A DNA stretch of 64,000 nucleotides from Halorarum salinum (GTDB lineage: Archaea; Halobacteriota; Halobacteria; Halobacteriales; Haloferacaceae), in assembly GCF_013402875.1 (NCBI RefSeq), contig NZ_CP058580.1, forward strand, positions 62,001-126,000. Reading direction: 5' to 3'. The notes beneath the pieces are model-generated. The model was not told the origin of the DNA. It ran no database searches and was given only the letters and a program-made list of their open reading frames with translations. This document shows positions 1-64,000 of the stretch, in pieces; within the stretch, counting starts at the first letter, position 1; every line of letters begins with the position of its first letter. Made by a program: the position numbers and the translations under genes.

Positions 1-189
1 GACCCGGCGGTCCCCGAGGGGCTCGTCTGGCTCCCCATCCACCACCCGCGGACGAACGAGCTCACGCTGCCGGAGACCGACCCGCGCTCGGACGAGCCGA
101 ACTTCAAGCAGTGCGCGGTCCGGCTGTGCCCGGCGGACGCGAACCGGGCTGACCCCGTCGCCGACGCGGAGGTGATCCGCGGTGACTAA
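1..189 (+). CDS. nasA: Assimilatory nitrate reductase, C-terminal end (partial)
   Basis: Only the last 62 residues are visible because the gene enters from the left edge. They contain the end of a molybdopterin-dinucleotide-binding domain, with a 'HHP' segment and a closing 'NFKQCAVRL' stretch as found at the C-terminus of assimilatory nitrate reductases. The stop overlaps the GTG start of the nitrate transporter by 8 bases, so the two are probably co-translated. The order reductase, transporter, MobA matches the nasABC operon described in Haloferax mediterranei. The assignment rests mostly on this context; another molybdopterin oxidoreductase is possible. Confidence 0.75.
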   Translation, partial: DPAVPEGLVWLPIHHPRTNELTLPETDPRSDEPNFKQCAVRLCPADANRADPVADAEVIRGD

Positions 190-1510
190 CAAGGTCGAGC
201 AGCTCTGTCTCGCGACGCTCGGGTTCTTCTGGGCGTTCCTGATGTGGTTCTCGACGGCCGCGTTCAGCCCGAGCATCGGCGCCGCGTTCGACCTCACGAC
301 GGGCGAACTCGCGCTGCTGGCGAGTTCGGCCATCTGGCTCGCCCCGCCGGGTCGCGTGCTGGCCGGCTGGGCCGCCGACCGCGTCGGCGCCCACACCACC
401 TTCACGGTCATCCTCGCCGTGACGGGGCTGGTGAGCATCGCCTCCTCGTTCGCCTCGAGCTACGAGGTGCTGTTCCTCGAACGGCTGATCGTCGCCTCCG
501 CCGGCATCAGTTTCGTCGTCGGCATCCAGCACGTCGCCCAGTGGTTCGACGAGCACGAGATGGGCACCGCCGAGGGGCTGTACGCCGGCACCGGCAACGT
601 CGGCGCCGGCGTCGGCGCGCTGGTGCTGCCCCGGGTGTATGGCGTGAACTTCGGCGACGCGTTCCTCCACCTCGGCGTCGGGGCGGTGCTGGTCGCCGGC
701 CTCTACTGGTGGCGCGGCGTCCCGGCGAAGGACGCCGCGTCGGCGGAGGTCGCCCGCTCGAACGCCTCGCTGAAGGACACCCTGTTCGTCTGGACGCGCT
801 ACTCGGCCATCGCGCTCATGCTGGCGTACGCGATGTCGTTCGGCCTCGAGATCGCGATGAACTCGTGGCTCCCGAGCTACTACGCGACGGGGTTCGCGGG
901 CGACATCGAGGCGCTCGGCTTCGAGGGCGTCGCCGCCGTCCAGACGGCCGCCGGGACGTTCGCGGCCGTCCAGTCGTTCAACGCCTCGCTGTGGCGGCCG
1001 TTCTCGGGGTACATGTCCGACCTCTGGCAGCGCAAGGGGTGGACGCCGTACCCGATGCTCGCGGACGACCGGCCGTACTCGCCGCGGGTCCACTGGCTGC
1101 TGACTGCGCTCGTCTGCATCACGGTCCTGATGGTCGCGCTCACCGTCGTCGGGATGCTGGGGCTCCTGCCCGCCTCCGTCGTCGTCCTGGCGGCGTTCGG
1201 CGTCGCCGTCAGCTTCGGCACCGGCGGCGTGTTCGCCATCGTCCCCGTCCTGTTCCCCGACCGTCCGGGCACCGCCTCGGGGTTCGTCGGGGGGGTCTCC
1301 ACGGCCGGCGGCATCGTCTACCCGGTCATCTACGGCGGCGTCCCGAACATCCACGCCGGCTACGCCGTCGTCGCGATCGGTTGCTTCGTTCCGATCATCG
1401 GCTTCTTCCTGTGGGTGATGGGGCGCGAGGACGGCGTCGCGGACCGCGGGGTCGGCAGCAGGGAACGCTGGCTCGGCGGAAACCGGACCGTCACGGGGGG
1501 TGACGACTGA
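182..1510 (+). CDS. nasB: Nitrate/nitrite transporter, MFS (NNP/NarK family)
   Basis: A 442-residue polytopic membrane protein of the major facilitator superfamily, with about twelve hydrophobic segments. The glycine-rich stretch 'AGTGNVGAGVGALVLP' near residue 140 is the nitrate signature of the NNP family, and a second glycine-rich segment ('FGTGGVFAIVP') lies in the C-terminal half, as expected for two pseudo-repeats. It should import nitrate for assimilation. The GTG start lies inside the end of the reductase gene and the last bases overlap the next start codon, so this is a tightly packed operon. Direction and substrate (nitrate versus nitrite) are inferred from the neighbours. Confidence 0.93.
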   Translation: MTNKVEQLCLATLGFFWAFLMWFSTAAFSPSIGAAFDLTTGELALLASSAIWLAPPGRVLAGWAADRVGAHTTFTVILAVTGLVSIASSFASSYEVLFLERLIVASAGISFVVGIQHVAQWFDEHEMGTAEGLYAGTGNVGAGVGALVLPRVYGVNFGDAFLHLGVGAVLVAGLYWWRGVPAKDAASAEVARSNASLKDTLFVWTRYSAIALMLAYAMSFGLEIAMNSWLPSYYATGFAGDIEALGFEGVAAVQTAAGTFAAVQSFNASLWRPFSGYMSDLWQRKGWTPYPMLADDRPYSPRVHWLLTALVCITVLMVALTVVGMLGLLPASVVVLAAFGVAVSFGTGGVFAIVPVLFPDRPGTASGFVGGVSTAGGIVYPVIYGGVPNIHAGYAVVAIGCFVPIIGFFLWVMGREDGVADRGVGSRERWLGGNRTVTGGDD

Positions 1511-1680
1511 TGCCGGGGAGCGGGGCGACGCCGGACGTGGAGCGCGACGACGTCCCCGGACCCGGCGGCTGGTACCGCTGGGGACGGGCGGTCCTCTACG
1601 CCGAGATGGCGCTCGCGGTGCTCGTCACCGCGTTCTCGCTGTACATGGCGTTCACGGGCCGGGCGGGGTTCCTGACGTGA
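1510..1680 (+). CDS. Small single-span membrane protein in the nitrate operon
   Basis: A 56-residue frame filling the space between transporter and mobA exactly: its ATG overlaps the transporter stop by one base and its TGA overlaps the GTG of mobA. The first 20 residues are polar and proline/glycine rich, followed by 'GWYRWGR' and one hydrophobic helix from about residue 27 to 49. Codon third positions are G/C like the neighbours. No family is recognised. Position suggests a small subunit or stabiliser of the nitrate transporter, but that is inference only. Confidence 0.7.
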   Translation: MPGSGATPDVERDDVPGPGGWYRWGRAVLYAEMALAVLVTAFSLYMAFTGRAGFLT

Positions 1681-2294
1681 CGCGCTCTCTGGTCGTCCTC
1701 GCCGGCGGTCGCTCGACGCGCTTCGGCGCGACCGACAAGGCGCTCGCGGACGTCGCCGGCCGCCCGATGCTCGCGTGGAGCCTCGATCGACTCGAACCCG
1801 TCGTCGACGACCTCGTGGTCAACTGTCGGGCGAACCAGCGGCGGTCGCTCGCGGCCGCGCTCGGCGATCGCCCCGTCCGGTTCGCCGTCGACCCGGTTCC
1901 GGACCGCGGACCCGTCGCCGGAACGTGTGCCGGCCTGGCCGTCGCGGACGACGGCCCGACCCTCGTCGTGGGCTGTGACATGCCGTTCTTCGACGCCGCC
2001 ACCGCGGGACGGCTGTTTCGACGGGCGGCGGAGGAGGCGGACGCGGACGTGGCCCCCGACGCGGCGGTACCGGTCGCGGACGGGCGACGACAGCCGCTCG
2101 GCGCCGTGTACCGCGTCGAATCGGCGCGGGCGGCCTGCGAGCGGGTCGGGGCGAACGGGCGACTCGTCGACGTGCTCGACCGACTCGACGCACGCGAAGT
2201 CCGGGTTCCGGCGGCCGCGTGTCGGAGCCTCGACACCCCCGGGGCCGTGACGGGGGCCGAACCCGAACTCGCCGGGCGGGCGGCTACCCGCTAG
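1677..2294 (+). CDS. mobA: Molybdenum cofactor guanylyltransferase (MobA-like)
   Basis: A 205-residue nucleotidyltransferase that would attach GMP to molybdopterin, making the dinucleotide cofactor used by nitrate reductase. The N-terminal Rossmann-like motif 'LAGGRSTRFG', a following 'DKAL' lysine, and 'VVGCDMPF' near the metal-binding aspartate are visible. GTG is chosen because it overlaps the preceding stop and places the LAGGR motif at residue 7, normal for the family; the longer open frame upstream is an artefact. As the last gene of the operon it corresponds to nasC of Haloferax mediterranei. Substrate specificity within the MobA-like family is inferred. Confidence 0.87.
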   Translation: MTRSLVVLAGGRSTRFGATDKALADVAGRPMLAWSLDRLEPVVDDLVVNCRANQRRSLAAALGDRPVRFAVDPVPDRGPVAGTCAGLAVADDGPTLVVGCDMPFFDAATAGRLFRRAAEEADADVAPDAAVPVADGRRQPLGAVYRVESARAACERVGANGRLVDVLDRLDAREVRVPAAACRSLDTPGAVTGAEPELAGRAATR

Positions 2295-2373
2295 GGGGCC
2301 GGATACCCGCTAGTCGGTCCCCCTCCACCGAGCACGTCGGCGTCGCGGCGCGTGGAGCGACCGCTGGACGGAC

Positions 2374-2805
2374 TCAAAAGCCGATGTGCGAGGTCGAACT
2401 CGGCCCGCCGTCGCCCTCGTCGTCACCGTCGCCCGCGTCGAGACCGCCCTCCCGGCGGAAGGTGTACGAGCGGTCCGCGAGGTAGACGGTCCCGCCCTCG
2501 ACGGCCACGTCCACCGGGACCAGCGTCGTGTCAGCTGCCTCGCCGTTGTCGCAGTAGCCCGAACAGGCGTCGAACATCGATCCGTGCTTCGGACAGATCA
2601 CCTGCCCGTCGCGGATCGCGGCGCCGAACCCCCGGTCGAGCCGCTGTGCCTCGTGGGTGCAGCGGTTCACCCACGCCTCGACGCCGTCCGCACAGGGGAC
2701 GAGGATTACCTCCTCGTCGTTCCCGTTCGCGTCCGTGGCGGTGAATAGCCACGACCCCTCGTCGTGGACCGTCCCGACCGTGGCGAGTTCCGTTCGGCCG
2801 GTCAT
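2374..2805 (-). CDS. Rieske [2Fe-2S] ferredoxin-type protein
   Basis: A 143-residue soluble protein with the two Rieske ligand pairs: Cys49-x-His51 ('CTHEAQ') and Cys71-x2-His74 ('CPKHGSMF'). No signal peptide or membrane anchor is seen, so it is probably cytoplasmic and resembles NirD-like or dioxygenase-ferredoxin Rieske proteins rather than bc1 subunits. The C-terminal tail is acidic and glycine/serine rich. The start chosen is the first ATG giving a normal N-terminus; the open frame runs much further upstream but is antisense to tupA. It is divergent from tupA with 87 bases between. Its partner enzyme is not evident; the nitrate genes next door are a possible context. Confidence 0.88.
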
Positions 2806-2862
2806 ACGCCGGGGTGGTCCGCCCCCACGTAATGGGTTTCGGTTCCGAACCTCGTCGAAACA

Positions 2863-2870
2863 GTTATGAT
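2863..2870 (+). promoter_or_regulatory. TATA box of tupABC
   Basis: The AT-rich 'GTTATGAT' lies about 27 bases before the ATG of tupA in otherwise GC-rich DNA. This is the spacing expected of an archaeal TATA box for a leaderless mRNA. Confidence 0.5.
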
Positions 2871-2892
2871 GTAACGTTCGGTCGATGTTCCC

Positions 2893-3825
2893 ATGGCGAT
2901 ACATCGGCGGGAACTGCTCGCGACGCTGGGCGCCGGGGCGGCGGCGGGCCTCGCCGGCTGTTCGGCCGCGGGTCAGTTCGGCGGCTCGGACGAGGCGCCG
3001 GGCGTCGTCGGCGAGACGCTCACGCTCACGACGACGACCAGCACGCACGACACCGGCCTGCTCGACGAACTGAACGCCCCCTTCGAGGACATGTACGGCG
3101 TCACCGTCGACGCGGTCGCGCAGGGGACCGGCCAGGCCCTGGAGACGGCGCGGAACGGCGACTCGGACGTCGTGATGGTCCACGCGCGCTCGCTCGAGGA
3201 CGAGTTCATGACCGAGGGGTACGGCGTGAACCGGCGGGACCTCATGTTCAACGACTTCGTCGTCGTCGGCGCCGAGGACGACCCGGCCGGAATCGGCGGG
3301 TCGGGTTCGGCGACCGAGGCGTTCTCCGCCATCGCCGACCGGGGGGCGACGTTCGTCTCCCGGGGCGACAACTCCGGCACGCACACGAAGGAACTGGCCA
3401 TCTGGGAGGAGGCGGGCGTCGAGCCGTCCGGCGACTGGTACATGGAGACCGGCCAGGGGATGGGCGAGGTGCTCAACGTCGCCAACGAGCAGGGCGGCTA
3501 CACCCTCGCCGACCGGGGGACGTACCTCTCCCAGCGCTCCGTGGTCGACCTGGTCATCCACGTCCAGGGTCCCATCGAGGGCGGGCCGGAGCTGCTCGCG
3601 AACCCCTACGGCATCCTCGCGGTGAACCCCGCCGTCCACGGGGACGTCAACTACGACCTGGCGATGGCGTACATCGGCTACGTCACGAGCCCCGAGGGGC
3701 AGCGGCGCATCGAGGAGTACACGGCGAACGGGGAACAGCTGTTCTACCCGGAGGCGCTCTCGGAGGACCCCGACTTCCAGCAGTACGTACCGGAAGGCTG
3801 GAGTGGGAACTCCACGGAAGGCTGA
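2893..3825 (+). CDS. tupA: Tungstate ABC transporter, substrate-binding lipoprotein
   Basis: A 310-residue exported binding protein. The N-terminus has an RR motif ('HRRELL'), a hydrophobic stretch and the lipobox 'LAGCS', indicating a Tat-exported lipoprotein. The mature part carries TupA landmarks: '[16 protein letters not shown]' at the start, 'GTGQAL', 'VMVHAR', 'FNDFVVVG', '[12 protein letters not shown]' and 'YTLADRGTY'. These ligand-loop motifs separate TupA from the molybdate-binding ModA family, so tungstate is the likely substrate, although some members also accept molybdate. The permease gene starts three bases after the stop. Confidence 0.93.
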
Positions 3826-3827
3826 CC

Positions 3828-4640
3828 GTGACCCCCGTGGCACCCGACCCCGTCACGCCGTCCGCGGGCCCGTCGCTCGCCGGAGCCGTTCCGTCGCCCG
3901 CCGGAACCGTCTCGTCGCTGATCGAGGCCGTTCCGGCCCTCGCCGGGGCCGCCCCGCTGCTCGTCGAGTTCCCGTTCGAGCCGGTGTACGTGGAGAGCAT
4001 CGTCGCCGTCTCGCTGTACGTGAGCGTGCTCGCCGTCCTCCTGAGCACGTTCGTCAGCGTGCCCGTCGCGCTCGCCGTCGGGTTCACCGACTTCCCCGGC
4101 AAGCGGCTCGTGACCTCGCTCATCAACACCGGGATGGGGTTCCCGAGCGTCGTCGTCGGGCTGGCGGTCCTCTTCCTCGTCTCGAACCAGGGTCCGCTGG
4201 GGAGCCTGAACCTCGTGTTCACCCGGGAGGCGATGATCGCGTCCCAGTTCGTGCTGGCGACCCCCGCCATCACGGGCATCAGCCTCGCGGCGGTGACGAG
4301 CGTCGACCGGAACGTCCGGGACGCCGCCTACTCGCTCGGGGGAACTCGCCTCGACGTGGCGCTCGTCACGGTGAAGGAGGCCCGCTACGGCATCGCGACG
4401 GCCGTGCTCGCGGGCTTCGGCCGGGCGATAAGCGAGGTCGGCTCGGTGCTCATCGTCGGCGGCAACATCGCCGGACCCGACGGGGTCTCGCGGACGAGGA
4501 CGATGACGACGGCCATCCAGCTCGAGGCCCGGCAGGGCCGCTACGGGACCGCGATGGCGCTCGGGGCCGTCCTGCTCGCCATCGTGCTGCTCGTCAACGC
4601 GGTCGTCGTCCGCCTCGGCGACGGGGGGACCCTGCGGTGA
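3828..4640 (+). CDS. tupB: Tungstate ABC transporter, permease
   Basis: A 270-residue membrane protein of the binding-protein-dependent permease family. After a proline/alanine/serine-rich N-terminal stretch of about 45 residues come roughly five membrane helices. The cytoplasmic coupling loop is visible as '[10 protein letters not shown]...[10 protein letters not shown]', the EAA-type motif that contacts the ATPase. GTG directly after the tupA stop is chosen; the same frame stays open far upstream only as antisense noise. The stop overlaps the start of tupC. The first ~40 residues are longer than usual, so an internal start is possible. Confidence 0.9.
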
Positions 4641-5404
4641 CGCTCCGGGCCGACGCCGTCGGGCACGCCTTCGACGGCGAGCCGGTGTTCTCGAACGTCT
4701 CGCTCGCGGTGGACCCCGGCGAGGTCGTCGCCGTCATCGGGCCGTCGGGCGCCGGCAAGACGACGCTGCTCCGCTTTCTCGCGCTGTTCGAGCGCCCGGA
4801 CGAGGGGACGGTGTCGTTCGACGGGACGGACGTCTGGGACGCCCCCGAGTCCGACAGGCTGGGGCTCCGCCGGCGCGTCGGGATTGTGTTCCAGGAGGCG
4901 GGCCTGTTCGACGCGGACGTCGCCCGAAACGTCGAGTACGGCCTCCGCGTCCGCCGGCCCTGGAGCGAGCGACTCGGGGACGAACTCGCCGGCCTCCTGG
5001 GTCGGAACGGGACGAACGGGGCCGTGAGGGAGGCGCTCGACCTGGTCGGCCTCGCGGACGACGCGGACCGGTCCGCCGCCTCGCTGTCGGGCGGGGAGGC
5101 CCAGCGCGTCTCCTTCGCCCGCGCGGTCGCGTACGAGCCGGACGTGCTCCTGCTCGACGAACCCACCTCGGACCTCGACCCGCGCAACACCGCGGTCATC
5201 GAGGACGCGGTCGACCGGGCGTGCGACCGGGGCATCGGCGCCGTCCTCGCGACCCACGACATGAACCAGGCGCGCCGGGTCGCCGACCGCGTCGCCGTTC
5301 TGCTCGACGGCGGCGTCATCGAGGTCGGCCCCGCGGAGCGGGTGTTCGGCTCCCCGGACGACGAGCGCGCGCGGAAGTTCGTCGCCGGCGAACTGGTGTA
5401 CTGA
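4637..5404 (+). CDS. tupC: Tungstate ABC transporter, ATPase
   Basis: A 255-residue ABC ATPase with Walker A 'GPSGAGKTT' near residue 36, a Q-loop 'VFQEAG', the signature 'LSGGEAQRV', Walker B '[12 protein letters not shown]' and the switch histidine 'ATHD'. No extra regulatory domain follows. It would energise tungstate import through the TupB permease. The GTG start overlaps the tupB stop by four bases, so translation is probably coupled. Together the three genes form a complete transporter feeding tungsten or molybdenum enzymes such as the formate-dehydrogenase-type protein at 13834-15942. Confidence 0.93.
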
Positions 5405-5544
5405 TCCCCCGTCGGTCCCGCATCCGGGAGTACGGAGCCACACGGCACGTCATCTCGGACGAGTTATGCTTCCGTCGATTGGTAAGAACCTAGACCGTCG
5501 AATCGCGTGGGCCCGTTCCCGACCTGGCCGGGCGTCCGACGGGG

Positions 5545-7395
5545 TCACCCCCGCGGGACGACGCGGAGCACCTCGCCCGTCTCGCCCTTCGGCACGTGCG
5601 TCTCGCTGGTGCAGACGTATAGTTCGCCGTCCGGGGCGCGGCCGAACGAGAGGACGTTCCGGTTCGGGCGGCCGTTCCGCGTGTCCGAGACGACCAGTTC
5701 CTCGAGTTCCCACCCCTCGCCGGAGGGACGGGCCGCGAACAGCCGTCCGGAGGGCCGGTCCTGGGTCGTGGCCCAGTCGCCGAACACGTACGCGCCCTCG
5801 AGTTCCGGGAGCGCCGACCCCTCGTAGACGTGGCCGCCGACGACCGCGCTCCCGACGACGGCGTCGCCGCGGACGTGCGGGTACTCGACGATGGGGTCGA
5901 GCAGCGGTTCGCCGCGTGCGGACTCGTCGGGGCAGTCGTCCGGCGGGTCGGCGGGGCTGTCCGGGTCGAAGCAGTGGGACCCCTCCTTCAGGTTCCAGCC
6001 GTAGTTGCCGCCGTTCTCGACGACGTTCACCTCCTCGTACAGCGCCTGCCCGACGTCGGCGACGAACAGTCGGCCCTCCGAGTCGAACGACACCCGCCAG
6101 GGGTTGCGGAGCCCCCACGCGTAGTACTCGTCCAGCCCCTCCTCGCCGACGAGGGGGTTGTCGTCGGGGATCCCGTACCCCCGCTCGCCCTCGGAATCGA
6201 CGTTGATCCGGAGGATCCCACCGAGCAGGTTCTCGGTCACGTCCTGCCCGTTCCCGCCCGCGACGTGCCCGGGGGCCCGGTCGCCCTCCCCGCCGCCGTC
6301 GCCCATCGCGACGTAGAGGTAGCCGTCCGGCCCGAACGCGAGGTCGCCCGCGTTGTGGTTGAACTGCGGGGAGGGGATCTCGAGCAGGGTCGACTCGGTC
6401 CCGGGGTCGACCGGCGAGCGGTCGCCGTCGACGGCGAACTCCGCGAGCACCTCGGTGTGGTCGTACGACTCGGGCGTCCCGTCGCGGCGGGTCGCGCTGT
6501 ACCTGACGAACAGTCGCCCGTTGTCGGCGAACTCGGGGTGGAGCGCCAGTCCGAGCAGCCCGCGCTCGTCGTACTGCGTGCGCAGTTCGACCATGTGGTC
6601 GGTGACGTCGAGCAACGGCTCCTCGCGCAGGCCGCCGTCGTCGTGTACGTACACCTGGCCGCTCTGGTCGGCGACGAACCGCCGGGAGGGCTCCGCCGGG
6701 TCGTGACACACCGCCACGGGCGCCGACAGCCCCGTCGCCACGCGTTCGAGCCCGATCCGCGTCCCGGCGGGGACGTGCGCGTCGCCCACGTCGCGCTCGC
6801 TCGTGTACCGGCTGGCGCGCGTCCGTCGGCGTCCGCGCGCGGCCGTTCCGCCCCCGCCCGTCCCGGCCGCCGACCGCGACGGGTGGTACTCGCCGCGGAC
6901 GAGGTCGGCGCCCGTCGGCGAGAGCTGTTCGGAGACCCATTCGAACGGCGGTTCCCCGGCCGGCGGCATGAAGAGCCCGCAGCCCGCCTCCTCGTGGATC
7001 GCCTTCCCGCCGAGGTAGTCGCCCTCGCGGCCGACGATCATGCACTCGCCGGGCTCGCCCGGGCCGTGGTCGACCCAGAAGCGGCAGTGTCCGCACTTGT
7101 GTCGCCAGTCCGCCGGGGGGAGCGGGACGAACGGGACGTACGCGGCCTGCCGCTTGCCGAACTTCCCGCCGGGCTGGGCGGCGGCTTTCACCCGGAGCGC
7201 CTCCTCGACGTCCGCGAGGCCGTCCTCGCCCCGGCGCGCGTAGGCGGCGAGCATCCGGGGGTAGTGGGTGAGCCACAGGCGGGGCGGGTCGGGGAGGTCG
7301 GCAGCCGAGACGCGCGACCCGTCGCCGGCCTCCGTCGGAACGCGCGGCGACGTCCTCCCCTCCGGGTCCGCCGCGTCGCCCGGGTCACCCGTCAT
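5545..7395 (-). CDS. HiPIP-like domain fused to glucose/sorbosone dehydrogenase propeller
   Basis: A 616-residue two-part protein. Residues about 35-165 form a small domain with four cysteines (101, 104, 118, 139) in the pattern C-x2-C-x13-C-x20-C, ending 'GCGLF'. From about residue 190 to the end is a PQQ-dependent soluble sugar dehydrogenase-type beta-propeller, with 'DERGLLGLALHPEF', 'NHNAGDLAFGPDGYLYVAMGDGGG', 'GYGIPDDNP' and 'GLRNPWRVSFD'. The propeller would oxidise an aldose or similar alcohol, passing electrons to the iron-sulphur-like domain; this electron path is inference. No signal peptide is seen, unlike its paralogue at 9718-11559. The start overlaps the end of the upstream gene, which encodes a stand-alone copy of the cysteine domain. 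Confidence 0.82.
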   Translation of the reverse strand: MTGDPGDAADPEGRTSPRVPTEAGDGSRVSAADLPDPPRLWLTHYPRMLAAYARRGEDGLADVEEALRVKAAAQPGGKFGKRQAAYVPFVPLPPADWRHKCGHCRFWVDHGPGEPGECMIVGREGDYLGGKAIHEEAGCGLFMPPAGEPPFEWVSEQLSPTGADLVRGEYHPSRSAAGTGGGGTAARGRRRTRASRYTSERDVGDAHVPAGTRIGLERVATGLSAPVAVCHDPAEPSRRFVADQSGQVYVHDDGGLREEPLLDVTDHMVELRTQYDERGLLGLALHPEFADNGRLFVRYSATRRDGTPESYDHTEVLAEFAVDGDRSPVDPGTESTLLEIPSPQFNHNAGDLAFGPDGYLYVAMGDGGGEGDRAPGHVAGGNGQDVTENLLGGILRINVDSEGERGYGIPDDNPLVGEEGLDEYYAWGLRNPWRVSFDSEGRLFVADVGQALYEEVNVVENGGNYGWNLKEGSHCFDPDSPADPPDDCPDESARGEPLLDPIVEYPHVRGDAVVGSAVVGGHVYEGSALPELEGAYVFGDWATTQDRPSGRLFAARPSGEGWELEELVVSDTRNGRPNRNVLSFGRAPDGELYVCTSETHVPKGETGEVLRVVPRG

Positions 7396-7879
7396 CGTCG
7401 GGACCCGTGACGGGGATGGTGCGTTCGCGCCGGGGCGACGGCTCCCCGCCCGCCGACTCGTTCCGGACCGACGGGTGGTACTCGCCGCGGACGCTGGAGG
7501 CGCCGTCCGGGATGAGGCGCTCGCGGACCCAGGCGAACGCCGGTTCGTCGCTCGGCGGCGTGAACAGCGCGCACCATCCCCGGGGGTGGATGGCCTCGCC
7601 GCCGAACCCGTCGTCGGGTCGGCCGACGACGTGGCACCGTCCGGACTCCCCGGGCCCGCCCTCCTCCCAGAACTGACACCGTCCACACTGGGGGCGCCAC
7701 AGCAGCGGCGGGAACGGCGACTGCGGCAGGTAGCGAGCGCTTCGCTTGTCGAACTTCCCGTTCGGCAGGTCGTGGGCCGCGTCGTGGACCCGCTCCGCGA
7801 CGGCGTCCACGCCGCGGTCGCCGTAGCGGAGGTAGTTCCACAGGAGCGCCGACGCGTGCGAGAGGGTCGAAGGTTGCAT
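7385..7879 (-). CDS. Stand-alone four-cysteine HiPIP-like protein
   Basis: A 164-residue protein closely resembling the N-terminal domain of the next gene: both share 'GKF.KR', a segment with C-x2-C-x13-C-x20-C (Cys65, 68, 82, 103), and 'VRGEYHPS' at the end. The last part, 'IHPRGWCALF', fits the C-terminal signature of high-potential iron-sulphur proteins (hydrophobic-x3-G-W-C-x2-F). The spacing before the last cysteine is longer than in classical HiPIPs. No signal peptide is seen. The stop lies 11 bases inside the next gene, so the two are probably co-expressed. Binding of an iron-sulphur cluster is inferred from the cysteines only. Confidence 0.8.
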   Translation of the reverse strand: MQPSTLSHASALLWNYLRYGDRGVDAVAERVHDAAHDLPNGKFDKRSARYLPQSPFPPLLWRPQCGRCQFWEEGGPGESGRCHVVGRPDDGFGGEAIHPRGWCALFTPPSDEPAFAWVRERLIPDGASSVRGEYHPSVRNESAGGEPSPRRERTIPVTGPDDDG

Positions 7880-8004
7880 CTCCGCTCCCCTGGACGGCGG
7901 CGCCGGCCAAGTACCTGCGGCCGTCCATTGCAGGGGGCCGTGGCCGTCCGTCGCGGGGTCGACGCCCCCGCCGTCGGGCCGGCCGGAGACGCGCGGCCGG
8001 ACGC

Positions 8005-8334
8005 CTAAAACGACTCCTGGTCCGACTCCTGCCCCTCGCCGTCACCGCCGCGGTCGGAGTAGCCCTCGCGCCCGACCGCCTCCTCGCCGACCATGTTCAG
8101 CACCGCCTGCCTGACGGCGTCGGCCGACTCGTAGTCCCGCTCGCCGAGGTCGGAGAGCACCTCCCGCAGCGTCCTCGTGCCGCTCGAGATCTCCAGTTCC
8201 CGGTCGCCGTAGCGGTCGAGAAGCGTCCCGTGGGAGAGCGGGTACTCCTCGTCCTCCAGGTCCCCGCGCAGGTCGCCGAAGTCGACGCCCATCTCGCGCC
8301 CGTCCGTCGCTTCGGTGTCGGTGTCGTCGCTCAT
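8005..8334 (-). CDS. DUF5789-type haloarchaeal protein
   Basis: A 109-residue acidic soluble protein. The central part ('EYPLSHGTLLDRYGDRELEISSGTRTLREVL') and the following helix ending 'AVLNMVGEEAVGREGYSDRG' are typical of short DUF5789-type proteins found in haloarchaea. The ends are charged and probably disordered. The function is unknown; the fold may be a small helical DNA- or protein-binding module. It is divergent from the AI-2E-family gene. Confidence 0.75.
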   Translation of the reverse strand: MSDDTDTEATDGREMGVDFGDLRGDLEDEEYPLSHGTLLDRYGDRELEISSGTRTLREVLSDLGERDYESADAVRQAVLNMVGEEAVGREGYSDRGGDGEGQESDQESF

Positions 8335-8451
8335 CGTGATCCGGTCCGACGTACGCCGCGGGCGCTGAAACCTTTTTGGGCACCCCGTGGCGGGTGCCGC
8401 GCGGGCGACGGCCACAACCGTTTCGGGGACGGAACCCGTCCGACGACGGGT

Positions 8452-9660
8452 ATGAACGACGAGGGAGGCGGACGGGCGGTCGCGGGCCACCGCGTCGGCT
8501 GGTGGGCGTTCGTCCTCGCGCTCGGGGCCGTCGCGGCGTACATCGCCCACTCGCTGATCGGCCTGCTGGTGCTGGGCGTCTTCGGTTACTACGCCACCCG
8601 GCCGATCTGTCGACGCCTCGCAGGGGTCGTCGACTCGGACGCGCTCGCGGCCGGCGCGACCGTGCTGCTCGTCCTGGTTCCGATCCTGTTCGTCGGCTTC
8701 TACGCAGGGTTCCAGATCGTCCAGCAGGCCGGGCAGTTCCTCGGCGGAACCCCGGCCTCGCTCCCGCTCCCCGGGGGGATCGACCTCGACGCGATCCCCG
8801 CAGACAGCCGACGGGCCGCCGAGTCCGCGATCCGGAACCCCGGGCAGTTCCTCTCGAACCCGCGGGAGACGACGCGGTCGGTGGTCGAACTCGGCCTCGC
8901 CGCGCTCTCGGCGCTCGTCGGGGCACTCCTGCTCGCCTCGCTCGCGGTCACGCTCTCGTACTTCCTGCTGGCGAACGACGACGCGCTCGCGGAGGGGCTC
9001 CGCCGGCTGTTCGGCGGACGGGACACCGCGGCCTACGCCTACGCGACGGCGGTCGACGAGGACCTGGAGTCGGTCTTCTTCGGCAACCTCCTGTTCGTCC
9101 TCGCCATGACCCTCGTAGCGGCGGCGACCTACTGGGGGACGAACCTCGTCGCGCCGGAGGGGCTCCGGGTTCCGATGCCGTTCGTCCTGGCGTTCCTCAC
9201 CGGCGTCGCCAGCCTCGTCCCCCTCGTCGTCGGCAAGGTCGTCTACGTCCCGGTCGTCGCCTACCTGGGGGTCCGGGCGTACCTGCTCGACGGGAGTCAG
9301 GCCGTCTTCGTCGGCGGCCTGCTCGTCGTCTACTTCCTCCTGCTGGACGTCCTCCCGCAGACGTTCCTGCAGCCGGTCATCACGGGTCGGACGATCGACA
9401 AGATGCTGCTGCTGTTCGCGTACCTGCTCGGGCCGGTGCTGTTCGGCTGGTACGGCTTCTTCCTCCTCCCGATCCTGTTCGTCCTGATGCTCGAGACGGT
9501 TCGCATCGTCCTGCCCGAACTCGTCCACGGCGAACCGCTCACGCCGACGGCGTCGATGGGCGAGTCCGCCGGGGCCGACCCCGAACCGCCGGAGCGGTCG
9601 GAGCCTCCGGACGGCGCCGACGGGGCGGCCGAGGACGGGGCCGAGCCCGATTCCGAGTAG
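8452..9660 (+). CDS. AI-2E family transporter (YdiK/PerM-like permease)
   Basis: A 402-residue membrane protein with about seven to eight helices. The large extracytoplasmic loop with 'FLGGTPASLPLPGGIDLDAIPADSRR' and the later 'GVASLVPLVVGKVVYVPVV' and 'LQPVITGRTIDKMLLLFAYLLGPVLFGWYGFFLLPIL' segments are characteristic of the AI-2E/UPF0118 exporter family. Residues after about 360 form an acidic hydrophilic tail. The ATG fits the start of the first helix after a short polar N-terminus. Members have been linked to export of small molecules or to Na+/H+ exchange; the substrate here is unknown. It stands alone. Confidence 0.88.
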   Translation: MNDEGGGRAVAGHRVGWWAFVLALGAVAAYIAHSLIGLLVLGVFGYYATRPICRRLAGVVDSDALAAGATVLLVLVPILFVGFYAGFQIVQQAGQFLGGTPASLPLPGGIDLDAIPADSRRAAESAIRNPGQFLSNPRETTRSVVELGLAALSALVGALLLASLAVTLSYFLLANDDALAEGLRRLFGGRDTAAYAYATAVDEDLESVFFGNLLFVLAMTLVAAATYWGTNLVAPEGLRVPMPFVLAFLTGVASLVPLVVGKVVYVPVVAYLGVRAYLLDGSQAVFVGGLLVVYFLLLDVLPQTFLQPVITGRTIDKMLLLFAYLLGPVLFGWYGFFLLPILFVLMLETVRIVLPELVHGEPLTPTASMGESAGADPEPPERSEPPDGADGAAEDGAEPDSE

Positions 9661-9717
9661 CGGCGGGCCGGACGGGGAGCGTCCCGTCGGGTCGCGTAGG
9701 TTCCCCTGCCCCCCGTC

Positions 9718-11559
9718 TCACTCCTCGGGCGTCTCGGTTTCCGTCTCGGTCTCGGTTTCCGTCTCCGTCCCGTCCTCCTCGGGGGTCCCGGCCGGGGTCC
9801 CGTCGCCGCTCGGCGTCCCGCCCTCCCCGGGCGGGACGAGCCTGACGACGCGGCCGGTGTCGCCCTGCGGGACGCCCTCCTCGTTGACGAGGACGTACAG
9901 CTCCCCGTCGTTGTCGCGGCCGAACATGCGGACGAAGTACTCGAAGTCCTCCGGGAGCACGAGCTCCTCCATCTCCCACAGTCGCTCGCGCGGCACTTCG
10001 CCCTCGTCGGCGCTCCCGGGGGTTCTGGTCACGTCGCCGCCGGGGGTGGTCTTGCCCGGCGGCGTCTCCGTCCCGTCGCCGGGCGTGGCGCCCATGCCGT
10101 CCTCCGGGGTGCCGTCCATCCCGGCGCCGCCGGTCGGCGTGCCGGGCGTCGCGTCACCGCCCCCGGGCGTCGTCGCGGCGCCACCCTCGCCGAAGTCCTC
10201 GGGGGGCGTCGCGGCGAGGACGCGACCCTGGGGCTCGCTCCGCCGGGGGTCCCTCGTCCACTCGCCGAACACGTACTTCCCCTCGAGGTCCGGGATCGTG
10301 TCGTTCTCGTACCGGTGGCCGCCGACGATGACGATGCCCTCGAACTCGCCCTGGTAGACGTGCGGGTACTCGACGATCGGGTCCCGCAACGGGGCGCCGT
10401 CGTACGGCGGCTCGTCGGGCGCCGTGTCGGGGCACTGGGCGTTGGGGTCGACCTGGCTCGGGTTCTCCGTGCTGAAACAGTGGGTGCCCTCCTTCACGTT
10501 CCAGCCGTAGTTGCCGCCCGCCTCGACGACGTTCGCCTCCTCCCAGAGGTCCTGGCCGGCGTCGGCGACGAACAGGTTCCCCTCGCCGTCGAAGGAGATG
10601 CCGAAGGGGTTGCGGAACCCGTACGCGTAGATCTCGTCCAGCCCGGGGTTGTCCGCCCCGGCGAACGGGTTGTCCTCCGGGATGCCGTAGTTCGCCCCGC
10701 CGTCCCCGTCGCCGCCGTCGACGTCGATGCGGACGACGTCGCCGAGCAGGTTCGACTCGACGTCCTGGCCGTTGCCGCCCCCGTTGGCGTCGTACCAGTC
10801 GTCGACGTGGCCGAGCATGTCGTCGTTGGCGCCGCCGCCGTCGCCCATCGGGATGTAGAGGTAGCCGTCCGGCCCGAACGCGATCGGACCGGCGTCGTGG
10901 TTGTACTGCGGAGACGGGAAGGTGATGATCTGGGTCTCGCTCTCCGGGTCCCCGCTCCCGAGGTCGTCGTCCGCCTGGAACTCCGAGACGACCTCGATGT
11001 GGTCCCAGTTCATCTCCTGCAGTTCGTCGCTCGGCGGCGCGCTGTAGTGGAGGTAGAAGCGGCCGTTCTCCTGGAAGTCTGGGTGGAACTCAACGCCGAG
11101 CAGGCCACGCTCGTCGTAGTCGCCGCTCCGGTCGGCGTACTGCCCGAAGAACTCCCCCAGGGTGATCATCCGGTCGCTCACGTCGATGAACGGCTCCTCC
11201 TGGCGTCCCTCGTCGGGGGTGACGACCCACAGTTCCCCCGTCTGGTCCGCCACGAAGTACCGCTCCTCGTCCTCGTCGGCCACCGCGAAGTCGGTCGGCG
11301 CCGTCATCCCCTCGGCGACGACCTCGTAGCCGACTTCGGCGCCCGGTTCGAAGAAGCCCGTCCCCTGCTGTGCCGACGCGCTCGCCCCCCCGAACGGCGC
11401 CAGGTCGCCCGACGACGCGATGCCGGCGCCGACCCCGGTCGCCGCCGCCGCGCCGAGCACGCGTCGCCGCGACGTCGTCCACCTCCCGCCGTCGTCCTCG
11501 TCCGTGTACTCGTCCGCCCGTTCCTCGGACCGGTCGCTGGGTTGGCTGTCACTTGGCAT
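9718..11559 (-). CDS. Tat-exported PQQ-dependent sugar dehydrogenase-like protein
   Basis: A 613-residue paralogue of the propeller domain encoded at 5545-7395. After an acidic leader, 'TSRRRVLGAAAATGVGAG' is a clear Tat signal, so the enzyme works outside the cytoplasm. The propeller carries 'DERGLLGVEFHPDF', 'NHDAGPIAFGPDGYLYIPMGDGGG', 'NYGIPEDNPF' and 'GFRNPFGISFD'. Between propeller blades sits a glycine/threonine/proline insert of about 70 residues, and the protein ends in a glutamate/threonine run ('TETETETETETPEE'). It probably oxidises an aldose or related compound with PQQ; cofactor and substrate are inferred. The start chosen is the ATG giving a standard pre-Tat leader; 14 further residues upstream are open. 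Confidence 0.88.
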   Translation of the reverse strand: MPSDSQPSDRSEERADEYTDEDDGGRWTTSRRRVLGAAAATGVGAGIASSGDLAPFGGASASAQQGTGFFEPGAEVGYEVVAEGMTAPTDFAVADEDEERYFVADQTGELWVVTPDEGRQEEPFIDVSDRMITLGEFFGQYADRSGDYDERGLLGVEFHPDFQENGRFYLHYSAPPSDELQEMNWDHIEVVSEFQADDDLGSGDPESETQIITFPSPQYNHDAGPIAFGPDGYLYIPMGDGGGANDDMLGHVDDWYDANGGGNGQDVESNLLGDVVRIDVDGGDGDGGANYGIPEDNPFAGADNPGLDEIYAYGFRNPFGISFDGEGNLFVADAGQDLWEEANVVEAGGNYGWNVKEGTHCFSTENPSQVDPNAQCPDTAPDEPPYDGAPLRDPIVEYPHVYQGEFEGIVIVGGHRYENDTIPDLEGKYVFGEWTRDPRRSEPQGRVLAATPPEDFGEGGAATTPGGGDATPGTPTGGAGMDGTPEDGMGATPGDGTETPPGKTTPGGDVTRTPGSADEGEVPRERLWEMEELVLPEDFEYFVRMFGRDNDGELYVLVNEEGVPQGDTGRVVRLVPPGEGGTPSGDGTPAGTPEEDGTETETETETETETPEE

Positions 11560-11586
11560 GACGGCATCGTGGGTCGTCCACGCCTG

Positions 11587-11600
11587 GTTTAAAAAATACA
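11587..11600 (-). promoter_or_regulatory. TATA box of the exported dehydrogenase gene
   Basis: On the minus strand this reads 'TGTATTTTTTAAAC', centred about 32 bases before the ATG. It is the most AT-rich stretch in the intergenic region and fits an archaeal promoter with a leaderless or very short leader. Confidence 0.55.
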
Positions 11601-11602
11601 CA

Positions 11603-12000
11603 CGTTCGTTCAGTTTTCATCGGTATGGCGTAACGAAGCGTTTCAAATCGCGCTAGTAACGAAACGACCCCTTACGCACCGCCCGGTCGGCCTCGCCGCC
11701 CTGTCAGCCGGGGTTCGCTTACTCGCTCGAGTGGCCGGACCTACTCCCGCTAGCGCTGGAGTACGTCCACGAACGTCGCCCGTCACGGCGGCGAACCGCC
11801 GAAACGGGCCCGTCCGGAGCGCGCCACGCGACTACACGACGACGGGGCCAGCCGCGCCCGCCGGCCGTCTCGGCTCGAACGCGCCGGCCCCTCGTCGCTC
11901 CCCGCGTCGGTCGCTACGGCGGAAGCCGAATCGTGCGGCCGGGGGTCGTCCCCCGATTCCGGTGGAAACCGACATACGACGCGCCTAGTCCGGCATATTC
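11603..12000. other. Intergenic stretch without a supported gene
   Basis: About 400 bases of GC-rich DNA between two divergent promoters. The short open frame on the plus strand has no recognisable features and looks like noise. The right end has an AT-rich 'GGCATATTCAA' at 11992-12002, a possible upstream element for the halocyanin gene. Confidence 0.5.
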
Positions 12001-12042
12001 AACCCGAGTTATCTTCCCCCCACTCGTCGAATCCTGTCGCGT

Positions 12043-12669
12043 ATGAACCGACGAACCCTGTTACGACGGACCAGCGTGGCCGGAATCGGCATCGCGGCGC
12101 TCGCCGGCTGCTCCTCACCGGACGGCGGCGACGGGACGGAGCCCGCAGTGGATACTGAGACGGAAGAGGAGGAGGACGGCGAGGAGACGGAGACGGAGAT
12201 GGGCGAGGAGACGGAAGCCGGAGCGGGTGAGGGGACCGAGACGGAGATGGGCGAGGAGACGGAAGCCGGAGCGGGTGAGGGGACCGAGACGGAGATGGGC
12301 GAGGAGACCGGAACGGCGGAAGGAACGGACGCGGCAGGCGGCGCCGGCGGGGGCGGCAACGCGTACGAGTTCAACGGCGTGACCGAGGCGTGGATGGGCG
12401 TCTCCCCGTCCGAGATCGAGGGCGAGGAGAACCCGACGCTCCAGCTCACGGCGGGCGAGGAGTACGAGGTGACCTGGACGAACGGGGACGGGGTGGCCCA
12501 CGACTTCACCATCCAGGACTCGGACGGGAACAACCTGGAACAGACCGACCTGATCTCCGAGGAGGGCCAGTCGGCGACGCTCACGTTCACCGCCTCCGAG
12601 GAGATGACCACGTACATCTGTACGGTCCACCCGAACACGATGGTCGGCGACCTCGAAGTGAGTGCGTAG
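12043..12669 (+). CDS. Halocyanin-like blue copper lipoprotein
   Basis: A 208-residue cupredoxin. The N-terminus 'NRRTLLRRTSVAGIGIAALAGCSS' region combines a twin-arginine motif with a lipobox, so the mature protein should be anchored outside the membrane. Residues about 30-105 are an acidic linker containing a tandemly repeated 16-residue block. The C-terminal ~100 residues are the copper domain, with the first histidine ligand in 'VAHDFTI' and the remaining Cys-His-Met ligands in 'YICTVHPNTM'. It would shuttle electrons as a membrane-bound plastocyanin analogue; its partners are unknown, though the Tat-exported dehydrogenase next door is divergent from it. Confidence 0.93.
   Translation: MNRRTLLRRTSVAGIGIAALAGCSSPDGGDGTEPAVDTETEEEEDGEETETEMGEETEAGAGEGTETEMGEETEAGAGEGTETEMGEETGTAEGTDAAGGAGGGGNAYEFNGVTEAWMGVSPSEIEGEENPTLQLTAGEEYEVTWTNGDGVAHDFTIQDSDGNNLEQTDLISEEGQSATLTFTASEEMTTYICTVHPNTMVGDLEVSA
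12190..12308 (+). repeat. 48-bp in-frame tandem repeat in the halocyanin linker
   Basis: Two exact 48-base copies (12190-12237 and 12238-12285) and the first ~23 bases of a third. Each encodes the 16 residues ETEMGEETEAGAGEGT. Perfect identity at the DNA level indicates recent slippage or recombination. Confidence 0.95.
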
Positions 12670-12834
12670 GCACCCGAACTCGGTTTTCCACGGTCGCACC
12701 TCGCCGTCCCGTGCGTTACGGCCGGAGTCGGCGACCGTCACGCCCCGGCGTGTGCCCGCGAGGAACGCTAAGTCCACGGCGGCCGAACCGACGGCCGTGA
12801 TGGTAACCGAACGACCCCGACGGAGGACGCCCCG

Positions 12835-13791
12835 ATGACCGCGCTCGGCTACTCGCTGATCGGCGAGGAGCACGGCCCCGACGAACTCGTCGAGACGGCC
12901 GCGCGCGCCGAGGACGTCGGCTTCGAGTTCGCGCTCGTCTCGGACCACTTCCACCCGTGGCTCGAGAGCCAGGGGCACAGCCCGTTCGTCTGGAGCACGA
13001 TCGGCGGCATCGCGCGCGAGACGACGGACCTGGAGGTCGGCACGGGGGTGACGTGCCCCCTGTTCCGGATCCACCCGGCCATCGTCGCGCAGGCGGCGGC
13101 GACGGTCGCGACGATGCTCCCGGACCGCTTCTTCCTCGGCGTCGGGACGGGCGAGAACCTGAACGAGCACGTGCTCGGCGACCGGTTCCCGCCGCACGAC
13201 GTTCGGCTCGAGCGGCTGGCGGAGGCCGTCGAGGTCATCCGCGGGCTCTGGACGGGCGAGGAGTACTCCCACCGCGGCGACGGCTACACCGTCGAGAACG
13301 CGAAGCTGTACACGGTCCCCGACGACCCGCCGCCGATACACGTGGCCGCCTCCGGTCCGGGGACGGCGAGCGCCGCGGGCGAGTTCGGCGACGGCTTCAT
13401 CGGCACGTCCCCGGACCCGGACCTGCTCGCGGAGTTCCGCGAGGCGGGATCGGGCGACCGCCCGGCGTACGGGCAGGTCACGGTCTGCTGGGACGAGTCG
13501 ACGGACGAGGCGCGGCGGGTCGCACACGAGCGGTGGCGAAACGCCGCGCTCCCCGGCGAACTCGGGCAGGTACTCCCGACGCCCGCCCACTTCGAGCAGG
13601 CGACTGAACTGGTCGAACCGGACGACGTCGCCGAGTCGGTCGTCTGCGGCCCCGACGCGGACGACCACGTCGAACGGATCGGGGCGTTCGTCGACGCGGG
13701 GTACGATCACGTCTCGGTCCATCAGGTCGGACCTCGCCAGGAGGAGTGCCTGGAGTTCTACGAGTCGGAGGTGCTCCCCTCGTTCGGGTGA
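12835..13791 (+). CDS. F420-dependent LLM-family oxidoreductase
   Basis: A 318-residue luciferase-like TIM-barrel protein. It starts 'LGYSLIGEEHGPDELVETA' and continues with 'FALVSDHFHPW', 'VGTGVTCP...HPAIVAQAAATVATM', 'FFLGVGTGENLNEHV' and 'PPIHVAASGPG', the pattern of the F420-dependent glucose-6-phosphate-dehydrogenase-like subgroup. Haloarchaea make F420, so hydride transfer from or to F420 is likely; the substrate is unknown. The ATG is preceded by 'CGGAGGACG', a plausible ribosome-binding site. It is convergent with the formate-dehydrogenase-type gene. Confidence 0.87.
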   Translation: MTALGYSLIGEEHGPDELVETAARAEDVGFEFALVSDHFHPWLESQGHSPFVWSTIGGIARETTDLEVGTGVTCPLFRIHPAIVAQAAATVATMLPDRFFLGVGTGENLNEHVLGDRFPPHDVRLERLAEAVEVIRGLWTGEEYSHRGDGYTVENAKLYTVPDDPPPIHVAASGPGTASAAGEFGDGFIGTSPDPDLLAEFREAGSGDRPAYGQVTVCWDESTDEARRVAHERWRNAALPGELGQVLPTPAHFEQATELVEPDDVAESVVCGPDADDHVERIGAFVDAGYDHVSVHQVGPRQEECLEFYESEVLPSFG

Positions 13792-13833
13792 GACGGGCGG
13801 CCGGCAGGACGGCCGGCCGACCGGGGACGCGGC

Positions 13834-15942
13834 TCAGTCGTCGGCAGGCGTCTCGGGGTCCGCCGGCTCGACGCCGACCTCTATCTCCGCGGCGGCGGCC
13901 TTGTACTCGGGGATCTTCGCCCGCTCGTCGAGCACGTCGTTCGTCAGGCGGTTGGCCGAGGCGGCGGCGAAGTGGGGCGTCGTCCAGATCGACCCCTCCT
14001 TGATTGCCTCGGTGACGTTCGCGCGCACCGTGATCTCGCCGCGCCGCGACCGGATCGTGACGTCCTCGCCGTCCGAGACGCCGTAGCGTTCGGCGTCGTT
14101 GGGGTGGATGTCGACGAAGTTCTCCGGGTGCTGCCGGTTCAGCGTCGGCGAGCGCCGGCTCATCGTCCCGGTGTTGTAGTGCTCCTCCAGGCGCGCGGTC
14201 GTGAGGATCATCGGGTACTCCTCGTCGGGCGTCTCCCTGGGCGGCTGGTGGCGCACGCCCTCGATGTGCCCGAGCCCGCTCTCGGTGTCGAACGACTCCT
14301 CGTAGAGGTACGGGTCGCCCTCGTCCCCCGGCTCGTAACACGGCCAGTGGATCCCCTCCTCGCCCAGCAGGTCGTAGGTCATCCCGTGGTAGCTCGGACA
14401 GACCTGCCGTAGCTCCTCGAAGACGTCCTCGGGGTCCTCGAAGTCGAACCCCTCGCCGAACAGTCGGGTCCCGACCTCCGAGACGATCTCGAGGTCGTGT
14501 TTCGTGTTCCCGTGGACCTTCCGGACGGGCCGCATCCGCTGGACCCGCCGGTCGGTGTTCGTGACGGTGCCGCCGCGCTCGGCCCAGGTCGTCGCCGGGA
14601 GGATGACGTCGGCGTACTTGGCCGTCTCGGTCATGAAGATGTCCTGGGCGACGATGAACTCCAGTTCCCGAAGGCGCTCCTCGACCCGGTTACCGTCGGG
14701 TTCGGACATCACGGGGTTCTCGCCCATGATGTACAGTCCGGCGACGGTGTCGCCTGCCGCGCGGGTGATCTCGACGTTCGTCAGGCCGGGTTCGGGCGGC
14801 ACCTCGAACCCCCAGACGGCCTCGACCGACTTTCGGGCCTCGTCGTCGTCGACGGGCTGGTAGCCGGGGAGAACGTTCGGCATTGCGCCGACGTCGCAGG
14901 TTCCCTGGACGTTGTTCTGGCCGCGCAGCGGGTTCACGCCGGTGCCGGGCCGCCCGACGTTGCCGGTGACGAGCGCGAGGTTGATCTCGTTCTGGACGTT
15001 GTCGACTCCGCAGGTGTGCTGGCTCATCCCCATCCCCGTGAAGATGGCCGCGTTGTTGGCCATGGCGTACTTCTCGGCCGCGAGCTCGATGTCCTCTAGC
15101 GGAACGCCGCACTGCTCTGCGGCCTCCTCCCTGTCGAAGTCCGCGAGCGTCTCCTCCAGGTGCTCGAACCCCTCGGTGCGCTCGGCGACGAACTCCTCGT
15201 CGATCCAGCCGTTCTCCAGCACCGTCTTGATCACGACGTTCAACAGCGGGATGTCGGTCCCGGGGTTCAACTGGAGGTGCATGTGGCGGTCGGTCTCCTC
15301 GATCTGGAACGACCGCGTGGTCTTGTTCGCGTGCGGATCGACCTGGATGACGGTCGCCCCCTCCAGGACGGCCTGCCGGAAGTACTGGCTGTTGGCGATG
15401 GGGTGCTGCTCGCCGGGGTTGGCACCCTGGATCCAGAAGACGTCCGCGGCCTCCTCCAGATCCGCCATGCTGTTGGTCATCGCGCCCGCGCCGAGGCTGG
15501 TCCGGAGGGCCCAGACCGTCGAGGCGTGACACATCCTGGTACAGTTGTCGACGTTGTTGGTGCCGTACCGGCGGGCGAGCTTCTGGAGGAGGTAGTTCTC
15601 CTCGTTCATCGTCTTCGAGGACCCGAAAAAGCCCATCGCGTCCGGCCCGTGTTCCTCGCGGATGCGCTCTAGCTCCCCCACGACGCGATCGAAGGCCTCC
15701 CCCCAGGACGCCTCGCGGAACTCGCCGTCCTCCTTGACGAGCGGGTCCGTCAGCCGGTCCTCGTGGTCGACGACCTCGGTCGCCGCGCCGCCCTTGATGC
15801 AGATGCGGCCCTCGTTGACCGGGGCGTCACCCCACGGCACGAAGCGCATGTCGCCGGGCTTCGCTCCGGGCTGTACCTTGATTCCACAGCCCACGCCACA
15901 GTACGGGCAGATGGTCTTGACGGCCTCCTGTTCTTCCGTCAT
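13834..15942 (-). CDS. fdhF: Formate dehydrogenase-type molybdopterin oxidoreductase, catalytic subunit
   Basis: A 702-residue enzyme, close to the 715 residues of E. coli FdhF. The N-terminal [4Fe-4S] site is visible as 'CPYCGVGCGIKV' with the fourth cysteine in 'GRICIKGG'. The catalytic motif reads 'NCTRMCHASTVWAL': a cysteine sits where the selenocysteine enzymes have Sec, followed by the conserved histidine. Downstream are the pterin-binding segments ('NPGEQHPIANSQYFRQA', 'GVNPLRGQNNVQGTCDVGAMPN') and a C-terminal dinucleotide-binding domain. It would oxidise formate or reduce CO2. No beta subunit or electron-transfer gene is adjacent, so its partner is unknown. No Tat signal is present; it should be cytoplasmic. 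Confidence 0.88.
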   Translation of the reverse strand: MTEEQEAVKTICPYCGVGCGIKVQPGAKPGDMRFVPWGDAPVNEGRICIKGGAATEVVDHEDRLTDPLVKEDGEFREASWGEAFDRVVGELERIREEHGPDAMGFFGSSKTMNEENYLLQKLARRYGTNNVDNCTRMCHASTVWALRTSLGAGAMTNSMADLEEAADVFWIQGANPGEQHPIANSQYFRQAVLEGATVIQVDPHANKTTRSFQIEETDRHMHLQLNPGTDIPLLNVVIKTVLENGWIDEEFVAERTEGFEHLEETLADFDREEAAEQCGVPLEDIELAAEKYAMANNAAIFTGMGMSQHTCGVDNVQNEINLALVTGNVGRPGTGVNPLRGQNNVQGTCDVGAMPNVLPGYQPVDDDEARKSVEAVWGFEVPPEPGLTNVEITRAAGDTVAGLYIMGENPVMSEPDGNRVEERLRELEFIVAQDIFMTETAKYADVILPATTWAERGGTVTNTDRRVQRMRPVRKVHGNTKHDLEIVSEVGTRLFGEGFDFEDPEDVFEELRQVCPSYHGMTYDLLGEEGIHWPCYEPGDEGDPYLYEESFDTESGLGHIEGVRHQPPRETPDEEYPMILTTARLEEHYNTGTMSRRSPTLNRQHPENFVDIHPNDAERYGVSDGEDVTIRSRRGEITVRANVTEAIKEGSIWTTPHFAAASANRLTNDVLDERAKIPEYKAAAAEIEVGVEPADPETPADD

Positions 15943-16099
15943 TTTAAATACACCCTGACTACGTGTGTGTCGTCAGCGAACTACAAAAAACCTCCCGCCG
16001 AGAACGCGGTACGAGCGTTCGATGCCGACCCGCCTTCCGGTCGTGGGGGGGAAGGGCCGTCGTCGTTCGGCGAGGGAACGTTGACCATCGTGTGTCGCC

Positions 16100-16672
16100 A
16101 TGGTACGGACGATGGAGCTCACCCGTCCGGTCGTGACGAGGAAAGCCGAGGAGTACCGTCAGGAGGAACCCCTCTACGCCGTCGAGCAGGAGCAGGTCGA
16201 AACGCTCCCGGGGGCGTTCGCGGCGGGCGAGTTCGGCTGGCGGGACGCCGAGTGGGTCGTCAGGTGGTACTACCGCCGGTTCCTCGGCGAGTTCCCCGAT
16301 TCGGAACGCCGGGAGGTCGAAGACGGGTTCCGCGGAAACGACGACGAATCCGTTCGGGGGGCCATCGGGGACGCCGTCGCGGCGGACGGCGTCGCCGCGA
16401 TGCTCGAACCGCTGACGGGATTGGAGAGCGTCGACGTGCCGGTCGGGTCGGCGTTCCTGTTGTTCGTCGACCCCGAGTCGTACATCGTCGTCGGGGAGCG
16501 CGAGTGGAGCGTCCTCCGCGACGCCGGCGCGCTGGAGGACCCCTACCCCGGATCGCCGTCGGTCGGCGACTACGAGACGTACCTCGGGGCCTGCCAGGCG
16601 CTTTGTGACGACCTCGGCTGTGACATGTGGACGCTTTACCGGGCGCTCTGGCGGCTCTGGAAGGGGGAGTAG
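16100..16672 (+). CDS. Conserved haloarchaeal protein of unknown function
   Basis: A 190-residue soluble protein with no signal peptide. It has a helical, tryptophan-rich character: 'GEFGWRDAEWVVRWYYRRFLG' near residue 43, then 'VPVGSAFLLFVDPESYIVVGEREWSVL' and a C-terminal 'DMWTLYRALWRLWKGE'. Codon use and acidity match the genome, so it is a real gene. The start could be the first ATG used here or the second one 12 bases on. I do not recognise the family. Confidence 0.72.
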   Translation: MVRTMELTRPVVTRKAEEYRQEEPLYAVEQEQVETLPGAFAAGEFGWRDAEWVVRWYYRRFLGEFPDSERREVEDGFRGNDDESVRGAIGDAVAADGVAAMLEPLTGLESVDVPVGSAFLLFVDPESYIVVGEREWSVLRDAGALEDPYPGSPSVGDYETYLGACQALCDDLGCDMWTLYRALWRLWKGE

Positions 16673-17094
16673 GATCCGTCGTCCGTCTCGCGGCCGGCCG
16701 ACGGGAACCCTCTGCCTCGTTCCCATAGTCGCGAATCGTTCGCTCGGTACGGCTTCCGTTCCCGATCGAGGACGTGGCTGGGATCCCCCTGAAGAACCGA
16801 CGTTCGTGACACTCAGGGATCAATACGCCATCCGACCCGCATACGTATCCGTATGTCGTCATATGGGTCCCGGGTGGGGACACGAGTCGACCCGACGACG
16901 GGGCTTCCCGGCGGTTCGACTGGAGTCGGCGAGCGAGCGACCGGCGGTCCGTGTGGCCGAAAGGCGGCGTCGGCTACGCTTCGAGACCGCGTGGTCCCCA
17001 CGGACTCCCGTCCCCGTCCGGTCCACGGACTCGGGGAGAGTCGGGACGGTCGATCGTGGGGGCTGATCGACGGAGGCGACCGAGATATAATGTT
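16673..17094. other. Intergenic stretch without a supported gene
   Basis: Over 400 bases with only arginine-rich out-of-phase frames. Nothing resembling an RNA gene or repeat was seen. The right end leads into the AT-rich promoter of the formamidase gene. Confidence 0.5.
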
Positions 17095-17124
17095 ACATAC
17101 ATAATGCTTAAACGTTATTAACCT
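17095..17124 (+). promoter_or_regulatory. AT-rich promoter of formamidase
   Basis: A strikingly AT-rich block ('ACATACATAATGCTTAAACG' followed by 'TTATTAACC') 40-65 bases before the start codon. It includes the near-palindrome 'TTAAACGTTATTAA', which could serve as TATA box and operator. A purine-rich 'GGAAG' lies five bases before the ATG, so this gene may have a leadered mRNA with a Shine-Dalgarno site. Confidence 0.5.
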
Positions 17125-17160
17125 GAATCATTTCCTTGGGCGATCGTCCCGGAAGTACCC

Positions 17161-18432
17161 ATGCCAGAAGTGCAATTCGAGGTCGACACGACGAAAGCAC
17201 CCGACGAACAGCCGGGGGCGAACCCGTTCAATCGATGGCACCCCGAGATCGAGTCCGTCGTTCGCGCCGAACCCGGCGACACGGTCCGTCTCGAATGTCT
17301 CGACTGGACCGGGGGACAGATCACCGACGACGACGATCCGAACGAGGTCCGCGACGTGGACCTCAATCAGGTCCACTATCTCAGCGGACCCGTCGAAGTC
17401 GCGGGCGCCGAACCCGGCGACCTGCTCAAGGTAACGCTGCTCGATATCGGACCGCTGAACGACCGTTCCGAGTTCGGGTTCACCGGTATCTTCTCCCAGC
17501 AGAACGGCGGCGGATTCCTGACCGACCACTTCCCGGACGCCGCCAAGGCGATCTGGGACCTCGACGGGACGTACGTCTCCTCCCGACACGTTCCGGACGT
17601 GTACTACGAGGGGAAGATACATCCCGGTCTGATCGGAACCGCGCCCTCCCGGGAACTGCTCGAGGAGTGGGTCGACCGGGAAGCGAAACTGATCGAGCAG
17701 CACGACGAGGACCCGTCGTCGATCCCGAACCACCCGACCGGCGAGTCCCAACCGCCGGTCGCGAATCCGCCCACGCCGGACGGGGCCCTGCCCGGGGAGG
17801 CGGAGGGGGACGTCGCCGACCGCATCGCGGAGGAGGGCGCCCGGACCGTCCCGCCGCGGGAACACGGCGGCAACTGCGACATCAAGGACCTCTCCCTCGG
17901 ATCGACGATCTACTTCCCGGTGTTCGTCGAGGGCGGGAAGTTCGGCATCGGCGACATACACGCCTCGCAAGGCGACGGCGAGATCACCTTCTGTGGCGCC
18001 ATCGAGATGGCCGGCTACGTCGACGTCAAGTTCGAACTCGTCGAGGACGGGATGGAGAAACACGGCATCAGCCACCCGATATTCGAACCGGGGCACCGCG
18101 GCCCGGACTTCTCGGAGTACGTCGTGTTCGAGGGCTACTCCGTCGACGAGGACGGGGAGCAGCACTACATGGATCCGCACGTCGCCTACCGCCAAGCCTG
18201 TCTCGAGGCCATCGAGTACCTGAAGAAGTTCGGCTACACGGGCGAACAGGCGCTGATGATCCTGGGAACGGTGCCGGTCGAGGGCAGACACAGCGGCGTC
18301 GTCGACATCCCCAACGCGTGCTCCACGCTCGCGCTCCCGAAGGACGTCTTCGAGTTCGACGTCAGTCCGGACGAACTCGGGGGGGCCGAGGATCGCGGGC
18401 AGGTCCCCATCACGGACGACCCGCTCGGGTGA
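17161..18432 (+). CDS. fmdA: Formamidase (acetamidase/formamidase family)
   Basis: A 423-residue cytoplasmic amidase. The family landmarks follow in order: 'FNRWHPEIESVV', 'LECLDWTGGQI', 'DVDLNQVHYLSGPVEVAGAEPGDLL', 'FGFTGIFSQQNGGGFLTDHFP', 'SSRHVP', 'HPGLIGTAPS', 'GGNCDIKDLSLGS' and 'GIGDIHASQGDGEI'. It hydrolyses formamide to formate and ammonia. That fits the surroundings: formate could feed the formate-dehydrogenase-type enzyme upstream, and ammonia the nitrogen-assimilation genes. An own AT-rich promoter precedes it, so it appears to be a single-gene unit. Acetamidase activity is the alternative. Confidence 0.93.
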   Translation: MPEVQFEVDTTKAPDEQPGANPFNRWHPEIESVVRAEPGDTVRLECLDWTGGQITDDDDPNEVRDVDLNQVHYLSGPVEVAGAEPGDLLKVTLLDIGPLNDRSEFGFTGIFSQQNGGGFLTDHFPDAAKAIWDLDGTYVSSRHVPDVYYEGKIHPGLIGTAPSRELLEEWVDREAKLIEQHDEDPSSIPNHPTGESQPPVANPPTPDGALPGEAEGDVADRIAEEGARTVPPREHGGNCDIKDLSLGSTIYFPVFVEGGKFGIGDIHASQGDGEITFCGAIEMAGYVDVKFELVEDGMEKHGISHPIFEPGHRGPDFSEYVVFEGYSVDEDGEQHYMDPHVAYRQACLEAIEYLKKFGYTGEQALMILGTVPVEGRHSGVVDIPNACSTLALPKDVFEFDVSPDELGGAEDRGQVPITDDPLG

Positions 18433-18527
18433 CCCCCCGGGACCGATCCCCTACCGGGGGTTCCGGTGACCGGCAGTCCGACCCCGGACCGGATGCTCCC
18501 GCCGTCGAACCCGGAGCCGTTCGACTC

Positions 18528-18869
18528 CTACTCGGACGCCCCGTCCGGGAGGTCGGGCGCGTGTTCGTCGTCGACGACGCTGCTGAGCACGCCCGTCAGC
18601 GGAACGAGTTGGTCCCGGTCGATCGCTTCGAGGTCTCCGCTCCCCTTCGTGGCCAACGAGTGGTACCGGCCGGCAGCGAGTAGCGCGAGTCGCATGACGT
18701 CGTCCGTGGTGACCACCCGGCTTCCGGCGACGTCGTTCAACTCGTCCCGGACGGCACTCACGTCGTCGCGGGTGTCGATGGACATCGTCAACGACACCTG
18801 GAACCGGTGCGGGACGTCCTCGTGGAACCGTGCCATCGCGTCCACGACGTCAGATCGCGTTTCTGTCAT
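18528..18869 (-). CDS. Small acidic hypothetical protein
   Basis: A 113-residue soluble protein without recognisable domain. It begins with an amphipathic helix ('RSDVVDAMARFHEDVPHRFQ') and contains 'DDVMRLALLAAGRYHSL' in the middle; the C-terminus is acidic. Composition is haloarchaeal, supporting a real gene. It is convergent with fmdA. No function can be suggested. Confidence 0.6.
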   Translation of the reverse strand: MTETRSDVVDAMARFHEDVPHRFQVSLTMSIDTRDDVSAVRDELNDVAGSRVVTTDDVMRLALLAAGRYHSLATKGSGDLEAIDRDQLVPLTGVLSSVVDDEHAPDLPDGASE

Positions 18870-19106
18870 CGGTCAAATGTAGGTGGGATCGGCAGGTAAG
18901 ATTTTGGACGTCGTGCCGTCGGTCAGAGCCCTCCCCTTGATTACCGGCACGGAACGCCGAGTGGCGTCGCGAGGGAACCGCGTCCGCACCCGTGTGAGGA
19001 ACCGGACATCGTCCTGCGCGCTGCCGTCCGAGGGACGGCCGTGTCCGCTCGACCGCGAAGAAAACCCGCACGGTTCCGGCCGCTTCGATCCGACCGTCGA
19101 TCCCGG

Positions 19107-19376
19107 CTACAGGTTGGTCCGTAGCCGGATCGAGTCGTCGGTGACCCGATCTATCGCCTCCTCCTGAAGCGGGTACGCCCCCTCCTCCCCGTCCGCGTCC
19201 GCCCAGCCGAGCTTCGCCGATATCGTCTCGACGATTCCCGGATCGGGATCGACGTACGCCGTTCCGTGGCGGATGTCCACGACACGGCCGACCGTGTCGT
19301 CCCCGTACTCCACCGGCTTTCCGACGTCGTCCTCGGTGATGCGCTGGTCGGTCGAATCGGTTGGGTCGGTTGCCAT
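19107..19376 (-). CDS. PRC-barrel-like haloarchaeal protein
   Basis: An 89-residue protein. 'ITEDDVGKPVEYGDDTVGRVVDIRHGTAYVDPDPGI' is the beta-barrel pattern of PRC-barrel-like small haloarchaeal proteins, followed by 'YPLQEEAIDRVTDDSIRLR'. Such domains are thought to bind RNA or proteins; no partner is evident. The adjacent 18870-19106 region holds no supported gene. Confidence 0.72.
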   Translation of the reverse strand: MATDPTDSTDQRITEDDVGKPVEYGDDTVGRVVDIRHGTAYVDPDPGIVETISAKLGWADADGEEGAYPLQEEAIDRVTDDSIRLRTNL

Positions 19377-19500
19377 CGCGAGAGTCGATTGGCCGGGTCC
19401 ACGGATAACTCGGCTGCCCGTATTTGCAAGCCGGGGCGGGGACGGGCCCTGCTCCGCGACCTCGCCCGTCCGTCACCCCATCCCGACCCGTCCGGTCGAC

Positions 19501-19890
19501 TCACCCGGCCAGGGACGACTCCTCGACCGCCGTCTGCAGTCGCCCGAGCAGCTCCCACTTCGGGTGGTCGACGGCCCGGACCGTCCCGTCGCCGTAGTCA
19601 CACCGGACGACGTCCGCGTCCTCCAGCTTCGGCAGGTGGTTGTGGAACAGCACGAGCCGGATCTGCTCGTGCCGGCCGTCCGCGAGGGGGAGCCCCCGTT
19701 CGACCCGCTCCCGCTCGGCGACCGCGTCCACCAGTTCGTCGAACCCGAGCTCGTCCTCCGTGGACAGCGCGGCGAGCAGGTAGCGTCGCCGTGCGTTCCG
19801 GAGGAGGTCGAACACCTCGTCGACCTCCCTCGGTCCCGGTTCCCCTCTCCGCCCGGACGAACTCGGCCGTGACGTTCTGGTGTACGTCAT
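19501..19890 (-). CDS. DUF7344-type winged-helix regulator
   Basis: A protein of about 129 residues with a single winged helix: 'VDEVFDLLRNARRRYLLAALS' followed by 'ELVDAVAERE' and the typical 'RIRLVLFHNHLPKLEDADVV'-like segment (here 'QIRLVLFHNHLPKLEDADVV'), which is characteristic of haloarchaeal DUF7344 regulators. It probably controls a nearby or distant gene as a small DNA-binding repressor. An in-frame ATG nine codons upstream could also be the start; I chose the inner one because it gives the usual short N-terminus. Confidence 0.78.
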   Translation of the reverse strand: MTYTRTSRPSSSGRRGEPGPREVDEVFDLLRNARRRYLLAALSTEDELGFDELVDAVAERERVERGLPLADGRHEQIRLVLFHNHLPKLEDADVVRCDYGDGTVRAVDHPKWELLGRLQTAVEESSLAG

Positions 19891-19995
19891 GCCCGGTACG
19901 TACGTCCCACCACACATAGCCGTATAGCCTCAACACTTAGGGAACTGCGACGGCGGTCGGACGGAACCGCGGGACGTGGCGCCCTCACGGCGGCG

Positions 19996-21240
19996 TCAAC
20001 CGGAGAGGGGAGCGTCACGAAGGAGGTGTTCGAGGAGCGCCCGTTCGGCCTTGCGCACGTGCTGGTGGAAGGTGGGCGCGGAGACCTCGAGCGACTCCGC
20101 GACCTCCTCGCCGGTGGCCTCCCGCGGCCACTCGAAGAAGCCCGCGTAGTAGGCCGCCTCGATGGCGGTGCGCTGGCGTTGCGTCAGCCCCTCGAAGGCG
20201 GATCGCTCGGCCGACCGGGTGGACGGCGGCGATTCGCCGACCTGCCGCTGTGAGACGAACTCGATCCCGGGGTACCGCTCCCGGACGGCCTCGACGATCG
20301 GCCTGACCGCGACGCCCTGGGGGATCCGGGCGCTCAGGTAGAACTCGCCGCCCTCGAGCACGAAGTCGGTCAGCCACGCACCCCAACCGGCGACGATCGA
20401 ACTCAGCGGTCGGGTCGAACGGTGCGCCTCGAACGCGAGGCCGTCCCCCTCCCCGTCCCTGACGCGCATCCGGTCCCACCGGGGAAGCCGGTTCGGGACC
20501 GCCTCCAGCGTGGCGCGCATGTCCGGGGTCGCGCTCCCGTACTCGATGTACGTCCCGCCCCCGGCCGGGATCGAACGCTCGAAGCGGACGGTGCCGTCGC
20601 CCGGCGGCAGGTCGTAGGCGTCGAACACGTTCCGGCAGCGGAACTCCACCTCGACGACCTCGTTCGTGAGGAGCGCGCGCTTCCACCCGACCGCGGCGAT
20701 GGCGTAGCCGAGCAGTTCCGCGAGCGAGGTCACGGAGTCGCGTACGCGCCCCGTGAACCCGCGTTCGCGGGTGAAGTGGACGTTCAGGACGCCGAACAGC
20801 GTCCCCTCGTGTTCGACGGGGACGGCCGCCGAGGACCGGAAGCCGTACTCGGCGGCCCGCTCGCGCCACGGCCCGTACTCCCGGTCGGAGCGGACGTCGT
20901 CGACGACCTGTATCCGGCCGGTGCTCACGGCCCGGCCGGTCGGCCCGCCCCCCAGTTCCCCGCCGAGATCGACCTCGATGTCGTCGAGGTACGCCTCGAC
21001 GCCCGCCTCGGCCCGCAGGCGCACCCGATCGTCGGGGACGTCGACGGCGCCGATCCACGCGAACTCGACGCCCTCAAGGTCGGCCAGGTGCTCGCAGACG
21101 ATCCGCTCGATCCCCTCGCGCGTCGACTGGTCCGCGAGCGCCGTCACGATTCCGCGCAGGGCCGCCTCGAGTTCGGGTTCGTCGCTCCTGAGGTCGCCAC
21201 CGCCGGTGTCGGGTTCCGACGGTCCGTGACGGTCGGACAT
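19996..21240 (-). CDS. GAF and HTH-10 (bat-type) transcriptional regulator
   Basis: A 414-residue regulator of the bacterio-opsin-activator type. Residues about 25-175 form a GAF sensor domain ('VCEHLADLEGVEFAWIGAVD', 'GPTGRAVSTGRIQVVDDVRSD', 'SSAAVPVEHEGTLFGVLNVH'). The middle carries the bat-associated beta-rich domain. The C-terminal HTH-10 motif is clear: 'LTQRQRTAIEAAYYAGFFEWPREATGEEVAESLEVSAPTFHQHVR' region. It likely senses a small ligand, redox state or light-linked signal and activates transcription; target genes are not evident. The start chosen (MSDRHG) follows an AT-rich stretch; the frame is open further upstream. Confidence 0.9.
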   Translation of the reverse strand: MSDRHGPSEPDTGGGDLRSDEPELEAALRGIVTALADQSTREGIERIVCEHLADLEGVEFAWIGAVDVPDDRVRLRAEAGVEAYLDDIEVDLGGELGGGPTGRAVSTGRIQVVDDVRSDREYGPWRERAAEYGFRSSAAVPVEHEGTLFGVLNVHFTRERGFTGRVRDSVTSLAELLGYAIAAVGWKRALLTNEVVEVEFRCRNVFDAYDLPPGDGTVRFERSIPAGGGTYIEYGSATPDMRATLEAVPNRLPRWDRMRVRDGEGDGLAFEAHRSTRPLSSIVAGWGAWLTDFVLEGGEFYLSARIPQGVAVRPIVEAVRERYPGIEFVSQRQVGESPPSTRSAERSAFEGLTQRQRTAIEAAYYAGFFEWPREATGEEVAESLEVSAPTFHQHVRKAERALLEHLLRDAPLSG

Positions 21241-21373
21241 TCGATTCGGCAGAGCCGACCGCCCGCAATAAAACGAGTGGTACCATCTAGGTTTGCGCCT
21301 CGCTGACGTGGTTTTACGACGGTTTCGACCGGATGGGGACGGTACGGTTACCGTTCGTTCGGGTAGCCGGGCC

Positions 21374-22246
21374 CTACCCCGACGCGGCGCCTTCGTCACC
21401 GCCGACCGGAACGCCGGCGAGCCAGCGGAGGAGCCGTACGACCGCTTCGGGATCGTGGACGCGAACCGAGGCGGCCGTGTCGGCCCGGTCGCCGACGAGG
21501 ACCGCGACCCCCGTCGGCCGGAGTTCGTCGAAGGCGTCCTCGTCGGTGACGTCGTCGCCGACGAACAGCGTGCGGTACGCCGGGTGTCGGTCCCGGAGCA
21601 GACGCACCGCCCTGTCCTTCCCGCCCTCGACGTCGGGCCGGAGCTCGAACACGCGCTTGCCCCGGGTGAGTCGGAGCCCGTCGGCCGCCGCGACGGCGGC
21701 CGTCACCGCCTCCTCGACCGTCCCGACGTGCTCCTCGGGCGTTCGCCGGTAGTGGACCGACGCGGTGAGCCCCTTGTCCTCCACGAGGCTGCCCGGGACG
21801 TCGGCCAGCTCCGAGCGGAGCTCCGTGACCGCCGCCGCGACCGCCGGACGGATCCCCTCCACCTCCGGGTCGACCGCCCCCGTTCGATCGGCCGCGCCGG
21901 CCTCCTCCCCTCCGGCCTCGCACTCCTCCCCGCCCACGACGTCGAGTTCGAGCCCGTGGTTCCCGGCGAGGTGGACGCCGGGGACGTCGACGCGCTCGCG
22001 GAGGTCGGCGAGCGACCGCCCGCTCACGACCGCGACCTCGACCGAGGGACGGTCGACGAGCCGCACGAGCGCGTCGCGAGCCCCGGAGGACAGCTCCGCG
22101 GCCGCCGGGTCCTCCACGATGGGCGCGAGCGTCCCGTCGAAGTCGAGACAGACGAGCAGGCCCGGCGCGCCGGCTACCCGGTCGCGGAGCGCCGGGAACG
22201 GCTCCTCGAGCAGCGGCGGGGGGTCGCGGTCCGACTCCCCCGACAT
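21374..22246 (-). CDS. otsB: Trehalose-6-phosphate phosphatase
   Basis: A 290-residue HAD-superfamily phosphatase. Motif I is 'CLDFDGTLAPI' with the nucleophilic aspartate, followed by 'VVSGRSLADLRERV', 'LAGNHGLEL' and the metal-binding 'FVGDDVTDEDAFDEL'. These are the landmarks of the OtsB family, which removes phosphate from trehalose-6-phosphate. The gene lies one base downstream of the synthase, so the pair forms an operon making trehalose, a compatible solute in haloarchaea. A glutamate/glycine-rich insert near residue 105 may be a lineage-specific loop. Confidence 0.93.
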   Translation of the reverse strand: MSGESDRDPPPLLEEPFPALRDRVAGAPGLLVCLDFDGTLAPIVEDPAAAELSSGARDALVRLVDRPSVEVAVVSGRSLADLRERVDVPGVHLAGNHGLELDVVGGEECEAGGEEAGAADRTGAVDPEVEGIRPAVAAAVTELRSELADVPGSLVEDKGLTASVHYRRTPEEHVGTVEEAVTAAVAAADGLRLTRGKRVFELRPDVEGGKDRAVRLLRDRHPAYRTLFVGDDVTDEDAFDELRPTGVAVLVGDRADTAASVRVHDPEAVVRLLRWLAGVPVGGDEGAASG

Positions 22247-22247
22247 C

Positions 22248-23765
22248 TCAGGGGGCCTCGCGGCGCGTCTCGCGGACGGTTCCGGCCGTCTCCAACACGT
22301 CGTCGAGCCAGTGGGCCAGGTCCCCGTCGTGGACCCGGTGGCGGAGCGCCCGCATCCGGGAGCGGCGCTCCCACTCGTCCATCGCGAGCGCCCGCTCGAT
22401 GGCCTCGGCCCCGGCGACGGGGTCGTACGGGTCGAGTTCGACCGCGCCCTCGCCCAGCTCCTCGTAGGCGCCTGCCAGGCGGCTGAGCAGGAGCACGCCG
22501 TCGTCCTCGACCTGGGCGGCGACGTACTCCTTGGCGACGAGGTTCATCCCGTCGCGCAGGGGGCTGACGAGCCCCAGGTCGCTGTGCCGGTAGAGCGAGC
22601 AGAGGTCCGGGTAGTCGAACATCTCGGTCGTGTACACGACCGGCTGCCAGTCGTCGGTCCCGTACCGCTCGTTGAGGCGGTCGACGGCGTCCTCGACCTC
22701 CGCCCGGAGCTCCTGGTAGGCGGGGATCCGCTCGCGCGTCTCGCTGGCCTTCTGGACGTAGGTGAACTCCCCCCGGAGGTCGGGGCGGCGCTCGAAGAGG
22801 TGTTCGAGCATCTCCAGCCGCGGGGGAATCCCCTTCGTGTAGTCGAGCCGGTCGACGCCGAGCGCGACCGTGACGTCCTCGTCGATGCCGTGAGCGTGGC
22901 GGAAGCGGGTCCAGAACACCCCGTCGTCCTCGGCGTGCTGCCGGATCTCGTCGGCGTCGACGCCGAGCGGGAACGCGCGGACCGTCGTGACCCCGCCGTC
23001 GTAGTGGACCTCGCCGCCCGTCCAGTCGACGGTCGCGCCGTCGAGGTGTTCGTCCACGCACTCCATGAACCGGGCGCCGTACCGCGGGAGGTGGAACCCC
23101 AACAGGTCGTTGCCGAGCAGCCCCTCGAGGAGCGCCGACCGCTGCGGGCAGATGGCGAACACGTCCGGGGCGGGCCAGGGGATGTGGTAGAACTGCATCA
23201 GGAACGCGTCGGGTTCGCGGGCCCGCACCAGTCGCGGGGCGAGCGCGAAGTGGTAGTCCTGAAACCAGACGGTCCCCCCCGACTCGGCGTGGTCGACGAC
23301 GGCGTCGGCGAACCGCTCGTTCACCTCGCGGTAGCGCTCCCAGTGCTCCGCCTCGAACCGCACCCGGCAGGTGTCCGTGTGACAGAGCGGCCACAGCGCC
23401 TGGTTCGCGTAGCCGTCGTAGTAGCCCCGGACCTGCGACTCCGAGAGCGACACGCGCTGGAGGGTGTACTCGGGGTCCTCGGGCGGGACCGTGACGCGGT
23501 CGTCCTCGTCCGCGACCGCGAAGTCGGCGTCCCCGTCCCCCCACGCGACCCACGTCCCGTCGAGCCGCTGCATCACCGGGTCCAGCCCCGCGGTGAGCCC
23601 CCCCGTCGGACAGTCGACGGCGATCTCCTCCCGGTCCCCCCCGTCGTCGCGCTCGTACCGGTGCCGGTAGGGCTGCCGGTTCGAGACGAGGACGAGGTCC
23701 TCGCCCACCCCGTACTCCGCCGGTCGCTGTTCGTCGGACGACCCCGATTCCGAGTTCGCTGTCAT
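22248..23765 (-). CDS. otsA: Trehalose-6-phosphate synthase
   Basis: A 505-residue GT20 glycosyltransferase. It has 'LVLVSNRQPY' and 'CPTGGLTAGLDPVMQRLDGTWVAWGD' at the N-terminus, 'WFQDYHFALAPRLVR' and 'FYHIPWPAPDVFAICPQR' in the acceptor domain, and 'VDRLDYTKGIPPRLEMLEHL' plus 'SPLRDGMNLVAKEYVAAQ' in the nucleotide-sugar domain. It joins glucose from a nucleotide sugar to glucose-6-phosphate. The start is the ATG just before the SNRQPY motif; the frame is open far upstream but antisense to the isomerase gene. It precedes otsB and follows the ebo-like genes on the same strand. Confidence 0.94.
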   Translation of the reverse strand: MTANSESGSSDEQRPAEYGVGEDLVLVSNRQPYRHRYERDDGGDREEIAVDCPTGGLTAGLDPVMQRLDGTWVAWGDGDADFAVADEDDRVTVPPEDPEYTLQRVSLSESQVRGYYDGYANQALWPLCHTDTCRVRFEAEHWERYREVNERFADAVVDHAESGGTVWFQDYHFALAPRLVRAREPDAFLMQFYHIPWPAPDVFAICPQRSALLEGLLGNDLLGFHLPRYGARFMECVDEHLDGATVDWTGGEVHYDGGVTTVRAFPLGVDADEIRQHAEDDGVFWTRFRHAHGIDEDVTVALGVDRLDYTKGIPPRLEMLEHLFERRPDLRGEFTYVQKASETRERIPAYQELRAEVEDAVDRLNERYGTDDWQPVVYTTEMFDYPDLCSLYRHSDLGLVSPLRDGMNLVAKEYVAAQVEDDGVLLLSRLAGAYEELGEGAVELDPYDPVAGAEAIERALAMDEWERRSRMRALRHRVHDGDLAHWLDDVLETAGTVRETRREAP

Positions 23766-23896
23766 TGACGCGTTCTCACGTTTCCCGCCAGCGGCCCTAT
23801 CGACACGGCCGGCATATTCACCCCCTAGACACCCCGTCCCGTCAGCCACATTCGGAGACAGCTCCCGCCGCCGAGCGAACGGCGGGAACGACCGCC

Positions 23897-24745
23897 TCAG
23901 ACGTACTCGGAGAGCGCCTCGTGGGCCTCCCGGGCCGCCCGGTCCGGCTCGTCGGGATACGTGTACAGCTCCAGGGTGGCGAACCCGTCGTAGCCGACGT
24001 CGTCCAGCGCGTCGAAGACGGCCGCGAAGTCGAGGTCGCCCTCCCCGGGGATTCGGTGGTAGTGTTTCCCCCGGCGGCCGCCGACGATGTCCTCCAGGTG
24101 GACGCCCGTGACGTGCCCGCCACAGCGCCGGATCGCCTCGGCGGGATCCTCGCCGTACACCGCCGCGTGCCCGACGTCGAGGTTGACGCCCAGCGAGTCG
24201 CGGCCCACGTCGTCGATCAGCGCCAGCACCTCGTCGGTGCACTCGACCAGCAGTTCGGGTTCGTACTCGATGCCGACGTCCACGCCGGCGTCCTCGGCGT
24301 AGTCGAGGATCTCGCCGAGCGACTCCCGGAGGTACTCGCGTGCCCGCTCGGGCGGGTTCCCGGGGAGCGGGCGTCCCGTCGCGAGACAGACCGCCGGCGC
24401 GTCGGTCGCGGCCGCGAGGTCGACGGCGCGCTTCGTGTACTCGACGCGCCACGCCCGGTCGTCCGCGTCGGCGGTGATCACGCTCGGGTCGAAGAACGAC
24501 GACGGCGGCGCGTCGTCGTAGTAGCCCGTCGCCGTGTTCGCGTTGACGTTCGAGACGGAGAGGCCCGTCTCGCGGAGCGCCTCCAGCGCGTCGTTCCGGT
24601 CGCTCTCGTCGAACCACGGGAAGAAGGCGTGGGGCACGTCCCCGAGCAGTTCGACGCCGGCGTAGCCGTGGCGCGCGACGCGGCGGATCGCCTCGGGGAG
24701 CGGGAACTCGGTGTACGCGTTGGTGGAGAACGCCAGTTTCGTCAT
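23897..24745 (-). CDS. Sugar phosphate isomerase/epimerase, EboE-like (copy 1)
   Basis: A 282-residue xylose-isomerase-like TIM barrel. It starts 'KLAFSTNAYTEFPLPEAIRRVARHGYAGVELLGD', and the metal-binding residues appear in 'VGIEYEPELLVEC', 'GVNLDVGHAAVYGED', 'GVHLEDI' and 'FATLELYTYPDEP'. It is clearly related to the gene at 25808-26683. The start is the ATG at the beginning of the barrel; nine more codons upstream are open. It lies 88 bases after the UbiA gene on the same strand and belongs to the ebo-like cluster. Substrate unknown. Confidence 0.88.
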   Translation of the reverse strand: MTKLAFSTNAYTEFPLPEAIRRVARHGYAGVELLGDVPHAFFPWFDESDRNDALEALRETGLSVSNVNANTATGYYDDAPPSSFFDPSVITADADDRAWRVEYTKRAVDLAAATDAPAVCLATGRPLPGNPPERAREYLRESLGEILDYAEDAGVDVGIEYEPELLVECTDEVLALIDDVGRDSLGVNLDVGHAAVYGEDPAEAIRRCGGHVTGVHLEDIVGGRRGKHYHRIPGEGDLDFAAVFDALDDVGYDGFATLELYTYPDEPDRAAREAHEALSEYV

Positions 24746-24833
24746 GTCACCACCTTCGGGGGCCGTCGCCAAGAAACCCGGACCGGACGGCGGCGGAGGG
24801 TCCGGCCCGCCGGCGCGAACTGTGGTTCCGGCG

Positions 24834-25817
24834 TCACGTCACGTCGAACACCCGCGAGAGGCCCACCGCCGGGACCAGGAAGCCGAGCGTCACGAGCGCC
24901 CAGCCGACCCCCGCGGTCGCCGCGAAGGCGGCGTCGAGGACGACCAGCCCCAGGACGCAACTCCCGACCGCGGGGCCGACGGTCCCCGGAACCGGGTCGG
25001 CGTACGCCCGGCGCAGCGGCCGCCCGACGGCCACGAGGAAGGCGGCGGCGAGCAGCGCCGCGAGGCCGGTTCGAGCGGCCGGGGCTCCGGCGGCGACGGC
25101 GACGAGGAGCGCGGCCGTCGCCGCCAGCGCCGCACCCGTCGCGGCGACCGCCACGAGTCGGCGATCCCCCCCGACCGTCTCCGTCTCGGCCATCGCGGTC
25201 ACGCCGGCGATGTACAGCGCGACGGCGACGGGAGCGGCGACGAGCGGCGCCGGGAGGCCGGCGACCGCTGGGGTCGCGCCGGCCGCGCCGAACTCCGAGG
25301 CGGCTCCGGGGACCCCGACCGCCGCCGCGCCCAGCGCGACGTTGAGCCCCCGCGCCGCGCCCATGGTCGGCGGGCCGGCCGACCCGTCCTTCAGCGCGCC
25401 GTCGTACGACAGGACGACCGCGACGAGCAGGCCCGCGACGACCGCCGCGGCGACGCCCGCGAGCAGGGCGACGAGCACCCCGGCCGCTAGCGAGGCCATG
25501 CCGAGCCCGAACGCCGTGGAGCGCTCGACCCGACCGGACGGGATGGGGCGCTCGGGGCGCTCGACGGCGTCCCGCGGCGCGTCGAAGTAGTCGTTGAGCG
25601 CCGTCCCCGCGGCGTAGACGAACGTCGAGGCGACGGCCGCCGCGGCGACGTCCGCGAGCGTCCCCGACGCGGGTCCCCCGGTCGCCCCCGCCGCGACGGC
25701 CAGCGCCGCGCCGGCCAGCACGTCCGGCGGGGCGGTGAAGACGTTCGGCACCCGGACCAGCGCCGCGTAGTCCGCGGGCGAACCGGTCAGCCGGGCCGTC
25801 GCCACGCTCAGGCCCAC
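24834..25817 (-). CDS. UbiA-family prenyltransferase, EboC-like
   Basis: A 327-residue membrane protein with eight or nine helices. The first aspartate-rich motif, 'NDYFDAPRDAVERPERPIPSG', and the second, 'YDGALKDGSAGPPTMGAARGLN', identify a UbiA-type prenyltransferase. The second motif and the neighbours (TatD-like, TIM-barrel, phosphatase) match the EboC subgroup. It would transfer a polyprenyl chain to a small polar acceptor, creating a membrane-bound product. Its start overlaps the preceding isomerase stop by ten bases. The product's identity is unknown. Confidence 0.9.
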   Translation of the reverse strand: MGLSVATARLTGSPADYAALVRVPNVFTAPPDVLAGAALAVAAGATGGPASGTLADVAAAAVASTFVYAAGTALNDYFDAPRDAVERPERPIPSGRVERSTAFGLGMASLAAGVLVALLAGVAAAVVAGLLVAVVLSYDGALKDGSAGPPTMGAARGLNVALGAAAVGVPGAASEFGAAGATPAVAGLPAPLVAAPVAVALYIAGVTAMAETETVGGDRRLVAVAATGAALAATAALLVAVAAGAPAARTGLAALLAAAFLVAVGRPLRRAYADPVPGTVGPAVGSCVLGLVVLDAAFAATAGVGWALVTLGFLVPAVGLSRVFDVT

Positions 25818-26683
25818 CCGCGTTCGCGCAGGTACGCCATCGCCTCCCGGGCCGTCTCGGGGGCCGTGTCGCCGTACGGGTACAGTTCGACGGTGACGAA
25901 CCCGTCGTAGCCGCTGTCCTCGACGGCCGTCAGGAACCCCTCGATGTCCATCCCGCCCTCCCCGAGCTGGGTGTGCTCGTGGGTCCGGTCGGCCGGGATG
26001 TCCTCCAGGTGGTAGTGGCGGGTGTGGGGTTCGAGCGTCTCGACCAGCTCCGCGGGGTCCTCGCCCACGCAGAAGAAGTGGCCGGCGTCGAAGTTGCAGC
26101 CGACCCGCGGGGAGTCGACGCGCTCCATCAGGTCGAGGAACTCGGCGGAGCTCTCGACCAGCAGGTCGGGCTCCGGTTCGACGAGCACGTCGACGCCGAC
26201 GGCCTCGGCCCGCTCGGCGACCGTCCTGAGCCCCTCGACGAACTGGTCGGTCGCCTCCTCGTCGGACGTGCCGACGGGAACGGGCCCCCCCGGAGGCACC
26301 GAGACGTGCGGCGCGCCGAGCGCCGCCGCCGTCTCCAGGGCGGCCTCGGTGTGCTCAACCCGCGTCCGGCGGTCGGCCGCGTCGGGTTCGACGAACGAGG
26401 GGTGGTGGAACGCCTCCGTCTCGCGGCCGTACTCCGCGTCCCTGCTCCGCTCGCCCGGCTCCACGGCGCTGAGCATGAACGCGTTACAGTTGCTGACCGC
26501 GAGGCCGCGCTCGTCGAGCAGGCCCAGCACGTGCTCGACGGCCGCCTCGTCCGCCTCGGCCGGGTAGAGGTGCGGGTCGTCGAGCAGTATCTCGATGCCG
26601 TCGTAGCCGGCGTCCGCGACGGCGTCGATCGCCTCCGCGAGCGCGTGCTCCCGGAACGCGTTGCTGGAGAAGCCGAACCGCAT
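25808..26683 (-). CDS. Sugar phosphate isomerase/epimerase, EboE-like (copy 2)
   Basis: A 291-residue TIM barrel of the xylose-isomerase-like family. Landmarks are 'RFGFSSNAFREHALAEAIDAVADAGYDGIEIL', 'VSNCNAFM', 'VDVLVEPEPDLLVESS', 'GCNFDAGHFFCVGED', 'HYHLEDIPADRTHEH' and 'FVTVELYPYGD'. It shares layout and many motifs with the copy at 23897-24745, so the cluster carries two paralogues. It starts two bases after the TatD-like gene stop and ends inside the UbiA gene start, so these three are one operon. The substrate is probably a phosphorylated sugar or cyclitol; this is inference. Confidence 0.9.
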   Translation of the reverse strand: MRFGFSSNAFREHALAEAIDAVADAGYDGIEILLDDPHLYPAEADEAAVEHVLGLLDERGLAVSNCNAFMLSAVEPGERSRDAEYGRETEAFHHPSFVEPDAADRRTRVEHTEAALETAAALGAPHVSVPPGGPVPVGTSDEEATDQFVEGLRTVAERAEAVGVDVLVEPEPDLLVESSAEFLDLMERVDSPRVGCNFDAGHFFCVGEDPAELVETLEPHTRHYHLEDIPADRTHEHTQLGEGGMDIEGFLTAVEDSGYDGFVTVELYPYGDTAPETAREAMAYLRERGWA

Positions 26684-26685
26684 CG

Positions 26686-27486
26686 TCACGGCTCGTACGC
26701 GAAGTTCGGCGACTGGCTGAAGAACTCGTAGGGGTTCTCGAACACGACCTTCCGCACCTCCTCGCGGTCCCAGCCCCGGTCGAGCATCCGGTCGCGCGCC
26801 TTCGGCACCGCGAGCGGGTCCGAGGGGTCCCAGTCGGCCGCGCTGTTGAACAGCATCCGGTCGGTGCCGTACTCCTCCAGCAGGTCGATGGCCGCCGACG
26901 CCTCGATCTTCCCGGGGTAGAGCGTGAAGCCGATCCAGCAGTCCGTCTCGACGGACGTGTCGATGGTGTTCTCCGTGTTGTGGTCGATGACGATGCGCTC
27001 CTGGGTGACGCCCTCGTCCTCGATCATCTCGACGATGCGCTCGGTCCCCGCGGGCTTGTTCGTGTGGGGCGTGTGGACGATGACGGGGAGTTCGCGCTCC
27101 TCGGCCATGTTCAGCTGGCGCCGGAAGGCGTCGCGCTCGTCCTGGGTGTCCTGGTCGAGGCCGATCTCGCCGACGCCGACGACGTTCTCGCGGTCCAGAT
27201 ACTCGGGCAGGCGGTCCATGACCTCCTCGGCCATCTCGGGGTAGTTCGCCTCCTTCGGCTCGAGGCCGAGGGTGACGTAGTGGTCGACGCCGGCGGTCCG
27301 CTCGGCGCGCTCGGTCTCGAAGTCGGTGATCTGCTCGAAGTAGTCGAAGAACGACCCGGCGTGCCGTTTGTCCGTCCCGCTCCAGAACGCAGGCTCGATG
27401 CAGCACTCGATGCCGGCGCGCCGGGCCCGCTCGTAGTCGTCGCTCGAACGGGAGACCATGTGCATGTGAGGGTCGATGATCCGCAT
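26686..27486 (-). CDS. TatD-family metal-dependent hydrolase, EboB-like
   Basis: A 266-residue amidohydrolase-superfamily TIM barrel. The metal site is seen as 'DPHMHM' at residues 5-10, then 'GVGEIGLDQDTQDE', 'VIVHTPHTNKP', 'IVIDHNTENT' and 'LFNSAADWDPSDPLAVPKA'. The last motif and the neighbours point to EboB rather than the DNase TatD. It leads the operon EboB, EboE, EboC on the minus strand. The start is the ATG just before the HxH motif; the frame stays open upstream without features. The reaction it catalyses is not known for any Ebo protein I can name. Confidence 0.88.
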   Translation of the reverse strand: MRIIDPHMHMVSRSSDDYERARRAGIECCIEPAFWSGTDKRHAGSFFDYFEQITDFETERAERTAGVDHYVTLGLEPKEANYPEMAEEVMDRLPEYLDRENVVGVGEIGLDQDTQDERDAFRRQLNMAEERELPVIVHTPHTNKPAGTERIVEMIEDEGVTQERIVIDHNTENTIDTSVETDCWIGFTLYPGKIEASAAIDLLEEYGTDRMLFNSAADWDPSDPLAVPKARDRMLDRGWDREEVRKVVFENPYEFFSQSPNFAYEP

Positions 27487-27785
27487 GGGTTCACTATCGA
27501 CCACGGACGGTATGTCCCCTCGCCCGAGCGTCGAAAGGATTTGAAAAGCTACCTGACGCGACCCGCTCCGCGAATCGCGCGGCGGTGGCCCCGTCGCGCC
27601 GGCGACACCTGAATATGCAAGGCGAAACCACATCTCGCCCGGTTCACATATCACGACGTCAGGATGTACCCGAACGCCGGTAGCACGGACTCGCGGCGGG
27701 GGGCCGAGCGCCCCGCCGCGAGTCCACCGAGTCGCGACGCCAGCCGGGACGCGGGCCGGCCAGTAGACCGCCACACGCCGCCGAC
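27487..27785. other. Divergent control region of the ebo-like cluster
   Basis: A 299-base region between the minus-strand EboB operon and the plus-strand cyclitol-synthase-like operon. It has AT-rich spots at 27535-27550 ('AAAGGATTTGAAAAGCTACC') and 27610-27618 ('TGAATATGC') and 'TTCACATATCACG' near 27642-27654. Both operons probably start here. No RNA gene is evident. Confidence 0.5.
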
Positions 27786-28985
27786 ATGATCGGCGTCTGG
27801 CTCGTCGGCGCGTACGGCAACGTTGCGACGACGGCGGTCGTCGGCGCCCGCGCGGTCGCTCGCGGTCTCGCGGACACGACCGGGATGGTGACCGCCCGGC
27901 GGCCGTGCACCCGCCTCGACCTCCCGGCGGTCGGGGACCTCGCGTTCGCCGGCCACGACGTGCGGGACACCTCCCTCCTCGAGACGGCCCACGAACTGTC
28001 GGCCGGCGGGGTCCCATCGGCCGACGTGGTCGACGCGGTCGCCGACGACCTCGAGCGGATCGACGACGGGGTCCGCGTCGGCACCGCGGTCAACTGCGGG
28101 CGGGCGGTGGCCGACCTCGCTGACGAGACGCTCTCGGCCCCCGAGATCGGCGACGTCGTGGCGGGGATCCGCGACGACTACCGGTCGTTCGTCGACGGGC
28201 GGGACCTCGACCGACTCGTCGTCGTCAACGTCGCCTCGACGGAGCCGGGGGTCGAGCGCCCCGAGCGGTACGACACGCTCGACGCGTTCGAGCGGGCCGT
28301 CGAGACGAACGACCGGGACCTCCCGGCGAGCTCCCTCTACGCCTACGCCGCGCTCCGCGAGGGGCACCCGTACGTCAACTTCACGCCGAGCACGGGGGCG
28401 GCGCTGGGCGGGCTGTGCGAACTCGCCGAGCGGAAGGACCTCCCCAACGTCGGCCGGGACGCGAAGACCGGCGAGACGCTGCTGAAGTCCGCGCTCGCGC
28501 CGATGTTCGCCCGCCGGAACCTGCGGGTGCGCTCGTGGGAGGGGCACAACATCCTCGGCAACGACGACGGGCTGGTGCTGGAGGAGGAGGAGAACAAGGC
28601 CGGGAAGCTGGCGAGCAAGGGCGGCGTGCTGGAGGGCATCCTCCCCGACATCGAGCACAACCGCGTCCGCATCGACTACGCCCCGCCGCTGGGCGACTGG
28701 AAGACCGCCTGGGACGACGTCCGGTTCGACGGCTTCCTCGACACGCGGATGAAGCTCCAGTTCACCTGGGAGGGGTCGGACTCGGCGCTGGCGGCGCCGC
28801 TCGTGCTCGACCTCGTCCGGCTGGTCTCCCACGCCGACGAGTACGGCGAGGGCGGGTTCCAGCCCCAGCTCGCGTCGTTCTTCAAGGCCCCGCTGGGCGT
28901 CGACGAGCACGACTTCTCGCGGCAGTTCGACCTGCTCGAGCGCTACGTGGACCACCACGCGGGGGAGGTCGCCGGCGATGGCTGA
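27786..28985 (+). CDS. Inositol-3-phosphate synthase-like protein
   Basis: A 399-residue INO1-family enzyme. The NAD-binding loop is 'GVWLVGAYGNVATTAVVG'; further landmarks are 'FTPSTG', 'GRDAKTGETLLKSALAPMFARRNLRV', 'SWEGHNILGNDDGLVL' and a C-terminal dimer region ending in 'FFKAPLG'. The classical reaction converts glucose-6-phosphate to myo-inositol-3-phosphate. Here it sits in an ebo-like cluster, where other organisms carry EboD of the dehydroquinate-synthase type; both families cyclise a sugar phosphate using NAD. It overlaps the next gene by eight bases. The exact substrate could differ from glucose-6-phosphate. Confidence 0.9.
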   Translation: MIGVWLVGAYGNVATTAVVGARAVARGLADTTGMVTARRPCTRLDLPAVGDLAFAGHDVRDTSLLETAHELSAGGVPSADVVDAVADDLERIDDGVRVGTAVNCGRAVADLADETLSAPEIGDVVAGIRDDYRSFVDGRDLDRLVVVNVASTEPGVERPERYDTLDAFERAVETNDRDLPASSLYAYAALREGHPYVNFTPSTGAALGGLCELAERKDLPNVGRDAKTGETLLKSALAPMFARRNLRVRSWEGHNILGNDDGLVLEEEENKAGKLASKGGVLEGILPDIEHNRVRIDYAPPLGDWKTAWDDVRFDGFLDTRMKLQFTWEGSDSALAAPLVLDLVRLVSHADEYGEGGFQPQLASFFKAPLGVDEHDFSRQFDLLERYVDHHAGEVAGDG

Positions 28986-30447
28986 GCCGCCGGGGGCGGC
29001 CGGGGGACCCGGTTCGTCGGAGACGTCCGAACCGACGGCCGGCCGCGTCGTCGTCCTCGACGTCGTGGGGCTCCAGCCGGAGCACGTCTCCGCCGACCGG
29101 ACGCCGGAACTCGACGCGGCGCTCGAGGAGGTGATCCCGTCCGAACCGGCGTTCCCGGCGCTGACCGTGCCCGCGCAGACGACGCTCGCGACCGGCCGGT
29201 CCCCCGCCGAGCACGGCGACGTCTCGAGCGGCGAGTACGACCGCGAGCGCGACGCGGCGGCGTTCTGGGAGCGCGACCGTGGCGGCCGCGACCGGATCTG
29301 GGAGACCGCCCGAGAGGCCGGGCTGACCACGGGCGCCCTGTTCTTCCAGCACCTGATCGGCACGGACGCCGACGTCGCGGTGACGCCCTCGCCGATCGAG
29401 GACGAGGACAACAACATGCTGGAGATGAACTGCTGGACCAACCCGGACGGCCTCTACGACGACCTCCGGGCGGAGTACGGCCACTTCCCGCTGCACAACT
29501 ACTGGGGCCCGACCGCGAACGAGGAGAGCAGCCGCTGGATCCTCTCGGCCGCGAGCGAGGCGGTCGAGCGGTTCGACCCCGACCTGCTCTGGGTGTACGT
29601 CCCCCACCTCGACTACGCCGGCCTGCGGCACGGCCCCGGCCCCGAACTGGAGGCGGAACTCCCGGTCGTCGACGAACTCGTCGGCGGGTTCCTCGCGACG
29701 CTCCGGGGCGACGACCGCTGGGACGAGACGGCCGTCGCGGTCGTCGGCGAGTACGGCTTCCACGGGGTCGACACGCCCGTCCTGCCGAACGTGGCCCTGC
29801 GCGAGGCGGGGCTCCTGGAAACGGAGTCGGCGGACGGCGGGTCCGCGGGGAGCACCGAGGTCGACCTCCCCGGCTCGGACGCCTTCGCGATGGTCGACCA
29901 CCAGGTGGCCCACGTCTACGCCGACGGCGACGCCGTCGAGGAGGCCCGCGAACTCCTCGCGTCGCTCGACGGGGTGGACGTCGTGCTCGACGGGGGCGGG
30001 TCCGGCGGCCCCGACAAGGCGGCGTACGGGGTCGACCACCCGAACGCCGGCGACCTCGTGCTCGTCGCGGAGCCGTCGGCGTGGTTCGCCTACTACTGGT
30101 GGACCGACCGCGCGGAGGCGCCGCCGTACGCGGCGGAGATGGACATCCACGCCAAGCCGGGGTTCGACCCCTGCGAACTGTTCCTCGGCGAGGAGGGGCT
30201 CGTGTCGCTGGACCCGTCGAAGGTGGGCGGCTCGCACGGGCGGACCGACCCGGGGACGTACCCCGCGTTCGGCCTCGGCGGGCCGGCGGTCTCGGGGGTC
30301 GAGCTCGGCGAGGGGACGGGATCGGAGGGGGCGGTCGACGCCCGCGCCATCGCGCCGACGATCGCCGCCCTGCTCGGCGTCGCGGACGCCGTCGACGCCG
30401 AGGTGCCGCCGCTCGTGGGCGACGAGACGGAGGGGTCGCGCGGGTGA
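28978..30447 (+). CDS. Alkaline-phosphatase-superfamily hydrolase, EboF-like
   Basis: A 489-residue nucleotide pyrophosphatase/phosphodiesterase-type enzyme. It starts 'VVVLDVVGLQPEHVSADRTPEL', then 'FPALTVPAQTTLATGRSPAEHG', where a threonine in the 'TVPAQTT' segment is the likely nucleophile. Metal ligands appear in 'YVPHLDYAGLRHG', 'VGEYGFHGV' and 'GGSHGRTDPGTYP'. No signal peptide is present. It would hydrolyse a phosphomonoester or diester, perhaps the polar product of the synthase encoded upstream. Start codon overlaps the synthase stop. Assignment to EboF is by superfamily and context. Confidence 0.88.
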   Translation: MAEPPGAAGGPGSSETSEPTAGRVVVLDVVGLQPEHVSADRTPELDAALEEVIPSEPAFPALTVPAQTTLATGRSPAEHGDVSSGEYDRERDAAAFWERDRGGRDRIWETAREAGLTTGALFFQHLIGTDADVAVTPSPIEDEDNNMLEMNCWTNPDGLYDDLRAEYGHFPLHNYWGPTANEESSRWILSAASEAVERFDPDLLWVYVPHLDYAGLRHGPGPELEAELPVVDELVGGFLATLRGDDRWDETAVAVVGEYGFHGVDTPVLPNVALREAGLLETESADGGSAGSTEVDLPGSDAFAMVDHQVAHVYADGDAVEEARELLASLDGVDVVLDGGGSGGPDKAAYGVDHPNAGDLVLVAEPSAWFAYYWWTDRAEAPPYAAEMDIHAKPGFDPCELFLGEEGLVSLDPSKVGGSHGRTDPGTYPAFGLGGPAVSGVELGEGTGSEGAVDARAIAPTIAALLGVADAVDAEVPPLVGDETEGSRG

Positions 30448-30482
30448 CCGTCAGCCCCGTCGAGAACCCGTCATACTCCGGC

Positions 30483-30494
30483 TAAACCTTTTTT
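30483..30494 (+). promoter_or_regulatory. TATA-like box of the DUF389 gene
   Basis: 'TAAACCTTTTTT' is centred about 29 bases before the GTG at 30518. This spacing supports that start over the GTG nine bases upstream. Confidence 0.45.
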
Positions 30495-30517
30495 CCGTCG
30501 TTCGTCGTGTGGTCGGT

Positions 30518-31843
30518 GTGCGACAGATCCAACTGGCCGTCACCGACGACCGGCGGGAGGCGGTCGTCGAGTTCCTCGAGGGGGAGGACATCGACTTCAT
30601 CACCACGAGGGGGACCGGCCCGACGGCCGAGTCGTGGATCGTCGAGTTCCCGCTGCCGACGGACGCCGTCGGCGACGTGCTCGAGGAGCTCGAGGGCGCC
30701 GGGATCGACGAGGACGACTACGTCGTCGTCGGGACGGTCGAGGCCGCGATGACGCCCCACAGCGAGGAGCTGATGGAGCGGTACGCGAGCAACTTCGACC
30801 CGATCGCGCGGCCGGAGCTCCGGTCGAAGTCGCGCGATCTCACGTACGATCCCCGGTCGTACTACGCGATGATAACCATCAGCGCCGTCATCGCGGCGGT
30901 CGGACTGCTCACGGACTCGCCGGCGGTCATCGTCGGCTCGATGGTCATCGCCCCCGTCGTCGGACCCATCCTCACCACCGGCGTCGGCGCCGTCACCGAC
31001 GACCGGACCATGGTCACCGACAGCCTCGTGATGCAGGCGGGCGGGCTCGCGGTCACGATGCTGGTCGCGGCCGCCGTGGGGTACGCGTTCAGGGCCGCGT
31101 TCCTCGTCCCGCCCATGCTCGACGTGACGTCCGTCGAGTCCGTCTCCGTGCGGATGGCGCCGGACGTCGTCTCGGTCCTCGTCGGCCTCGTCGCCGGCGC
31201 GGCGGCCGCCTACTCGCTCGCGACGAAGGGGCCGACGGCGCTCATCGGCGTGATGATCGCCGCCGCGCTCATCCCGACCGCGGCGGCCGTCGGGATCGGC
31301 GTCGTCTGGGGTTACCCGCTCGCCGCCCTCGGCGCGCTGGTGCTGCTCGTCGCGACGACGGTCGCCATCAACGTCGGCGTCCTCGGGATACTGTGGTCGT
31401 TCGGTTACCGACCCTCGTCCGACGCGGAGTCCCTGGCCGGTCTCGTCCCGTCCCGGGTCATCGTCGCCTCGCTGCTCGTCCTGTTCGTGGCGGTCGGCGG
31501 GACCGTCGCCCTGGCGACCGCCGACCACGGGGCGTTCGAGCGGTCGACGAACCGGGCGGTCCACGACGTGCTGGAGGAGCCGCGGTACTCGGGGCTCACT
31601 CTCGCCGGGACGACCATCCAGTACGGCGGCCCCTCCCCCCTCACGGAGCCGCGATCGGTCACGGTCGTCCTCGGCCGCTCACCCGGGGCGTCGTACCCCG
31701 ACCTGGCCGCCGACGTCGCCGATCGGATACGCGCGGAGTCAGGGGAGGACGTCTCCGTCAGGGTCCAGTTCGTGACGTACCAGCAGTCGACTCGGGCCGA
31801 CGGGAACGCCACCAGCCGGGTTCGCGGACACCCGGTCGGGTAG
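30518..31843 (+). CDS. DUF389 / TIGR00341 family membrane protein
   Basis: A 441-residue protein. The first ~90 residues are a soluble alpha/beta domain ('RQIQLAVTDDRREAVVEFLEGEDIDFITT'), followed by 'SYYAMITISAVIAAVGLLTDSPAVIVGSMVIAPVVGPI', the signature of DUF389, and about seven further helices. The C-terminal ~100 residues are a soluble domain outside the last helix. The role of DUF389 proteins is unknown, although a transport or sensing role is often assumed. GTG at 30518 is preferred because homologues begin close to the RQIQL strand and because of the TATA spacing. Confidence 0.88.
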   Translation: MRQIQLAVTDDRREAVVEFLEGEDIDFITTRGTGPTAESWIVEFPLPTDAVGDVLEELEGAGIDEDDYVVVGTVEAAMTPHSEELMERYASNFDPIARPELRSKSRDLTYDPRSYYAMITISAVIAAVGLLTDSPAVIVGSMVIAPVVGPILTTGVGAVTDDRTMVTDSLVMQAGGLAVTMLVAAAVGYAFRAAFLVPPMLDVTSVESVSVRMAPDVVSVLVGLVAGAAAAYSLATKGPTALIGVMIAAALIPTAAAVGIGVVWGYPLAALGALVLLVATTVAINVGVLGILWSFGYRPSSDAESLAGLVPSRVIVASLLVLFVAVGGTVALATADHGAFERSTNRAVHDVLEEPRYSGLTLAGTTIQYGGPSPLTEPRSVTVVLGRSPGASYPDLAADVADRIRAESGEDVSVRVQFVTYQQSTRADGNATSRVRGHPVG

Positions 31844-31878
31844 CGCGGAAGCCCGGGTGCCGTGTCCGGGGCGCCGCT

Positions 31879-31971
31879 TCAGCAGTGCTGCTGGATGGCG
31901 GCGGCGAGTTCGCCGAGCTGATCGCCCGCGCCGATCACGCCCTCGATGTCCGCCACGACGGCGCGGTTCAC
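31879..31971 (-). other. Short coding-like frame after the DUF2267 gene (possible gene remnant)
   Basis: From a GTG this frame encodes 30 residues ending 'GAGDQLGELAAAIQQHC', and it is open for about 13 more codons upstream without a start codon, reading 'EPGPDDLAFGLF'. Codon third positions are almost all G or C and the residues look like a globular helix, so it reads as genuine coding sequence. It begins in the +1 frame right after the DUF2267 stop. It could be a small gene with a non-standard start, a frameshifted tail or a degraded gene. Confidence 0.3.
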
Positions 31972-32005
31972 GAAGAGCCCGAATGCGAGATCGTCCGGCC
32001 CCGGC

Positions 32006-32434
32006 TCACCCTTCGAGGTCGTCGGCCGCGTCGACCCCCTCCGCGTCCGACAGGTCGGCCGTGTCGAACAGCGCTCCGTACTCGGGCGGGAGCTGGGACC
32101 GGGCCTCCGCGAGCTCGTTCCTGGCGCCGGCGTCGGCGAACGTCGCCAGCACCGCCTCGATGGGGCGTTCCGGGTCGTCCGGGTCGCCCGCGCGCTCCCG
32201 CACCCGCTCGACGAACGCGTCGACGGGGAAGCTCTCGGGCGACTCGTCGCTCTCCCGCAGGAGGTGGTCGTCGAGGGGCGTCGGGAGGAGTTCCGCGAGC
32301 TCCTCGGCCTCCCCGCGGCTGATTCGCCTGCCGAGCGTCAGGAGGGTGACCTCGGTGATGCGCTCGGCCTCCTCGGGCGGCAGGTCGGCGAGCCGTGCGA
32401 CGCGGTCGTGGAACTCGTCGGCGGACGCGGACAT
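32006..32434 (-). CDS. DUF2267 domain protein
   Basis: A 142-residue acidic protein. Two tandem helical repeats are visible: 'FHDRVARLADLPPEEAERITEVTLLTLGRRISRGEAEELAELLP' and 'FVERVRERAGDPDDPERPIEAVLATFADAGARNELAEARSQLPPEY', the pattern of DUF2267. The domain binds no known ligand; in bacteria it often accompanies CBS or stress proteins. It is divergent from the GNAT gene with about 110 bases between. Confidence 0.85.
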   Translation of the reverse strand: MSASADEFHDRVARLADLPPEEAERITEVTLLTLGRRISRGEAEELAELLPTPLDDHLLRESDESPESFPVDAFVERVRERAGDPDDPERPIEAVLATFADAGARNELAEARSQLPPEYGALFDTADLSDAEGVDAADDLEG

Positions 32435-32547
32435 GGGTTCTCCCGTTCGACTCGGACCGCCGGCCGCGTCAATCTGACGGCCGTCGGGCGCGGCCGGGTC
32501 CCGCCGACGCGGCCGGTTTTATTGTCCGGGGTGGCGAACGACGGGGC

Positions 32548-33402
32548 ATGGAGTTCGTCCCGTTCGAGGTTGACCGCGACGGAGCGGAGGTCGCCAACGT
32601 CGTCTCGCGCTCGATGCAGGCCTCGTACGCCCTGAGCCCCGAACAGATCGAAGCCGCCGTCAGGGAGGAGTTCAGCGAGGACGCGCTGGCCAGGAAGGCG
32701 GACGAGGAGGACGTCGTCCTGCTCGTCGCCCGCGAGGAGTGGGAGGCCGGCGGCAGGGGCCACGGGGAGGCGGACGAGACGGGTGACGGCACGGAGATCG
32801 TCGAGGAGGGCGAGGCGAGCGCCGTCCAGGGGGTCGCGGAGGGGACCGTCGACGAGGACGGCGCCGAGATCCGCTGGCTTCAGGTCGACCCCGAGACCCG
32901 CGGGAAGGGGATCGGGACGGGGCTGTTCGAGCGGCTCGCGGACGCCTTCGAGGAGCGGGGCGCCGACGAGATCCGCTCGAACGTGCTCTCCGAGGACATG
33001 GAGGGCGGGACGTTCTGCGAGCGGTTCGGCTTCGTCCGCGTCGACGGGGTCGAGGTCGAGTTCGGCGACGAGACGTTCGTCGCGGAGGTGTACGCCAGCC
33101 CGAACGCCGTCGACCCCGAGTCGGCCGAGCAGTTCGACCCGCTCGGGGAGGACGAGGAGCCGCCCGAGCGGGCCGAGGCGCCCGACGGGACCGAGGCGTT
33201 CCTCGACCCCGACGACCCGCTCTCGGGCACCATCGGCCCGTTCTTCGAGGCGTACGCGACCCCCGACTTCGAGGACCGCTACGGCTACTTCTGTGGCGCC
33301 TGTCGGACCGTCACGACCGAGGTCGACGGGCAGGACCGGATCGTCTGTCCGGAGTGCGGGAACCGGCACCGGCCGGCCGACTGGGACGGGTCGTACCTCT
33401 GA
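32548..33402 (+). CDS. GNAT acetyltransferase with C-terminal zinc ribbon
   Basis: A 284-residue protein. The acetyl-CoA-binding core is 'EIRWLQVDPETRGKGIGTGLFERLADAF' near residue 115, followed by 'GTFCERFGFVRVDGVEVEFGDETFVAEVY'. An acidic linker leads to a C-terminal zinc ribbon with 'YFCGACRTV' and 'RIVCPECGNRH', giving four cysteines. A charged glutamate-rich insert lies between the first strands. It probably N-acetylates a small molecule or a protein terminus; the zinc ribbon suggests a protein or nucleic-acid partner. The substrate is unknown. Confidence 0.88.
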   Translation: MEFVPFEVDRDGAEVANVVSRSMQASYALSPEQIEAAVREEFSEDALARKADEEDVVLLVAREEWEAGGRGHGEADETGDGTEIVEEGEASAVQGVAEGTVDEDGAEIRWLQVDPETRGKGIGTGLFERLADAFEERGADEIRSNVLSEDMEGGTFCERFGFVRVDGVEVEFGDETFVAEVYASPNAVDPESAEQFDPLGEDEEPPERAEAPDGTEAFLDPDDPLSGTIGPFFEAYATPDFEDRYGYFCGACRTVTTEVDGQDRIVCPECGNRHRPADWDGSYL

Positions 33403-33462
33403 GGGCCGGGTTGCACCTGCAGCCCGGGTTCCTATCGTTTTCACCGGATAACTGGCTGTCAG

Positions 33463-33888
33463 GTGAGATCCGTGGCACATCAGACGCCCGGCCGAACGTG
33501 GACGAGACGGGCCCTCCGCGACGTCCAGCGACTGACCGCCGTGGTCCTTGGAGCGGCGTTGACGCTCGTCGGCGTCGCGGGACTCGTCGGGGCCGGCGGT
33601 GGACTGCCGGTGCTGGGCGCGGGCCCGCTGGCGAGCGGCGCGTACCTGCTCACGGGCGTGCTGGGGCTGGGCGTCGGCCTCGTCGGCGGTTCCTACGCGG
33701 GCGGGTACAACCAGTCGATGGCGGTGCTCTACGGCGCCCTCGCGCTGCTCCGGTTCAGATACCCCGACGTCGTCCCCGGGGTCGCCGACGTGGGCGCCGC
33801 CGACGCGTGGTTCCACCTCGCGCTCGCGGCCGCCTTCGGCGCCGTCGGCTTCTTCGGGGCGATGGCCGGCTACCGGCTCCGGGGGTGA
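33463..33888 (+). CDS. Four-helix membrane protein (DUF4383-like)
   Basis: A 141-residue protein with a short basic N-terminus and four hydrophobic helices ('LTAVVLGAALTLVGVAGLVG', 'GAYLLTGVLGLGVGLVGGSYAGGYN', 'VLYGALALLRF', 'WFHLALAAAFGAVGFFGAMAG'). The layout resembles DUF4383 membrane proteins. The GTG start is uncertain; a second GTG lies nine bases later. Function unknown. Confidence 0.7.
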   Translation: MRSVAHQTPGRTWTRRALRDVQRLTAVVLGAALTLVGVAGLVGAGGGLPVLGAGPLASGAYLLTGVLGLGVGLVGGSYAGGYNQSMAVLYGALALLRFRYPDVVPGVADVGAADAWFHLALAAAFGAVGFFGAMAGYRLRG

Positions 33889-33913
33889 CCCGGTTCGCGG
33901 CGGCGCGCCCGAA

Positions 33914-34741
33914 CTACCCCGCCCCGGAGCCGTCGCGGGGCGGGAGCCGACCCCCGAGGACAACGTTCACCGCCGCCCCGGTCAGCAGCAGCATCCCCGC
34001 GACGTAGAGCCACACGAGCACCAGCAGGACGGCCCCGATGGCGCCGTACACCTCGTACTGCCCGGCGACGGACGCGTAGAACTGGAAGGCCTGCACGAGC
34101 CCCGCCCAGCCGAGGGCGGCGACGAGCACGCCCGGCGCGACCTCCCGGACGGTGACGTCCGCGTCCGGGAATACGTAGTAGAGGGGGAGGAACGCGAGCG
34201 CCAGCCCCGCGACCAGCACCCCGGGCGCCGTCAGCGGGCCGAGCGGATCGCCCGGGACGAACGCCACGAGCACGCTCACGCCGGCCGTGACGGCGAGCGC
34301 GGCCGTCAGCGCGACCAGGACGACGAACCCGTCGCGGAGGCTGCCGAGGAACCCGGTCCGGTGGACCGTGCCGTACAGCAGCGAGAACGCGACGTCGAGC
34401 CCGCGGAACACCCGGAGCGCGCCCCACAGCAGGAGTCCGAGGCTCAGCAGGGAGGCGCCGGTCCGACCCGACGGGTTCGTCAGCGACTCGGCCAGCACCC
34501 CCTGCGCCGTTCGGGTGAGGTACGGGTCCGCCCCCTCGACGGCCCGGCCCACGAGGTCGGGGCCCCCGAGCACGGCGGTGACCGCGACCGCCAGCGCGAG
34601 CAGCGGGAAGATCGAGACGAAGGCGCTGAAGGCGACGTTCCCCGCGACGACCGGCGCGTAGTTGTTCCGGAGCAGCGCCGCCACCGCGCGACCGGCCGAC
34701 AGCGACCGCGCCACGACGCCGGGTTCGACGTTCGCGCACAT
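33914..34741 (-). CDS. YihY/BrkB family membrane protein
   Basis: A 275-residue protein with about six helices. 'NNYAPVVAGNVAFSAFVSIFPLLALAVAV' near the N-terminus, 'FRGLDVAFSLLYG' and 'VLVWLYVAGMLLLTGAAVN' at the end are characteristic of the YihY/BrkB family, once thought to be RNase BN. The family may act as an export carrier or envelope factor. The ATG just before 'CANVEPGVVARSL' is chosen; the frame continues upstream without features. Confidence 0.88.
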   Translation of the reverse strand: MCANVEPGVVARSLSAGRAVAALLRNNYAPVVAGNVAFSAFVSIFPLLALAVAVTAVLGGPDLVGRAVEGADPYLTRTAQGVLAESLTNPSGRTGASLLSLGLLLWGALRVFRGLDVAFSLLYGTVHRTGFLGSLRDGFVVLVALTAALAVTAGVSVLVAFVPGDPLGPLTAPGVLVAGLALAFLPLYYVFPDADVTVREVAPGVLVAALGWAGLVQAFQFYASVAGQYEVYGAIGAVLLVLVWLYVAGMLLLTGAAVNVVLGGRLPPRDGSGAG

Positions 34742-34836
34742 GCGGAAACGGACGACCGCTTCGGGCAAAGTCCCGGCGACGGGTCGGCGGGGGACCCCCG
34801 GTCGTGAACCGGGTCGAACGGCGACCCGCGGCCCGG

Positions 34837-35142
34837 TCACTCCTCGGCGAGTTCCCCCCGGTAGCCGGCGACGAGCGCCTCGGCGGTCGCGACGTGGCGG
34901 TGGACGTCGCCGTCGGTCTCGTCGCCGAGGCCCGCGAGCTTCTCCTCGAGCCCCGCGAGCCTGTCCGGGTGCGACGGGGCGTCCCTCGTCTTGTCGCCCC
35001 CGAGGATCTCGTCGAGACCCTCCTCGATCGAGCGGAGCTGCTCGCGCACGTCGCGGTCGGCCCCCTCGGTCGCGCGTTCGAGCTCCTCACGGACGCGTTC
35101 GGATCGGTCCGCCGTCGGCGGCTCGGAGCCGTCGTCTACCAT
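34837..35142 (-). CDS. Small helical haloarchaeal protein (DUF7553-like)
   Basis: A 101-residue acidic, helix-rich protein. 'RVREELERATEGADRDVREQLRSIEEGLDEI' and 'DRLAGLEEKLAGLGDETDGDVHRHVATA' form two probable coiled helices. This resembles short conserved haloarchaeal proteins of the DUF7553 type. No enzymatic motif. It sits upstream of the BrkB gene on the same strand. Confidence 0.65.
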   Translation of the reverse strand: MVDDGSEPPTADRSERVREELERATEGADRDVREQLRSIEEGLDEILGGDKTRDAPSHPDRLAGLEEKLAGLGDETDGDVHRHVATAEALVAGYRGELAEE

Positions 35143-35196
35143 GGGCGATGGGTGGCGGAGGCGCGGCAAAAGGCTGCGGCAGGAAGCTGCCGGGCC

Positions 35197-35712
35197 TCAG
35201 TCCCGCGACCCGAACCATGTGCCGAGCGTCAGCCCGTACACCAGGTGGCTGACGTGGAACACGAACCGCTCGTCCGGCTCCAGCTCCAGCCCGAGCAGGC
35301 GGTCGAGGACGACGGAGACGCCGAACGCCGAGAGCGTCGCGCCGTAGGCGGCCCCCAGCAACGTCGCCCGCCGCTCCCGAGTCGCCTCCGGGCCCGTGAT
35401 GAAGGGGCCGACGAGCAGGCCGAAGACGCCGCCGCCGAGCGTCCCGTACAGCAGGTGGAGGAGGAGCCCCCGACCGACGTAGTCGGCCGGCTCGCCCCCG
35501 GCGACGAACTCCGCCCAGAACCACGCGGTCGGCGGCGGCGACCGGGCGATGGGGATCCGGAACGCGGACATGACCGCCGTCGCGACGGCGCCGCCGACGA
35601 GGCCCACGGCCAGCCCGTGCAGGCGTTCGTGCCGCCCGTCGGCGTCGTTCGTCCGTCCGGTTCCGTCGCCGTCGGTGGCCGGGTCGGCTCCCGGCCGCGG
35701 GGTCGTCGTCAT
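35197..35712 (-). CDS. Putative four-helix membrane protein
   Basis: A 171-residue protein. After a polar N-terminus come helices such as 'GLAVGLVGGAVATAVMSAF', 'GLLLHLLYGTLGGGVFGLLVGPFI', 'TLLGAAYGATLSAFGVSVVL' and 'HVSHLVYGLTLGTWFG'. Glycine-rich small-residue helices and a conserved-looking 'HLVYGLTLG' histidine resemble DUF1440/DUF6789-type membrane proteins. Function unknown; not placed in an operon. Confidence 0.68.
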   Translation of the reverse strand: MTTTPRPGADPATDGDGTGRTNDADGRHERLHGLAVGLVGGAVATAVMSAFRIPIARSPPPTAWFWAEFVAGGEPADYVGRGLLLHLLYGTLGGGVFGLLVGPFITGPEATRERRATLLGAAYGATLSAFGVSVVLDRLLGLELEPDERFVFHVSHLVYGLTLGTWFGSRD

Positions 35713-36063
35713 CGTCGTTCGTCCTCCCGACTTCGAGGTCGGGCGCCGCGACGAAAAGCGTTGGCCGGGTCGGGACGGCGGCGGCGGTTCGTCCGGTCCC
35801 GGCGGGACCCTCCCGACGGAACGGCGTCGCGCCCGGGGGCCGCCGCAGTAGGGTGATCCGAACGGACGCTGCGCGCCGGGGCGTGACCGGTCGGCGACCC
35901 GAGCGGTATCGCCCCGGTAACGGGGAGCGGTTACGCCCGGCGGATCGGCGGGTAGGGCGACGTTTCGCGGGACGCGTCCGGGGTCGGTAGGGAGACACAA
36001 GACATATTACTGGGCTGGCTACCAAACGGGTTATGAGGCTCGACGGCCTACGACCGGGCAAGG
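35713..36063. other. Intergenic stretch between divergent genes
   Basis: About 350 GC-rich bases. AT-rich spots near 36000-36012 ('AGACATATTACTG') and 36030-36037 are possible promoter elements for the exonuclease-family gene. No other feature was seen. Confidence 0.45.
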
Positions 36064-37086
36064 ATGGGGGCGGAATCGACGGGGGAGCGGCCCAGTGACG
36101 TCGACTACCGTGGTAAGGAGCGTGAAACGACAGTGAGCGACGCCGGGGACCCGGTTGCGGGCGGGGAGGCGCTCACCCGACTCTCGGTGATGTCGTACAA
36201 CGTGCGGTTCGACAACCCGGAGGTCGACCCGTACACGTGGCGCGAACGGCGCGACGACGTGGCGAGCGTCATCAGGTTCCACCGGCCCGACGTCGTCGGG
36301 CTTCAGGAGGCGCTCCACGGGCAACTCGAGGACCTGCGCGAGCGGTTGCCCTCATACGAGTGGCTGAGCGCCGGTCGCGCCGAGGCGCGGAACGCCGGCG
36401 AGTACGCCGCGGTGGGCTACGACGCCGACCGGTTCGAACTCGTCGAGGAGTCCGCGTTCTGGCTCTCGGAGTCGCCCGACGAACGGGGCAGCGTCGGCTG
36501 GGACGCGCGGTTCCCGCGGCTGGTCCGCTGGGTGCGGCTCCGCGAGCGGGCGACCGACGCCGAACTGGTCCACTTCAACACCCACTTCGACCACGAGGGC
36601 GAGACGGCCCGACTACGGAGCGCGGACCTGCTCGCGGACCGGATCCGGGAGACCGCCCCCGAGGCGGCGGTCGTCGTGACGGGCGACCTCAACTGCGTCG
36701 AGTCCGACGCGCCGTACCGTCGGCTCGTGGGGGACCGGGCGGACGGACCGGAGGGGAGCGGCGGTCCCGGTGACGGGGTCGCCGACGGGCGGTCGCTGTG
36801 TGACGGGCTGTACGCGTCCGACACCCCCCACCACGGGCCGGTCACGACGACGACCGAGTTCGACGCGCTGGTCCCGGACAGGAAGATCGACCACGTGCTG
36901 ATCTCCTCGGACGTCGAGGTGACGGGCCACGCCGTCTGCGCGGACACGACGGGAGAGGGGCTGTACCCGTCCGACCACCTGCCGATACTCGCTGACCTCG
37001 CGGTTCCGATCCCGGCGGCCGAGCGCGCGACCGCCGCGGCAGCGGGGAGCGGAACGGCCGACGCCGAGCACCCGACGGTCGAGTAG
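36064..37086 (+). CDS. Endonuclease/exonuclease/phosphatase family protein
   Basis: A 340-residue EEP-superfamily hydrolase. Catalytic landmarks are 'VMSYNVRFDN', 'VVGLQEALHGQ', 'HFNTHFDHEGETAR', 'VVVTGDLNC' and 'KIDHVLISSDVEV...YPSDHLPILADL'. The asparagine, glutamate, two aspartates and terminal histidine of the fold are all present. It hydrolyses phosphodiester or phosphomonoester bonds; substrates in this family range from DNA to phospholipids. The first ~35 residues are non-homologous and an internal GTG could be the true start. It stands alone. Confidence 0.87.
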   Translation: MGAESTGERPSDVDYRGKERETTVSDAGDPVAGGEALTRLSVMSYNVRFDNPEVDPYTWRERRDDVASVIRFHRPDVVGLQEALHGQLEDLRERLPSYEWLSAGRAEARNAGEYAAVGYDADRFELVEESAFWLSESPDERGSVGWDARFPRLVRWVRLRERATDAELVHFNTHFDHEGETARLRSADLLADRIRETAPEAAVVVTGDLNCVESDAPYRRLVGDRADGPEGSGGPGDGVADGRSLCDGLYASDTPHHGPVTTTTEFDALVPDRKIDHVLISSDVEVTGHAVCADTTGEGLYPSDHLPILADLAVPIPAAERATAAAAGSGTADAEHPTVE

Positions 37087-37316
37087 CGTCGTCCGGGGCG
37101 GTCGGTCTACGGTCGACCGGGCGGAAACCGTGGAACCCCACCGGTCGCCCTTCCGGCGGTTCGTCCTCCCTACCCGGGGCCGGGACCGGGGCCGCCGTGT
37201 CGTCTGCCAGCCGTACATTTATGGACGCCACGGTAGAACTACGTACGTCACACGGGTCGGAGCGGTGGGTACGAGCGCGTACCCGTCCGCTCCGACGGAA
37301 ACACAGACGTGATACG

Positions 37317-38303
37317 ATGGTATCCATCCTATACACCTTCGACAGGGCGTTCATGCGGAAGACGTTCGAGGCGATCGACCGCCACGTGGACGTCGAGTCG
37401 GCGTACCTCGCGCTCGGTCCCGGGGCCGAGGGGTCCTCGGAGACGTTGCGCGAGATCGAGCGCGGGCCCGACGAGTCGATCGACGACGCGGTCGACCGGA
37501 TCGACCCCGACGTCGTGGTCCGCAACCACCGGCTCCGGCCGGGCGAGTTCGACTTCGACGGAGACCGGCGGGTCGTCCACGTCCGCCACGGCGCCTCGGT
37601 GGGCCGCGGCGAGGTGGACGTGACGCTGCGGCACTTGGGCGACGTCGTCGACGTCGCGCTGGCGCCGGGCGAGCGGTGGGCGCGGCGCTACCGCGAGGGG
37701 TTCCCCGACGACGTCGAGGTCGCGGTCGTCGGCGTGCCGGAGGCCGACGAACTGGTCGAGCGCGACCCCCCGCGGGGACGACGGGTGCTCTACGCCCCGA
37801 CGAACCACAACTACGGCGGGGGGAGCTACCTCCACACCGCCGAACACGTCCTCGACACGTTCGCGGACACGGAGTACGAACTCCTCTTTCGACCGCACCC
37901 GATGGACCGGGTCGAGGAGCCCGGGAAGTCGGTCACCGAGCGCTGTCGCGAGCGGATAGGGACGCTGCCGAACGTCACCTTCGACGAGGCCGAGACGCCC
38001 GGCGAGAGCCTGCTCGCGGCGGACCTGCTCGTCTCCGACTACTCGGGGATCGTCACCGAGTGGCTCCACACCGACCGCCCGCTGGTCCAGCTCACGGCGC
38101 TCGACGCGGACGGGCGGGAGGTGCCCGAGGCCGGCTACCGCACCGACCGGCTCGACCTGGAGACGGTGGACGACCTGTACGCGCACGGTCCGCCCGACGA
38201 CGTCCGGGAGCGGCGGGACGCGTTCCGGGCGGAACTGGGCGTGCCGATGGACGGACGCGCCGGCGAACGCGCCGCGGCGGAGGTGACCGCATGCACGCAG
38301 TGA
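37317..38303 (+). CDS. CDP-glycerol glycerophosphotransferase-like protein
   Basis: A 328-residue GT-B-like transferase of the TagB/TagF family. The core motifs are 'RVLYAPTNHNYGGGSYLHTAE', 'YELLFRPHPMD', 'NVTFDEAETPGESLLAADLLVSDYSGIVTEWL' and 'DRPLVQL'; 'RPHP' and 'SDYSG' are hallmarks of polyol-phosphate polymerases. It would transfer a glycerol-phosphate or similar unit from a CDP-activated donor to a surface acceptor. The next gene, overlapping by 13 bases, encodes a nucleotidyltransferase that could make the donor. No membrane segment is obvious. Confidence 0.85.
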   Translation: MVSILYTFDRAFMRKTFEAIDRHVDVESAYLALGPGAEGSSETLREIERGPDESIDDAVDRIDPDVVVRNHRLRPGEFDFDGDRRVVHVRHGASVGRGEVDVTLRHLGDVVDVALAPGERWARRYREGFPDDVEVAVVGVPEADELVERDPPRGRRVLYAPTNHNYGGGSYLHTAEHVLDTFADTEYELLFRPHPMDRVEEPGKSVTERCRERIGTLPNVTFDEAETPGESLLAADLLVSDYSGIVTEWLHTDRPLVQLTALDADGREVPEAGYRTDRLDLETVDDLYAHGPPDDVRERRDAFRAELGVPMDGRAGERAAAEVTACTQ

Positions 38304-38953
38304 TCCTCGCGGCCGGGGAAGGGAGCCGGATGGGCGAGTACACCGAGGAGGTCCCCAAGGCGTTCATGGAGATCAGCGGCCGGACGCTGTACGACTACCA
38401 GCGCGAGGCGATCGACCCCCACATCGACGCGGTGACGGTCGCGCTCGGCTACCGCCACGAGAACGTCCTCGACAGGCTGCGGACCGCCGAGCACGTCGTC
38501 GTCGAGGCCTGGGACGAGTACGACAACGCGGAGTCGCTCTACCGCGCGCTCGAGGTCATCGACGACGACGTGCTGGTGCTCAACGGCGACGTCGTCGTCA
38601 CGCCGGCCGCCGTCGAGCGCGTCCGCCGACGGTACCGCGCGCTCGACGGCGAGAGCGTCGTGGTCCACCTCCCCGAGGTCCAGAACGAGCACACCGCCAT
38701 CCAGCTCGACGACGACGGCCGCGTCGTCGACTACGGGGAGATCACCGGCTACCGCCACGCCGGGATGGGGATTCTCGACCGCGACCACATCGACGACGCG
38801 GCCGCCCACCTCAGGCGCAACCGGGCCGACTGGTACCCGTCGATGTACATCGACGTCCCCACGAGGGGCGTCGCCATCCCCGAGACCGACCACGTCGAGA
38901 TCAACCGCCCGCGGGACAGGCGTGCCGCGAAGGGCCGACTGCCGCTGAGCTGA
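38291..38953 (+). CDS. Sugar/polyol-phosphate nucleotidyltransferase
   Basis: A 220-residue nucleotidyltransferase. 'AVILAAGEGSRM' and 'VPKAFMEISGRTLYDYQ' form the nucleotide-binding loop, 'YDNAESLYRALEVIDDDVLVLNGDVV' contains the metal aspartate, and 'GMGILDR' and 'YIDVPTRGVAIPETDHVEINRPRD' close the site. The 'DNAESLY' segment resembles LicC-type CTP:phosphocholine cytidylyltransferases. With the glycerophosphotransferase upstream it probably makes a CDP-activated polyol or amino alcohol. The start overlaps the preceding gene by 13 bases. Confidence 0.87.
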   Translation: MHAVILAAGEGSRMGEYTEEVPKAFMEISGRTLYDYQREAIDPHIDAVTVALGYRHENVLDRLRTAEHVVVEAWDEYDNAESLYRALEVIDDDVLVLNGDVVVTPAAVERVRRRYRALDGESVVVHLPEVQNEHTAIQLDDDGRVVDYGEITGYRHAGMGILDRDHIDDAAAHLRRNRADWYPSMYIDVPTRGVAIPETDHVEINRPRDRRAAKGRLPLS

Positions 38954-39025
38954 GCCGCGCCGGACCGCTCGACTGCCGGGCCAACGTTGAAAGCGGCCGG
39001 GACCGTACGCCAGCCACTGGTCCAC

Positions 39026-40255
39026 ATGGACATCAGCGACGCCCGTAGCCACGAGTTCGAGTCGATCGAGCCCGAAACGACGCTCTCGAAGGTCCGCGGC
39101 GCGTTCACCACCAACGAGCGGGCGCGGGTCGCCGTCGTCGAGGACGACGGCGAGTTCGCGGGCGTCGTCACGCGGAAACAGCTGCTCGCGTCCAGGCACT
39201 CGCCCGACGCGAAGGCGCGGACCGTCATGCAGGACCCGCCGCGGGTCGACCGCACCGAGGACGTGCGGGAGACGGCGCGGCTGATGGTCGAGAGCGGGCT
39301 CGATCTCCTGCCCGTGTTCGAGGGGTCCCGGCTCCAAGGGGTCGTCACCGCGCACGACCTGCTCGCGCACGTGCAGTCGTATCTGGACGCCCTCTCGGTC
39401 GAGGACGTCGCCACGCGCGACCTCATCACCGCGACCCCCGACACGACGCTGGGCGAGGTCATCAACAGCATCCGCGAGTACGGCATCTCCCGGCTCCCGG
39501 TCGTCGACGACGACGACCCGGTCGGACTGGTCAGCGTCTACGACCTAGTGGAGTTCACGGTCCGCGAGATGCAGCGTCAACAGGGCGGCTCGCTGGACGG
39601 GTTCGACGAGCACGGCGGACGGGGGACGCGGGACGACTACAACGCGACGGGCGGCCACGGCGAGCGGGCCGGCTTCGCCGCCCGGATGCTCGATCTCCCG
39701 GTCAGCAACCTGATGAGCACGCCCGCCCGCACCGTCGAGGCGGACGTGCTGCTCGACGATGCGGTCGAGCGGATGCTCGCGGACGACGTCTCCTCGCTGG
39801 TCGTCGTCGACGGCGACGGCCGGCCGACCGGAATCGTGACGAAGACCGACGTGCTCCGCTCGCTGACGTGGACCGAGGAGCGTCGCATGCCCGTCCGGGT
39901 GTTCGGCGTCGACCTCATGGACGTGCTCACGCGCGAGGAGATCGCCGACCGCGTCGAGGCCATCGAGGGGAAGTACGACGGGATGTCCGTCATCGAGGCG
40001 CACGTCGCCTTCCAGAAGCACCGCGAGAGCAACCGGGGGATGCCGCTCGTACGGGCGACCGTCCGGCTGTTCACCGACCGCGGCACCCACGCCGGGACCG
40101 GCGAGGAGTACGGCACCGAGGCGGCGTTCGACGCCGCCTGCGACGTGCTCGAGCGGAACGTCCTCGACGAGAAGGAGAAGAACCGCGTCGATCGGAAGCC
40201 CGAGGACGTCCGCGAGCGGAACGCCAGCCTGCTCGAGTGGTGGCTCGAACCCTGA
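39026..40255 (+). CDS. Four-CBS protein with C-terminal HPF-like domain
   Basis: A 409-residue cytoplasmic protein. Two CBS pairs cover about residues 1-185 ('HEFESIEPETTLSKVRGAFTTNERARVAVV', 'EDVATRDLITATPDTTLGEVINSIREYGISRLPVV') and 220-290 ('NLMSTPARTVEADVLLDDAVERML'). The final ~110 residues ('REEIADRVEAIEGKYDGMSVIEAHVAFQKHR...' and 'TDRGTHAGTGEEYGTEAAFDAACDVLE') have the strand-helix pattern of ribosome hibernation factors (HPF/RaiA). CBS pairs bind adenine nucleotides, so the protein may couple energy state to ribosome dormancy; this is inference. An acidic/glycine-rich linker separates the pairs. Confidence 0.86.
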   Translation: MDISDARSHEFESIEPETTLSKVRGAFTTNERARVAVVEDDGEFAGVVTRKQLLASRHSPDAKARTVMQDPPRVDRTEDVRETARLMVESGLDLLPVFEGSRLQGVVTAHDLLAHVQSYLDALSVEDVATRDLITATPDTTLGEVINSIREYGISRLPVVDDDDPVGLVSVYDLVEFTVREMQRQQGGSLDGFDEHGGRGTRDDYNATGGHGERAGFAARMLDLPVSNLMSTPARTVEADVLLDDAVERMLADDVSSLVVVDGDGRPTGIVTKTDVLRSLTWTEERRMPVRVFGVDLMDVLTREEIADRVEAIEGKYDGMSVIEAHVAFQKHRESNRGMPLVRATVRLFTDRGTHAGTGEEYGTEAAFDAACDVLERNVLDEKEKNRVDRKPEDVRERNASLLEWWLEP

Positions 40256-40289
40256 TGGCGCGGCCGTCGGCCGGGCTACGGTAACCCGT

Positions 40290-41591
40290 ATGGTCGAGAC
40301 AGTCGAGACGTACGAACTCGTCCTCGTCGTCGTCGGGATCGCCGTCTTCGGCGCCGCGGTCCTCCCGCGGCTGCTCGCCCACCGACCGCTCTCGATGCCG
40401 ATCGTCTTCGTCGCGGGCGGCTTCCTCCTGTTCTCGATCCCGCACGGCATCGCGATGCCGAACCCCATCGAGCAGTCGGCGTCGGTGGAGCGGCTGACGG
40501 AACTGGTAGTCGTCGTCGCGCTGATGGGGGCGGGGCTCAAGATCGACAGGCCGTTCTCGCTCGCGCGCTGGCGGTCGACCTGGCGGCTGCTCGGCGTGAC
40601 GATGCCGCTCACCATCGCCGTCACGGCGCTGCTCGGCTGGCTGGCGCTCGGGCTCCACCCCGCGACCGCGGTCCTGCTCGGCGCGGCGCTGGCCCCGACG
40701 GACCCCGTCCTCGCGTCGGACGTCGAGGCGGGCCCGCCGCTCACGGAGCTCGAGGCCGAGGCGGTCGCCGGGCGGGCGGGCACCGTCCGGTTCACGCTTA
40801 CCTCGGAGGCCGGCCTCAACGACGGGCTCGCGTTCCCGTTCACGAACCTCGCCGTCGCCCTCGCGGGGGCCGCCGGCGCGGCCACGCTCCTCCCGACGCT
40901 CGGCGAGTGGCTGCTCGTGGACGTCGCGTACAAGATCGCCGTGGGCGTCGTCGCCGGGTACGTCCTCGGCGAGGCGCTCGCGCGGGCCGTCTTCCGGCTC
41001 CCGGTCGGGTCGGGCGTCGCGGACGAACTGGCGGGCGCCGAGGTGCTCGCGGGCACGCTGCTGATATACGGGCTCGCCGAGATGGCGAACGGGTACGGGT
41101 TCATCGCCGTGTTCGTCGGGTCGCTCACGCTCCGCCACTTCGAGTGGGAGCACGACTACTATCGGACCCTCCACGAGTTCGCGGTGATCGTCGAACGGCT
41201 GCTGTTGACCGTCGTCCTCGTCGGCTTCGGCGGCGCGCTCGCGGCCGGGCTGCTCGCGCCGCTCACGCCGGTCGACGCGGCGTTCGGCCTCGCGTTCCTC
41301 CTCGTCGTCAGGCCGGTGACCGGGCTCGTCGGCCTGCTCGGGCTCGACGTCGAGTGGCCCGAACGGGCGGCGATCGCCGGGTTCGGCGTCCGGGGCGTCG
41401 GCTCCTTCTACTACCTCTCGCACGCGCTCGCCGAGTCGTCGTTCATCGAGCTGGAGCTCCTCGTCGCGGCCGACAGGCTCTGGGCGCTCGTCGGCTTCGT
41501 CGTCCTCGCGTCGACGGTCCTCCACGGCGTCACGGCCAGCGCCGTGATGGACGTCGTCGACCGCCGGCAGGAGGCGATCGCCGCCGAGTAG
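40290..41591 (+). CDS. Cation/proton antiporter (CPA1-type)
   Basis: A 433-residue membrane protein with about twelve helices. The CPA core is visible in 'VLLGAALAPTDPVLASDVEAGPP' and 'RFTLTSEAGLNDGLAFPFTNLAVAL', where the aspartates of the transport site sit, and in 'AIAGFGVRGVGSFYYL'. It exchanges Na+ (or K+) for protons, essential ion homeostasis for a halophile. No cytoplasmic nucleotide-binding domain follows. It begins 34 bases after the CBS-HPF gene and could be in the same unit. Cation preference cannot be read from the sequence. Confidence 0.92.
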   Translation: MVETVETYELVLVVVGIAVFGAAVLPRLLAHRPLSMPIVFVAGGFLLFSIPHGIAMPNPIEQSASVERLTELVVVVALMGAGLKIDRPFSLARWRSTWRLLGVTMPLTIAVTALLGWLALGLHPATAVLLGAALAPTDPVLASDVEAGPPLTELEAEAVAGRAGTVRFTLTSEAGLNDGLAFPFTNLAVALAGAAGAATLLPTLGEWLLVDVAYKIAVGVVAGYVLGEALARAVFRLPVGSGVADELAGAEVLAGTLLIYGLAEMANGYGFIAVFVGSLTLRHFEWEHDYYRTLHEFAVIVERLLLTVVLVGFGGALAAGLLAPLTPVDAAFGLAFLLVVRPVTGLVGLLGLDVEWPERAAIAGFGVRGVGSFYYLSHALAESSFIELELLVAADRLWALVGFVVLASTVLHGVTASAVMDVVDRRQEAIAAE

Positions 41592-42170
41592 CCGGGGGCG
41601 CTGACCGGCCGGGGTCACCCGTCGTGCGACGGCGTCGTGCGCCGCGCCACTGGCGATGGTCCGGCCGTCCCGACTTCCCGCCCGAAGATGGGAGAGTTGT
41701 TACAATAATAGTACTGTAATAGGTTCCCCCGTCGGGGGTGCCGACGGCCGCCGACCTCACGGCGAAGTAGGCCCGGCCTGGCGACGAGTAACCGGGCGAA
41801 CCCGCGGCGGGCGCGCGGTCCGGGAGCGCGACGGCGGTTCGAGTAACGCCGGGTTGTGAGGAGTCCGTCATGCGGTAACGTAGCCCATTACCCGGTTCAG
41901 ATCAGCAGTGGCGGGCGGCGGCGCGGGGCGCGCCCGGGTGCGGAACGCCGCTTCGGGCGCTGCTGACGGCCGGGAAACCGGTCCCTCGTCGGGGCGGACG
42001 GCGGCGCGTCGACGCCCGCCACAACGACTTTACGCGATTCCGTGGAACGTCCAGGCGGGATCAGCGGAGGTGGTCCCGAGACACCCGACGAACCGAACGG
42101 CTCGCCAGCGCGGGCCACGCGACACGTCGAGCGGTACGGGGCGAACGGTCAGAGCTAGATCAGGAGACAC
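41592..42170. other. Intergenic region with AT-rich island and GC hairpin
   Basis: No supported gene over about 580 bases. At 41697-41722 an AT-rich island contains 'TTACA' and 'TGTAA' arms ten bases apart, followed at 41726-41738 by a perfect hairpin CCCCC-GTC-GGGGG. The rest is GC-rich without evident structure. Confidence 0.5.
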
Positions 42171-42461
42171 GTGAGACACCAGAACGGTTCCAAGCGACGG
42201 CCGCAGTCGCGTCGGAGCACGAACGTCGGCCTGGGGCGCACGGAGACGAACCGCGGACGGCAGTTCGGCGAGAGCACGCGCACCCGGGGCAGCGCGCCGG
42301 TGAGGCAGTTCGACCGGCAGTCCCCCCACGACCGGCGGAGGGGCCGCGAGCAGCGGTCCGAGCATCGGCGGGACGAGCGCGGGCGGGGCCGACGCCGGTC
42401 CGGCATCGGTCGGGAGCGCCGCCGGAGCGTCGGCACCCATCCGTTTCAGCGGAACCGCTGA
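42171..42461 (+). CDS. Arginine-rich disordered small protein (tentative)
   Basis: A 96-residue frame from a GTG with 'AGGAG' about seven bases upstream, an unusually good ribosome-binding site for this genome. The product is very basic and arginine-rich ('SRRSTNVGLGRTETNRGRQFG', 'RREQRSEHRRDERGRGRRRSG'-type segments), with glutamine and glycine, like the low-complexity protein that follows. Third codon positions are mostly G/C. Spurious frames in GC-rich DNA are also arginine rich, so confidence is limited; the ribosome-binding site and the matching neighbour argue for a gene. Confidence 0.42.
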   Translation: MRHQNGSKRRPQSRRSTNVGLGRTETNRGRQFGESTRTRGSAPVRQFDRQSPHDRRRGREQRSEHRRDERGRGRRRSGIGRERRRSVGTHPFQRNR

Positions 42462-42586
42462 ACCGCCCGGCCGGGCGTCGAGGGGCGTCGACGCCCACGG
42501 GAGCGGGCGCACGGGCGGCGGACGCGGACGACCGACGCGGCGGCGGGGTACCCGCCGTCCCGCCTCGAACGACCGAGATCAAAGCC

Positions 42587-43507
42587 ATGAACGACGACAA
42601 CCGACACAGCGAGCACGGGCGAGAACAGGGGCGTAACCGATCCGAGCAATCGTACCGGGGACAGCAGGGTCAACAGCACGGCCAGCCGTCCCAGCAGTAC
42701 GGGGAGCAAGGCGGCCGACAGCGACAGGGCGGTTACCAGCAGGGAGGACGACGGCAGGCGGGTCACCAGCGACAGGGCGGTCACCGGCAGAGCGGTGGCC
42801 AGCAGGGTGGTCGCCAGCACGAACGGGGGTTCGGCCAGACGCCGGGCATGTCCCAGCAAGGCCAGCAGGGTCAGCAAGGCCAGCAGGGTCCGCAAGGCCA
42901 ACACGGTCAGCAAGGGATGCGAGGCCAGCAACACACCGGTCAACAGGGCCAGCACGGGCAGCGAGGGATGCAGGGGATGGGAGGACAGTCCGAGTTCGGA
43001 CGGCAGGGCCAGTCCGGTTTCGGCCAGCAAGGCAACGAACGGCGACAGGAGGGACACCAGCAGGGACAGCAACAGCACCAACAGGGACAACAGCACGGGC
43101 AGGAACAGCAGCAGCATGAGCAGGGAGGCCAGCACGGCCGTCGATCCCAGCAGCAGCACGCTGGCCAGCAAGGACGGCAGGGAATGCAGGGCCAACAGGC
43201 CCGGCAGGAGCACCAGCGTCAGCAACGGCGCGGTCGACAGTCCGAGTTCGGACGGCAGGGCCAGCCCAACGTCGGCCAGCAGGGCGGACGGGGAGGCCAG
43301 GGAAGCCACGGCAGTGCGGGTCAGCAGGGCGGCTACCAGCGACAGCAGCGTGGTGAGGGACGCCAGCCCGGTCAGGGCAACCGCCGCTACAACCAGCGCC
43401 GCCGCGGCGGCGGCCGGGACGTCGGGTCGACCCAGCAGGGCGGCCGACAGCACGAGCGGGGGAGCCAGCGTGGCGGGGACCGCGGGGACGAGCGCCGCCG
43501 CGACTAG
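42587..43507 (+). CDS. Glutamine/glycine/arginine-rich low-complexity protein
   Basis: A 306-residue protein built almost entirely of Q, G, R, H, S and few acidic residues. Short motifs such as 'GQQG', 'GGYQQGG', 'QQGMQGQQ' and 'SEFGRQGQ' recur throughout; a stretch of about 29 bases encoding 'QSEFGRQGQ' occurs twice (near 42986 and 43237). There is no signal peptide, membrane helix or globular domain. It should be intrinsically disordered and positively charged, the reverse of the acidic haloarchaeal norm. Nucleic-acid binding or condensate formation is plausible but inferred. The CBS protein at 44040-45035 has a similar N-terminal region. Confidence 0.8.
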   Translation: MNDDNRHSEHGREQGRNRSEQSYRGQQGQQHGQPSQQYGEQGGRQRQGGYQQGGRRQAGHQRQGGHRQSGGQQGGRQHERGFGQTPGMSQQGQQGQQGQQGPQGQHGQQGMRGQQHTGQQGQHGQRGMQGMGGQSEFGRQGQSGFGQQGNERRQEGHQQGQQQHQQGQQHGQEQQQHEQGGQHGRRSQQQHAGQQGRQGMQGQQARQEHQRQQRRGRQSEFGRQGQPNVGQQGGRGGQGSHGSAGQQGGYQRQQRGEGRQPGQGNRRYNQRRRGGGRDVGSTQQGGRQHERGSQRGGDRGDERRRD

Positions 43508-43694
43508 GCGAGCGGACGTTCGGCTCAGGTAAGCGACCCCGAGGAACGGCGACACCCCGCATTCGGCCCTTTTTCGGCGGACCCGGCTCGACCTCCGGCC
43601 AGCCGACGACCCCGCCGTCGTCGTGGAGTACGGTCGGCCTGTCGAGGCTGGCCGCTCGGCTAACAAAGTGGTTGGCGACGCGAGTGACGAGGGC

Positions 43695-43979
43695 ATGGAT
43701 TCGACCAGACAGAAAGAGGAAGGCATGAAGGCGGCCAGACAGACGGGGATGGATCCGGCGATCCTCGCCTCGGCCGGGTCGGTGGCCCTCTCGTGGTACT
43801 ACTTCTTCGCCAGGGGTGACCGGATGCGCGGCCTGTTCGTCGGCCTCTGGGCGCCGACCATCCTCGCGTTCGCGAGCTACTACAAACAGACGCGGATGCA
43901 CGACAGGATGCAGCGGGCGATGGGCAAGAGCGGCATCACGAACAAGGTCCAGCGGATGGTCGAGGGCGTCAACCAGTAG
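43695..43979 (+). CDS. Small two-helix membrane protein
   Basis: A 94-residue protein. A charged N-terminus is followed by 'PAILASAGSVALSWYYFFA' and 'GLFVGLWAPTILAFASYY', two probable membrane helices, and a basic tail 'KQTRMHDRMQRAMGKSG'. The ATG is preferred over an upstream GTG because it gives a standard N-terminus. It lies between two Q-rich protein genes on the plus strand. The function is unknown; the basic ends may face the cytoplasm. Confidence 0.75.
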   Translation: MDSTRQKEEGMKAARQTGMDPAILASAGSVALSWYYFFARGDRMRGLFVGLWAPTILAFASYYKQTRMHDRMQRAMGKSGITNKVQRMVEGVNQ

Positions 43980-44039
43980 ACCCGAACGGACCGGAAAAGA
44001 TCGGCCGACCGCCGCGACCGTCGGGGTCCCGTACCCCGA

Positions 44040-45035
44040 TCAGGACCGCGGCATCTGCGACTCGATCACTTCCGCGGCGTCGCCGAGTTCCGAGCAGAGC
44101 AGCACGACGACGTCGTCGAGCGTCACGATCCCCTCGAGGTCGCCCTCCTCGCCGACGACCGGGAGTCGGCGGATCCCGGCCTCCCGCATGGTGTCGACGG
44201 CGTCGAAGACGCTCGCGTCGGTCGTCGCCGTGACGAGGTCCTCAGGGACGAGGTCCTCCACCTGCTTCTCCGCGACGTCCGGCGTCCCGTGGAGCGCGAG
44301 CGCGACCGTCCGGTCGGTCACGATGCCGACCGGCCGGCCCTCCTCGACGACGACGACGCTCCCGACGTTCTCCTCGGCCATCCGTGCGACCACGTCCGAG
44401 ACCCGCTCGTCCGGGTCGGCGGTGACGACGTCGGTCCGGACGACGTCCTCGAGGGTGACCGGCTGCAACCCCATCCCGGAGCGGCCCCCCTGCCGTCCTC
44501 CCATCGACTGCGGCGGCTGCATCCGGGGTGAGGCCTGGGACTGCTGCTGGTACTGCTGGGATTGTTGCTCCGGCTGATGATACTGCTGTGGTTGCTGGGA
44601 CTGGTAGTACTGCTGTGGCTGCCGTTGCTGGGGCTGCTGGCTCCGTCCCTCCTGGCCGTAGCCCTGCTGGTCGTAGCCGTGCTGGGCGTGTCCCTGCTGG
44701 CCCTGCATGCCCTGCTGACTCCGTGGACCCTGCATGCCCTGCTGGCTCCGTGGACCCTGCTGGCCCTGCATCCCCCGATGACCCTGCTGGTCGTATCCGC
44801 CCTGGGACTGGTGGATCCCCTGCGGACCCGTGTGCTGCCGTCCCCCGGGTTGTGCCGACTGGGGGGAACGGCCCCGTTCCCCCTGCTGGGGTTGCTGGCC
44901 GAACTCCCGGCCTTCCTGCCCGTACTCGCCACGGGCGGACTCCTGCTGACGCTGTTCCGACAGGTGTCGGGGGGGCTGTTGCTGGTGTGACTCGCTCGAA
45001 CGGTCGTAGGGGTCGCCCTCCGGGTTTCCGTACAT
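44040..45035 (-). CDS. CBS-pair protein with glutamine-rich N-terminal domain
   Basis: A 331-residue protein of two contrasting halves. Residues 1 to about 185 are low complexity, rich in Q, G, Y, S and P with recurring 'QQGMQGQQG', 'YDQQGYGQ', 'PQQYYQSQQPQQY' segments. Residues about 190-331 are a normal acidic CBS pair: 'LEDVVRTDVVTADPDERVSDVVARMAEENVGSVVVVEEGRPVGIVTDR' and 'VEDLVPEDLVTATTDASVFDAVDTMREAGIRRLPVV'. The CBS pair probably binds an adenine nucleotide. The Q/Y-rich half resembles prion-like domains that drive assembly in eukaryotes; that role is inference. It converges on the small membrane protein gene. Confidence 0.85.
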   Translation of the reverse strand: MYGNPEGDPYDRSSESHQQQPPRHLSEQRQQESARGEYGQEGREFGQQPQQGERGRSPQSAQPGGRQHTGPQGIHQSQGGYDQQGHRGMQGQQGPRSQQGMQGPRSQQGMQGQQGHAQHGYDQQGYGQEGRSQQPQQRQPQQYYQSQQPQQYHQPEQQSQQYQQQSQASPRMQPPQSMGGRQGGRSGMGLQPVTLEDVVRTDVVTADPDERVSDVVARMAEENVGSVVVVEEGRPVGIVTDRTVALALHGTPDVAEKQVEDLVPEDLVTATTDASVFDAVDTMREAGIRRLPVVGEEGDLEGIVTLDDVVVLLCSELGDAAEVIESQMPRS

Positions 45036-45190
45036 GGTGGTACCTGCTAGCCGTTACCGTCCGCGCTAGCGTCGGAGTGGTACGCACGACGGCGTGATAA
45101 AGGCGGGGGCGACGGGGAACTCGGGGACGACGTCGGCGCCCGTTTCGATCGGAGCCGCCCGGTCGATTTCGGCCGATGCTTCATAATCCA

Positions 45191-45203
45191 CTTATAACAA
45201 AGG
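45191..45203 (+). promoter_or_regulatory. TATA box of the 45226 gene
   Basis: 'CTTATAACAAAGG' is centred about 30 bases before the ATG of the four-helix membrane protein and stands out from GC-rich surroundings. Confidence 0.5.
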
Positions 45204-45225
45204 CGACACCGGACCCGGTGGTGGT

Positions 45226-45585
45226 ATGGCACTCATCGATTCGCTGATCGTGTTCGTCGTCAGCCTCCTCATCGGGGCGCTGGGGATCTACGTCGGCGCG
45301 CGGGTCATCACCGGCACCGACGACTACACGTACGCGATCGTGACCGCGCTCATCGGGGCGATCGTCTGGGCAGTCGTCGGGTTCGTGTTCGGCTGGATAC
45401 CGTTCCTCGGTCCGCTGCTCGTGTTGATCGCGTATCTCGCGGTCATCAACTGGCGCTACCCCGGCGGGTGGCTCGACGCCGTCGGCATCACCCTCGTCGC
45501 GTGGGTGTCGGTGTTCGTCGTCCTCTACGTCCTGGCGCTGTTGAACGTCGCGACCTTCGAGGCGCTGGGCGTCCCCGGTACCTAG
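45226..45585 (+). CDS. Small four-helix membrane protein
   Basis: A 119-residue hydrophobic protein with four predicted helices: 'LIVFVVSLLIGALGIYVGARVI', 'YAIVTALIGAIVWAVVGFVFG', 'FLGPLLVLIAYLAVINW' and 'AVGITLVAWVSVFVVLYVLALL'. It resembles small membrane proteins widespread in haloarchaea with no known function. It has its own TATA box and appears monocistronic, convergent with the HalOD1 gene two bases away. Confidence 0.75.
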   Translation: MALIDSLIVFVVSLLIGALGIYVGARVITGTDDYTYAIVTALIGAIVWAVVGFVFGWIPFLGPLLVLIAYLAVINWRYPGGWLDAVGITLVAWVSVFVVLYVLALLNVATFEALGVPGT

Positions 45586-45586
45586 C

Positions 45587-45934
45587 CTAGCCGCAGGGGG
45601 AGGTCCGGGGCGGCGTGATGGCGATGTCGCCGCCGCTGTACACCGTGACCCGATACCCCTCGACGCTGAACGCGACGTGTCCCGGTGGCCTCGGGGTGCC
45701 GTCGTCCCTCGGAGCGAAGAGGCGGTCGAGCGCCTCGGGGTCGACGCTGTCGTGGAGGGAGAACTCGATTCCGGTGACGTCCGTCCCCATCGCGTCCGCC
45801 AGCGCGTGGACGACAGTCGTCGTGACGTCGGCCGCTCCTGCCGGGTCGTGGCGGACGTGGTACGTGTTCGGGGTTCGGGCCTGTCGTCCGTCCGCGGGAG
45901 GAGCGGAACTGTTCGGGGGGTGACTGTCGATCAC
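45587..45934 (-). CDS. HalOD1 output-domain protein
   Basis: A 115-residue soluble protein. 'TYHVRHDPAGAADVTTTVVHALADAMGTDVTGIEFSLHDSVDPEALDRLFAP' and 'HVAFSVEGYRVTVYSGGDIAI' match the HalOD1 domain, a haloarchaeal output module found alone or behind response-regulator receivers. Here it is alone. It presumably relays a regulatory signal, but its target is unknown. The first ~20 residues are disordered. Confidence 0.85.
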   Translation of the reverse strand: MIDSHPPNSSAPPADGRQARTPNTYHVRHDPAGAADVTTTVVHALADAMGTDVTGIEFSLHDSVDPEALDRLFAPRDDGTPRPPGHVAFSVEGYRVTVYSGGDIAITPPRTSPCG

Positions 45935-46049
45935 GGTCCGTCTCGACCGAGGAGGAGGGGTTCGCGTACTTCCGTCTTTCGGGCGGCGGGAACGCCGCGG
46001 GGGCGTTCCGTCGGGCGACGCGTCGGGGCGGCGAACCGGATCCGCCGAA

Positions 46050-46910
46050 TCAGGGCTCGGGGCGGCGGCGCTCCCGGGACGTGACGCGGCCGATCCGCTG
46101 CCGGTACCGCCACACTCCTCCCGGACCGTAGGTCACGCCGGGTAACCGGCGGAACGCGTCGCGGACGAGGCCGTCCCACCACGCCTCGGGCGTCGGATGG
46201 CCCGCCGGGTGGGCGGGGTACGTCGCCGCCGCGATGTCGGGTTCGGAGGCCGCGCCGCGGCGGCGGAGCACGCCGAACGCGGCGCGGACGGCCTCGCGCT
46301 CGGCGGGAGCGAGCGGGAGCGACTCCAGCGCGTGTTTGACGCTCCCGTACGGCTGCCGGCCCGGGCGGGCCAGCCGTCGGGTGCCGTCCGCGCCCGGCGT
46401 CGCGGCCTCCGGGGCGCCGACGTAGCGCCACGACGCCGTCGGCTCCGACGGCGGCCGGACGTCGGGGAGCGCCGAGAGCGGCTCCCGGACGCACCCGGTC
46501 CACCACTCGTCGCCGGACGCGTACCCGGCGGGGTCCTCGCCGTAGATGGCGTCGACGAGTTCGTCCGGGGTCGCACGCCCCCAGTAGCGGAGGAACGCGT
46601 ACACGCCGCGGACGGCCTCCGCCTCGTCCGGCCCGAGGTCGAACGCCGCGAGCGTGCGCTCGACCGCCGGCGTGGTGTCGATCCGGTTGTCGGTCGCGCC
46701 CGAGGACGTGGCGAGGACGCGCCGCCCGCTGTCGGTCCGCCGGTACCGCCCCTCGCCGAGGTCGGCGACCAGCCCGTTGTCCGCGAGTTCGCGGAGCCGG
46801 TCGTCGAGCTCGTCCGGCGGAACGTCGAGTTCGTCGGCGAGCGCGTCGACGGGGCGCGGTTCGGCGCCGAGCGCCGCCAGGACCGTCCGGTCGTCGGCGT
46901 CGAGCTTCAT
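46050..46910 (-). CDS. Winged-helix protein with duplicated C-terminal domain
   Basis: A 286-residue protein. The first ~70 residues are a winged helix ('DRTVLAALGAEPRPVDALADELDVPPDELDDRLRELADNGLVADLGEGRYR'). Two related ~85-residue units follow: one with 'FDLGPDEAEAVRGVYAFLRYWGRATPDELVDAIYGEDPAGY...EWWTGCV' and the other with 'LPLAPAEREAVRAAFGVLRRRGAASEPDIAAATYPAHPAGH...AWWDGLV', each ending in 'WRY'. The duplication is visible but diverged. It is probably a DNA-binding regulator; the repeated unit is not one I recognise. No operon partner is evident. Confidence 0.78.
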   Translation of the reverse strand: MKLDADDRTVLAALGAEPRPVDALADELDVPPDELDDRLRELADNGLVADLGEGRYRRTDSGRRVLATSSGATDNRIDTTPAVERTLAAFDLGPDEAEAVRGVYAFLRYWGRATPDELVDAIYGEDPAGYASGDEWWTGCVREPLSALPDVRPPSEPTASWRYVGAPEAATPGADGTRRLARPGRQPYGSVKHALESLPLAPAEREAVRAAFGVLRRRGAASEPDIAAATYPAHPAGHPTPEAWWDGLVRDAFRRLPGVTYGPGGVWRYRQRIGRVTSRERRRPEP

Positions 46911-47047
46911 CGGTGTGCGGACGGACGGGCGCGGACGCCTTGAAGGTGAAGCCGTCGCCGGGCGCCCGCGGACCGGGAACGCCGGGGGTCGGACGGCCCG
47001 TCTCCCCCGGTTGCCGGCCGACCGCCGCCCCGTTCACGACCCGTCGT

Positions 47048-47806
47048 TCAGTCGTCGTCGGAGGCGTCACCGCCATCGGGGCGGGCCGCGCCGCTGGGGC
47101 TGGGCGTCCCCGAGGAGGCCCGCTGCATCCAGCGGTCGATGTTCTCCTGGACGTAGGTGTGTCCGCCCCAGCCGAACGCGAGGCCGGCCCCGAGCGCGAT
47201 GGCGGCCGCGAGCCCCCACGCGGCCGCGTTGGCGAACGTGTAGAGGATGCTGACGTCGATCCCCATCGTGTCCAGACCGATGACGATGGCGACGAAGTAC
47301 AGGAACATCCGGGTTCCCGACGCGAACCACGACGTGTACGCCGTCTGGGTCGCCGCACGGGTCCGCGTGATCATGTCCCCGACGAAGTCGGCGACGACGA
47401 ACCCGATGAGGATGACCAGCAGGCCGGCGATGAACGCCGGGAGGTACGAGACGGCCGTCCCGATCCACTGTGAGAGCAGCGGGATCGCCAGCACGTTCGC
47501 GGCCGCCAGCACCGCGAGTGCGACGACGAACCACTTCGTCACCGCTCCGAACGTCCGGGACACGGCCGACTCCGTCCCGCCCATCATCCGTCCGAGCGGC
47601 GTGTTGAGGACCATCCGATCGAACTCGACGCCGTCGGCGACGCGTCTCACGACCTTCCCCGCGGCGACGCCGAGTAGCCACCCCACGGCGAGGATGACAA
47701 GCGCGCCGACCAGTCGCGGCAGGAAGGTGACGATCTGGGCCACCGTCTCTCGAAGGTACTCGGGGATCTGTACTTGTAGCGTCGCTGGCGCTGAATTTAG
47801 CAGCAT
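47048..47806 (-). CDS. CmpX/MscS-related membrane protein
   Basis: A 252-residue protein with about five helices, including 'LPRLVGALVILAVGWLLGVAAGKVVRRVAD' at the start, 'LPAFIAGLLVILIGFVVADFVGDMI' and 'AAAWGLAAAIALGAGLAFGWGGHTYVQENI'. These repeated 'TM-helix' segments with trailing amphipathic helices are those of CmpX-type, mechanosensitive-channel-related proteins. It may respond to membrane tension, useful under osmotic change. The acidic C-terminal tail is soluble. An AT-rich 'ACTTAAAAATGG' lies on the minus strand just upstream. Confidence 0.85.
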   Translation of the reverse strand: MLLNSAPATLQVQIPEYLRETVAQIVTFLPRLVGALVILAVGWLLGVAAGKVVRRVADGVEFDRMVLNTPLGRMMGGTESAVSRTFGAVTKWFVVALAVLAAANVLAIPLLSQWIGTAVSYLPAFIAGLLVILIGFVVADFVGDMITRTRAATQTAYTSWFASGTRMFLYFVAIVIGLDTMGIDVSILYTFANAAAWGLAAAIALGAGLAFGWGGHTYVQENIDRWMQRASSGTPSPSGAARPDGGDASDDD

Positions 47807-48020
47807 CTGTATGCCTCATCCATTTTTAAGTTACAGATGACAGTAAGGTGTGACCTTGCAAGCTCCGGTGGTTCAAACGGCGAAACGCGACCTCGTTACG
47901 GGTTTTACTCGTCACCACAGGGGTTTTCGTCGTCGCTGCGACAGTGACCGACCCCGCCGGATCGCGCGACGGGTCCCGGTTGTTAGGGACGTCGTGGGAC
48001 GGCCCTGGCGCCGGCCGGAC

Positions 48021-48446
48021 TCAGCGCTCCGGCCCGGCTTCGTCCTCCCGCTCGGGGGCGTCTTCCCCCGGACCCGTCGCCCGCCCCTCGTCCCACGTCG
48101 GGTTCTCCCCGCCGGGGTCGTCGTCGCGCCCCTCGAGTCGGCCCTCCTCGAACTCCGAGACCAGCGCCTCGTACGCCTCGTCCGGGTCCTCGAAGCTCCG
48201 GTCGAGCCGGCCGAACGCGCTGCCGAGCGACTCGGTCTCGTTCGGGAGGTCGGTCGGGTCGTCGGCGTAGTAGGCCGCCAGGTCCTCGCTGTTGACGGGG
48301 TACTGGTGGGTCCCGAGGTCCGCCCGCACCGCCTCGAGCGTGTCCTCGACGGACTCGGCGCGCTGGCTCTGGCGCCGCTCGGCCGCGTCCTGGACGCCGT
48401 CACGCTTCTCCCGGGCCTCGCGCTCGTCGACGTCGTCGGGTGCCAT
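48021..48446 (-). CDS. DUF5789-like acidic haloarchaeal protein
   Basis: A 141-residue acidic protein. The core 'SVEDTLEAVRADLGTHQYPVNSEDLAAYYADDPTDLPNETESLGSAFGRL' is related to the DUF5789 region, with a charged, probably disordered C-terminal third ('ERDDDPGGENPTWDEG'-type). The ATG follows an intergenic AT-poor stretch. The function is unknown. It is divergent from the rubredoxin-like gene. Confidence 0.7.
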   Translation of the reverse strand: MAPDDVDEREAREKRDGVQDAAERRQSQRAESVEDTLEAVRADLGTHQYPVNSEDLAAYYADDPTDLPNETESLGSAFGRLDRSFEDPDEAYEALVSEFEEGRLEGRDDDPGGENPTWDEGRATGPGEDAPEREDEAGPER

Positions 48447-48644
48447 GGCTCGTCGTTCGGCGCCGCGACGCAAAGTATCCACGGCCGAGGCCCCCTGGCA
48501 TCCGCGACCGGGCGTCCGCGTGTTCGCGCCGACCCGCCCGAAGTCGCCCCGCGTGCAGTTCTCGTGAGCGGTACCGAGGACGAGCACGGCGCCGGAGGGG
48601 GGGCCACGGATAGACCTTTGGGGGCAGCGGCCGAACCTCGTCGC

Positions 48645-48980
48645 ATGAGTGGACGCGGCGAGACCCCTGAGGAGGAGCACGAGGACGTCGAACCGGAGGG
48701 CCACGAACTCGCGTTCGGCCAGACGCTGTACACCGAGGACGGCGAGCCGGTCGGGACGATACGCGGGATCGAGGAGGGCGGGCTGTTCCTCAGCACGCGT
48801 GACGGCGTGGAGTCGCTCAGCATCGAACACGCCCGGTCCGGGCAGGCGTTCGGCGAGGCGGAACTGATGTGGCGCTGCATGAACTGCGGCGAGATGGGCG
48901 AGATCGACGACGGACTCCCCGACGGCTGTCCCAACTGCGGCATCGAGCGCGAGTCGCTCATGTACTGGACCGAGGACTGA
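48645..48980 (+). CDS. Rubredoxin-like zinc-ribbon protein (DUF7130 type)
   Basis: A 111-residue soluble protein. After an acidic start, 'GQTLYTEDGEPVGTIRGIEEGGLFLSTR' forms a small beta domain; the C-terminal 'WRCMNCGEMGEID...DGCPNCGIERESLMYWTED' has two C-x2-C pairs typical of rubredoxin-like metal sites. It probably binds zinc or iron and may be a redox or structural module. It lies upstream of nuoCD on the same strand, about 120 bases apart. Confidence 0.85.
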   Translation: MSGRGETPEEEHEDVEPEGHELAFGQTLYTEDGEPVGTIRGIEEGGLFLSTRDGVESLSIEHARSGQAFGEAELMWRCMNCGEMGEIDDGLPDGCPNCGIERESLMYWTED

Positions 48981-49039
48981 GCCCGCCCCTTGCACGCGAC
49001 GGCCGCGCCCTTTCACGGCCCGGTGTGTCACCTCCTCCC

Positions 49040-49102
49040 ATGAGACGTTCGACCGACGACCACGACCCGCGCCGTCGGACCGCCGGCGGGGGGGAACGAT
49101 GA
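49040..49102 (+). CDS. Possible 20-residue leader peptide before nuoCD (tentative)
   Basis: An ATG-started frame of 20 codons rich in R, D and G whose TGA overlaps the nuoCD ATG as ATGA. A 'CTCCTCCC' stretch, not a Shine-Dalgarno, precedes it. Coupled overlap is the only support, so it may be chance. Confidence 0.2.
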   Translation: MRRSTDDHDPRRRTAGGGER

Positions 49103-50823
49103 GCACCGACGACCCCGAGCGGGCGGGGGCGGACGTCGCGGAGTCGGCCGAGAGCGCCGAGCGGGGCGGGGCGACGGCCGGCGGCGTCGACTACGACGAA
49201 CTGGCGGGCCTGCTCGGCGACCTCGCCGTCGGCCGCGAGGAGCACGTGAACGCCGAGGCGTTCGTCGTCCGGCCCGACGAGGTGCAGGACGCGCTCTCCA
49301 GACTGAAGGAGGAGGCCGGCTTCGACCACCTCTCGTGTCTCACCGCCCAGGAGTACGAGGACCGCTACGAGTCGATCTACCACCTGACGTCGTTCGACGA
49401 CCGCACCCGCGAGGTGGGCGTCGTCGTGCCGGCCGCGAAGGACGACCCCGTGAGCGAGACGGCGGTTCCGGTGTACGAGACGGCGAACTGGCACGAGCGG
49501 GAGGCGTACGACCTCGTCGGCATCGAGTACGACGACCACCCCGACCTCTACCGCATCCTCCTGCCCGAGACGTGGCAGGGCCACCCGCTCTCGCTCGACT
49601 ACGACCAGGACCGCCCGCAGGTCGTCGCCCTCCGGGAACACGCCAACCCGCTGGCGGACGCGACGCGCGAGGAGGGAACGGGACAGGAGACGGGCGGGAC
49701 CGACACGATGTACATCAACATCGGGCCCCACCACCCGGCGACCCACGGCGTGCTCCACCTCAAGACGACGCTCGACGGCGAGCAGGTCGCCGACGTCGAA
49801 CCGGACGTCGGCTACCTCCACCGCTGCGAGGAGCAGATGGCCCAGCAGGGGACGTACCGTCACCAGATAATCCCCTACTCGAACCGGTGGGACTACACGG
49901 CGAACCTCCCGAACGAGTGGGCGGTCGCGCGGGCCATCGAGGACCTGGTCGACATTGAGGTGCCCGAGTACGCCGAGGTGCTCCGGACGATGTCGGTCGA
50001 ACTCGGCCGGATGCTCGGCCACTTCCTCGCGGTCGGCACGTTCGCGCTGGACGTGTACGGCGACTTCACGGCCATCTTCATGTACGCCATCCGCGACCGC
50101 GAACTGGTCCAGAACATCCTCGAGGACCTCACGGGCCAGCGGATGATGTTCTACTACTTCCGCGTCGGCGGGGTCGCGTGGGACGTCCCCGAACCCCGCG
50201 AGGAGTTCTTCGAGAAGACCCGCGACTTCCTCGAGGGGCTCCCCGAGGCGATAGAGGAGTACTACGACCTGACGACGAACAACGAGATCCTCCAGATGCG
50301 GACCGTCGACACGGGCTACCTGTCGCCCGAGAAGGCGAAGGCGTACGGCTGTACCGGCCCGGTCGGCCGGGCCTCGGGCGTCGACTACGACCTGCGGCGG
50401 GACGACCCGTACGGCCACTACCCGAACCTCGACTGGAACGTCGTCACCGAGGATGGCGGCGACAACTACGCGCGCCTGCTCGTCCGCCTCCGCGAGGTCG
50501 AGGAGTCCGCCCGCATCGTCGAGCAGTGTCTCGACCTGCTGGAGGACTGGCCCGAGGAGGACCGGACGCTCCAGGCGAACGTCCCCCGGACGCTGAAGCC
50601 GCCGGACGGCGCCGAGATCTACCGGGCGGTCGAGTCCGCGAAGGGCGAACTCGGCGTCTACATCCGGTCGGACGGCACCGACAGCCCCCGGCGGTTCAAA
50701 ATCCGGAGCCCGTGTTTCCACAACCTCTCGGCGCTGCCCGAGATGTCCGAGGGCGAGTACGTGCCCGACCTCGTCGCCGCCCTCGGCAGCCTCGACATCG
50801 TGCTCGGGAGCGTCGACAGGTGA
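49099..50823 (+). CDS. nuoCD: NuoCD-type NADH dehydrogenase subunit (orphan copy)
   Basis: A 574-residue fusion. Residues about 30-185 are the NuoC part, with 'FDHLSCLTAQEY' and 'ANWHEREAYDLVGIEYDDHPDLYRILLPETWQGHPL'. Residues about 204-574 are NuoD: 'INIGPHHPATHGVLHLKTTLDGE', 'GYLHRCEEQMAQ', 'NEWAVARAIEDL', 'ELGRMLGHFLAVG', 'GGVAWDVPEPREEF', 'TGPVGRASGVDYDLRRDDPYGHY' and 'KIRSPCFHNLSAL'. These are complex I subunits at the quinone-binding arm. No other nuo genes are in the window, so it is either a moved gene or a second copy beside the main operon. Nickel-binding cysteines of hydrogenases are absent. Confidence 0.92.
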   Translation: MSTDDPERAGADVAESAESAERGGATAGGVDYDELAGLLGDLAVGREEHVNAEAFVVRPDEVQDALSRLKEEAGFDHLSCLTAQEYEDRYESIYHLTSFDDRTREVGVVVPAAKDDPVSETAVPVYETANWHEREAYDLVGIEYDDHPDLYRILLPETWQGHPLSLDYDQDRPQVVALREHANPLADATREEGTGQETGGTDTMYINIGPHHPATHGVLHLKTTLDGEQVADVEPDVGYLHRCEEQMAQQGTYRHQIIPYSNRWDYTANLPNEWAVARAIEDLVDIEVPEYAEVLRTMSVELGRMLGHFLAVGTFALDVYGDFTAIFMYAIRDRELVQNILEDLTGQRMMFYYFRVGGVAWDVPEPREEFFEKTRDFLEGLPEAIEEYYDLTTNNEILQMRTVDTGYLSPEKAKAYGCTGPVGRASGVDYDLRRDDPYGHYPNLDWNVVTEDGGDNYARLLVRLREVEESARIVEQCLDLLEDWPEEDRTLQANVPRTLKPPDGAEIYRAVESAKGELGVYIRSDGTDSPRRFKIRSPCFHNLSALPEMSEGEYVPDLVAALGSLDIVLGSVDR

Positions 50824-51213
50824 GCGGCGCGGCCGCCCGCGGCCACAGGCCGACGTTACTTCGTCCGTTCGAACCCTCGCTCCGGCGGTTCCCGCCGGGG
50901 GCGGCGGAAACGCCGCCCTACTCCGTCCCCCGCGTGCCGGCGGTTCGGAGTAGCCCAGGATTTGTTCGTCGAGGACGCGTACACGGGGTGTATACCTAAC
51001 CGGGCCGGCGGACAAGCGGGGGAGCGTGCCATCGCTCCTGCCGACCCGAGAACGGCGCACACCGCACGCGCATCGCCGGCGACCCGCGGGCGCCTCCGGT
51101 CGCCGAGGACGCATCCCGTGGCGACTGTCGCCCCGACGCGACGCCGGCGGGCGCGACAGCGTCGGTCCGACGACCCGCCACGCGGGGACGTCCGACTGGG
51201 ACGGTCGAGGGTG
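50824..51213. other. Intergenic stretch without a supported gene
   Basis: About 390 GC-rich bases. The glycosylase frame remains open into it, but the upstream residues are arginine/proline-rich with no homology-like pattern. A slightly AT-rich 'GGTGTATACCTAACC' at 50987-51001 may be a promoter. Confidence 0.45.
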
Positions 51214-51759
51214 ATGGCCGCGAGCGAGTTCGAGGACCGGTTCGCCGACGAACTGGACGAGGTTCCGACCGAACAGTTCGACCGGTCGCGCTTCGTCCCG
51301 GGGGTCGGCTCCCTCGACGCCGACGTCGCCTTCGTGGGCGAGGCACCCGGCGCCACGGAGGTCGAGGAGGGCGAACCGTTCGTCGGCCGGGCCGGCGCGG
51401 AGCTGGACGAGGTGCTCTCGGAGCTCGGCGTGGACCGGTCGTCGGTGTACATCACGAACCTCGTGAAGGTCCGCCCGCCCGAGAACCGGACGCCGCGGGC
51501 GGCCGAGATCGACGCCTGGCGCGACGTCCTCGAGGCCGAACTGCGGGCCGTGTCGCCGGCGGTCGTCGTCCCGCTGGGCACGACCGCGACGCGAGCGCTC
51601 CTGGACACGGACGAGGGGATCACGGACGTCCACGGGCGGCGGTTCGAACGCGACGGGCGGACGATCGTCCCCGCGTTCCACCCCGCGGCGTCCCTCTACG
51701 ACCGGAGCAAGCGCGACGCCTTCGGGGCCGACGTCCGGGCCGCGTTCGAGGCGATCTGA
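51214..51759 (+). CDS. Uracil-DNA glycosylase superfamily protein
   Basis: A 181-residue protein. The fold's motifs are 'VAFVGEAPGATEVEEGEPFVGRAGAEL' near residue 40, 'YITNLVKVRPPENRTP', 'VVPLGTTATRALL' and 'PAFHPAASLYDRSK'. They match family 4-type uracil-DNA glycosylases, which remove uracil from DNA. No cysteine is present anywhere, so the [4Fe-4S] cluster of classical family 4 enzymes cannot form. The start is the ATG giving a normal short N-terminus. Other members of the superfamily act on different lesions, so activity needs proof. Confidence 0.85.
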   Translation: MAASEFEDRFADELDEVPTEQFDRSRFVPGVGSLDADVAFVGEAPGATEVEEGEPFVGRAGAELDEVLSELGVDRSSVYITNLVKVRPPENRTPRAAEIDAWRDVLEAELRAVSPAVVVPLGTTATRALLDTDEGITDVHGRRFERDGRTIVPAFHPAASLYDRSKRDAFGADVRAAFEAI

Positions 51760-51972
51760 CGTGCCGATACCAAACGTGAACACGACAACGCTACCAACCA
51801 TGTCACGAGACCGACGCCGCGTCGAACGACGCGATCGAGCCGTTCCGACAGCGCCGCCCGAGGGGGAGCAGACCAGTTCGTCCGCCGACCGGAGACCGAC
51901 CGGTTCCAGGCGCGGACCTCAACAGTTAGGAGAACTCCTCATCCCCCGACGGGGGGAACCCACGGAGGCAAC

Positions 51973-52641
51973 ATGACGACTATCGTCAGACTCACCCTGC
52001 CGGCCGGGCAGTTCGCGCTCGAGGAGACGTTCCGGCAGGTGCCGTCCGCGGAGTTCGAGATCGTCCGGGTGGTCGCGAACAGTTCGGACGGCGTGCTCCC
52101 GCTGGTGTGGGCGACCGCGGACGACGGTGACCCGTTCGACTCGCTCCCCGAGGCGGTCGGGGAGGACCCGGCGACCCGGAACGTCGAGGTCGTCACCGAG
52201 TTCGACAGCGAGTACCTCCTGAAACTGGAGTGGGAGATGCACGTCAGGGTGCCGTTCTACATCCTGAAGGAGGAGGACGCGACCATCCTCGACGCGCGCA
52301 CGAAGGGGAACGACTGGCACTTCCGCATCCTCTTTCCCGAGCACGACTCGGTCGCGACGACCTACCAGTCGTGCAAGGACTACGACATCGACATCGACAT
52401 CAAACAGATCACGCAGCTGTCGAACTCGTTCCGCCGGAGCTGGTACGGCCTCACCGAACACCAGTACCAGACCATCGTCGGCGCGTACCGCGAGGGGTAC
52501 TACGCCGTCCCGCGGCGGGCGAACCTGGAGGAGCTCGCCCGCGAGTTCGACGTCTCCCACCAGGCGCTCTCCGAGCGTCTCCGCCGCGGCCACGAGAAAC
52601 TCATCGCCAACGCGATGCACCTGGAGTCGAGCACGGTCTGA
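51973..52641 (+). CDS. HTH-10 (bat-type) transcriptional regulator
   Basis: A 222-residue regulator. The N-terminal ~150 residues are the bat-associated beta domain ('TTIVRLTLPAGQFALEETFRQVPSAEFEIVRVVANS'). The C-terminal HTH-10 is 'LTEHQYQTIVGAYREGYYAVPRRANLEELAREFDVSHQALSERLRRGHEKLI'. No sensor (PAS/GAF) domain precedes it. It probably activates nearby or unlinked genes in response to an unknown cue. The leaderless ATG sits after a GGAGG-like stretch. Confidence 0.9.
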   Translation: MTTIVRLTLPAGQFALEETFRQVPSAEFEIVRVVANSSDGVLPLVWATADDGDPFDSLPEAVGEDPATRNVEVVTEFDSEYLLKLEWEMHVRVPFYILKEEDATILDARTKGNDWHFRILFPEHDSVATTYQSCKDYDIDIDIKQITQLSNSFRRSWYGLTEHQYQTIVGAYREGYYAVPRRANLEELAREFDVSHQALSERLRRGHEKLIANAMHLESSTV

Positions 52642-52864
52642 CGGCCGATCCACCGGACCGCGACGCGCGCCGACGGGTCACGAGCGCCCCGCAGTAGCCG
52701 GACGGGGCGGCGGCGTCGAACGAACCGTCGCGACCGGATCCCCGTCCGATTCCGACCCGGAGACGGGGAGGGGACCAGGAACGTGTAACTTTGCGATACA
52801 TCCCATCGGACAGTTACGTTTACGGTTCACCACGTAATCCCCCTTCCGGTGCTCCGACCGACTC
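52642..52864. other. Intergenic stretch left of the repeat block
   Basis: About 220 bases with no supported gene. An AT-rich spot 'AACTTTGCGATACA' near 52787-52800 and 'CAGTTACGTTTACGG' near 52811-52825 could belong to a promoter. Confidence 0.4.
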
Positions 52865-53042
52865 GTCGAACCCGATCGTCCCTCTGATCCGTCGAACCCG
52901 ATCGTCCCTCTGATCCGTCGAACCCGATCGTCCCTCTGATCCGTCGAACCCGATCGTCCCTCTGATCCGTCGAACCCGATCGTCCAATGGCTCGCCGAAC
53001 CCGATCGTCCCCAACCGGCCAGATGCGTCGAACCCGATGACC
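52865..53042 (+). repeat. 26-bp direct tandem repeat block
   Basis: Four exact 26-base copies start at 52865, 52891, 52917 and 52943, then degenerate copies at 52969, 52994 and 53027. All share 'CGAACCCGATCG', which contains the palindrome CGATCG. The period is not a multiple of three and the block lies between genes, so it is not a protein repeat. Spacing drifts to 25 and 33 bases at the right end. No spacer-like variable sequence is present. It may be an iteron-type protein-binding array. Confidence 0.93.
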
Positions 53043-53413
53043 CGCTCCCCGGTGTCGTCGACGGAACTGGTCCAGTGGTGCCGGGGCGTCCGGAGCGCAA
53101 TCGGCCGGTTCGCCGTCGCGACGTCCCGATCCCGTCACGGGTCGAGTGCGGAGTCCGGGTGGTTCCCGGAGCGTTGCCCCCATATCGGACGACCGCGGCG
53201 GGCGGACGGGGCCGACGACACGCGCTCCCGTCGGACGAGAATGGGGGCCGATCACGCGGCCCAAACTGGTAACTAAACGTTGACTGTTCTCCCTACATGA
53301 GTGTGATTTGATCCGATACGGGGGGCGAACCGTCGGTACTTCCCGCCCGGGAGACGCGATCGGGGCCGTACCCTGGGAAGGAGTGAAACCGTCTCCGCGA
53401 GAAGAGTCACCGA
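53043..53413. other. Intergenic stretch right of the repeat block
   Basis: About 370 bases with no supported gene. A less GC-rich stretch at 53265-53325 ('GGTAACTAAACGTTGACTG' and 'GAGTGTGATTTGATCC') could be the promoter of the following regulator or an easily melted segment. Confidence 0.45.
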
Positions 53414-53824
53414 ATGGAGGGCGTGCTCTGGTACCTGCTCGCGAGTTCGCGTGGCGGGCCGACACGGGTACGCCTCGTCCGCGCGATCGAGGCGCGGCCG
53501 CGCAACGCGAACCAGCTAGCGTCCGCGCTCGATCTCGACTACACCACCGTCAGACACCACCTCGACGTCCTGCTCGAGAACAACGTCGTCCGCCGGGCAG
53601 GGGGCGACTACGGGGCGGTCTACCTGTTCACCGAGCAGGCGAAGTCGAACTGGGGGACGGTCGAGGAGATCGTCGAGACGGTCGACCGCGACGCGACCGG
53701 GGAACCGGGTGACGGACCGGACGGCGTCGGGGACGGCGCGACGGGGACGGGGGACGAAGCGGGCGGGACCGAGGACGGGACGGGGGGAACCGGCGACGAG
53801 GCGGGGGGTGCGGGGGACCCATGA
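53414..53824 (+). CDS. ArsR-like winged-helix regulator
   Basis: A 136-residue protein. The winged helix is 'LVRAIEARPRNANQLASALDLDYTTVRHHLDVLLENNVVRRAGGDYGAVYLFTE', followed by a helix and a long acidic glycine-rich tail of 'GTGDEAGG'-type repeats. It lacks metal-binding cysteines. It opens a short plus-strand group with a membrane protein and a secreted-repeat lipoprotein, so it may regulate them. The ATG follows 'GAAGAGTCACCGA'. Confidence 0.82.
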   Translation: MEGVLWYLLASSRGGPTRVRLVRAIEARPRNANQLASALDLDYTTVRHHLDVLLENNVVRRAGGDYGAVYLFTEQAKSNWGTVEEIVETVDRDATGEPGDGPDGVGDGATGTGDEAGGTEDGTGGTGDEAGGAGDP

Positions 53825-53832
53825 TTTCGGAG

Positions 53833-53843
53833 GAACTTTGGAC
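53833..53843 (+). promoter_or_regulatory. Shared 11-bp element GAACTTTGGAC, copy 1
   Basis: Lies 50 bases before the ATG at 53883 and just upstream of a 'CCTATATGG' TATA box (53848-53856). The same 11 bases occur at 54221. This is the position where archaeal activators bind. Confidence 0.5.
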
Positions 53844-53882
53844 AGCACCTATATGGGTGGTCTCCGCACACCGGAGGCGACG

Positions 53883-54185
53883 ATGACCGTCTTGCTCGAC
53901 GTGGCGAGGGCGGCGGCGGGGGTGAACGTCCTCCTCCTGCTCGTGATGGGGTGGGTGTGGCTCGGCAACTACCGGCGGCACGGCGCCAGCCACACCCTGG
54001 GGTTCCTCGTCGTGGGGGCGTTCCTCCTCGTGGAGAACGTCCTCTGGCTCTACTTCTACCTGGCCCACCCGGCGTTCGTCGGGTGGTTCGTCGACGCCGG
54101 CACGGACGTGCAGGCCGGGATGACGATGCTGTGCGGGCTGGAGCTCGTGGCGCTCGTCGTGCTGGCCCGCATCACCCTGCGCTGA
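53883..54185 (+). CDS. Small three-helix membrane protein
   Basis: A 100-residue hydrophobic protein with helices 'RAAAGVNVLLLLVMGWVWLGNY', 'LGFLVVGAFLLVENVLWLYFYLA' and 'MLCGLELVALVVLARIT'. No family is recognised. It lies 58 bases after the ArsR-like gene and is preceded by its own TATA box. It may form a unit with the regulator and the downstream lipoprotein. A start 10 codons upstream is possible but would place the start codon in the promoter. Confidence 0.75.
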   Translation: MTVLLDVARAAAGVNVLLLLVMGWVWLGNYRRHGASHTLGFLVVGAFLLVENVLWLYFYLAHPAFVGWFVDAGTDVQAGMTMLCGLELVALVVLARITLR

Positions 54186-54220
54186 CCCGGGAACCCCCTG
54201 GGACGCCGCGGACCTCGGAC

Positions 54221-54231
54221 GAACTTTGGAC
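54221..54231 (+). promoter_or_regulatory. Shared 11-bp element GAACTTTGGAC, copy 2
   Basis: Lies 56 bases before the ATG of the secreted-repeat lipoprotein, upstream of an AT-rich 'GGAAAACGTTCTTTC'. It is identical to the element at 53833-53843. Confidence 0.5.
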
Positions 54232-54276
54232 GGAGTTCGGAAAACGTTCTTTCGCGGACCGGGCATCCCGACGCGT

Positions 54277-55227
54277 ATGGCGCTGACACGACGCACGATG
54301 CTCGGAGCGACCGTTGCAACCCTCCCCCTCGCGGGGTGTGCCGGCGGCAGCGGCGGGACCGCCACGACCGAGCCCGACGACGCGACGGGAACGGACCCCG
54401 ACACGCCGACCGACGACGGCACCGGGATGGACGCCGCGACCGTCTCGGTCAGCGACCACCCGGAGCTCGGCGAGATCCTCGTCGGCCCCGACGACATGAC
54501 GCTGTACATGTTCGACCAGGACACGCAGGGTGAGTCCGCCAGCACGTGCTACGACGGCTGTGCGGAGAGCTGGCCGCCGCTGACGGTGGAGGAGGGCGAG
54601 GAGCCAACCGCCGGCGAGGGCGTCACGGCCGAACTCACCACCTTCGAGCGCGAGGACGGCACGACGCAGGTCTCCGCCGGCGGCTGGCCGCTCTACTACT
54701 TCACCCCGGACGAGGAACCGGGCGACGTGGAGGGCCAGGGCGCCAACGACGTCTGGTGGGTGCTCCGCCCCGACGGCACGCCCGTGCGGCCGGGCGAGGA
54801 GATGACCGGGACGCCCGGCGGGATGGACGCCGCGACCGTCTCGGTCAGCGACCACCCGGAGCTCGGCGAGATCCTCGTCGGTCCGGACGGCATGACGCTG
54901 TACAACTTCGACCAGGACACGCAGGGCGAACCCGAGAGCACGTGCTACGACGGTTGTGCGGAGAGCTGGCCGCCGCTGACGGTGGAGGAAGGCGAAGAGC
55001 CCACTGCGGGCGAGGGCGTCACGGCCGAACTCACCACCTTCGAGCGCGAGGACGGCACGACGCAGGTGGCCGCGGACGGCTGGCCGCTCTACTACTTCAC
55101 CCCGGACGAGGAGCCCGGCGACGCGGAGGGGCAGGGCGCCAACGACGTCTGGTGGGTGCTCCGCCCCGACGGGAGCCTGGTCAGGTCGGACGGGTCGACG
55201 GCGACGGAGACCGGCTCGGTCTACTGA
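54277..55227 (+). CDS. Lipoprotein with two COG4315-type secreted repeats
   Basis: A 316-residue exported lipoprotein. 'TRRTMLGATVATLPLAGCAGG' gives a twin-arginine/lipobox signal. The rest is two copies, 132 residues apart, of a secreted-repeat domain: each has 'DHPELGEILVGPD.MTLY.FDQDTQGE', a 'TCYDGCAESWPPLTVEEGEEP' pair of cysteines, and 'GWPLYYFTPDEEPGD', 'NDVWWVLRPDG'. Such domains are of unknown function, often linked to redox stress or heme. The ATG is the first with a correct signal; 17 codons upstream are open. Confidence 0.9.
   Translation: MALTRRTMLGATVATLPLAGCAGGSGGTATTEPDDATGTDPDTPTDDGTGMDAATVSVSDHPELGEILVGPDDMTLYMFDQDTQGESASTCYDGCAESWPPLTVEEGEEPTAGEGVTAELTTFEREDGTTQVSAGGWPLYYFTPDEEPGDVEGQGANDVWWVLRPDGTPVRPGEEMTGTPGGMDAATVSVSDHPELGEILVGPDGMTLYNFDQDTQGEPESTCYDGCAESWPPLTVEEGEEPTAGEGVTAELTTFEREDGTTQVAADGWPLYYFTPDEEPGDAEGQGANDVWWVLRPDGSLVRSDGSTATETGSVY
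54427..55200 (+). repeat. Near-identical direct duplication inside the lipoprotein gene
   Basis: The two domain copies start at 54427 and 54823, 396 bases apart, and are nearly identical in DNA (for example both contain 'CTCGGCGAGATCCTCGTCGG'). Such identity across 130 codons means the duplication is recent or kept alike by gene conversion. Confidence 0.9.
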
Positions 55228-55278
55228 GCCGCGGTCGAACCGAAAGCCCGAGGTACCGTCGCCGCGGAGGGGGGAGCG

Positions 55279-55599
55279 ATGCGACCCGTCCCCCTCGCCG
55301 CGGGCCACGGCGGCGACCCGTGGTACGCGCTCGTGCTCGGACTCGCGGCCGTCGGCGGGGCGATCCTGCTCGGCCTGGGGCTCGCCGCCTTCCTCCGACG
55401 GGGCTCCCGGTCGTACCTCCTCGTCGCGCTCGCGCTCGGGACGCTCCTCGCGCGGACGGCGCTCGCCGTCGGCGCGACGTGGGGCGGCATCGGCGACGGC
55501 CCGCACCACCTCGGCGAGCACGCGCTCGACGTCGCGATGGCCGGGCTGGTCATCGGCGCCGTGTACTACGCACGGACCGCCGGGGGGTCGGCGTCGTGA
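55279..55599 (+). CDS. Small three-helix membrane protein
   Basis: A 106-residue protein with helices 'WYALVLGLAAVGGAILLGLGLAAFL', 'SYLLVALALGTLLARTALAVGA' and 'HHLGEHALDVAMAGLVIGAVYYA'. Its TGA overlaps the GTG of the next regulator. Membrane protein/regulator pairs of this type are common in haloarchaea; the membrane protein may sense a signal. Histidines in 'GPHHLGEH' are notable. Family not recognised. Confidence 0.75.
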   Translation: MRPVPLAAGHGGDPWYALVLGLAAVGGAILLGLGLAAFLRRGSRSYLLVALALGTLLARTALAVGATWGGIGDGPHHLGEHALDVAMAGLVIGAVYYARTAGGSAS

Positions 55600-56129
55600 G
55601 CGACGGCCCCGCGGACGGCCGCCCGACCCGCGAGCGCGTCGCCGCGTACCTCCGACGTCACCCCGGACTCCACTTCAACGAACTCGTCCGGCGCCTCGAC
55701 CTCGCGCCGGGCCAGGCGCAGTACCACCTCCGCGGGCTCACCGCCGACGGGGGGTTCCGGCGCGAGGAGGTGTCCGGGCGGACCCACTACTTCCCGCCGG
55801 GGTTCGCCCCCGACGAGCGCCTCCTCGTCGCGTTGCTGCGCCGCGAGACCGCCCGCGACGTCTGCCTCGAACTGCTGGAGCGCCCCCGCCGGCCCGGCCC
55901 GCTGGCCGAGGACCTCGGCGTCGCGCGGAGCACGCTCGAGTGGCACCTCGACGGCCTCGTCGACGCCGACGTGGTCCGGAAGCGGCGCGACAGCAGGGGA
56001 CGGGTCACCCTCGAACTCGCGGACCCCGAGGCGGCCGCGCGCGCCCTCCGGGCGGTCGAGCCCTCGGCCCCGGACCGCATGCTCGACCGGTTCACCCGGC
56101 TCGTGGACGGGCTGCTGGGGACGGAGTGA
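55596..56129 (+). CDS. Protein with two winged-helix domains
   Basis: A 177-residue DNA-binding protein. The first helix-turn-helix is 'RVAAYLRRHPGLHFNELVRRLDLAPGQAQYHLRGLTADGGFRREEVSGRTHYFPP' and the second 'RDVCLELLERPRRPGPLAEDLGVARSTLEWHLDGLVDADVVRKRRD'. Its GTG overlaps the stop of the membrane protein and its stop overlaps the next small gene, so translation is probably coupled. It likely regulates envelope-related genes; targets unknown. Confidence 0.88.
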   Translation: MSDGPADGRPTRERVAAYLRRHPGLHFNELVRRLDLAPGQAQYHLRGLTADGGFRREEVSGRTHYFPPGFAPDERLLVALLRRETARDVCLELLERPRRPGPLAEDLGVARSTLEWHLDGLVDADVVRKRRDSRGRVTLELADPEAAARALRAVEPSAPDRMLDRFTRLVDGLLGTE

Positions 56130-56317
56130 CGAACGAGCCCGAGTGGCAGTCCGGCGGTCCCGCACCGTCCGATACGAACCGGTGTGGCGGGCCGTATCGT
56201 AGCGGGCCGCCGGCGACGGAGTCCGCCGGCCCCGACGCCGTCGGCCTCGTCGGGGGTTTCCTCCTCGGCTTCGTGGCGTTCTCGGCGGCCGTCGGCCTCG
56301 CGCGGCTACTCGCCTGA
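56126..56317 (+). CDS. Small single-span membrane protein
   Basis: A 63-residue product from a GTG overlapping the previous stop. The first 38 residues are polar, then 'AVGLVGGFLLGFVAFSAAVGLARLL' forms one helix. It completes a coupled trio: membrane protein, regulator, small membrane protein. No function can be suggested. Confidence 0.65.
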   Translation: MTNEPEWQSGGPAPSDTNRCGGPYRSGPPATESAGPDAVGLVGGFLLGFVAFSAAVGLARLLA

Positions 56318-56415
56318 GCGGACCCCCCGCGGACCGCGGTTCCGACGACCCCGTGCGCGGCGCGTTCGACGCGCACACCACAACCCCCTTTCGTGGGGGC
56401 CGCCTACCGCCGCCG

Positions 56416-57762
56416 ATGACCGACCGCGACGGGGTGGACCCCCGCGCCGGGCCGCCGGATCCCGACCCCTCGACCGGCGGGGACGGCGAGGGCCTCTCGC
56501 GCCGCGCGTTCGCGAAGGCCGCCGTGGCCGCCGGCGGCGCGGCCGCCCTTTCGGCGTGCGTCGAGCGCCTCCGGCCCGACGAGCCGATCCCTGACGGCGA
56601 CGGCGCCGACGCGCACCCGACCGGCCAGCACGAGTGGAACGGGTTCCTCCGGACCGACGAGGCGGGCAACCACCAGCTCCCGCGCCACCACACGTTCCTC
56701 TACTGTTCGCTCCCCGGCGACGGTCCGCCGGGCTCGGACGCCCGCTCGACCGTCGCGGACGCGCTCGATCCGCTCGACGAGGCGTTCGCGTGGGGACCGG
56801 AGGGGCTGCTCCACTCGGTCGGCTACTCGCCGGCGTACTTCGGCCGCTACGACGGGTCGCTCCCGGACTCCGTGGACCTCCCGCGCCCCGAGCCGCTCGC
56901 GCCGTTCGAGACGCCGACGTTCGACGAGCAGGACCTGCTCGTCCACCTCGCCTCCGACCGACCCGACGCGCTGCTGTCGGCCGAGGAGGCGCTGACCGGC
57001 GAGCGGGGCTCGGCCAACGACGTGGAGTTCCCGGACGCGCTGACCGACGCCGTGACCGTCGAGTCGCGCCGGACCGGGTTCATGGAGGTCGGCAGGCCCC
57101 ACGAGGAGGGCGACGACCTCGCCGGGGTGCCACAGCCGAACCCCATCCCCGAGGACGCGCCGCTGTTCATGGGGTTCGTCGCCGGCCTGCGCGCGAACCA
57201 GGCGACCGAGTCGTACGTCACCCTCCCCGACGGCCCGTTCGCCGGCGGCACCACGAAGGCCGTCTCGAACTGGCGCCAGCGCCTGAACGACTGGTACGGC
57301 GAACAGGACCCGGACCAGCGCGTGACGGAGATGTTCTCGCCCGGTCACGCCGCCGAGGGGCTGGTCGAGGGCGCGGGCCAGAACCTCGGCGACGACAGCG
57401 GCGTCGACGACGTCCTCGACGTGGTCGCCGACGCGAAGGAGCACGGCCGCGTCGGGCACGCCCAGAAGGCCGCACGGGCGAACCGCGACGACGAGGGGAA
57501 CGTAAAGCTGCTCCGCCGGCACGTCGAGTCAACCGACGACGACGAGGCGAGCCTCCACTTCCCGGCGCTCCAGCGGGGCATCTCCGACTTCGAGGAGGTT
57601 CGCCGCGCGATGAACGGCACGGACGCGGCCGAGGCGACGCCGGCGGTCCGCCAGCGGGTGAACAACGGCATCCTCGAGTACATCTTCGTCCGGCGGCGTG
57701 GCTACTTCCTCGTCCCGCCCCGGAACCTGCGGGCGCTGCCGCGGCCCGACGGGAGCGCGTGA
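56416..57762 (+). CDS. Tat-exported Dyp-type-peroxidase-like protein (DUF7405-like)
   Basis: A 448-residue protein. 'SRRAFAKAAVAAGGAAALSACVE' is a Tat signal with lipobox-like cysteine. The mature part contains 'WNGFLRTDEAGNHQLPRHHTFLYCSL', 'DEAFAWGPEGLLHSVGYSPAYFGRYD', 'VESRRTGFMEVGRPHEE' and 'MFSPGHAAEGLVEGAG', similar to haloarchaeal proteins related to Dyp-type peroxidases. The Dyp signature G-x-x-D-G is not evident where 'GFMEVG' stands, so heme peroxidase activity is doubtful. It acts outside the cytoplasm, perhaps membrane anchored. Confidence 0.72.
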   Translation: MTDRDGVDPRAGPPDPDPSTGGDGEGLSRRAFAKAAVAAGGAAALSACVERLRPDEPIPDGDGADAHPTGQHEWNGFLRTDEAGNHQLPRHHTFLYCSLPGDGPPGSDARSTVADALDPLDEAFAWGPEGLLHSVGYSPAYFGRYDGSLPDSVDLPRPEPLAPFETPTFDEQDLLVHLASDRPDALLSAEEALTGERGSANDVEFPDALTDAVTVESRRTGFMEVGRPHEEGDDLAGVPQPNPIPEDAPLFMGFVAGLRANQATESYVTLPDGPFAGGTTKAVSNWRQRLNDWYGEQDPDQRVTEMFSPGHAAEGLVEGAGQNLGDDSGVDDVLDVVADAKEHGRVGHAQKAARANRDDEGNVKLLRRHVESTDDDEASLHFPALQRGISDFEEVRRAMNGTDAAEATPAVRQRVNNGILEYIFVRRRGYFLVPPRNLRALPRPDGSA

Positions 57763-57888
57763 CGGGACCGACGCCGTCCGTCGTCCGACCGCCGCCTGCA
57801 GGTTCGACGCCCGACCTCCGCGGGCCACGCCGGACGCGTGCCGGGTACAGACCTATCCCGCTGGCGACCGAACGTCCGCGGGGTAGCG

Positions 57889-58944
57889 ATGGAGACGAAA
57901 CTGGAGACGGTTCGAACGCTGCAGGACCTGCTCGCGGAGGGGGACGAGCTGTGGATCGTCTGCCACAACAACCCCGACCCCGACTGCCTCGCGAGCGCGC
58001 TCGCGCTGGGGCACATCGCCGCCGACGTGGGGATCGACGAACAGCACATCCTCTACTGCGGCGCCATCTCCCACCAGCAGAACCGCGCCTTCGTCAACCT
58101 CCTGGAGATCGATCTCCGGCCGTTCGACCCCGACGACGTGGTCGACCGTCCGGAGGGCTCGCTGCTCGCGCTCGTCGACCACTCCGTCCCCGGGGCGAAC
58201 AACGAGATACCGGCGGGCACGCCCGTCGACGTCGTCATCGACCACCACGAGGCGGAGGGGATCCGCGCCCGATTCGTCGATCATCGCGAGGCGATCGGCG
58301 CGACGTCGACCATCCTCACCGAGTACCTCGACGCGCTCGACGTCGAGTTCGAACCCCTCCTCGCGACCGCGCTCCTGTTCGCGATCCGGCGGGAGACGCT
58401 GGGGTTCCTCCGGGGCGCCACGCGGGCGGAGTACGCTGCGGGGGGAACGCTCCACGAACACGCTGACCTGAACCTGCTCCGGCAGCTGGCGAACCCGTCG
58501 GTCAGCGGCGCGACCATCGACGCCATCGCCGACGCCATCGACAACCGCACGGTCCGCGGGTCGGTGCTCGTCTCGTACGTCGGGCGGACGACCGAACGGG
58601 ACGCCCTCCCGCAGGCCGCGGACTACCTCGCGTCCCTCGAGGGCGTCGAGACGACGGTCGTCTTCGGCATCGTCGAGGACACGGTCCAGCTCAGCGGCCG
58701 TTCGACGGACGCCCGCGTCCACATCGGCGACGTCCTCCGGGAGACGTTCGCCGACGTCGGGAGCGCCGGCGGCCACCGGGAGATGGCGGGCGGGGAGATA
58801 CCGCTCGGGCTCTTCGCCGATCAGGTGGACGAGGACGACCAGCTCGTCGACATCGTCGAGCGGATCATCCTCGGACGACTCGTGAACGCGCTCAACCTCG
58901 CCGACGACGGCGACGACGGGCGCGACGCCGACGCCGCCGGATGA
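57889..58944 (+). CDS. DHH-family phosphoesterase
   Basis: A 351-residue protein. The DHH domain has 'CHNNPDPDCLASALALGHIA', 'LVDHSVPGANNEIP', 'VVIDHHEAEGI' and 'TALLFAIRRETLGF', the metal-binding motifs of RecJ-like and nanoRNase/phosphodiesterase families. The C-terminal DHHA1 part ends in 'SAGGHREMAGGEIPLGLF'. It cleaves short oligonucleotides, cyclic dinucleotides or phosphate esters; the subclass is unclear. It stands alone before the convergent ABC permease gene. Confidence 0.9.
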   Translation: METKLETVRTLQDLLAEGDELWIVCHNNPDPDCLASALALGHIAADVGIDEQHILYCGAISHQQNRAFVNLLEIDLRPFDPDDVVDRPEGSLLALVDHSVPGANNEIPAGTPVDVVIDHHEAEGIRARFVDHREAIGATSTILTEYLDALDVEFEPLLATALLFAIRRETLGFLRGATRAEYAAGGTLHEHADLNLLRQLANPSVSGATIDAIADAIDNRTVRGSVLVSYVGRTTERDALPQAADYLASLEGVETTVVFGIVEDTVQLSGRSTDARVHIGDVLRETFADVGSAGGHREMAGGEIPLGLFADQVDEDDQLVDIVERIILGRLVNALNLADDGDDGRDADAAG

Positions 58945-58949
58945 CGGGT

Positions 58950-59730
58950 TCAGCGGACGTCGCGCCCGGCGAACCACAGTTCGCTCACGCCCACCAGCAC
59001 CAGCGTCGAGGCGAGCAGGATGGCCGCGCCCGCGAGGTCGTACGTCCCCTCCACGAGCACGGCCGTCGGGTCGTAGTACCGCATCGGCGCGAGCGCGCCG
59101 AGCCACGCGTAGTCCGTGTTGGCGACGGCGGTGTCGACGAGGAAGAGGCCGAACAGCGCCGCGAGCGCGACCCGCTGGGCGACGCTCTCGCGGTCGAAGA
59201 CGACCGAGGCGAGCAGCCCCACGCTCGCGGTCGACAGGAGGTACGGCACCGACAGGGCGTGGACGGCGACGAGATCCGCGATCGAGATCGGGTCGTCGAC
59301 GAGCGCGGTCCCAGCGTAGACGGCGACCGGAACGACGGCGTTGAGCACCGCGATCGGGACGAGGAGCGACAGGAACTTCTCGGAGACGACGCGAGAGCGG
59401 GTCACCGGCAGCGAGAGCAGCAGGTCCATCCGGCCCCGCTCGACGTCCCCGGCGACGAGACCCGCGGCGGCGTACGCGAAGTAGAGCCCCAGCAGGAGCA
59501 CCCAGCCGAACGCGTACACTTCGGTCGCGAGGAACCCCTCGATGGTGCTCAGCGTGGCGACGCCGAACGCCTCCCGCAGCGCCGGCGGGAACGCCCGGAC
59601 GTACTCGTCGAGGTCCACCGACGACGAGACGGACGGGAACATCGCGACGTACAGCGCCACGAGCGCGCTCATCCCGACCGCGAGCGCGACCGACCCCTTC
59701 ACGCGCTTGCGGCCCTCGTACCCCGCGAGT

Positions 59731-59738
<8 letters not shown>
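58950..59738 (-). CDS. ABC-2 type transporter permease
   Basis: A 262-residue membrane protein with about six helices. 'LAGYEGRKRVKGSVALAVGMSALVALYVAMFP' opens the protein; 'AAAGLVAGDVERGRMDLLLSLPVTRSRVVSEKFLSLL' is the conserved ABC-2 cytoplasmic segment. The ATG overlaps the end of the ATPase gene by eight bases. With that ATPase it forms an exporter of an unknown substrate. Confidence 0.9.
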
Positions 59739-60732
<994 letters not shown>

Positions 60733-60798
60733 GGCCGACCGTTCCGGTCGTGACTGCATATCGTTTTCGGTCACGAGTTCATGACCGATGACCGTCTC

Positions 60799-60806
60799 GT
60801 TTATGG
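60799..60806 (+). promoter_or_regulatory. TATA box of the TetR gene
   Basis: 'GTTTATGG' centred 26 bases before ATG 60829 supports a leaderless mRNA and argues against an earlier in-frame ATG at 60781, which lies upstream of it. Confidence 0.55.
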
Positions 60807-60828
60807 AGTCCCGAGCCGAATCGTCCCC

Positions 60829-61446
60829 ATGCGCGGGTTCAGCGACGAGGAGCGCGAGCGGATCAGGGAGGAACTCGTCGAGACGGGGCGGGAACTGCTG
60901 GCCACCTACGGCCCGGAGAAGACGAACGTCGCGGACGTCACCGAGCCGGTCGGCATCGCCAAGAGCACCTTCTACCGCTTCTTCGACTCCAAGGCGGACC
61001 TGTACCTCGAGGTGTTCCTGCGGGAGAGCGAGGCGTTCGAGGCGCGCGTCGAGGCCGAACTCGAGGGGGTCGAGGAGCCGCGGGAGGGGCTCGAGCGGCT
61101 GTTCCGGTGCTACGCCGGGTTCGCCGAGGAGAACGTCCTCGTCCAGCGGACGATGGCGAGCGGGGGGTACCGCGACCTGTTCGGCGACGTGTCCCCCGAA
61201 CGGATGGAGGAGTATCGGGCGGAGGGAATGGCCGCGTACACGCCGTTCGTCGAGCGCTTCCGGGGGGAGGGGAGCGGCCCGCTGGCGGACCTCGACCCGG
61301 CGACGGTGCTCGGCGTGATGGGGACGATCGGGCTCCTCGTCCTCCACCGTGAGGACTACGAGCAGTACGGCGAGGGCTACTACGAGGCGGTCCGCGAGGC
61401 GCTCGTCACCTCCCTCGCGCGGGGGCTGACGGCCGAGGAGGCCTGA
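60829..61446 (+). CDS. TetR/AcrR family regulator
   Basis: A 205-residue repressor-type protein. The N-terminal helix-turn-helix is 'ELLATYGPEKTNVADVTEPVGIAKSTFYRFFDSKADLYLEVF', typical of TetR. The C-terminal ligand-binding half is helical and acidic. It is divergent from the ABC-2 exporter, the usual arrangement in which the regulator represses the exporter until a ligand binds. The ligand is unknown. Confidence 0.92.
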   Translation: MRGFSDEERERIREELVETGRELLATYGPEKTNVADVTEPVGIAKSTFYRFFDSKADLYLEVFLRESEAFEARVEAELEGVEEPREGLERLFRCYAGFAEENVLVQRTMASGGYRDLFGDVSPERMEEYRAEGMAAYTPFVERFRGEGSGPLADLDPATVLGVMGTIGLLVLHREDYEQYGEGYYEAVREALVTSLARGLTAEEA

Positions 61447-61516
61447 GGAACCGGCGAGCGACCGGGTGGTCGGGGAGCGACGGGAGCGCGGCGGCGGAGC
61501 CGCCGGGGGGACGCCC

Positions 61517-61537
61517 TTCGAGAGGCGGACCAGAACC
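61517..61537 (+). promoter_or_regulatory. Duplicated upstream element, copy 1
   Basis: A 21-base block beginning 'TTCGAGAGGCG' and ending 'ACCAGAACC', 51 bases before the ATG of the rhodanese gene. It matches the block at 62418 in 20 of 21 positions with identical spacing to the start codon. Confidence 0.55.
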
Positions 61538-61567
61538 GCCTTCCCCCAGAGGCGTATACGGGGCGGC

Positions 61568-62335
61568 ATGGAGAGACGAAGGTTCCTCCGGGCGGCCGGC
61601 GCCGCCGGCCTCGCCGGAACCGTCGCCGTTTCGGGGTGTCTCGGCGGGTCGAACGGGAACGAGGCCGACGGCTACCCGCCGACCCAGGAGGACACGCCCG
61701 ATGAGCAGTCCGTCGACGTCGAGGGGTTCGAGACGGTCGACGTCGAGGGGACCGCCGTCCAGCTCGCGCCGATCGACGCCGCGTACTACTGGTACGGCCG
61801 CCGCGAGGCCCGGTTCGTCGACGCGCGCGGCCGGTCCCAGTACGACCGGTCGCGCGTCCTCGGCGCGGCGCTCAGCCCCGCGCCGGACGGGGGGTCGAAC
61901 GACCCGACCGCCGACTGGCCCGCGGACGACCGGATCGTCTGCTACTGCGGGTGTCCCCACCACCTCTCCTCGCTCCGGGCGGCGACGTTCATCGAGAACG
62001 GCTACGAGGACGTCTACGTCATCGACGAGGGGTTCTGGGAGTGGCACGAGCGCGGCTACCCGATGGCCGGCAGCGAGGTCGAAGGACAGCCGGCCTCCTA
62101 CGAGATCCGCGGGCGGGTCGGACCCGCCCACGCCGGCGGGATGGCCTGGGCGTGGCACGACGAGTCGGGCCAGCGCGAGGCGGCGCCGATCGACGCGGAC
62201 GGGAGCTACCTGCTCGAACTCAAGTTCTCGGGGCTCACGCGGTCCTCACCGATCCGCGTCGAGACGCCCGCCTACGAGTTCGAGGCCCCGCTGGCCGACC
62301 TCCTCTCGACGACCGTGACCGGGCCGGACGCGTAG
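61568..62335 (+). CDS. Rhodanese-domain lipoprotein
   Basis: A 255-residue exported protein. 'ERRRFLRAAGAAGLAGTVAVSGCLGG' combines twin arginines with a lipobox. The rhodanese part has 'ARFVDARGRSQYDRSRVLGAALS' and the active-site loop 'VCYCGCPHHLSSLRAATFIENGYEDVYVIDEGFWEW', with a cysteine pair in the loop instead of the single catalytic cysteine of most rhodaneses. A C-terminal beta domain follows. It may handle sulphur or metals at the cell surface; this is inference. Confidence 0.88.
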   Translation: MERRRFLRAAGAAGLAGTVAVSGCLGGSNGNEADGYPPTQEDTPDEQSVDVEGFETVDVEGTAVQLAPIDAAYYWYGRREARFVDARGRSQYDRSRVLGAALSPAPDGGSNDPTADWPADDRIVCYCGCPHHLSSLRAATFIENGYEDVYVIDEGFWEWHERGYPMAGSEVEGQPASYEIRGRVGPAHAGGMAWAWHDESGQREAAPIDADGSYLLELKFSGLTRSSPIRVETPAYEFEAPLADLLSTTVTGPDA

Positions 62336-62417
62336 CTCCAGTTCGGGTCGAGCGGTCGGCGAGGGGACGTGCCGGACGGGAGTCGACCCGGACGGCCACG
62401 AACCGCGCCGGCCGACG

Positions 62418-62438
62418 TTCGAGAGGCGTACCAGAACC
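62418..62438 (+). promoter_or_regulatory. Duplicated upstream element, copy 2
   Basis: Matches the block at 61517-61537 except for one base and also lies 51 bases before its start codon. The signal peptides encoded just after are also alike. Confidence 0.55.
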
Positions 62439-62468
62439 CCCTTTCCCCGGAGGGCGCAAAGCGGGTGC

Positions 62469-63548
62469 ATGGACAGACGCACGTTCCTCCGGGCCGCCGG
62501 GGGCGCCGGACTCGCCGGGACGGCCGCGACCGCGGGCTGTCTCGGCTTCGAACTCTCGCAGGGCGGCGTCCCGCCCGTGCCCGAGAACCGCCCCGACGCC
62601 GTCTACCATCCGAGCCACGTCGAGGGGATGGAGATGGCCGGGATGGGGGGCGGCGGCGACTACCAGGTGGCAGTGACGTACTCGTTCCCGCACCGCTTCT
62701 GGAACGTGAACGGCGAGTCGGTCGAGCGGACGGACATCCAGGAGGACGACGCCGTCCACCTGATGACGGCCGTCTGGGACCCCGACACCGGACAGGTCCT
62801 CCCCGAGACCGGGCTCTCCGTCGAGATCCTGCAGGGCGAGGAACTCGTCTCCCAGGAGGTGATCTACCCGATGCTCTCCCAGCCGATGGGCTTTCACTAC
62901 GGCGCGAACTTCCCGCTCCCCGGCGACGGAACCTACACCGTCCGCGCGGACGTCGGCGCGGTGGGGACCCGGAAGACCGGCGAGTTCCGGGGGAAGTTCA
63001 CGGAACCGGCGAGCGCCGACGTCGAGTTCGAGTACGACGAGTCGGAGGTCAACGACATCGAGTTCGAGACGCTCGAGAACGCGGGCGAGGAGGGCGCCGT
63101 CGACCCGACGTCGATGGACATGCTGCCGTCCTCGGCCGCGCCCGCGGTCGAGGACCTCCCGGGCGAGGTGCTCGGCGAGGCGACCAGCAACGACGCCGTG
63201 CTCGTCGCGACGCTGCTCGACTCGCCGCCCGCCGGCATCGACGAGGAGGACTCGTACCTCGCCGTCTCCGCCCGGACGCCGTACAACCGGATGCTGATCC
63301 CCGCGATGGCGCTGGAGGCGACGCTGACGCGCGGGGGCGAGTCCGCCTTCGACGGCGAACTGACGGCGACGCTCGACCCCGACCTCTCGTACCACTACGG
63401 CGCCGTCGTCGACGGGGTGGAGGCGGGGGACGAACTCGAACTGACGCCGACCGTCTGGCCCCAGACCGCCAGACACGAGGGGTTCGAGACGGCCTTCGGC
63501 GCGCTGCTGGGCGGGATGCCGCCCGCGACCATCTCGGTCGGGGACTGA
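62469..63548 (+). CDS. Iron-transport-type lipoprotein (P19-like, DUF7350-like)
   Basis: A 359-residue exported lipoprotein. 'DRRTFLRAAGGAGLAGTAATAGCLG' is a Tat/lipobox signal closely resembling that of the preceding gene. The first mature domain, 'HPSHVEGMEMAGMGGGGDYQVAVTYSFPHRFWNV' and 'PMGFHYGANFPLPGDGTYTV', is methionine- and histidine-rich and resembles P19-type periplasmic iron-binding proteins. A second beta domain follows after an acidic linker. It probably binds iron or copper for uptake; the metal is not certain. An ABC ATPase gene starts 192 bases downstream. Confidence 0.83.
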   Translation: MDRRTFLRAAGGAGLAGTAATAGCLGFELSQGGVPPVPENRPDAVYHPSHVEGMEMAGMGGGGDYQVAVTYSFPHRFWNVNGESVERTDIQEDDAVHLMTAVWDPDTGQVLPETGLSVEILQGEELVSQEVIYPMLSQPMGFHYGANFPLPGDGTYTVRADVGAVGTRKTGEFRGKFTEPASADVEFEYDESEVNDIEFETLENAGEEGAVDPTSMDMLPSSAAPAVEDLPGEVLGEATSNDAVLVATLLDSPPAGIDEEDSYLAVSARTPYNRMLIPAMALEATLTRGGESAFDGELTATLDPDLSYHYGAVVDGVEAGDELELTPTVWPQTARHEGFETAFGALLGGMPPATISVGD

Positions 63549-63740
63549 GCACCGCGCGACGGGGCGTCCCGCTCGTCGTTCCCCGACGCTGTCGTTCGCC
63601 CCGGGTGGTCGACCGATCGGGGCCGCGTATCGGGATGCGAGACCCCGACGTCGTCGCCGGCTCGGGGTGCGTCAACCCGTAACTAACGTCGTTCTTTGAG
63701 ACATCCGAACGTATTACTACTGACACGTGATGGTCCGAAC

Positions 63741-64000
63741 GTGACGGCGATCAGAACCGAGGGACTGACGAAACGGTACGGGGACGTCGCCGCCGTCCGC
63801 GACGTGGACCTGGAAGTCGACCGGGGAGAGGTGTTCGGCTTCCTCGGCCCGAACGGCGCCGGCAAGTCTACCACGATCGACATGCTGCTGGACTTCGTCC
63901 GGCCGACCGGCGGCGAGATACGCGTCCTCGGCCACGACCCCCGAAGCGACCCACGAGCCGTTCGCGAGCGCGTCGGAATCCTTCCGGAGGGGTACGACCT
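63741..64000 (+). CDS. ABC transporter ATPase (partial, N-terminal part)
   Basis: The first 86 residues are visible before the window ends. Walker A is 'GFLGPNGAGKSTTIDMLLDF', preceded by 'TEGLTKRYGDVAAVRDVDLEVDRGEV', typical of drug/ABC-2 export ATPases. GTG is chosen because the upstream ATG at 63729 ends after four codons. The rest of the gene lies outside the window. The likely AT-rich promoter is 'TCCGAACGTATTACTACTGAC' near 63705-63723. Confidence 0.88.
   Translation, partial: MTAIRTEGLTKRYGDVAAVRDVDLEVDRGEVFGFLGPNGAGKSTTIDMLLDFVRPTGGEIRVLGHDPRSDPRAVRERVGILPEGYD

What the first reader, a model, noticed from the sequence alone, without database searches (positions are those of the whole stretch)
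23897..30447. An ebo-like gene cluster with an inositol-phosphate-synthase-like enzyme, beside trehalose genes
Seen: a minus-strand operon of TatD-like hydrolase, TIM-barrel isomerase and UbiA prenyltransferase, a second isomerase paralogue, and divergently an INO1-type synthase overlapping an alkaline-phosphatase-superfamily gene. Known: the ebo cluster of cyanobacteria and some other bacteria has EboB (TatD), EboC (UbiA), EboD (dehydroquinate-synthase-like), EboE (isomerase-like TIM barrel) and EboF (phosphatase superfamily), and has been linked to moving a precursor across a membrane. Inference: this is an archaeal version in which INO1 takes the place of EboD as the NAD-dependent sugar-phosphate cyclase, with EboA missing, so the cluster may build a prenyl-linked cyclitol. 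Two EboE paralogues suggest an extra step.
Basis: partly seen in the sequence, partly recalled or inferred. Interest (0 to 1): 0.85.

Follow-up and report, generated by a model that had tools for sequence, protein, structure and literature searches.

The report
Archaeal ebo-like cluster using inositol synthase
Salt-loving archaea share a patchily distributed six-gene cluster, related to the bacterial ebo cluster of unknown product, in which an inositol-making enzyme replaces the usual ring-forming enzyme, so the unknown product is probably a prenylated sugar-alcohol lipid that can now be traced with labelled inositol.

Summary
In detail: TatD, isomerase E2, UbiA and isomerase E1 form one operon, with INO1 and a phosphodiesterase-superfamily gene divergent and overlapping. 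It is a conserved unit: in 292 Halobacteria genomes the UbiA gene occurs in 38, and INO1 in the same 38 plus one; of 37 loci, 35 hold all four of TatD/E2/UbiA/E1 and 32 have INO1 nearby. TatD, UbiA and the phosphodiesterase are closest to bacterial EboB, EboC and EboF. EboD, EboA and true EboE are not found. The INO1 swap is not an archaeal invention: Actinomycetota and Gemmatimonadota ebo clusters carry INO1 plus a TIM-barrel isomerase ('iso') where other bacteria carry EboD (7 against 7 loci, never mixed). E1 and E2 are relatives of iso, not EboE. Haloarchaeal INO1 is sister to actinobacterial ebo INO1. Catalytic residues are conserved. Best reading: an INO1-type ebo variant making an inositol-derived polyprenyl-cyclitol; the product is inferred. 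Trehalose neighbours are incidental (0/37). Some carriers lack INO1, so the cyclitol source may vary.

The parts
23897..24745 (-). E1: xylose-isomerase-like TIM-barrel (PF01261), metal-ligand pattern E160/D190/H193/E259 intact
   Evidence: Pfam 154 bits; paralogue of E2 at 41% and closest outside haloarchaea to the Streptomyces 'iso' protein, 31-33%; conserved residues
24834..25817 (-). EboC-like UbiA-superfamily prenyltransferase, motif NDxxDxxxD (N75 D76 D79 D83), K143, R156
   Evidence: NCBIfam EboC 177.6 bits and SCO3242_trans 169.8 bits, next model 69 bits; below the curated cut-offs of 250/260; AlphaFold model pLDDT 89, nearest fold DGGGP synthase
25808..26683 (-). E2: xylose-isomerase-like TIM-barrel (PF01261), ATG start 2 nt after the TatD stop (an alternative GTG start lies at 26689)
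   Evidence: Pfam 161 bits; groups with the bacterial 'iso' of INO1-type ebo clusters; model pLDDT 92.5
26686..27486 (-). EboB-like TatD/amidohydrolase-superfamily protein; H7 H9 E107 H141 H169 D218 invariant
   Evidence: 41-46% identity to annotated EboB of bacterial ebo loci against about 27% to other haloarchaeal TatD; conserved residues
27487..27785 (.). 299-bp divergent intergenic region between the two transcription units
   Evidence: sequence
27786..28985 (+). INO1-type myo-inositol-phosphate synthase; K274 K278 K306 K367 N255 in the numbering of A. fulgidus INO1, all conserved
   Evidence: Pfam PF07994 + PF01658; phmmer 289 bits to PDB 1u1i; conservation
28978..30447 (+). EboF-like alkaline-phosphatase-superfamily phosphodiesterase (PF01663)
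   Evidence: 33-43% identity to annotated EboF proteins; overlaps INO1 by 8 nt and stays paired with it in two genomes where the pair lies away from the other four genes

Best explanation
This is an INO1-type relative of the ebo cluster, shared with Actinomycetota and Gemmatimonadota and held patchily by haloarchaea. Shown: gene content, linkage, kinship to EboB/EboC/EboF, absence of EboA/EboD/true EboE, and intact active-site residues. Inferred mechanism: INO1 cyclises glucose-6-phosphate to myo-inositol phosphate with NAD, the cyclitol-forming step that EboD is thought to perform elsewhere; EboF, coupled to INO1, removes the phosphate that INO1 (unlike a sugar-phosphate cyclase) leaves on the ring; the metal-dependent TIM barrels E1 and E2 isomerise, epimerise or dehydrate the ring; EboC transfers a polyprenyl chain (in haloarchaea probably geranylgeranyl) onto it in the membrane; EboB hydrolyses an intermediate. 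The product would be a membrane polyprenyl-cyclitol.
For: Conserved six-gene linkage. UbiA and INO1 occur in the same 38 genomes of 292, INO1 alone in one; Fisher 5e-47, not corrected for phylogeny. In 145 Halobacteria any INO1 (PF01658) occurs only in cluster-bearing genomes. The INO1+iso against EboD split is clean in 14 bacterial loci. Haloarchaeal INO1 is sister to actinobacterial ebo INO1 (96/95 support), apart from Archaeoglobus-type and other archaeal INO1. INO1 catalytic lysines and N255 intact. EboC's nearest solved structure is DGGGP synthase, which O-prenylates a polyol phosphate. INO1 and EboF lie together in 31 of 32 INO1-bearing loci and remain a pair in two genomes where they are far from the other genes. 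E1/E2 resemble sugar epimerases, IolI and AsbF.
Against: Four haloarchaea (Haladaptatus pallidirubidus, Halomicroarcula rubra, Haloarcula pellucida, one MAG) carry the other genes without any detectable INO1, so INO1 is not obligatory or inositol comes from elsewhere. The only in vitro activity found for an EboC homologue is farnesylation of quinolines (PMC9235831), though the assays described used aromatic acceptors. EboF also occurs where EboD is used and leaves no phosphate. EboB and EboF trees do not place haloarchaea inside the actinobacterial clade. No metabolite is known.
Confidence: 0.6

Rival explanations
1. The cyclitol is converted to an aromatic or quinone-like acceptor before prenylation: E1 and E2 act as inosose/dehydroshikimate-dehydratase-like enzymes that aromatise the inositol ring, and EboC C-prenylates the aromatic product.
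For: EboC homologues farnesylate 8-hydroxyquinoline-2-carboxylate and quinaldic acid in vitro (PMC9235831). E1/E2 show weak profile or fold similarity to IolE, QuiC and AsbF, enzymes that dehydrate cyclitols.
Against: The same similarity extends to ordinary sugar epimerases, often more strongly. EboC's nearest solved structures by sequence and fold are DGGGP synthases, O-prenyltransferases. Aromatisation from inositol would need an oxidation for which no dehydrogenase is constantly linked.
Confidence: 0.2
2. It is an inositol or sugar catabolic island: the TIM barrels are inosose isomerases, and TatD and the phosphodiesterase are generic hydrolases, with the prenyltransferase as a passenger.
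For: PF01261 enzymes are typical of inositol and ketose catabolism. Neighbourhoods often contain sugar transporters, Gfo/Idh dehydrogenases and GSDH-type sugar dehydrogenases.
Against: UbiA directly follows E2 and TatD as a fixed core gene (36 of 37 loci). TatD, UbiA and the phosphodiesterase are specifically EboB/C/F-like. INO1 makes inositol rather than degrading it. The catabolic neighbours vary and the core does not.
Confidence: 0.08
3. The genes serve an inositol-containing polar lipid or surface glycan of haloarchaea rather than an ebo-type product.
For: INO1 copies outside the cluster (Halomarina, and the chromosome of this genome) lie in glycosyltransferase or polysaccharide regions, so inositol glycans may exist.
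Against: Those INO1 copies form a derived subclade inside the cluster INO1s. Clusters in Streptomyces with the same enzymes keep EboA and EboE, pointing to an ebo product. No CDP-alcohol transferase or glycosyltransferase is among the constant genes.
Confidence: 0.1

Closest known systems
Canonical ebo operon (eboABCDEF; eustigmatophyte plastids, Bacteroidota, Cyanobacteriota; PMC5133447, PMC6282210)
   Same: EboB-, EboC- and EboF-like genes in one cluster; a cyclitol-forming enzyme beside a UbiA prenyltransferase, a TatD-like hydrolase and a phosphodiesterase-superfamily protein
   Different: No EboA, no EboD (INO1 instead), no true EboE; two PF01261 barrels of another subfamily; two divergent transcription units; archaeal host
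Actinobacterial INO1-type ebo cluster (SCO3242-family prenyltransferase loci, e.g. Streptomyces sp. NBC_00663, L071)
   Same: INO1 of the sister clade (44-46% identity), a UbiA prenyltransferase of the SCO3242 family, an iso-type TIM barrel, EboB and EboF
   Different: The actinobacterial version keeps EboA and EboE and has one iso gene; the haloarchaeal one lacks EboA and EboE and has two iso-like genes
Gemmatirosa kalamazoonensis plasmid cluster (L135)
   Same: INO1, iso, EboB, EboC, EboF; no detectable EboA
   Different: Has a true EboE; its INO1 lies outside the actinobacterial-haloarchaeal pair in the tree
Archaeal DGGGP synthase (PDB 6m31, 7bpu)
   Same: UbiA fold; polyprenyl transfer; nearest solved structures to the cluster's UbiA by sequence and fold
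   Different: 18% identity; dedicated to membrane glycerolipids; not in an INO1/EboB/EboF cluster
Archaeoglobus fulgidus INO1 (PDB 1u1i)
   Same: Same enzyme family, same catalytic lysines and asparagine in the same numbering
   Different: Separate clade in the INO1 tree

Membership tests
Canonical ebo operon | EboB (TatD-like hydrolase) | tested here: met
   41-46% identity to annotated EboB, about 27% to other TatD; metal-site residues conserved
Canonical ebo operon | EboC (UbiA-like prenyltransferase) | tested here: inconclusive
   Best NCBIfam model is EboC (177.6 bits), then SCO3242_trans (169.8), both below the curated cut-offs 250/260; next model 69 bits
Canonical ebo operon | EboF (PF01663 phosphodiesterase-like) | tested here: met
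   33-43% identity to annotated EboF proteins, clear gap to other PF01663 proteins
Canonical ebo operon | EboD (sugar phosphate cyclase, PF01761) | tested here: not met
   No PF01761 match in the whole genome; the family rings in 11 of 14 control genomes; no EboD-like ORF in 37 loci
Canonical ebo operon | EboA | tested here: not met
   NF035938: 0 of 39 genomes, 6 of 6 bacterial controls; own EboA profile finds nothing in 37 loci
Canonical ebo operon | EboE (NF035939, about 380 aa) | tested here: not met
   Best haloarchaeal scores 25-31 bits, mostly on E1/E2 themselves, against 404-470 bits in controls and a cut-off of 250; E1/E2 separate from EboE by a very long branch
Canonical ebo operon | Needed for export of a precursor / accumulation phenotype | not testable with these tools
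   Known only for Nostoc scytonemin (PMC6282210)
INO1-type (actinobacterial) ebo cluster | INO1 + iso-type PF01261 barrel + EboB + EboC + EboF, EboD absent | tested here: met
   7 of 7 bacterial INO1-type loci and the haloarchaeal clusters; 0 of 7 EboD-type loci have INO1 or iso; INO1 sister clades
INO1-type (actinobacterial) ebo cluster | EboA and EboE present | tested here: not met
   Present in Streptomyces, Nonomuraea and Embleya (EboA missing in Gemmatirosa); absent in haloarchaea
Myo-inositol-1-phosphate synthase (INO1) | Catalytic K274, K278, K306, K367, N255 (A. fulgidus numbering) | tested here: met
   All conserved in 18 cluster INO1s
UbiA superfamily prenyltransferase | Asp-rich NDxxDxxxD motif and membrane helices | tested here: met
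   N75 D76 D79 D83 invariant in 22 sequences; all-helical model, UbiA fold; second motif Y138/D139/K143 conserved

The most novel reading that the evidence does not exclude
The INO1-type cluster makes an undescribed polyprenyl-cyclitol (or a cyclitol-derived quinone-like lipid) that works as a membrane cofactor or carrier for extracytoplasmic oxidative chemistry. Haloarchaeal copies sit near GSDH-type sugar dehydrogenases, often with a blue-copper domain, in 18 of 37 loci (about 0.7 expected), and some bacterial copies lie near ScyD/E-like propellers, PQQ dehydrogenases or multicopper oxidases. EboD and INO1 would be interchangeable entry enzymes for one lipid class across two domains of life.
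Probability: 0.12. Interest if true: 0.85.

Novelty: new variant of a known kind. Interest (0 to 1): 0.6.

Why it matters
The product of the widespread ebo cluster is unknown, and it has been treated as bacterial/plastid with EboD as the ring-forming enzyme. An archaeal version whose ring former belongs to an enzyme family of known reaction (INO1) narrows the product: its ring should derive from inositol, which can be fed labelled. The mutual exclusion of INO1+iso and EboD suggests two entry routes into one pathway. Haloferax species among the carriers make deletion genetics realistic. I found no description of the INO1-type or archaeal cluster in the open-access papers searched, although automatic annotation already labels parts of it.

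Tried and rejected
Trehalose link: otsA/otsB beside none of 37 other copies, rejected. E1/E2 as EboE paralogues: rejected by profile and tree. Independent archaeal recruitment of INO1: not favoured, since haloarchaeal INO1 is sister to actinobacterial ebo INO1 rather than to other archaeal INO1. EboG as a stand-in for EboA: the Deinococcus EboG sequence finds nothing in the haloarchaeal loci and there is no room between the core genes, but EboG is poorly conserved. INO1-EboF pairs on short contigs of G209 (L128, L129) were not counted as separated, because both clusters of that genome run into contig ends. Ketogulonicigenium 'iso' (L075) proved an unrelated long-branch PF01261 protein. Cluster outside Halobacteria within the phylum: none at E<=1e-40 in a 393-genome sample. 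UbiA searched against plasmids gave only partial matches to two haloarchaea, presumably because low-complexity filtering masks it. PHROGs: no hits. Conserved-neighbour clustering mostly returned shadow ORFs apart from the GSDH and FAA-hydrolase families.
Full report
WHAT IS THERE. The window lies on the smaller, 239-kb contig of a two-contig, 4.26-Mb haloarchaeal genome. Four minus-strand genes run TatD (26686-27486), E2 (25808-26683), UbiA (24834-25817), E1 (23897-24745). They are nearly continuous: E2's ATG is 2 nt after the TatD stop and UbiA's GTG overlaps E2. Divergently, INO1 (27786-28985) overlaps an alkaline-phosphatase-superfamily gene (28978-30447) by 8 nt. Pfam assignments are unambiguous.

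CONSERVATION. The UbiA orthologue was found in 38 of 292 Halobacteria genomes. In 37 loci of 12-20 kb centred on it, TatD, E2 and E1 are each present in 36 and all together in 35 (one of the two gaps is a contig end); INO1 is present in 32 and the phosphodiesterase in 31. Some of the missing INO1s are contig ends; in two genomes (G250, G256) an INO1-phosphodiesterase pair lies elsewhere in the genome (L126, L127). INO1 occurs in the same 38 genomes and one more (Fisher 5e-47, not phylogeny-corrected, but the carriers span 18 genera). A family-level INO1 search of 145 Halobacteria found INO1 only in carriers, whereas INO1 is common elsewhere in the phylum (165 of 295 sampled genomes). A scan of public genomes named many carriers: Halorussus, Halovenus, Halococcus, Halorubrum, Haladaptatus, Natrinema, Natrialba, Halopiger, Haloferax, Halostagnicola, Haloarcula, and the archaeon deposited as Actinarchaeum halophilum. 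Exceptions matter: Haladaptatus pallidirubidus, Halomicroarcula rubra, Haloarcula pellucida and one MAG carry the cluster but no INO1 at all.

RELATION TO EBO. TatD is 41-46% identical to annotated EboB proteins, and there is a gap to about 27% for other haloarchaeal TatD proteins. The phosphodiesterase is 33-43% identical to EboF with a similar gap. UbiA scores best against EboC (177.6 bits) and SCO3242-family (169.8 bits) models, next best 69 bits, but below both curated cut-offs. The DHQ-synthase family, to which EboD belongs, is absent from the genome. EboA is absent from 39 genomes (38 carriers and one INO1-only genome) although the same profile rings in 6 of 6 bacterial controls. The EboE profile gives 25-31 bits at best, mainly on E1/E2 themselves, against 404-470 in controls. 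Because these defining genes were tested and not found, this is not filed as a canonical ebo operon.

THE KEY COMPARISON. Streptomyces plasmid loci annotated with EboA and EboE carry, in order, inositol-3-phosphate synthase, SCO3242-family prenyltransferase, sugar phosphate isomerase, EboA, TatD, EboE, phosphodiesterase. Nonomuraea, Embleya, another Streptomyces and Gemmatirosa (Gemmatimonadota) have the same INO1+isomerase type. Across 14 bacterial loci, 7 have INO1+iso and no EboD, and 7 (Azospirillum, Ketogulonicigenium, Deinococcus, Aureibacter, Mycetohabitans, Salipiger, Roseivivax) have EboD and neither INO1 nor iso. INO1 therefore replaces EboD as a package with the isomerase, and not only in archaea. 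E1 and E2 are 41% identical to each other and 31-33% to the Streptomyces iso proteins; in a tree E2 groups with bacterial iso while EboE is separated by a very long branch (deep supports moderate). In INO1 trees the haloarchaeal clade is sister to the actinobacterial ebo INO1 (96/95), apart from Archaeoglobus-type, other archaeal and Gemmatirosa INO1. EboB and EboF trees put haloarchaea on a long separate branch and cannot give direction. Common ancestry of the INO1 type between actinobacteria and haloarchaea is likely; direction and number of transfers are open.

ACTIVE SITES. The catalytic residues of A. fulgidus INO1 (K274, K278, K306, K367, N255; the PDB set contains single-alanine variants at K278, K367 and N255, as the alignments show) are conserved at identical numbering in all 18 cluster INO1s. 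EboC's NDxxDxxxD motif, K143 and R156 are invariant across the haloarchaeal and bacterial EboC proteins compared; EboB's H7, H9, E107, H141, H169 and D218 are invariant; E1/E2/iso keep an E-D-H-E metal site (the assignment as metal ligands rests on family knowledge). The EboC model (pLDDT 89) is nearest to DGGGP synthase and archaeal UbiA structures. The E2 model (pLDDT 92.5) is nearest to ketose epimerases, IolI and AsbF, which does not fix its reaction. Six catalytically plausible enzymes are thus shown; their substrates are not.

HOW IT PROBABLY WORKS. The ebo product was proposed to be an isoprenoid-cyclitol (PMC5133447), with a role in moving a precursor to the periplasm in Nostoc (PMC6282210). 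Here the ring former belongs to a family of known reaction, so the ring is most likely inositol. INO1 leaves a phosphate on the ring, whereas a sugar phosphate cyclase releases it (PMC5133447); the tight INO1-EboF coupling in haloarchaea suggests that EboF removes it. That is inference, because EboF also accompanies EboD, and in Streptomyces EboF is not next to INO1. E1 and E2 would adjust the ring, EboC attach a polyprenyl chain, and EboB trim an intermediate. A rival is conversion to an aromatic acceptor, because EboC homologues farnesylate quinolines in vitro (PMC9235831); the assays described there used aromatic acceptors.

NEIGHBOURS. Trehalose genes are incidental (0 of 37). The window itself has two GSDH genes and a halocyanin-like gene about 11-18 kb away from E1. 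A second INO1 of this genome, and those of two Halomarina plasmids, form a derived subclade; the annotated one and that of this genome lie in glycosyltransferase or polysaccharide regions, suggesting later reuse of INO1.

VERDICT. The product remains inferred.

Noticed in passing
window 5548-8004(-), 9721-11616(-), 11989-12666(+): Two GSDH-type sugar dehydrogenases and a plastocyanin/halocyanin-like protein; the same family is strongly over-represented near the cluster in other haloarchaea (18 of 37 loci).
   Followed up: partly
L070 (G000 chromosome, about 8643-9869); L145, L146: A second INO1 outside the cluster in this genome and in Halomarina plasmids lies among glycosyltransferase or polysaccharide genes and forms a derived subclade of cluster INO1s.
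   Followed up: partly
L156, L176, L177, L179: Four haloarchaea have the cluster but no INO1 anywhere in the genome; the source of the cyclitol there is unexplained.
   Followed up: partly
L170/L132 (Halostagnicola sp. A-GB9-2): One genome has an intact INO1 and a second, fragmented INO1 beside TatD and E1, a cluster apparently in decay.
   Followed up: no
L066/L183 (deposited as Actinarchaeum halophilum): All six genes are co-directional, unlike the divergent arrangement in most haloarchaea.
   Followed up: no
L034:13396-14223 and matching ORFs in about nine loci: A fumarylacetoacetate-hydrolase-family gene lies near E1 in Natrialba/Natrinema-type loci.
   Followed up: no
window 21374-23760(-): otsB/otsA trehalose genes directly downstream of E1; not conserved beside other copies of the cluster.
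   Followed up: yes
window 28978-30447, EboF-like residues E258-Y259-G260: An invariant Glu-Tyr-Gly in all 24 EboF-like proteins compared may sit where related phosphodiesterases carry an Asp-His metal motif (position judged from memory, not aligned here).
   Followed up: no
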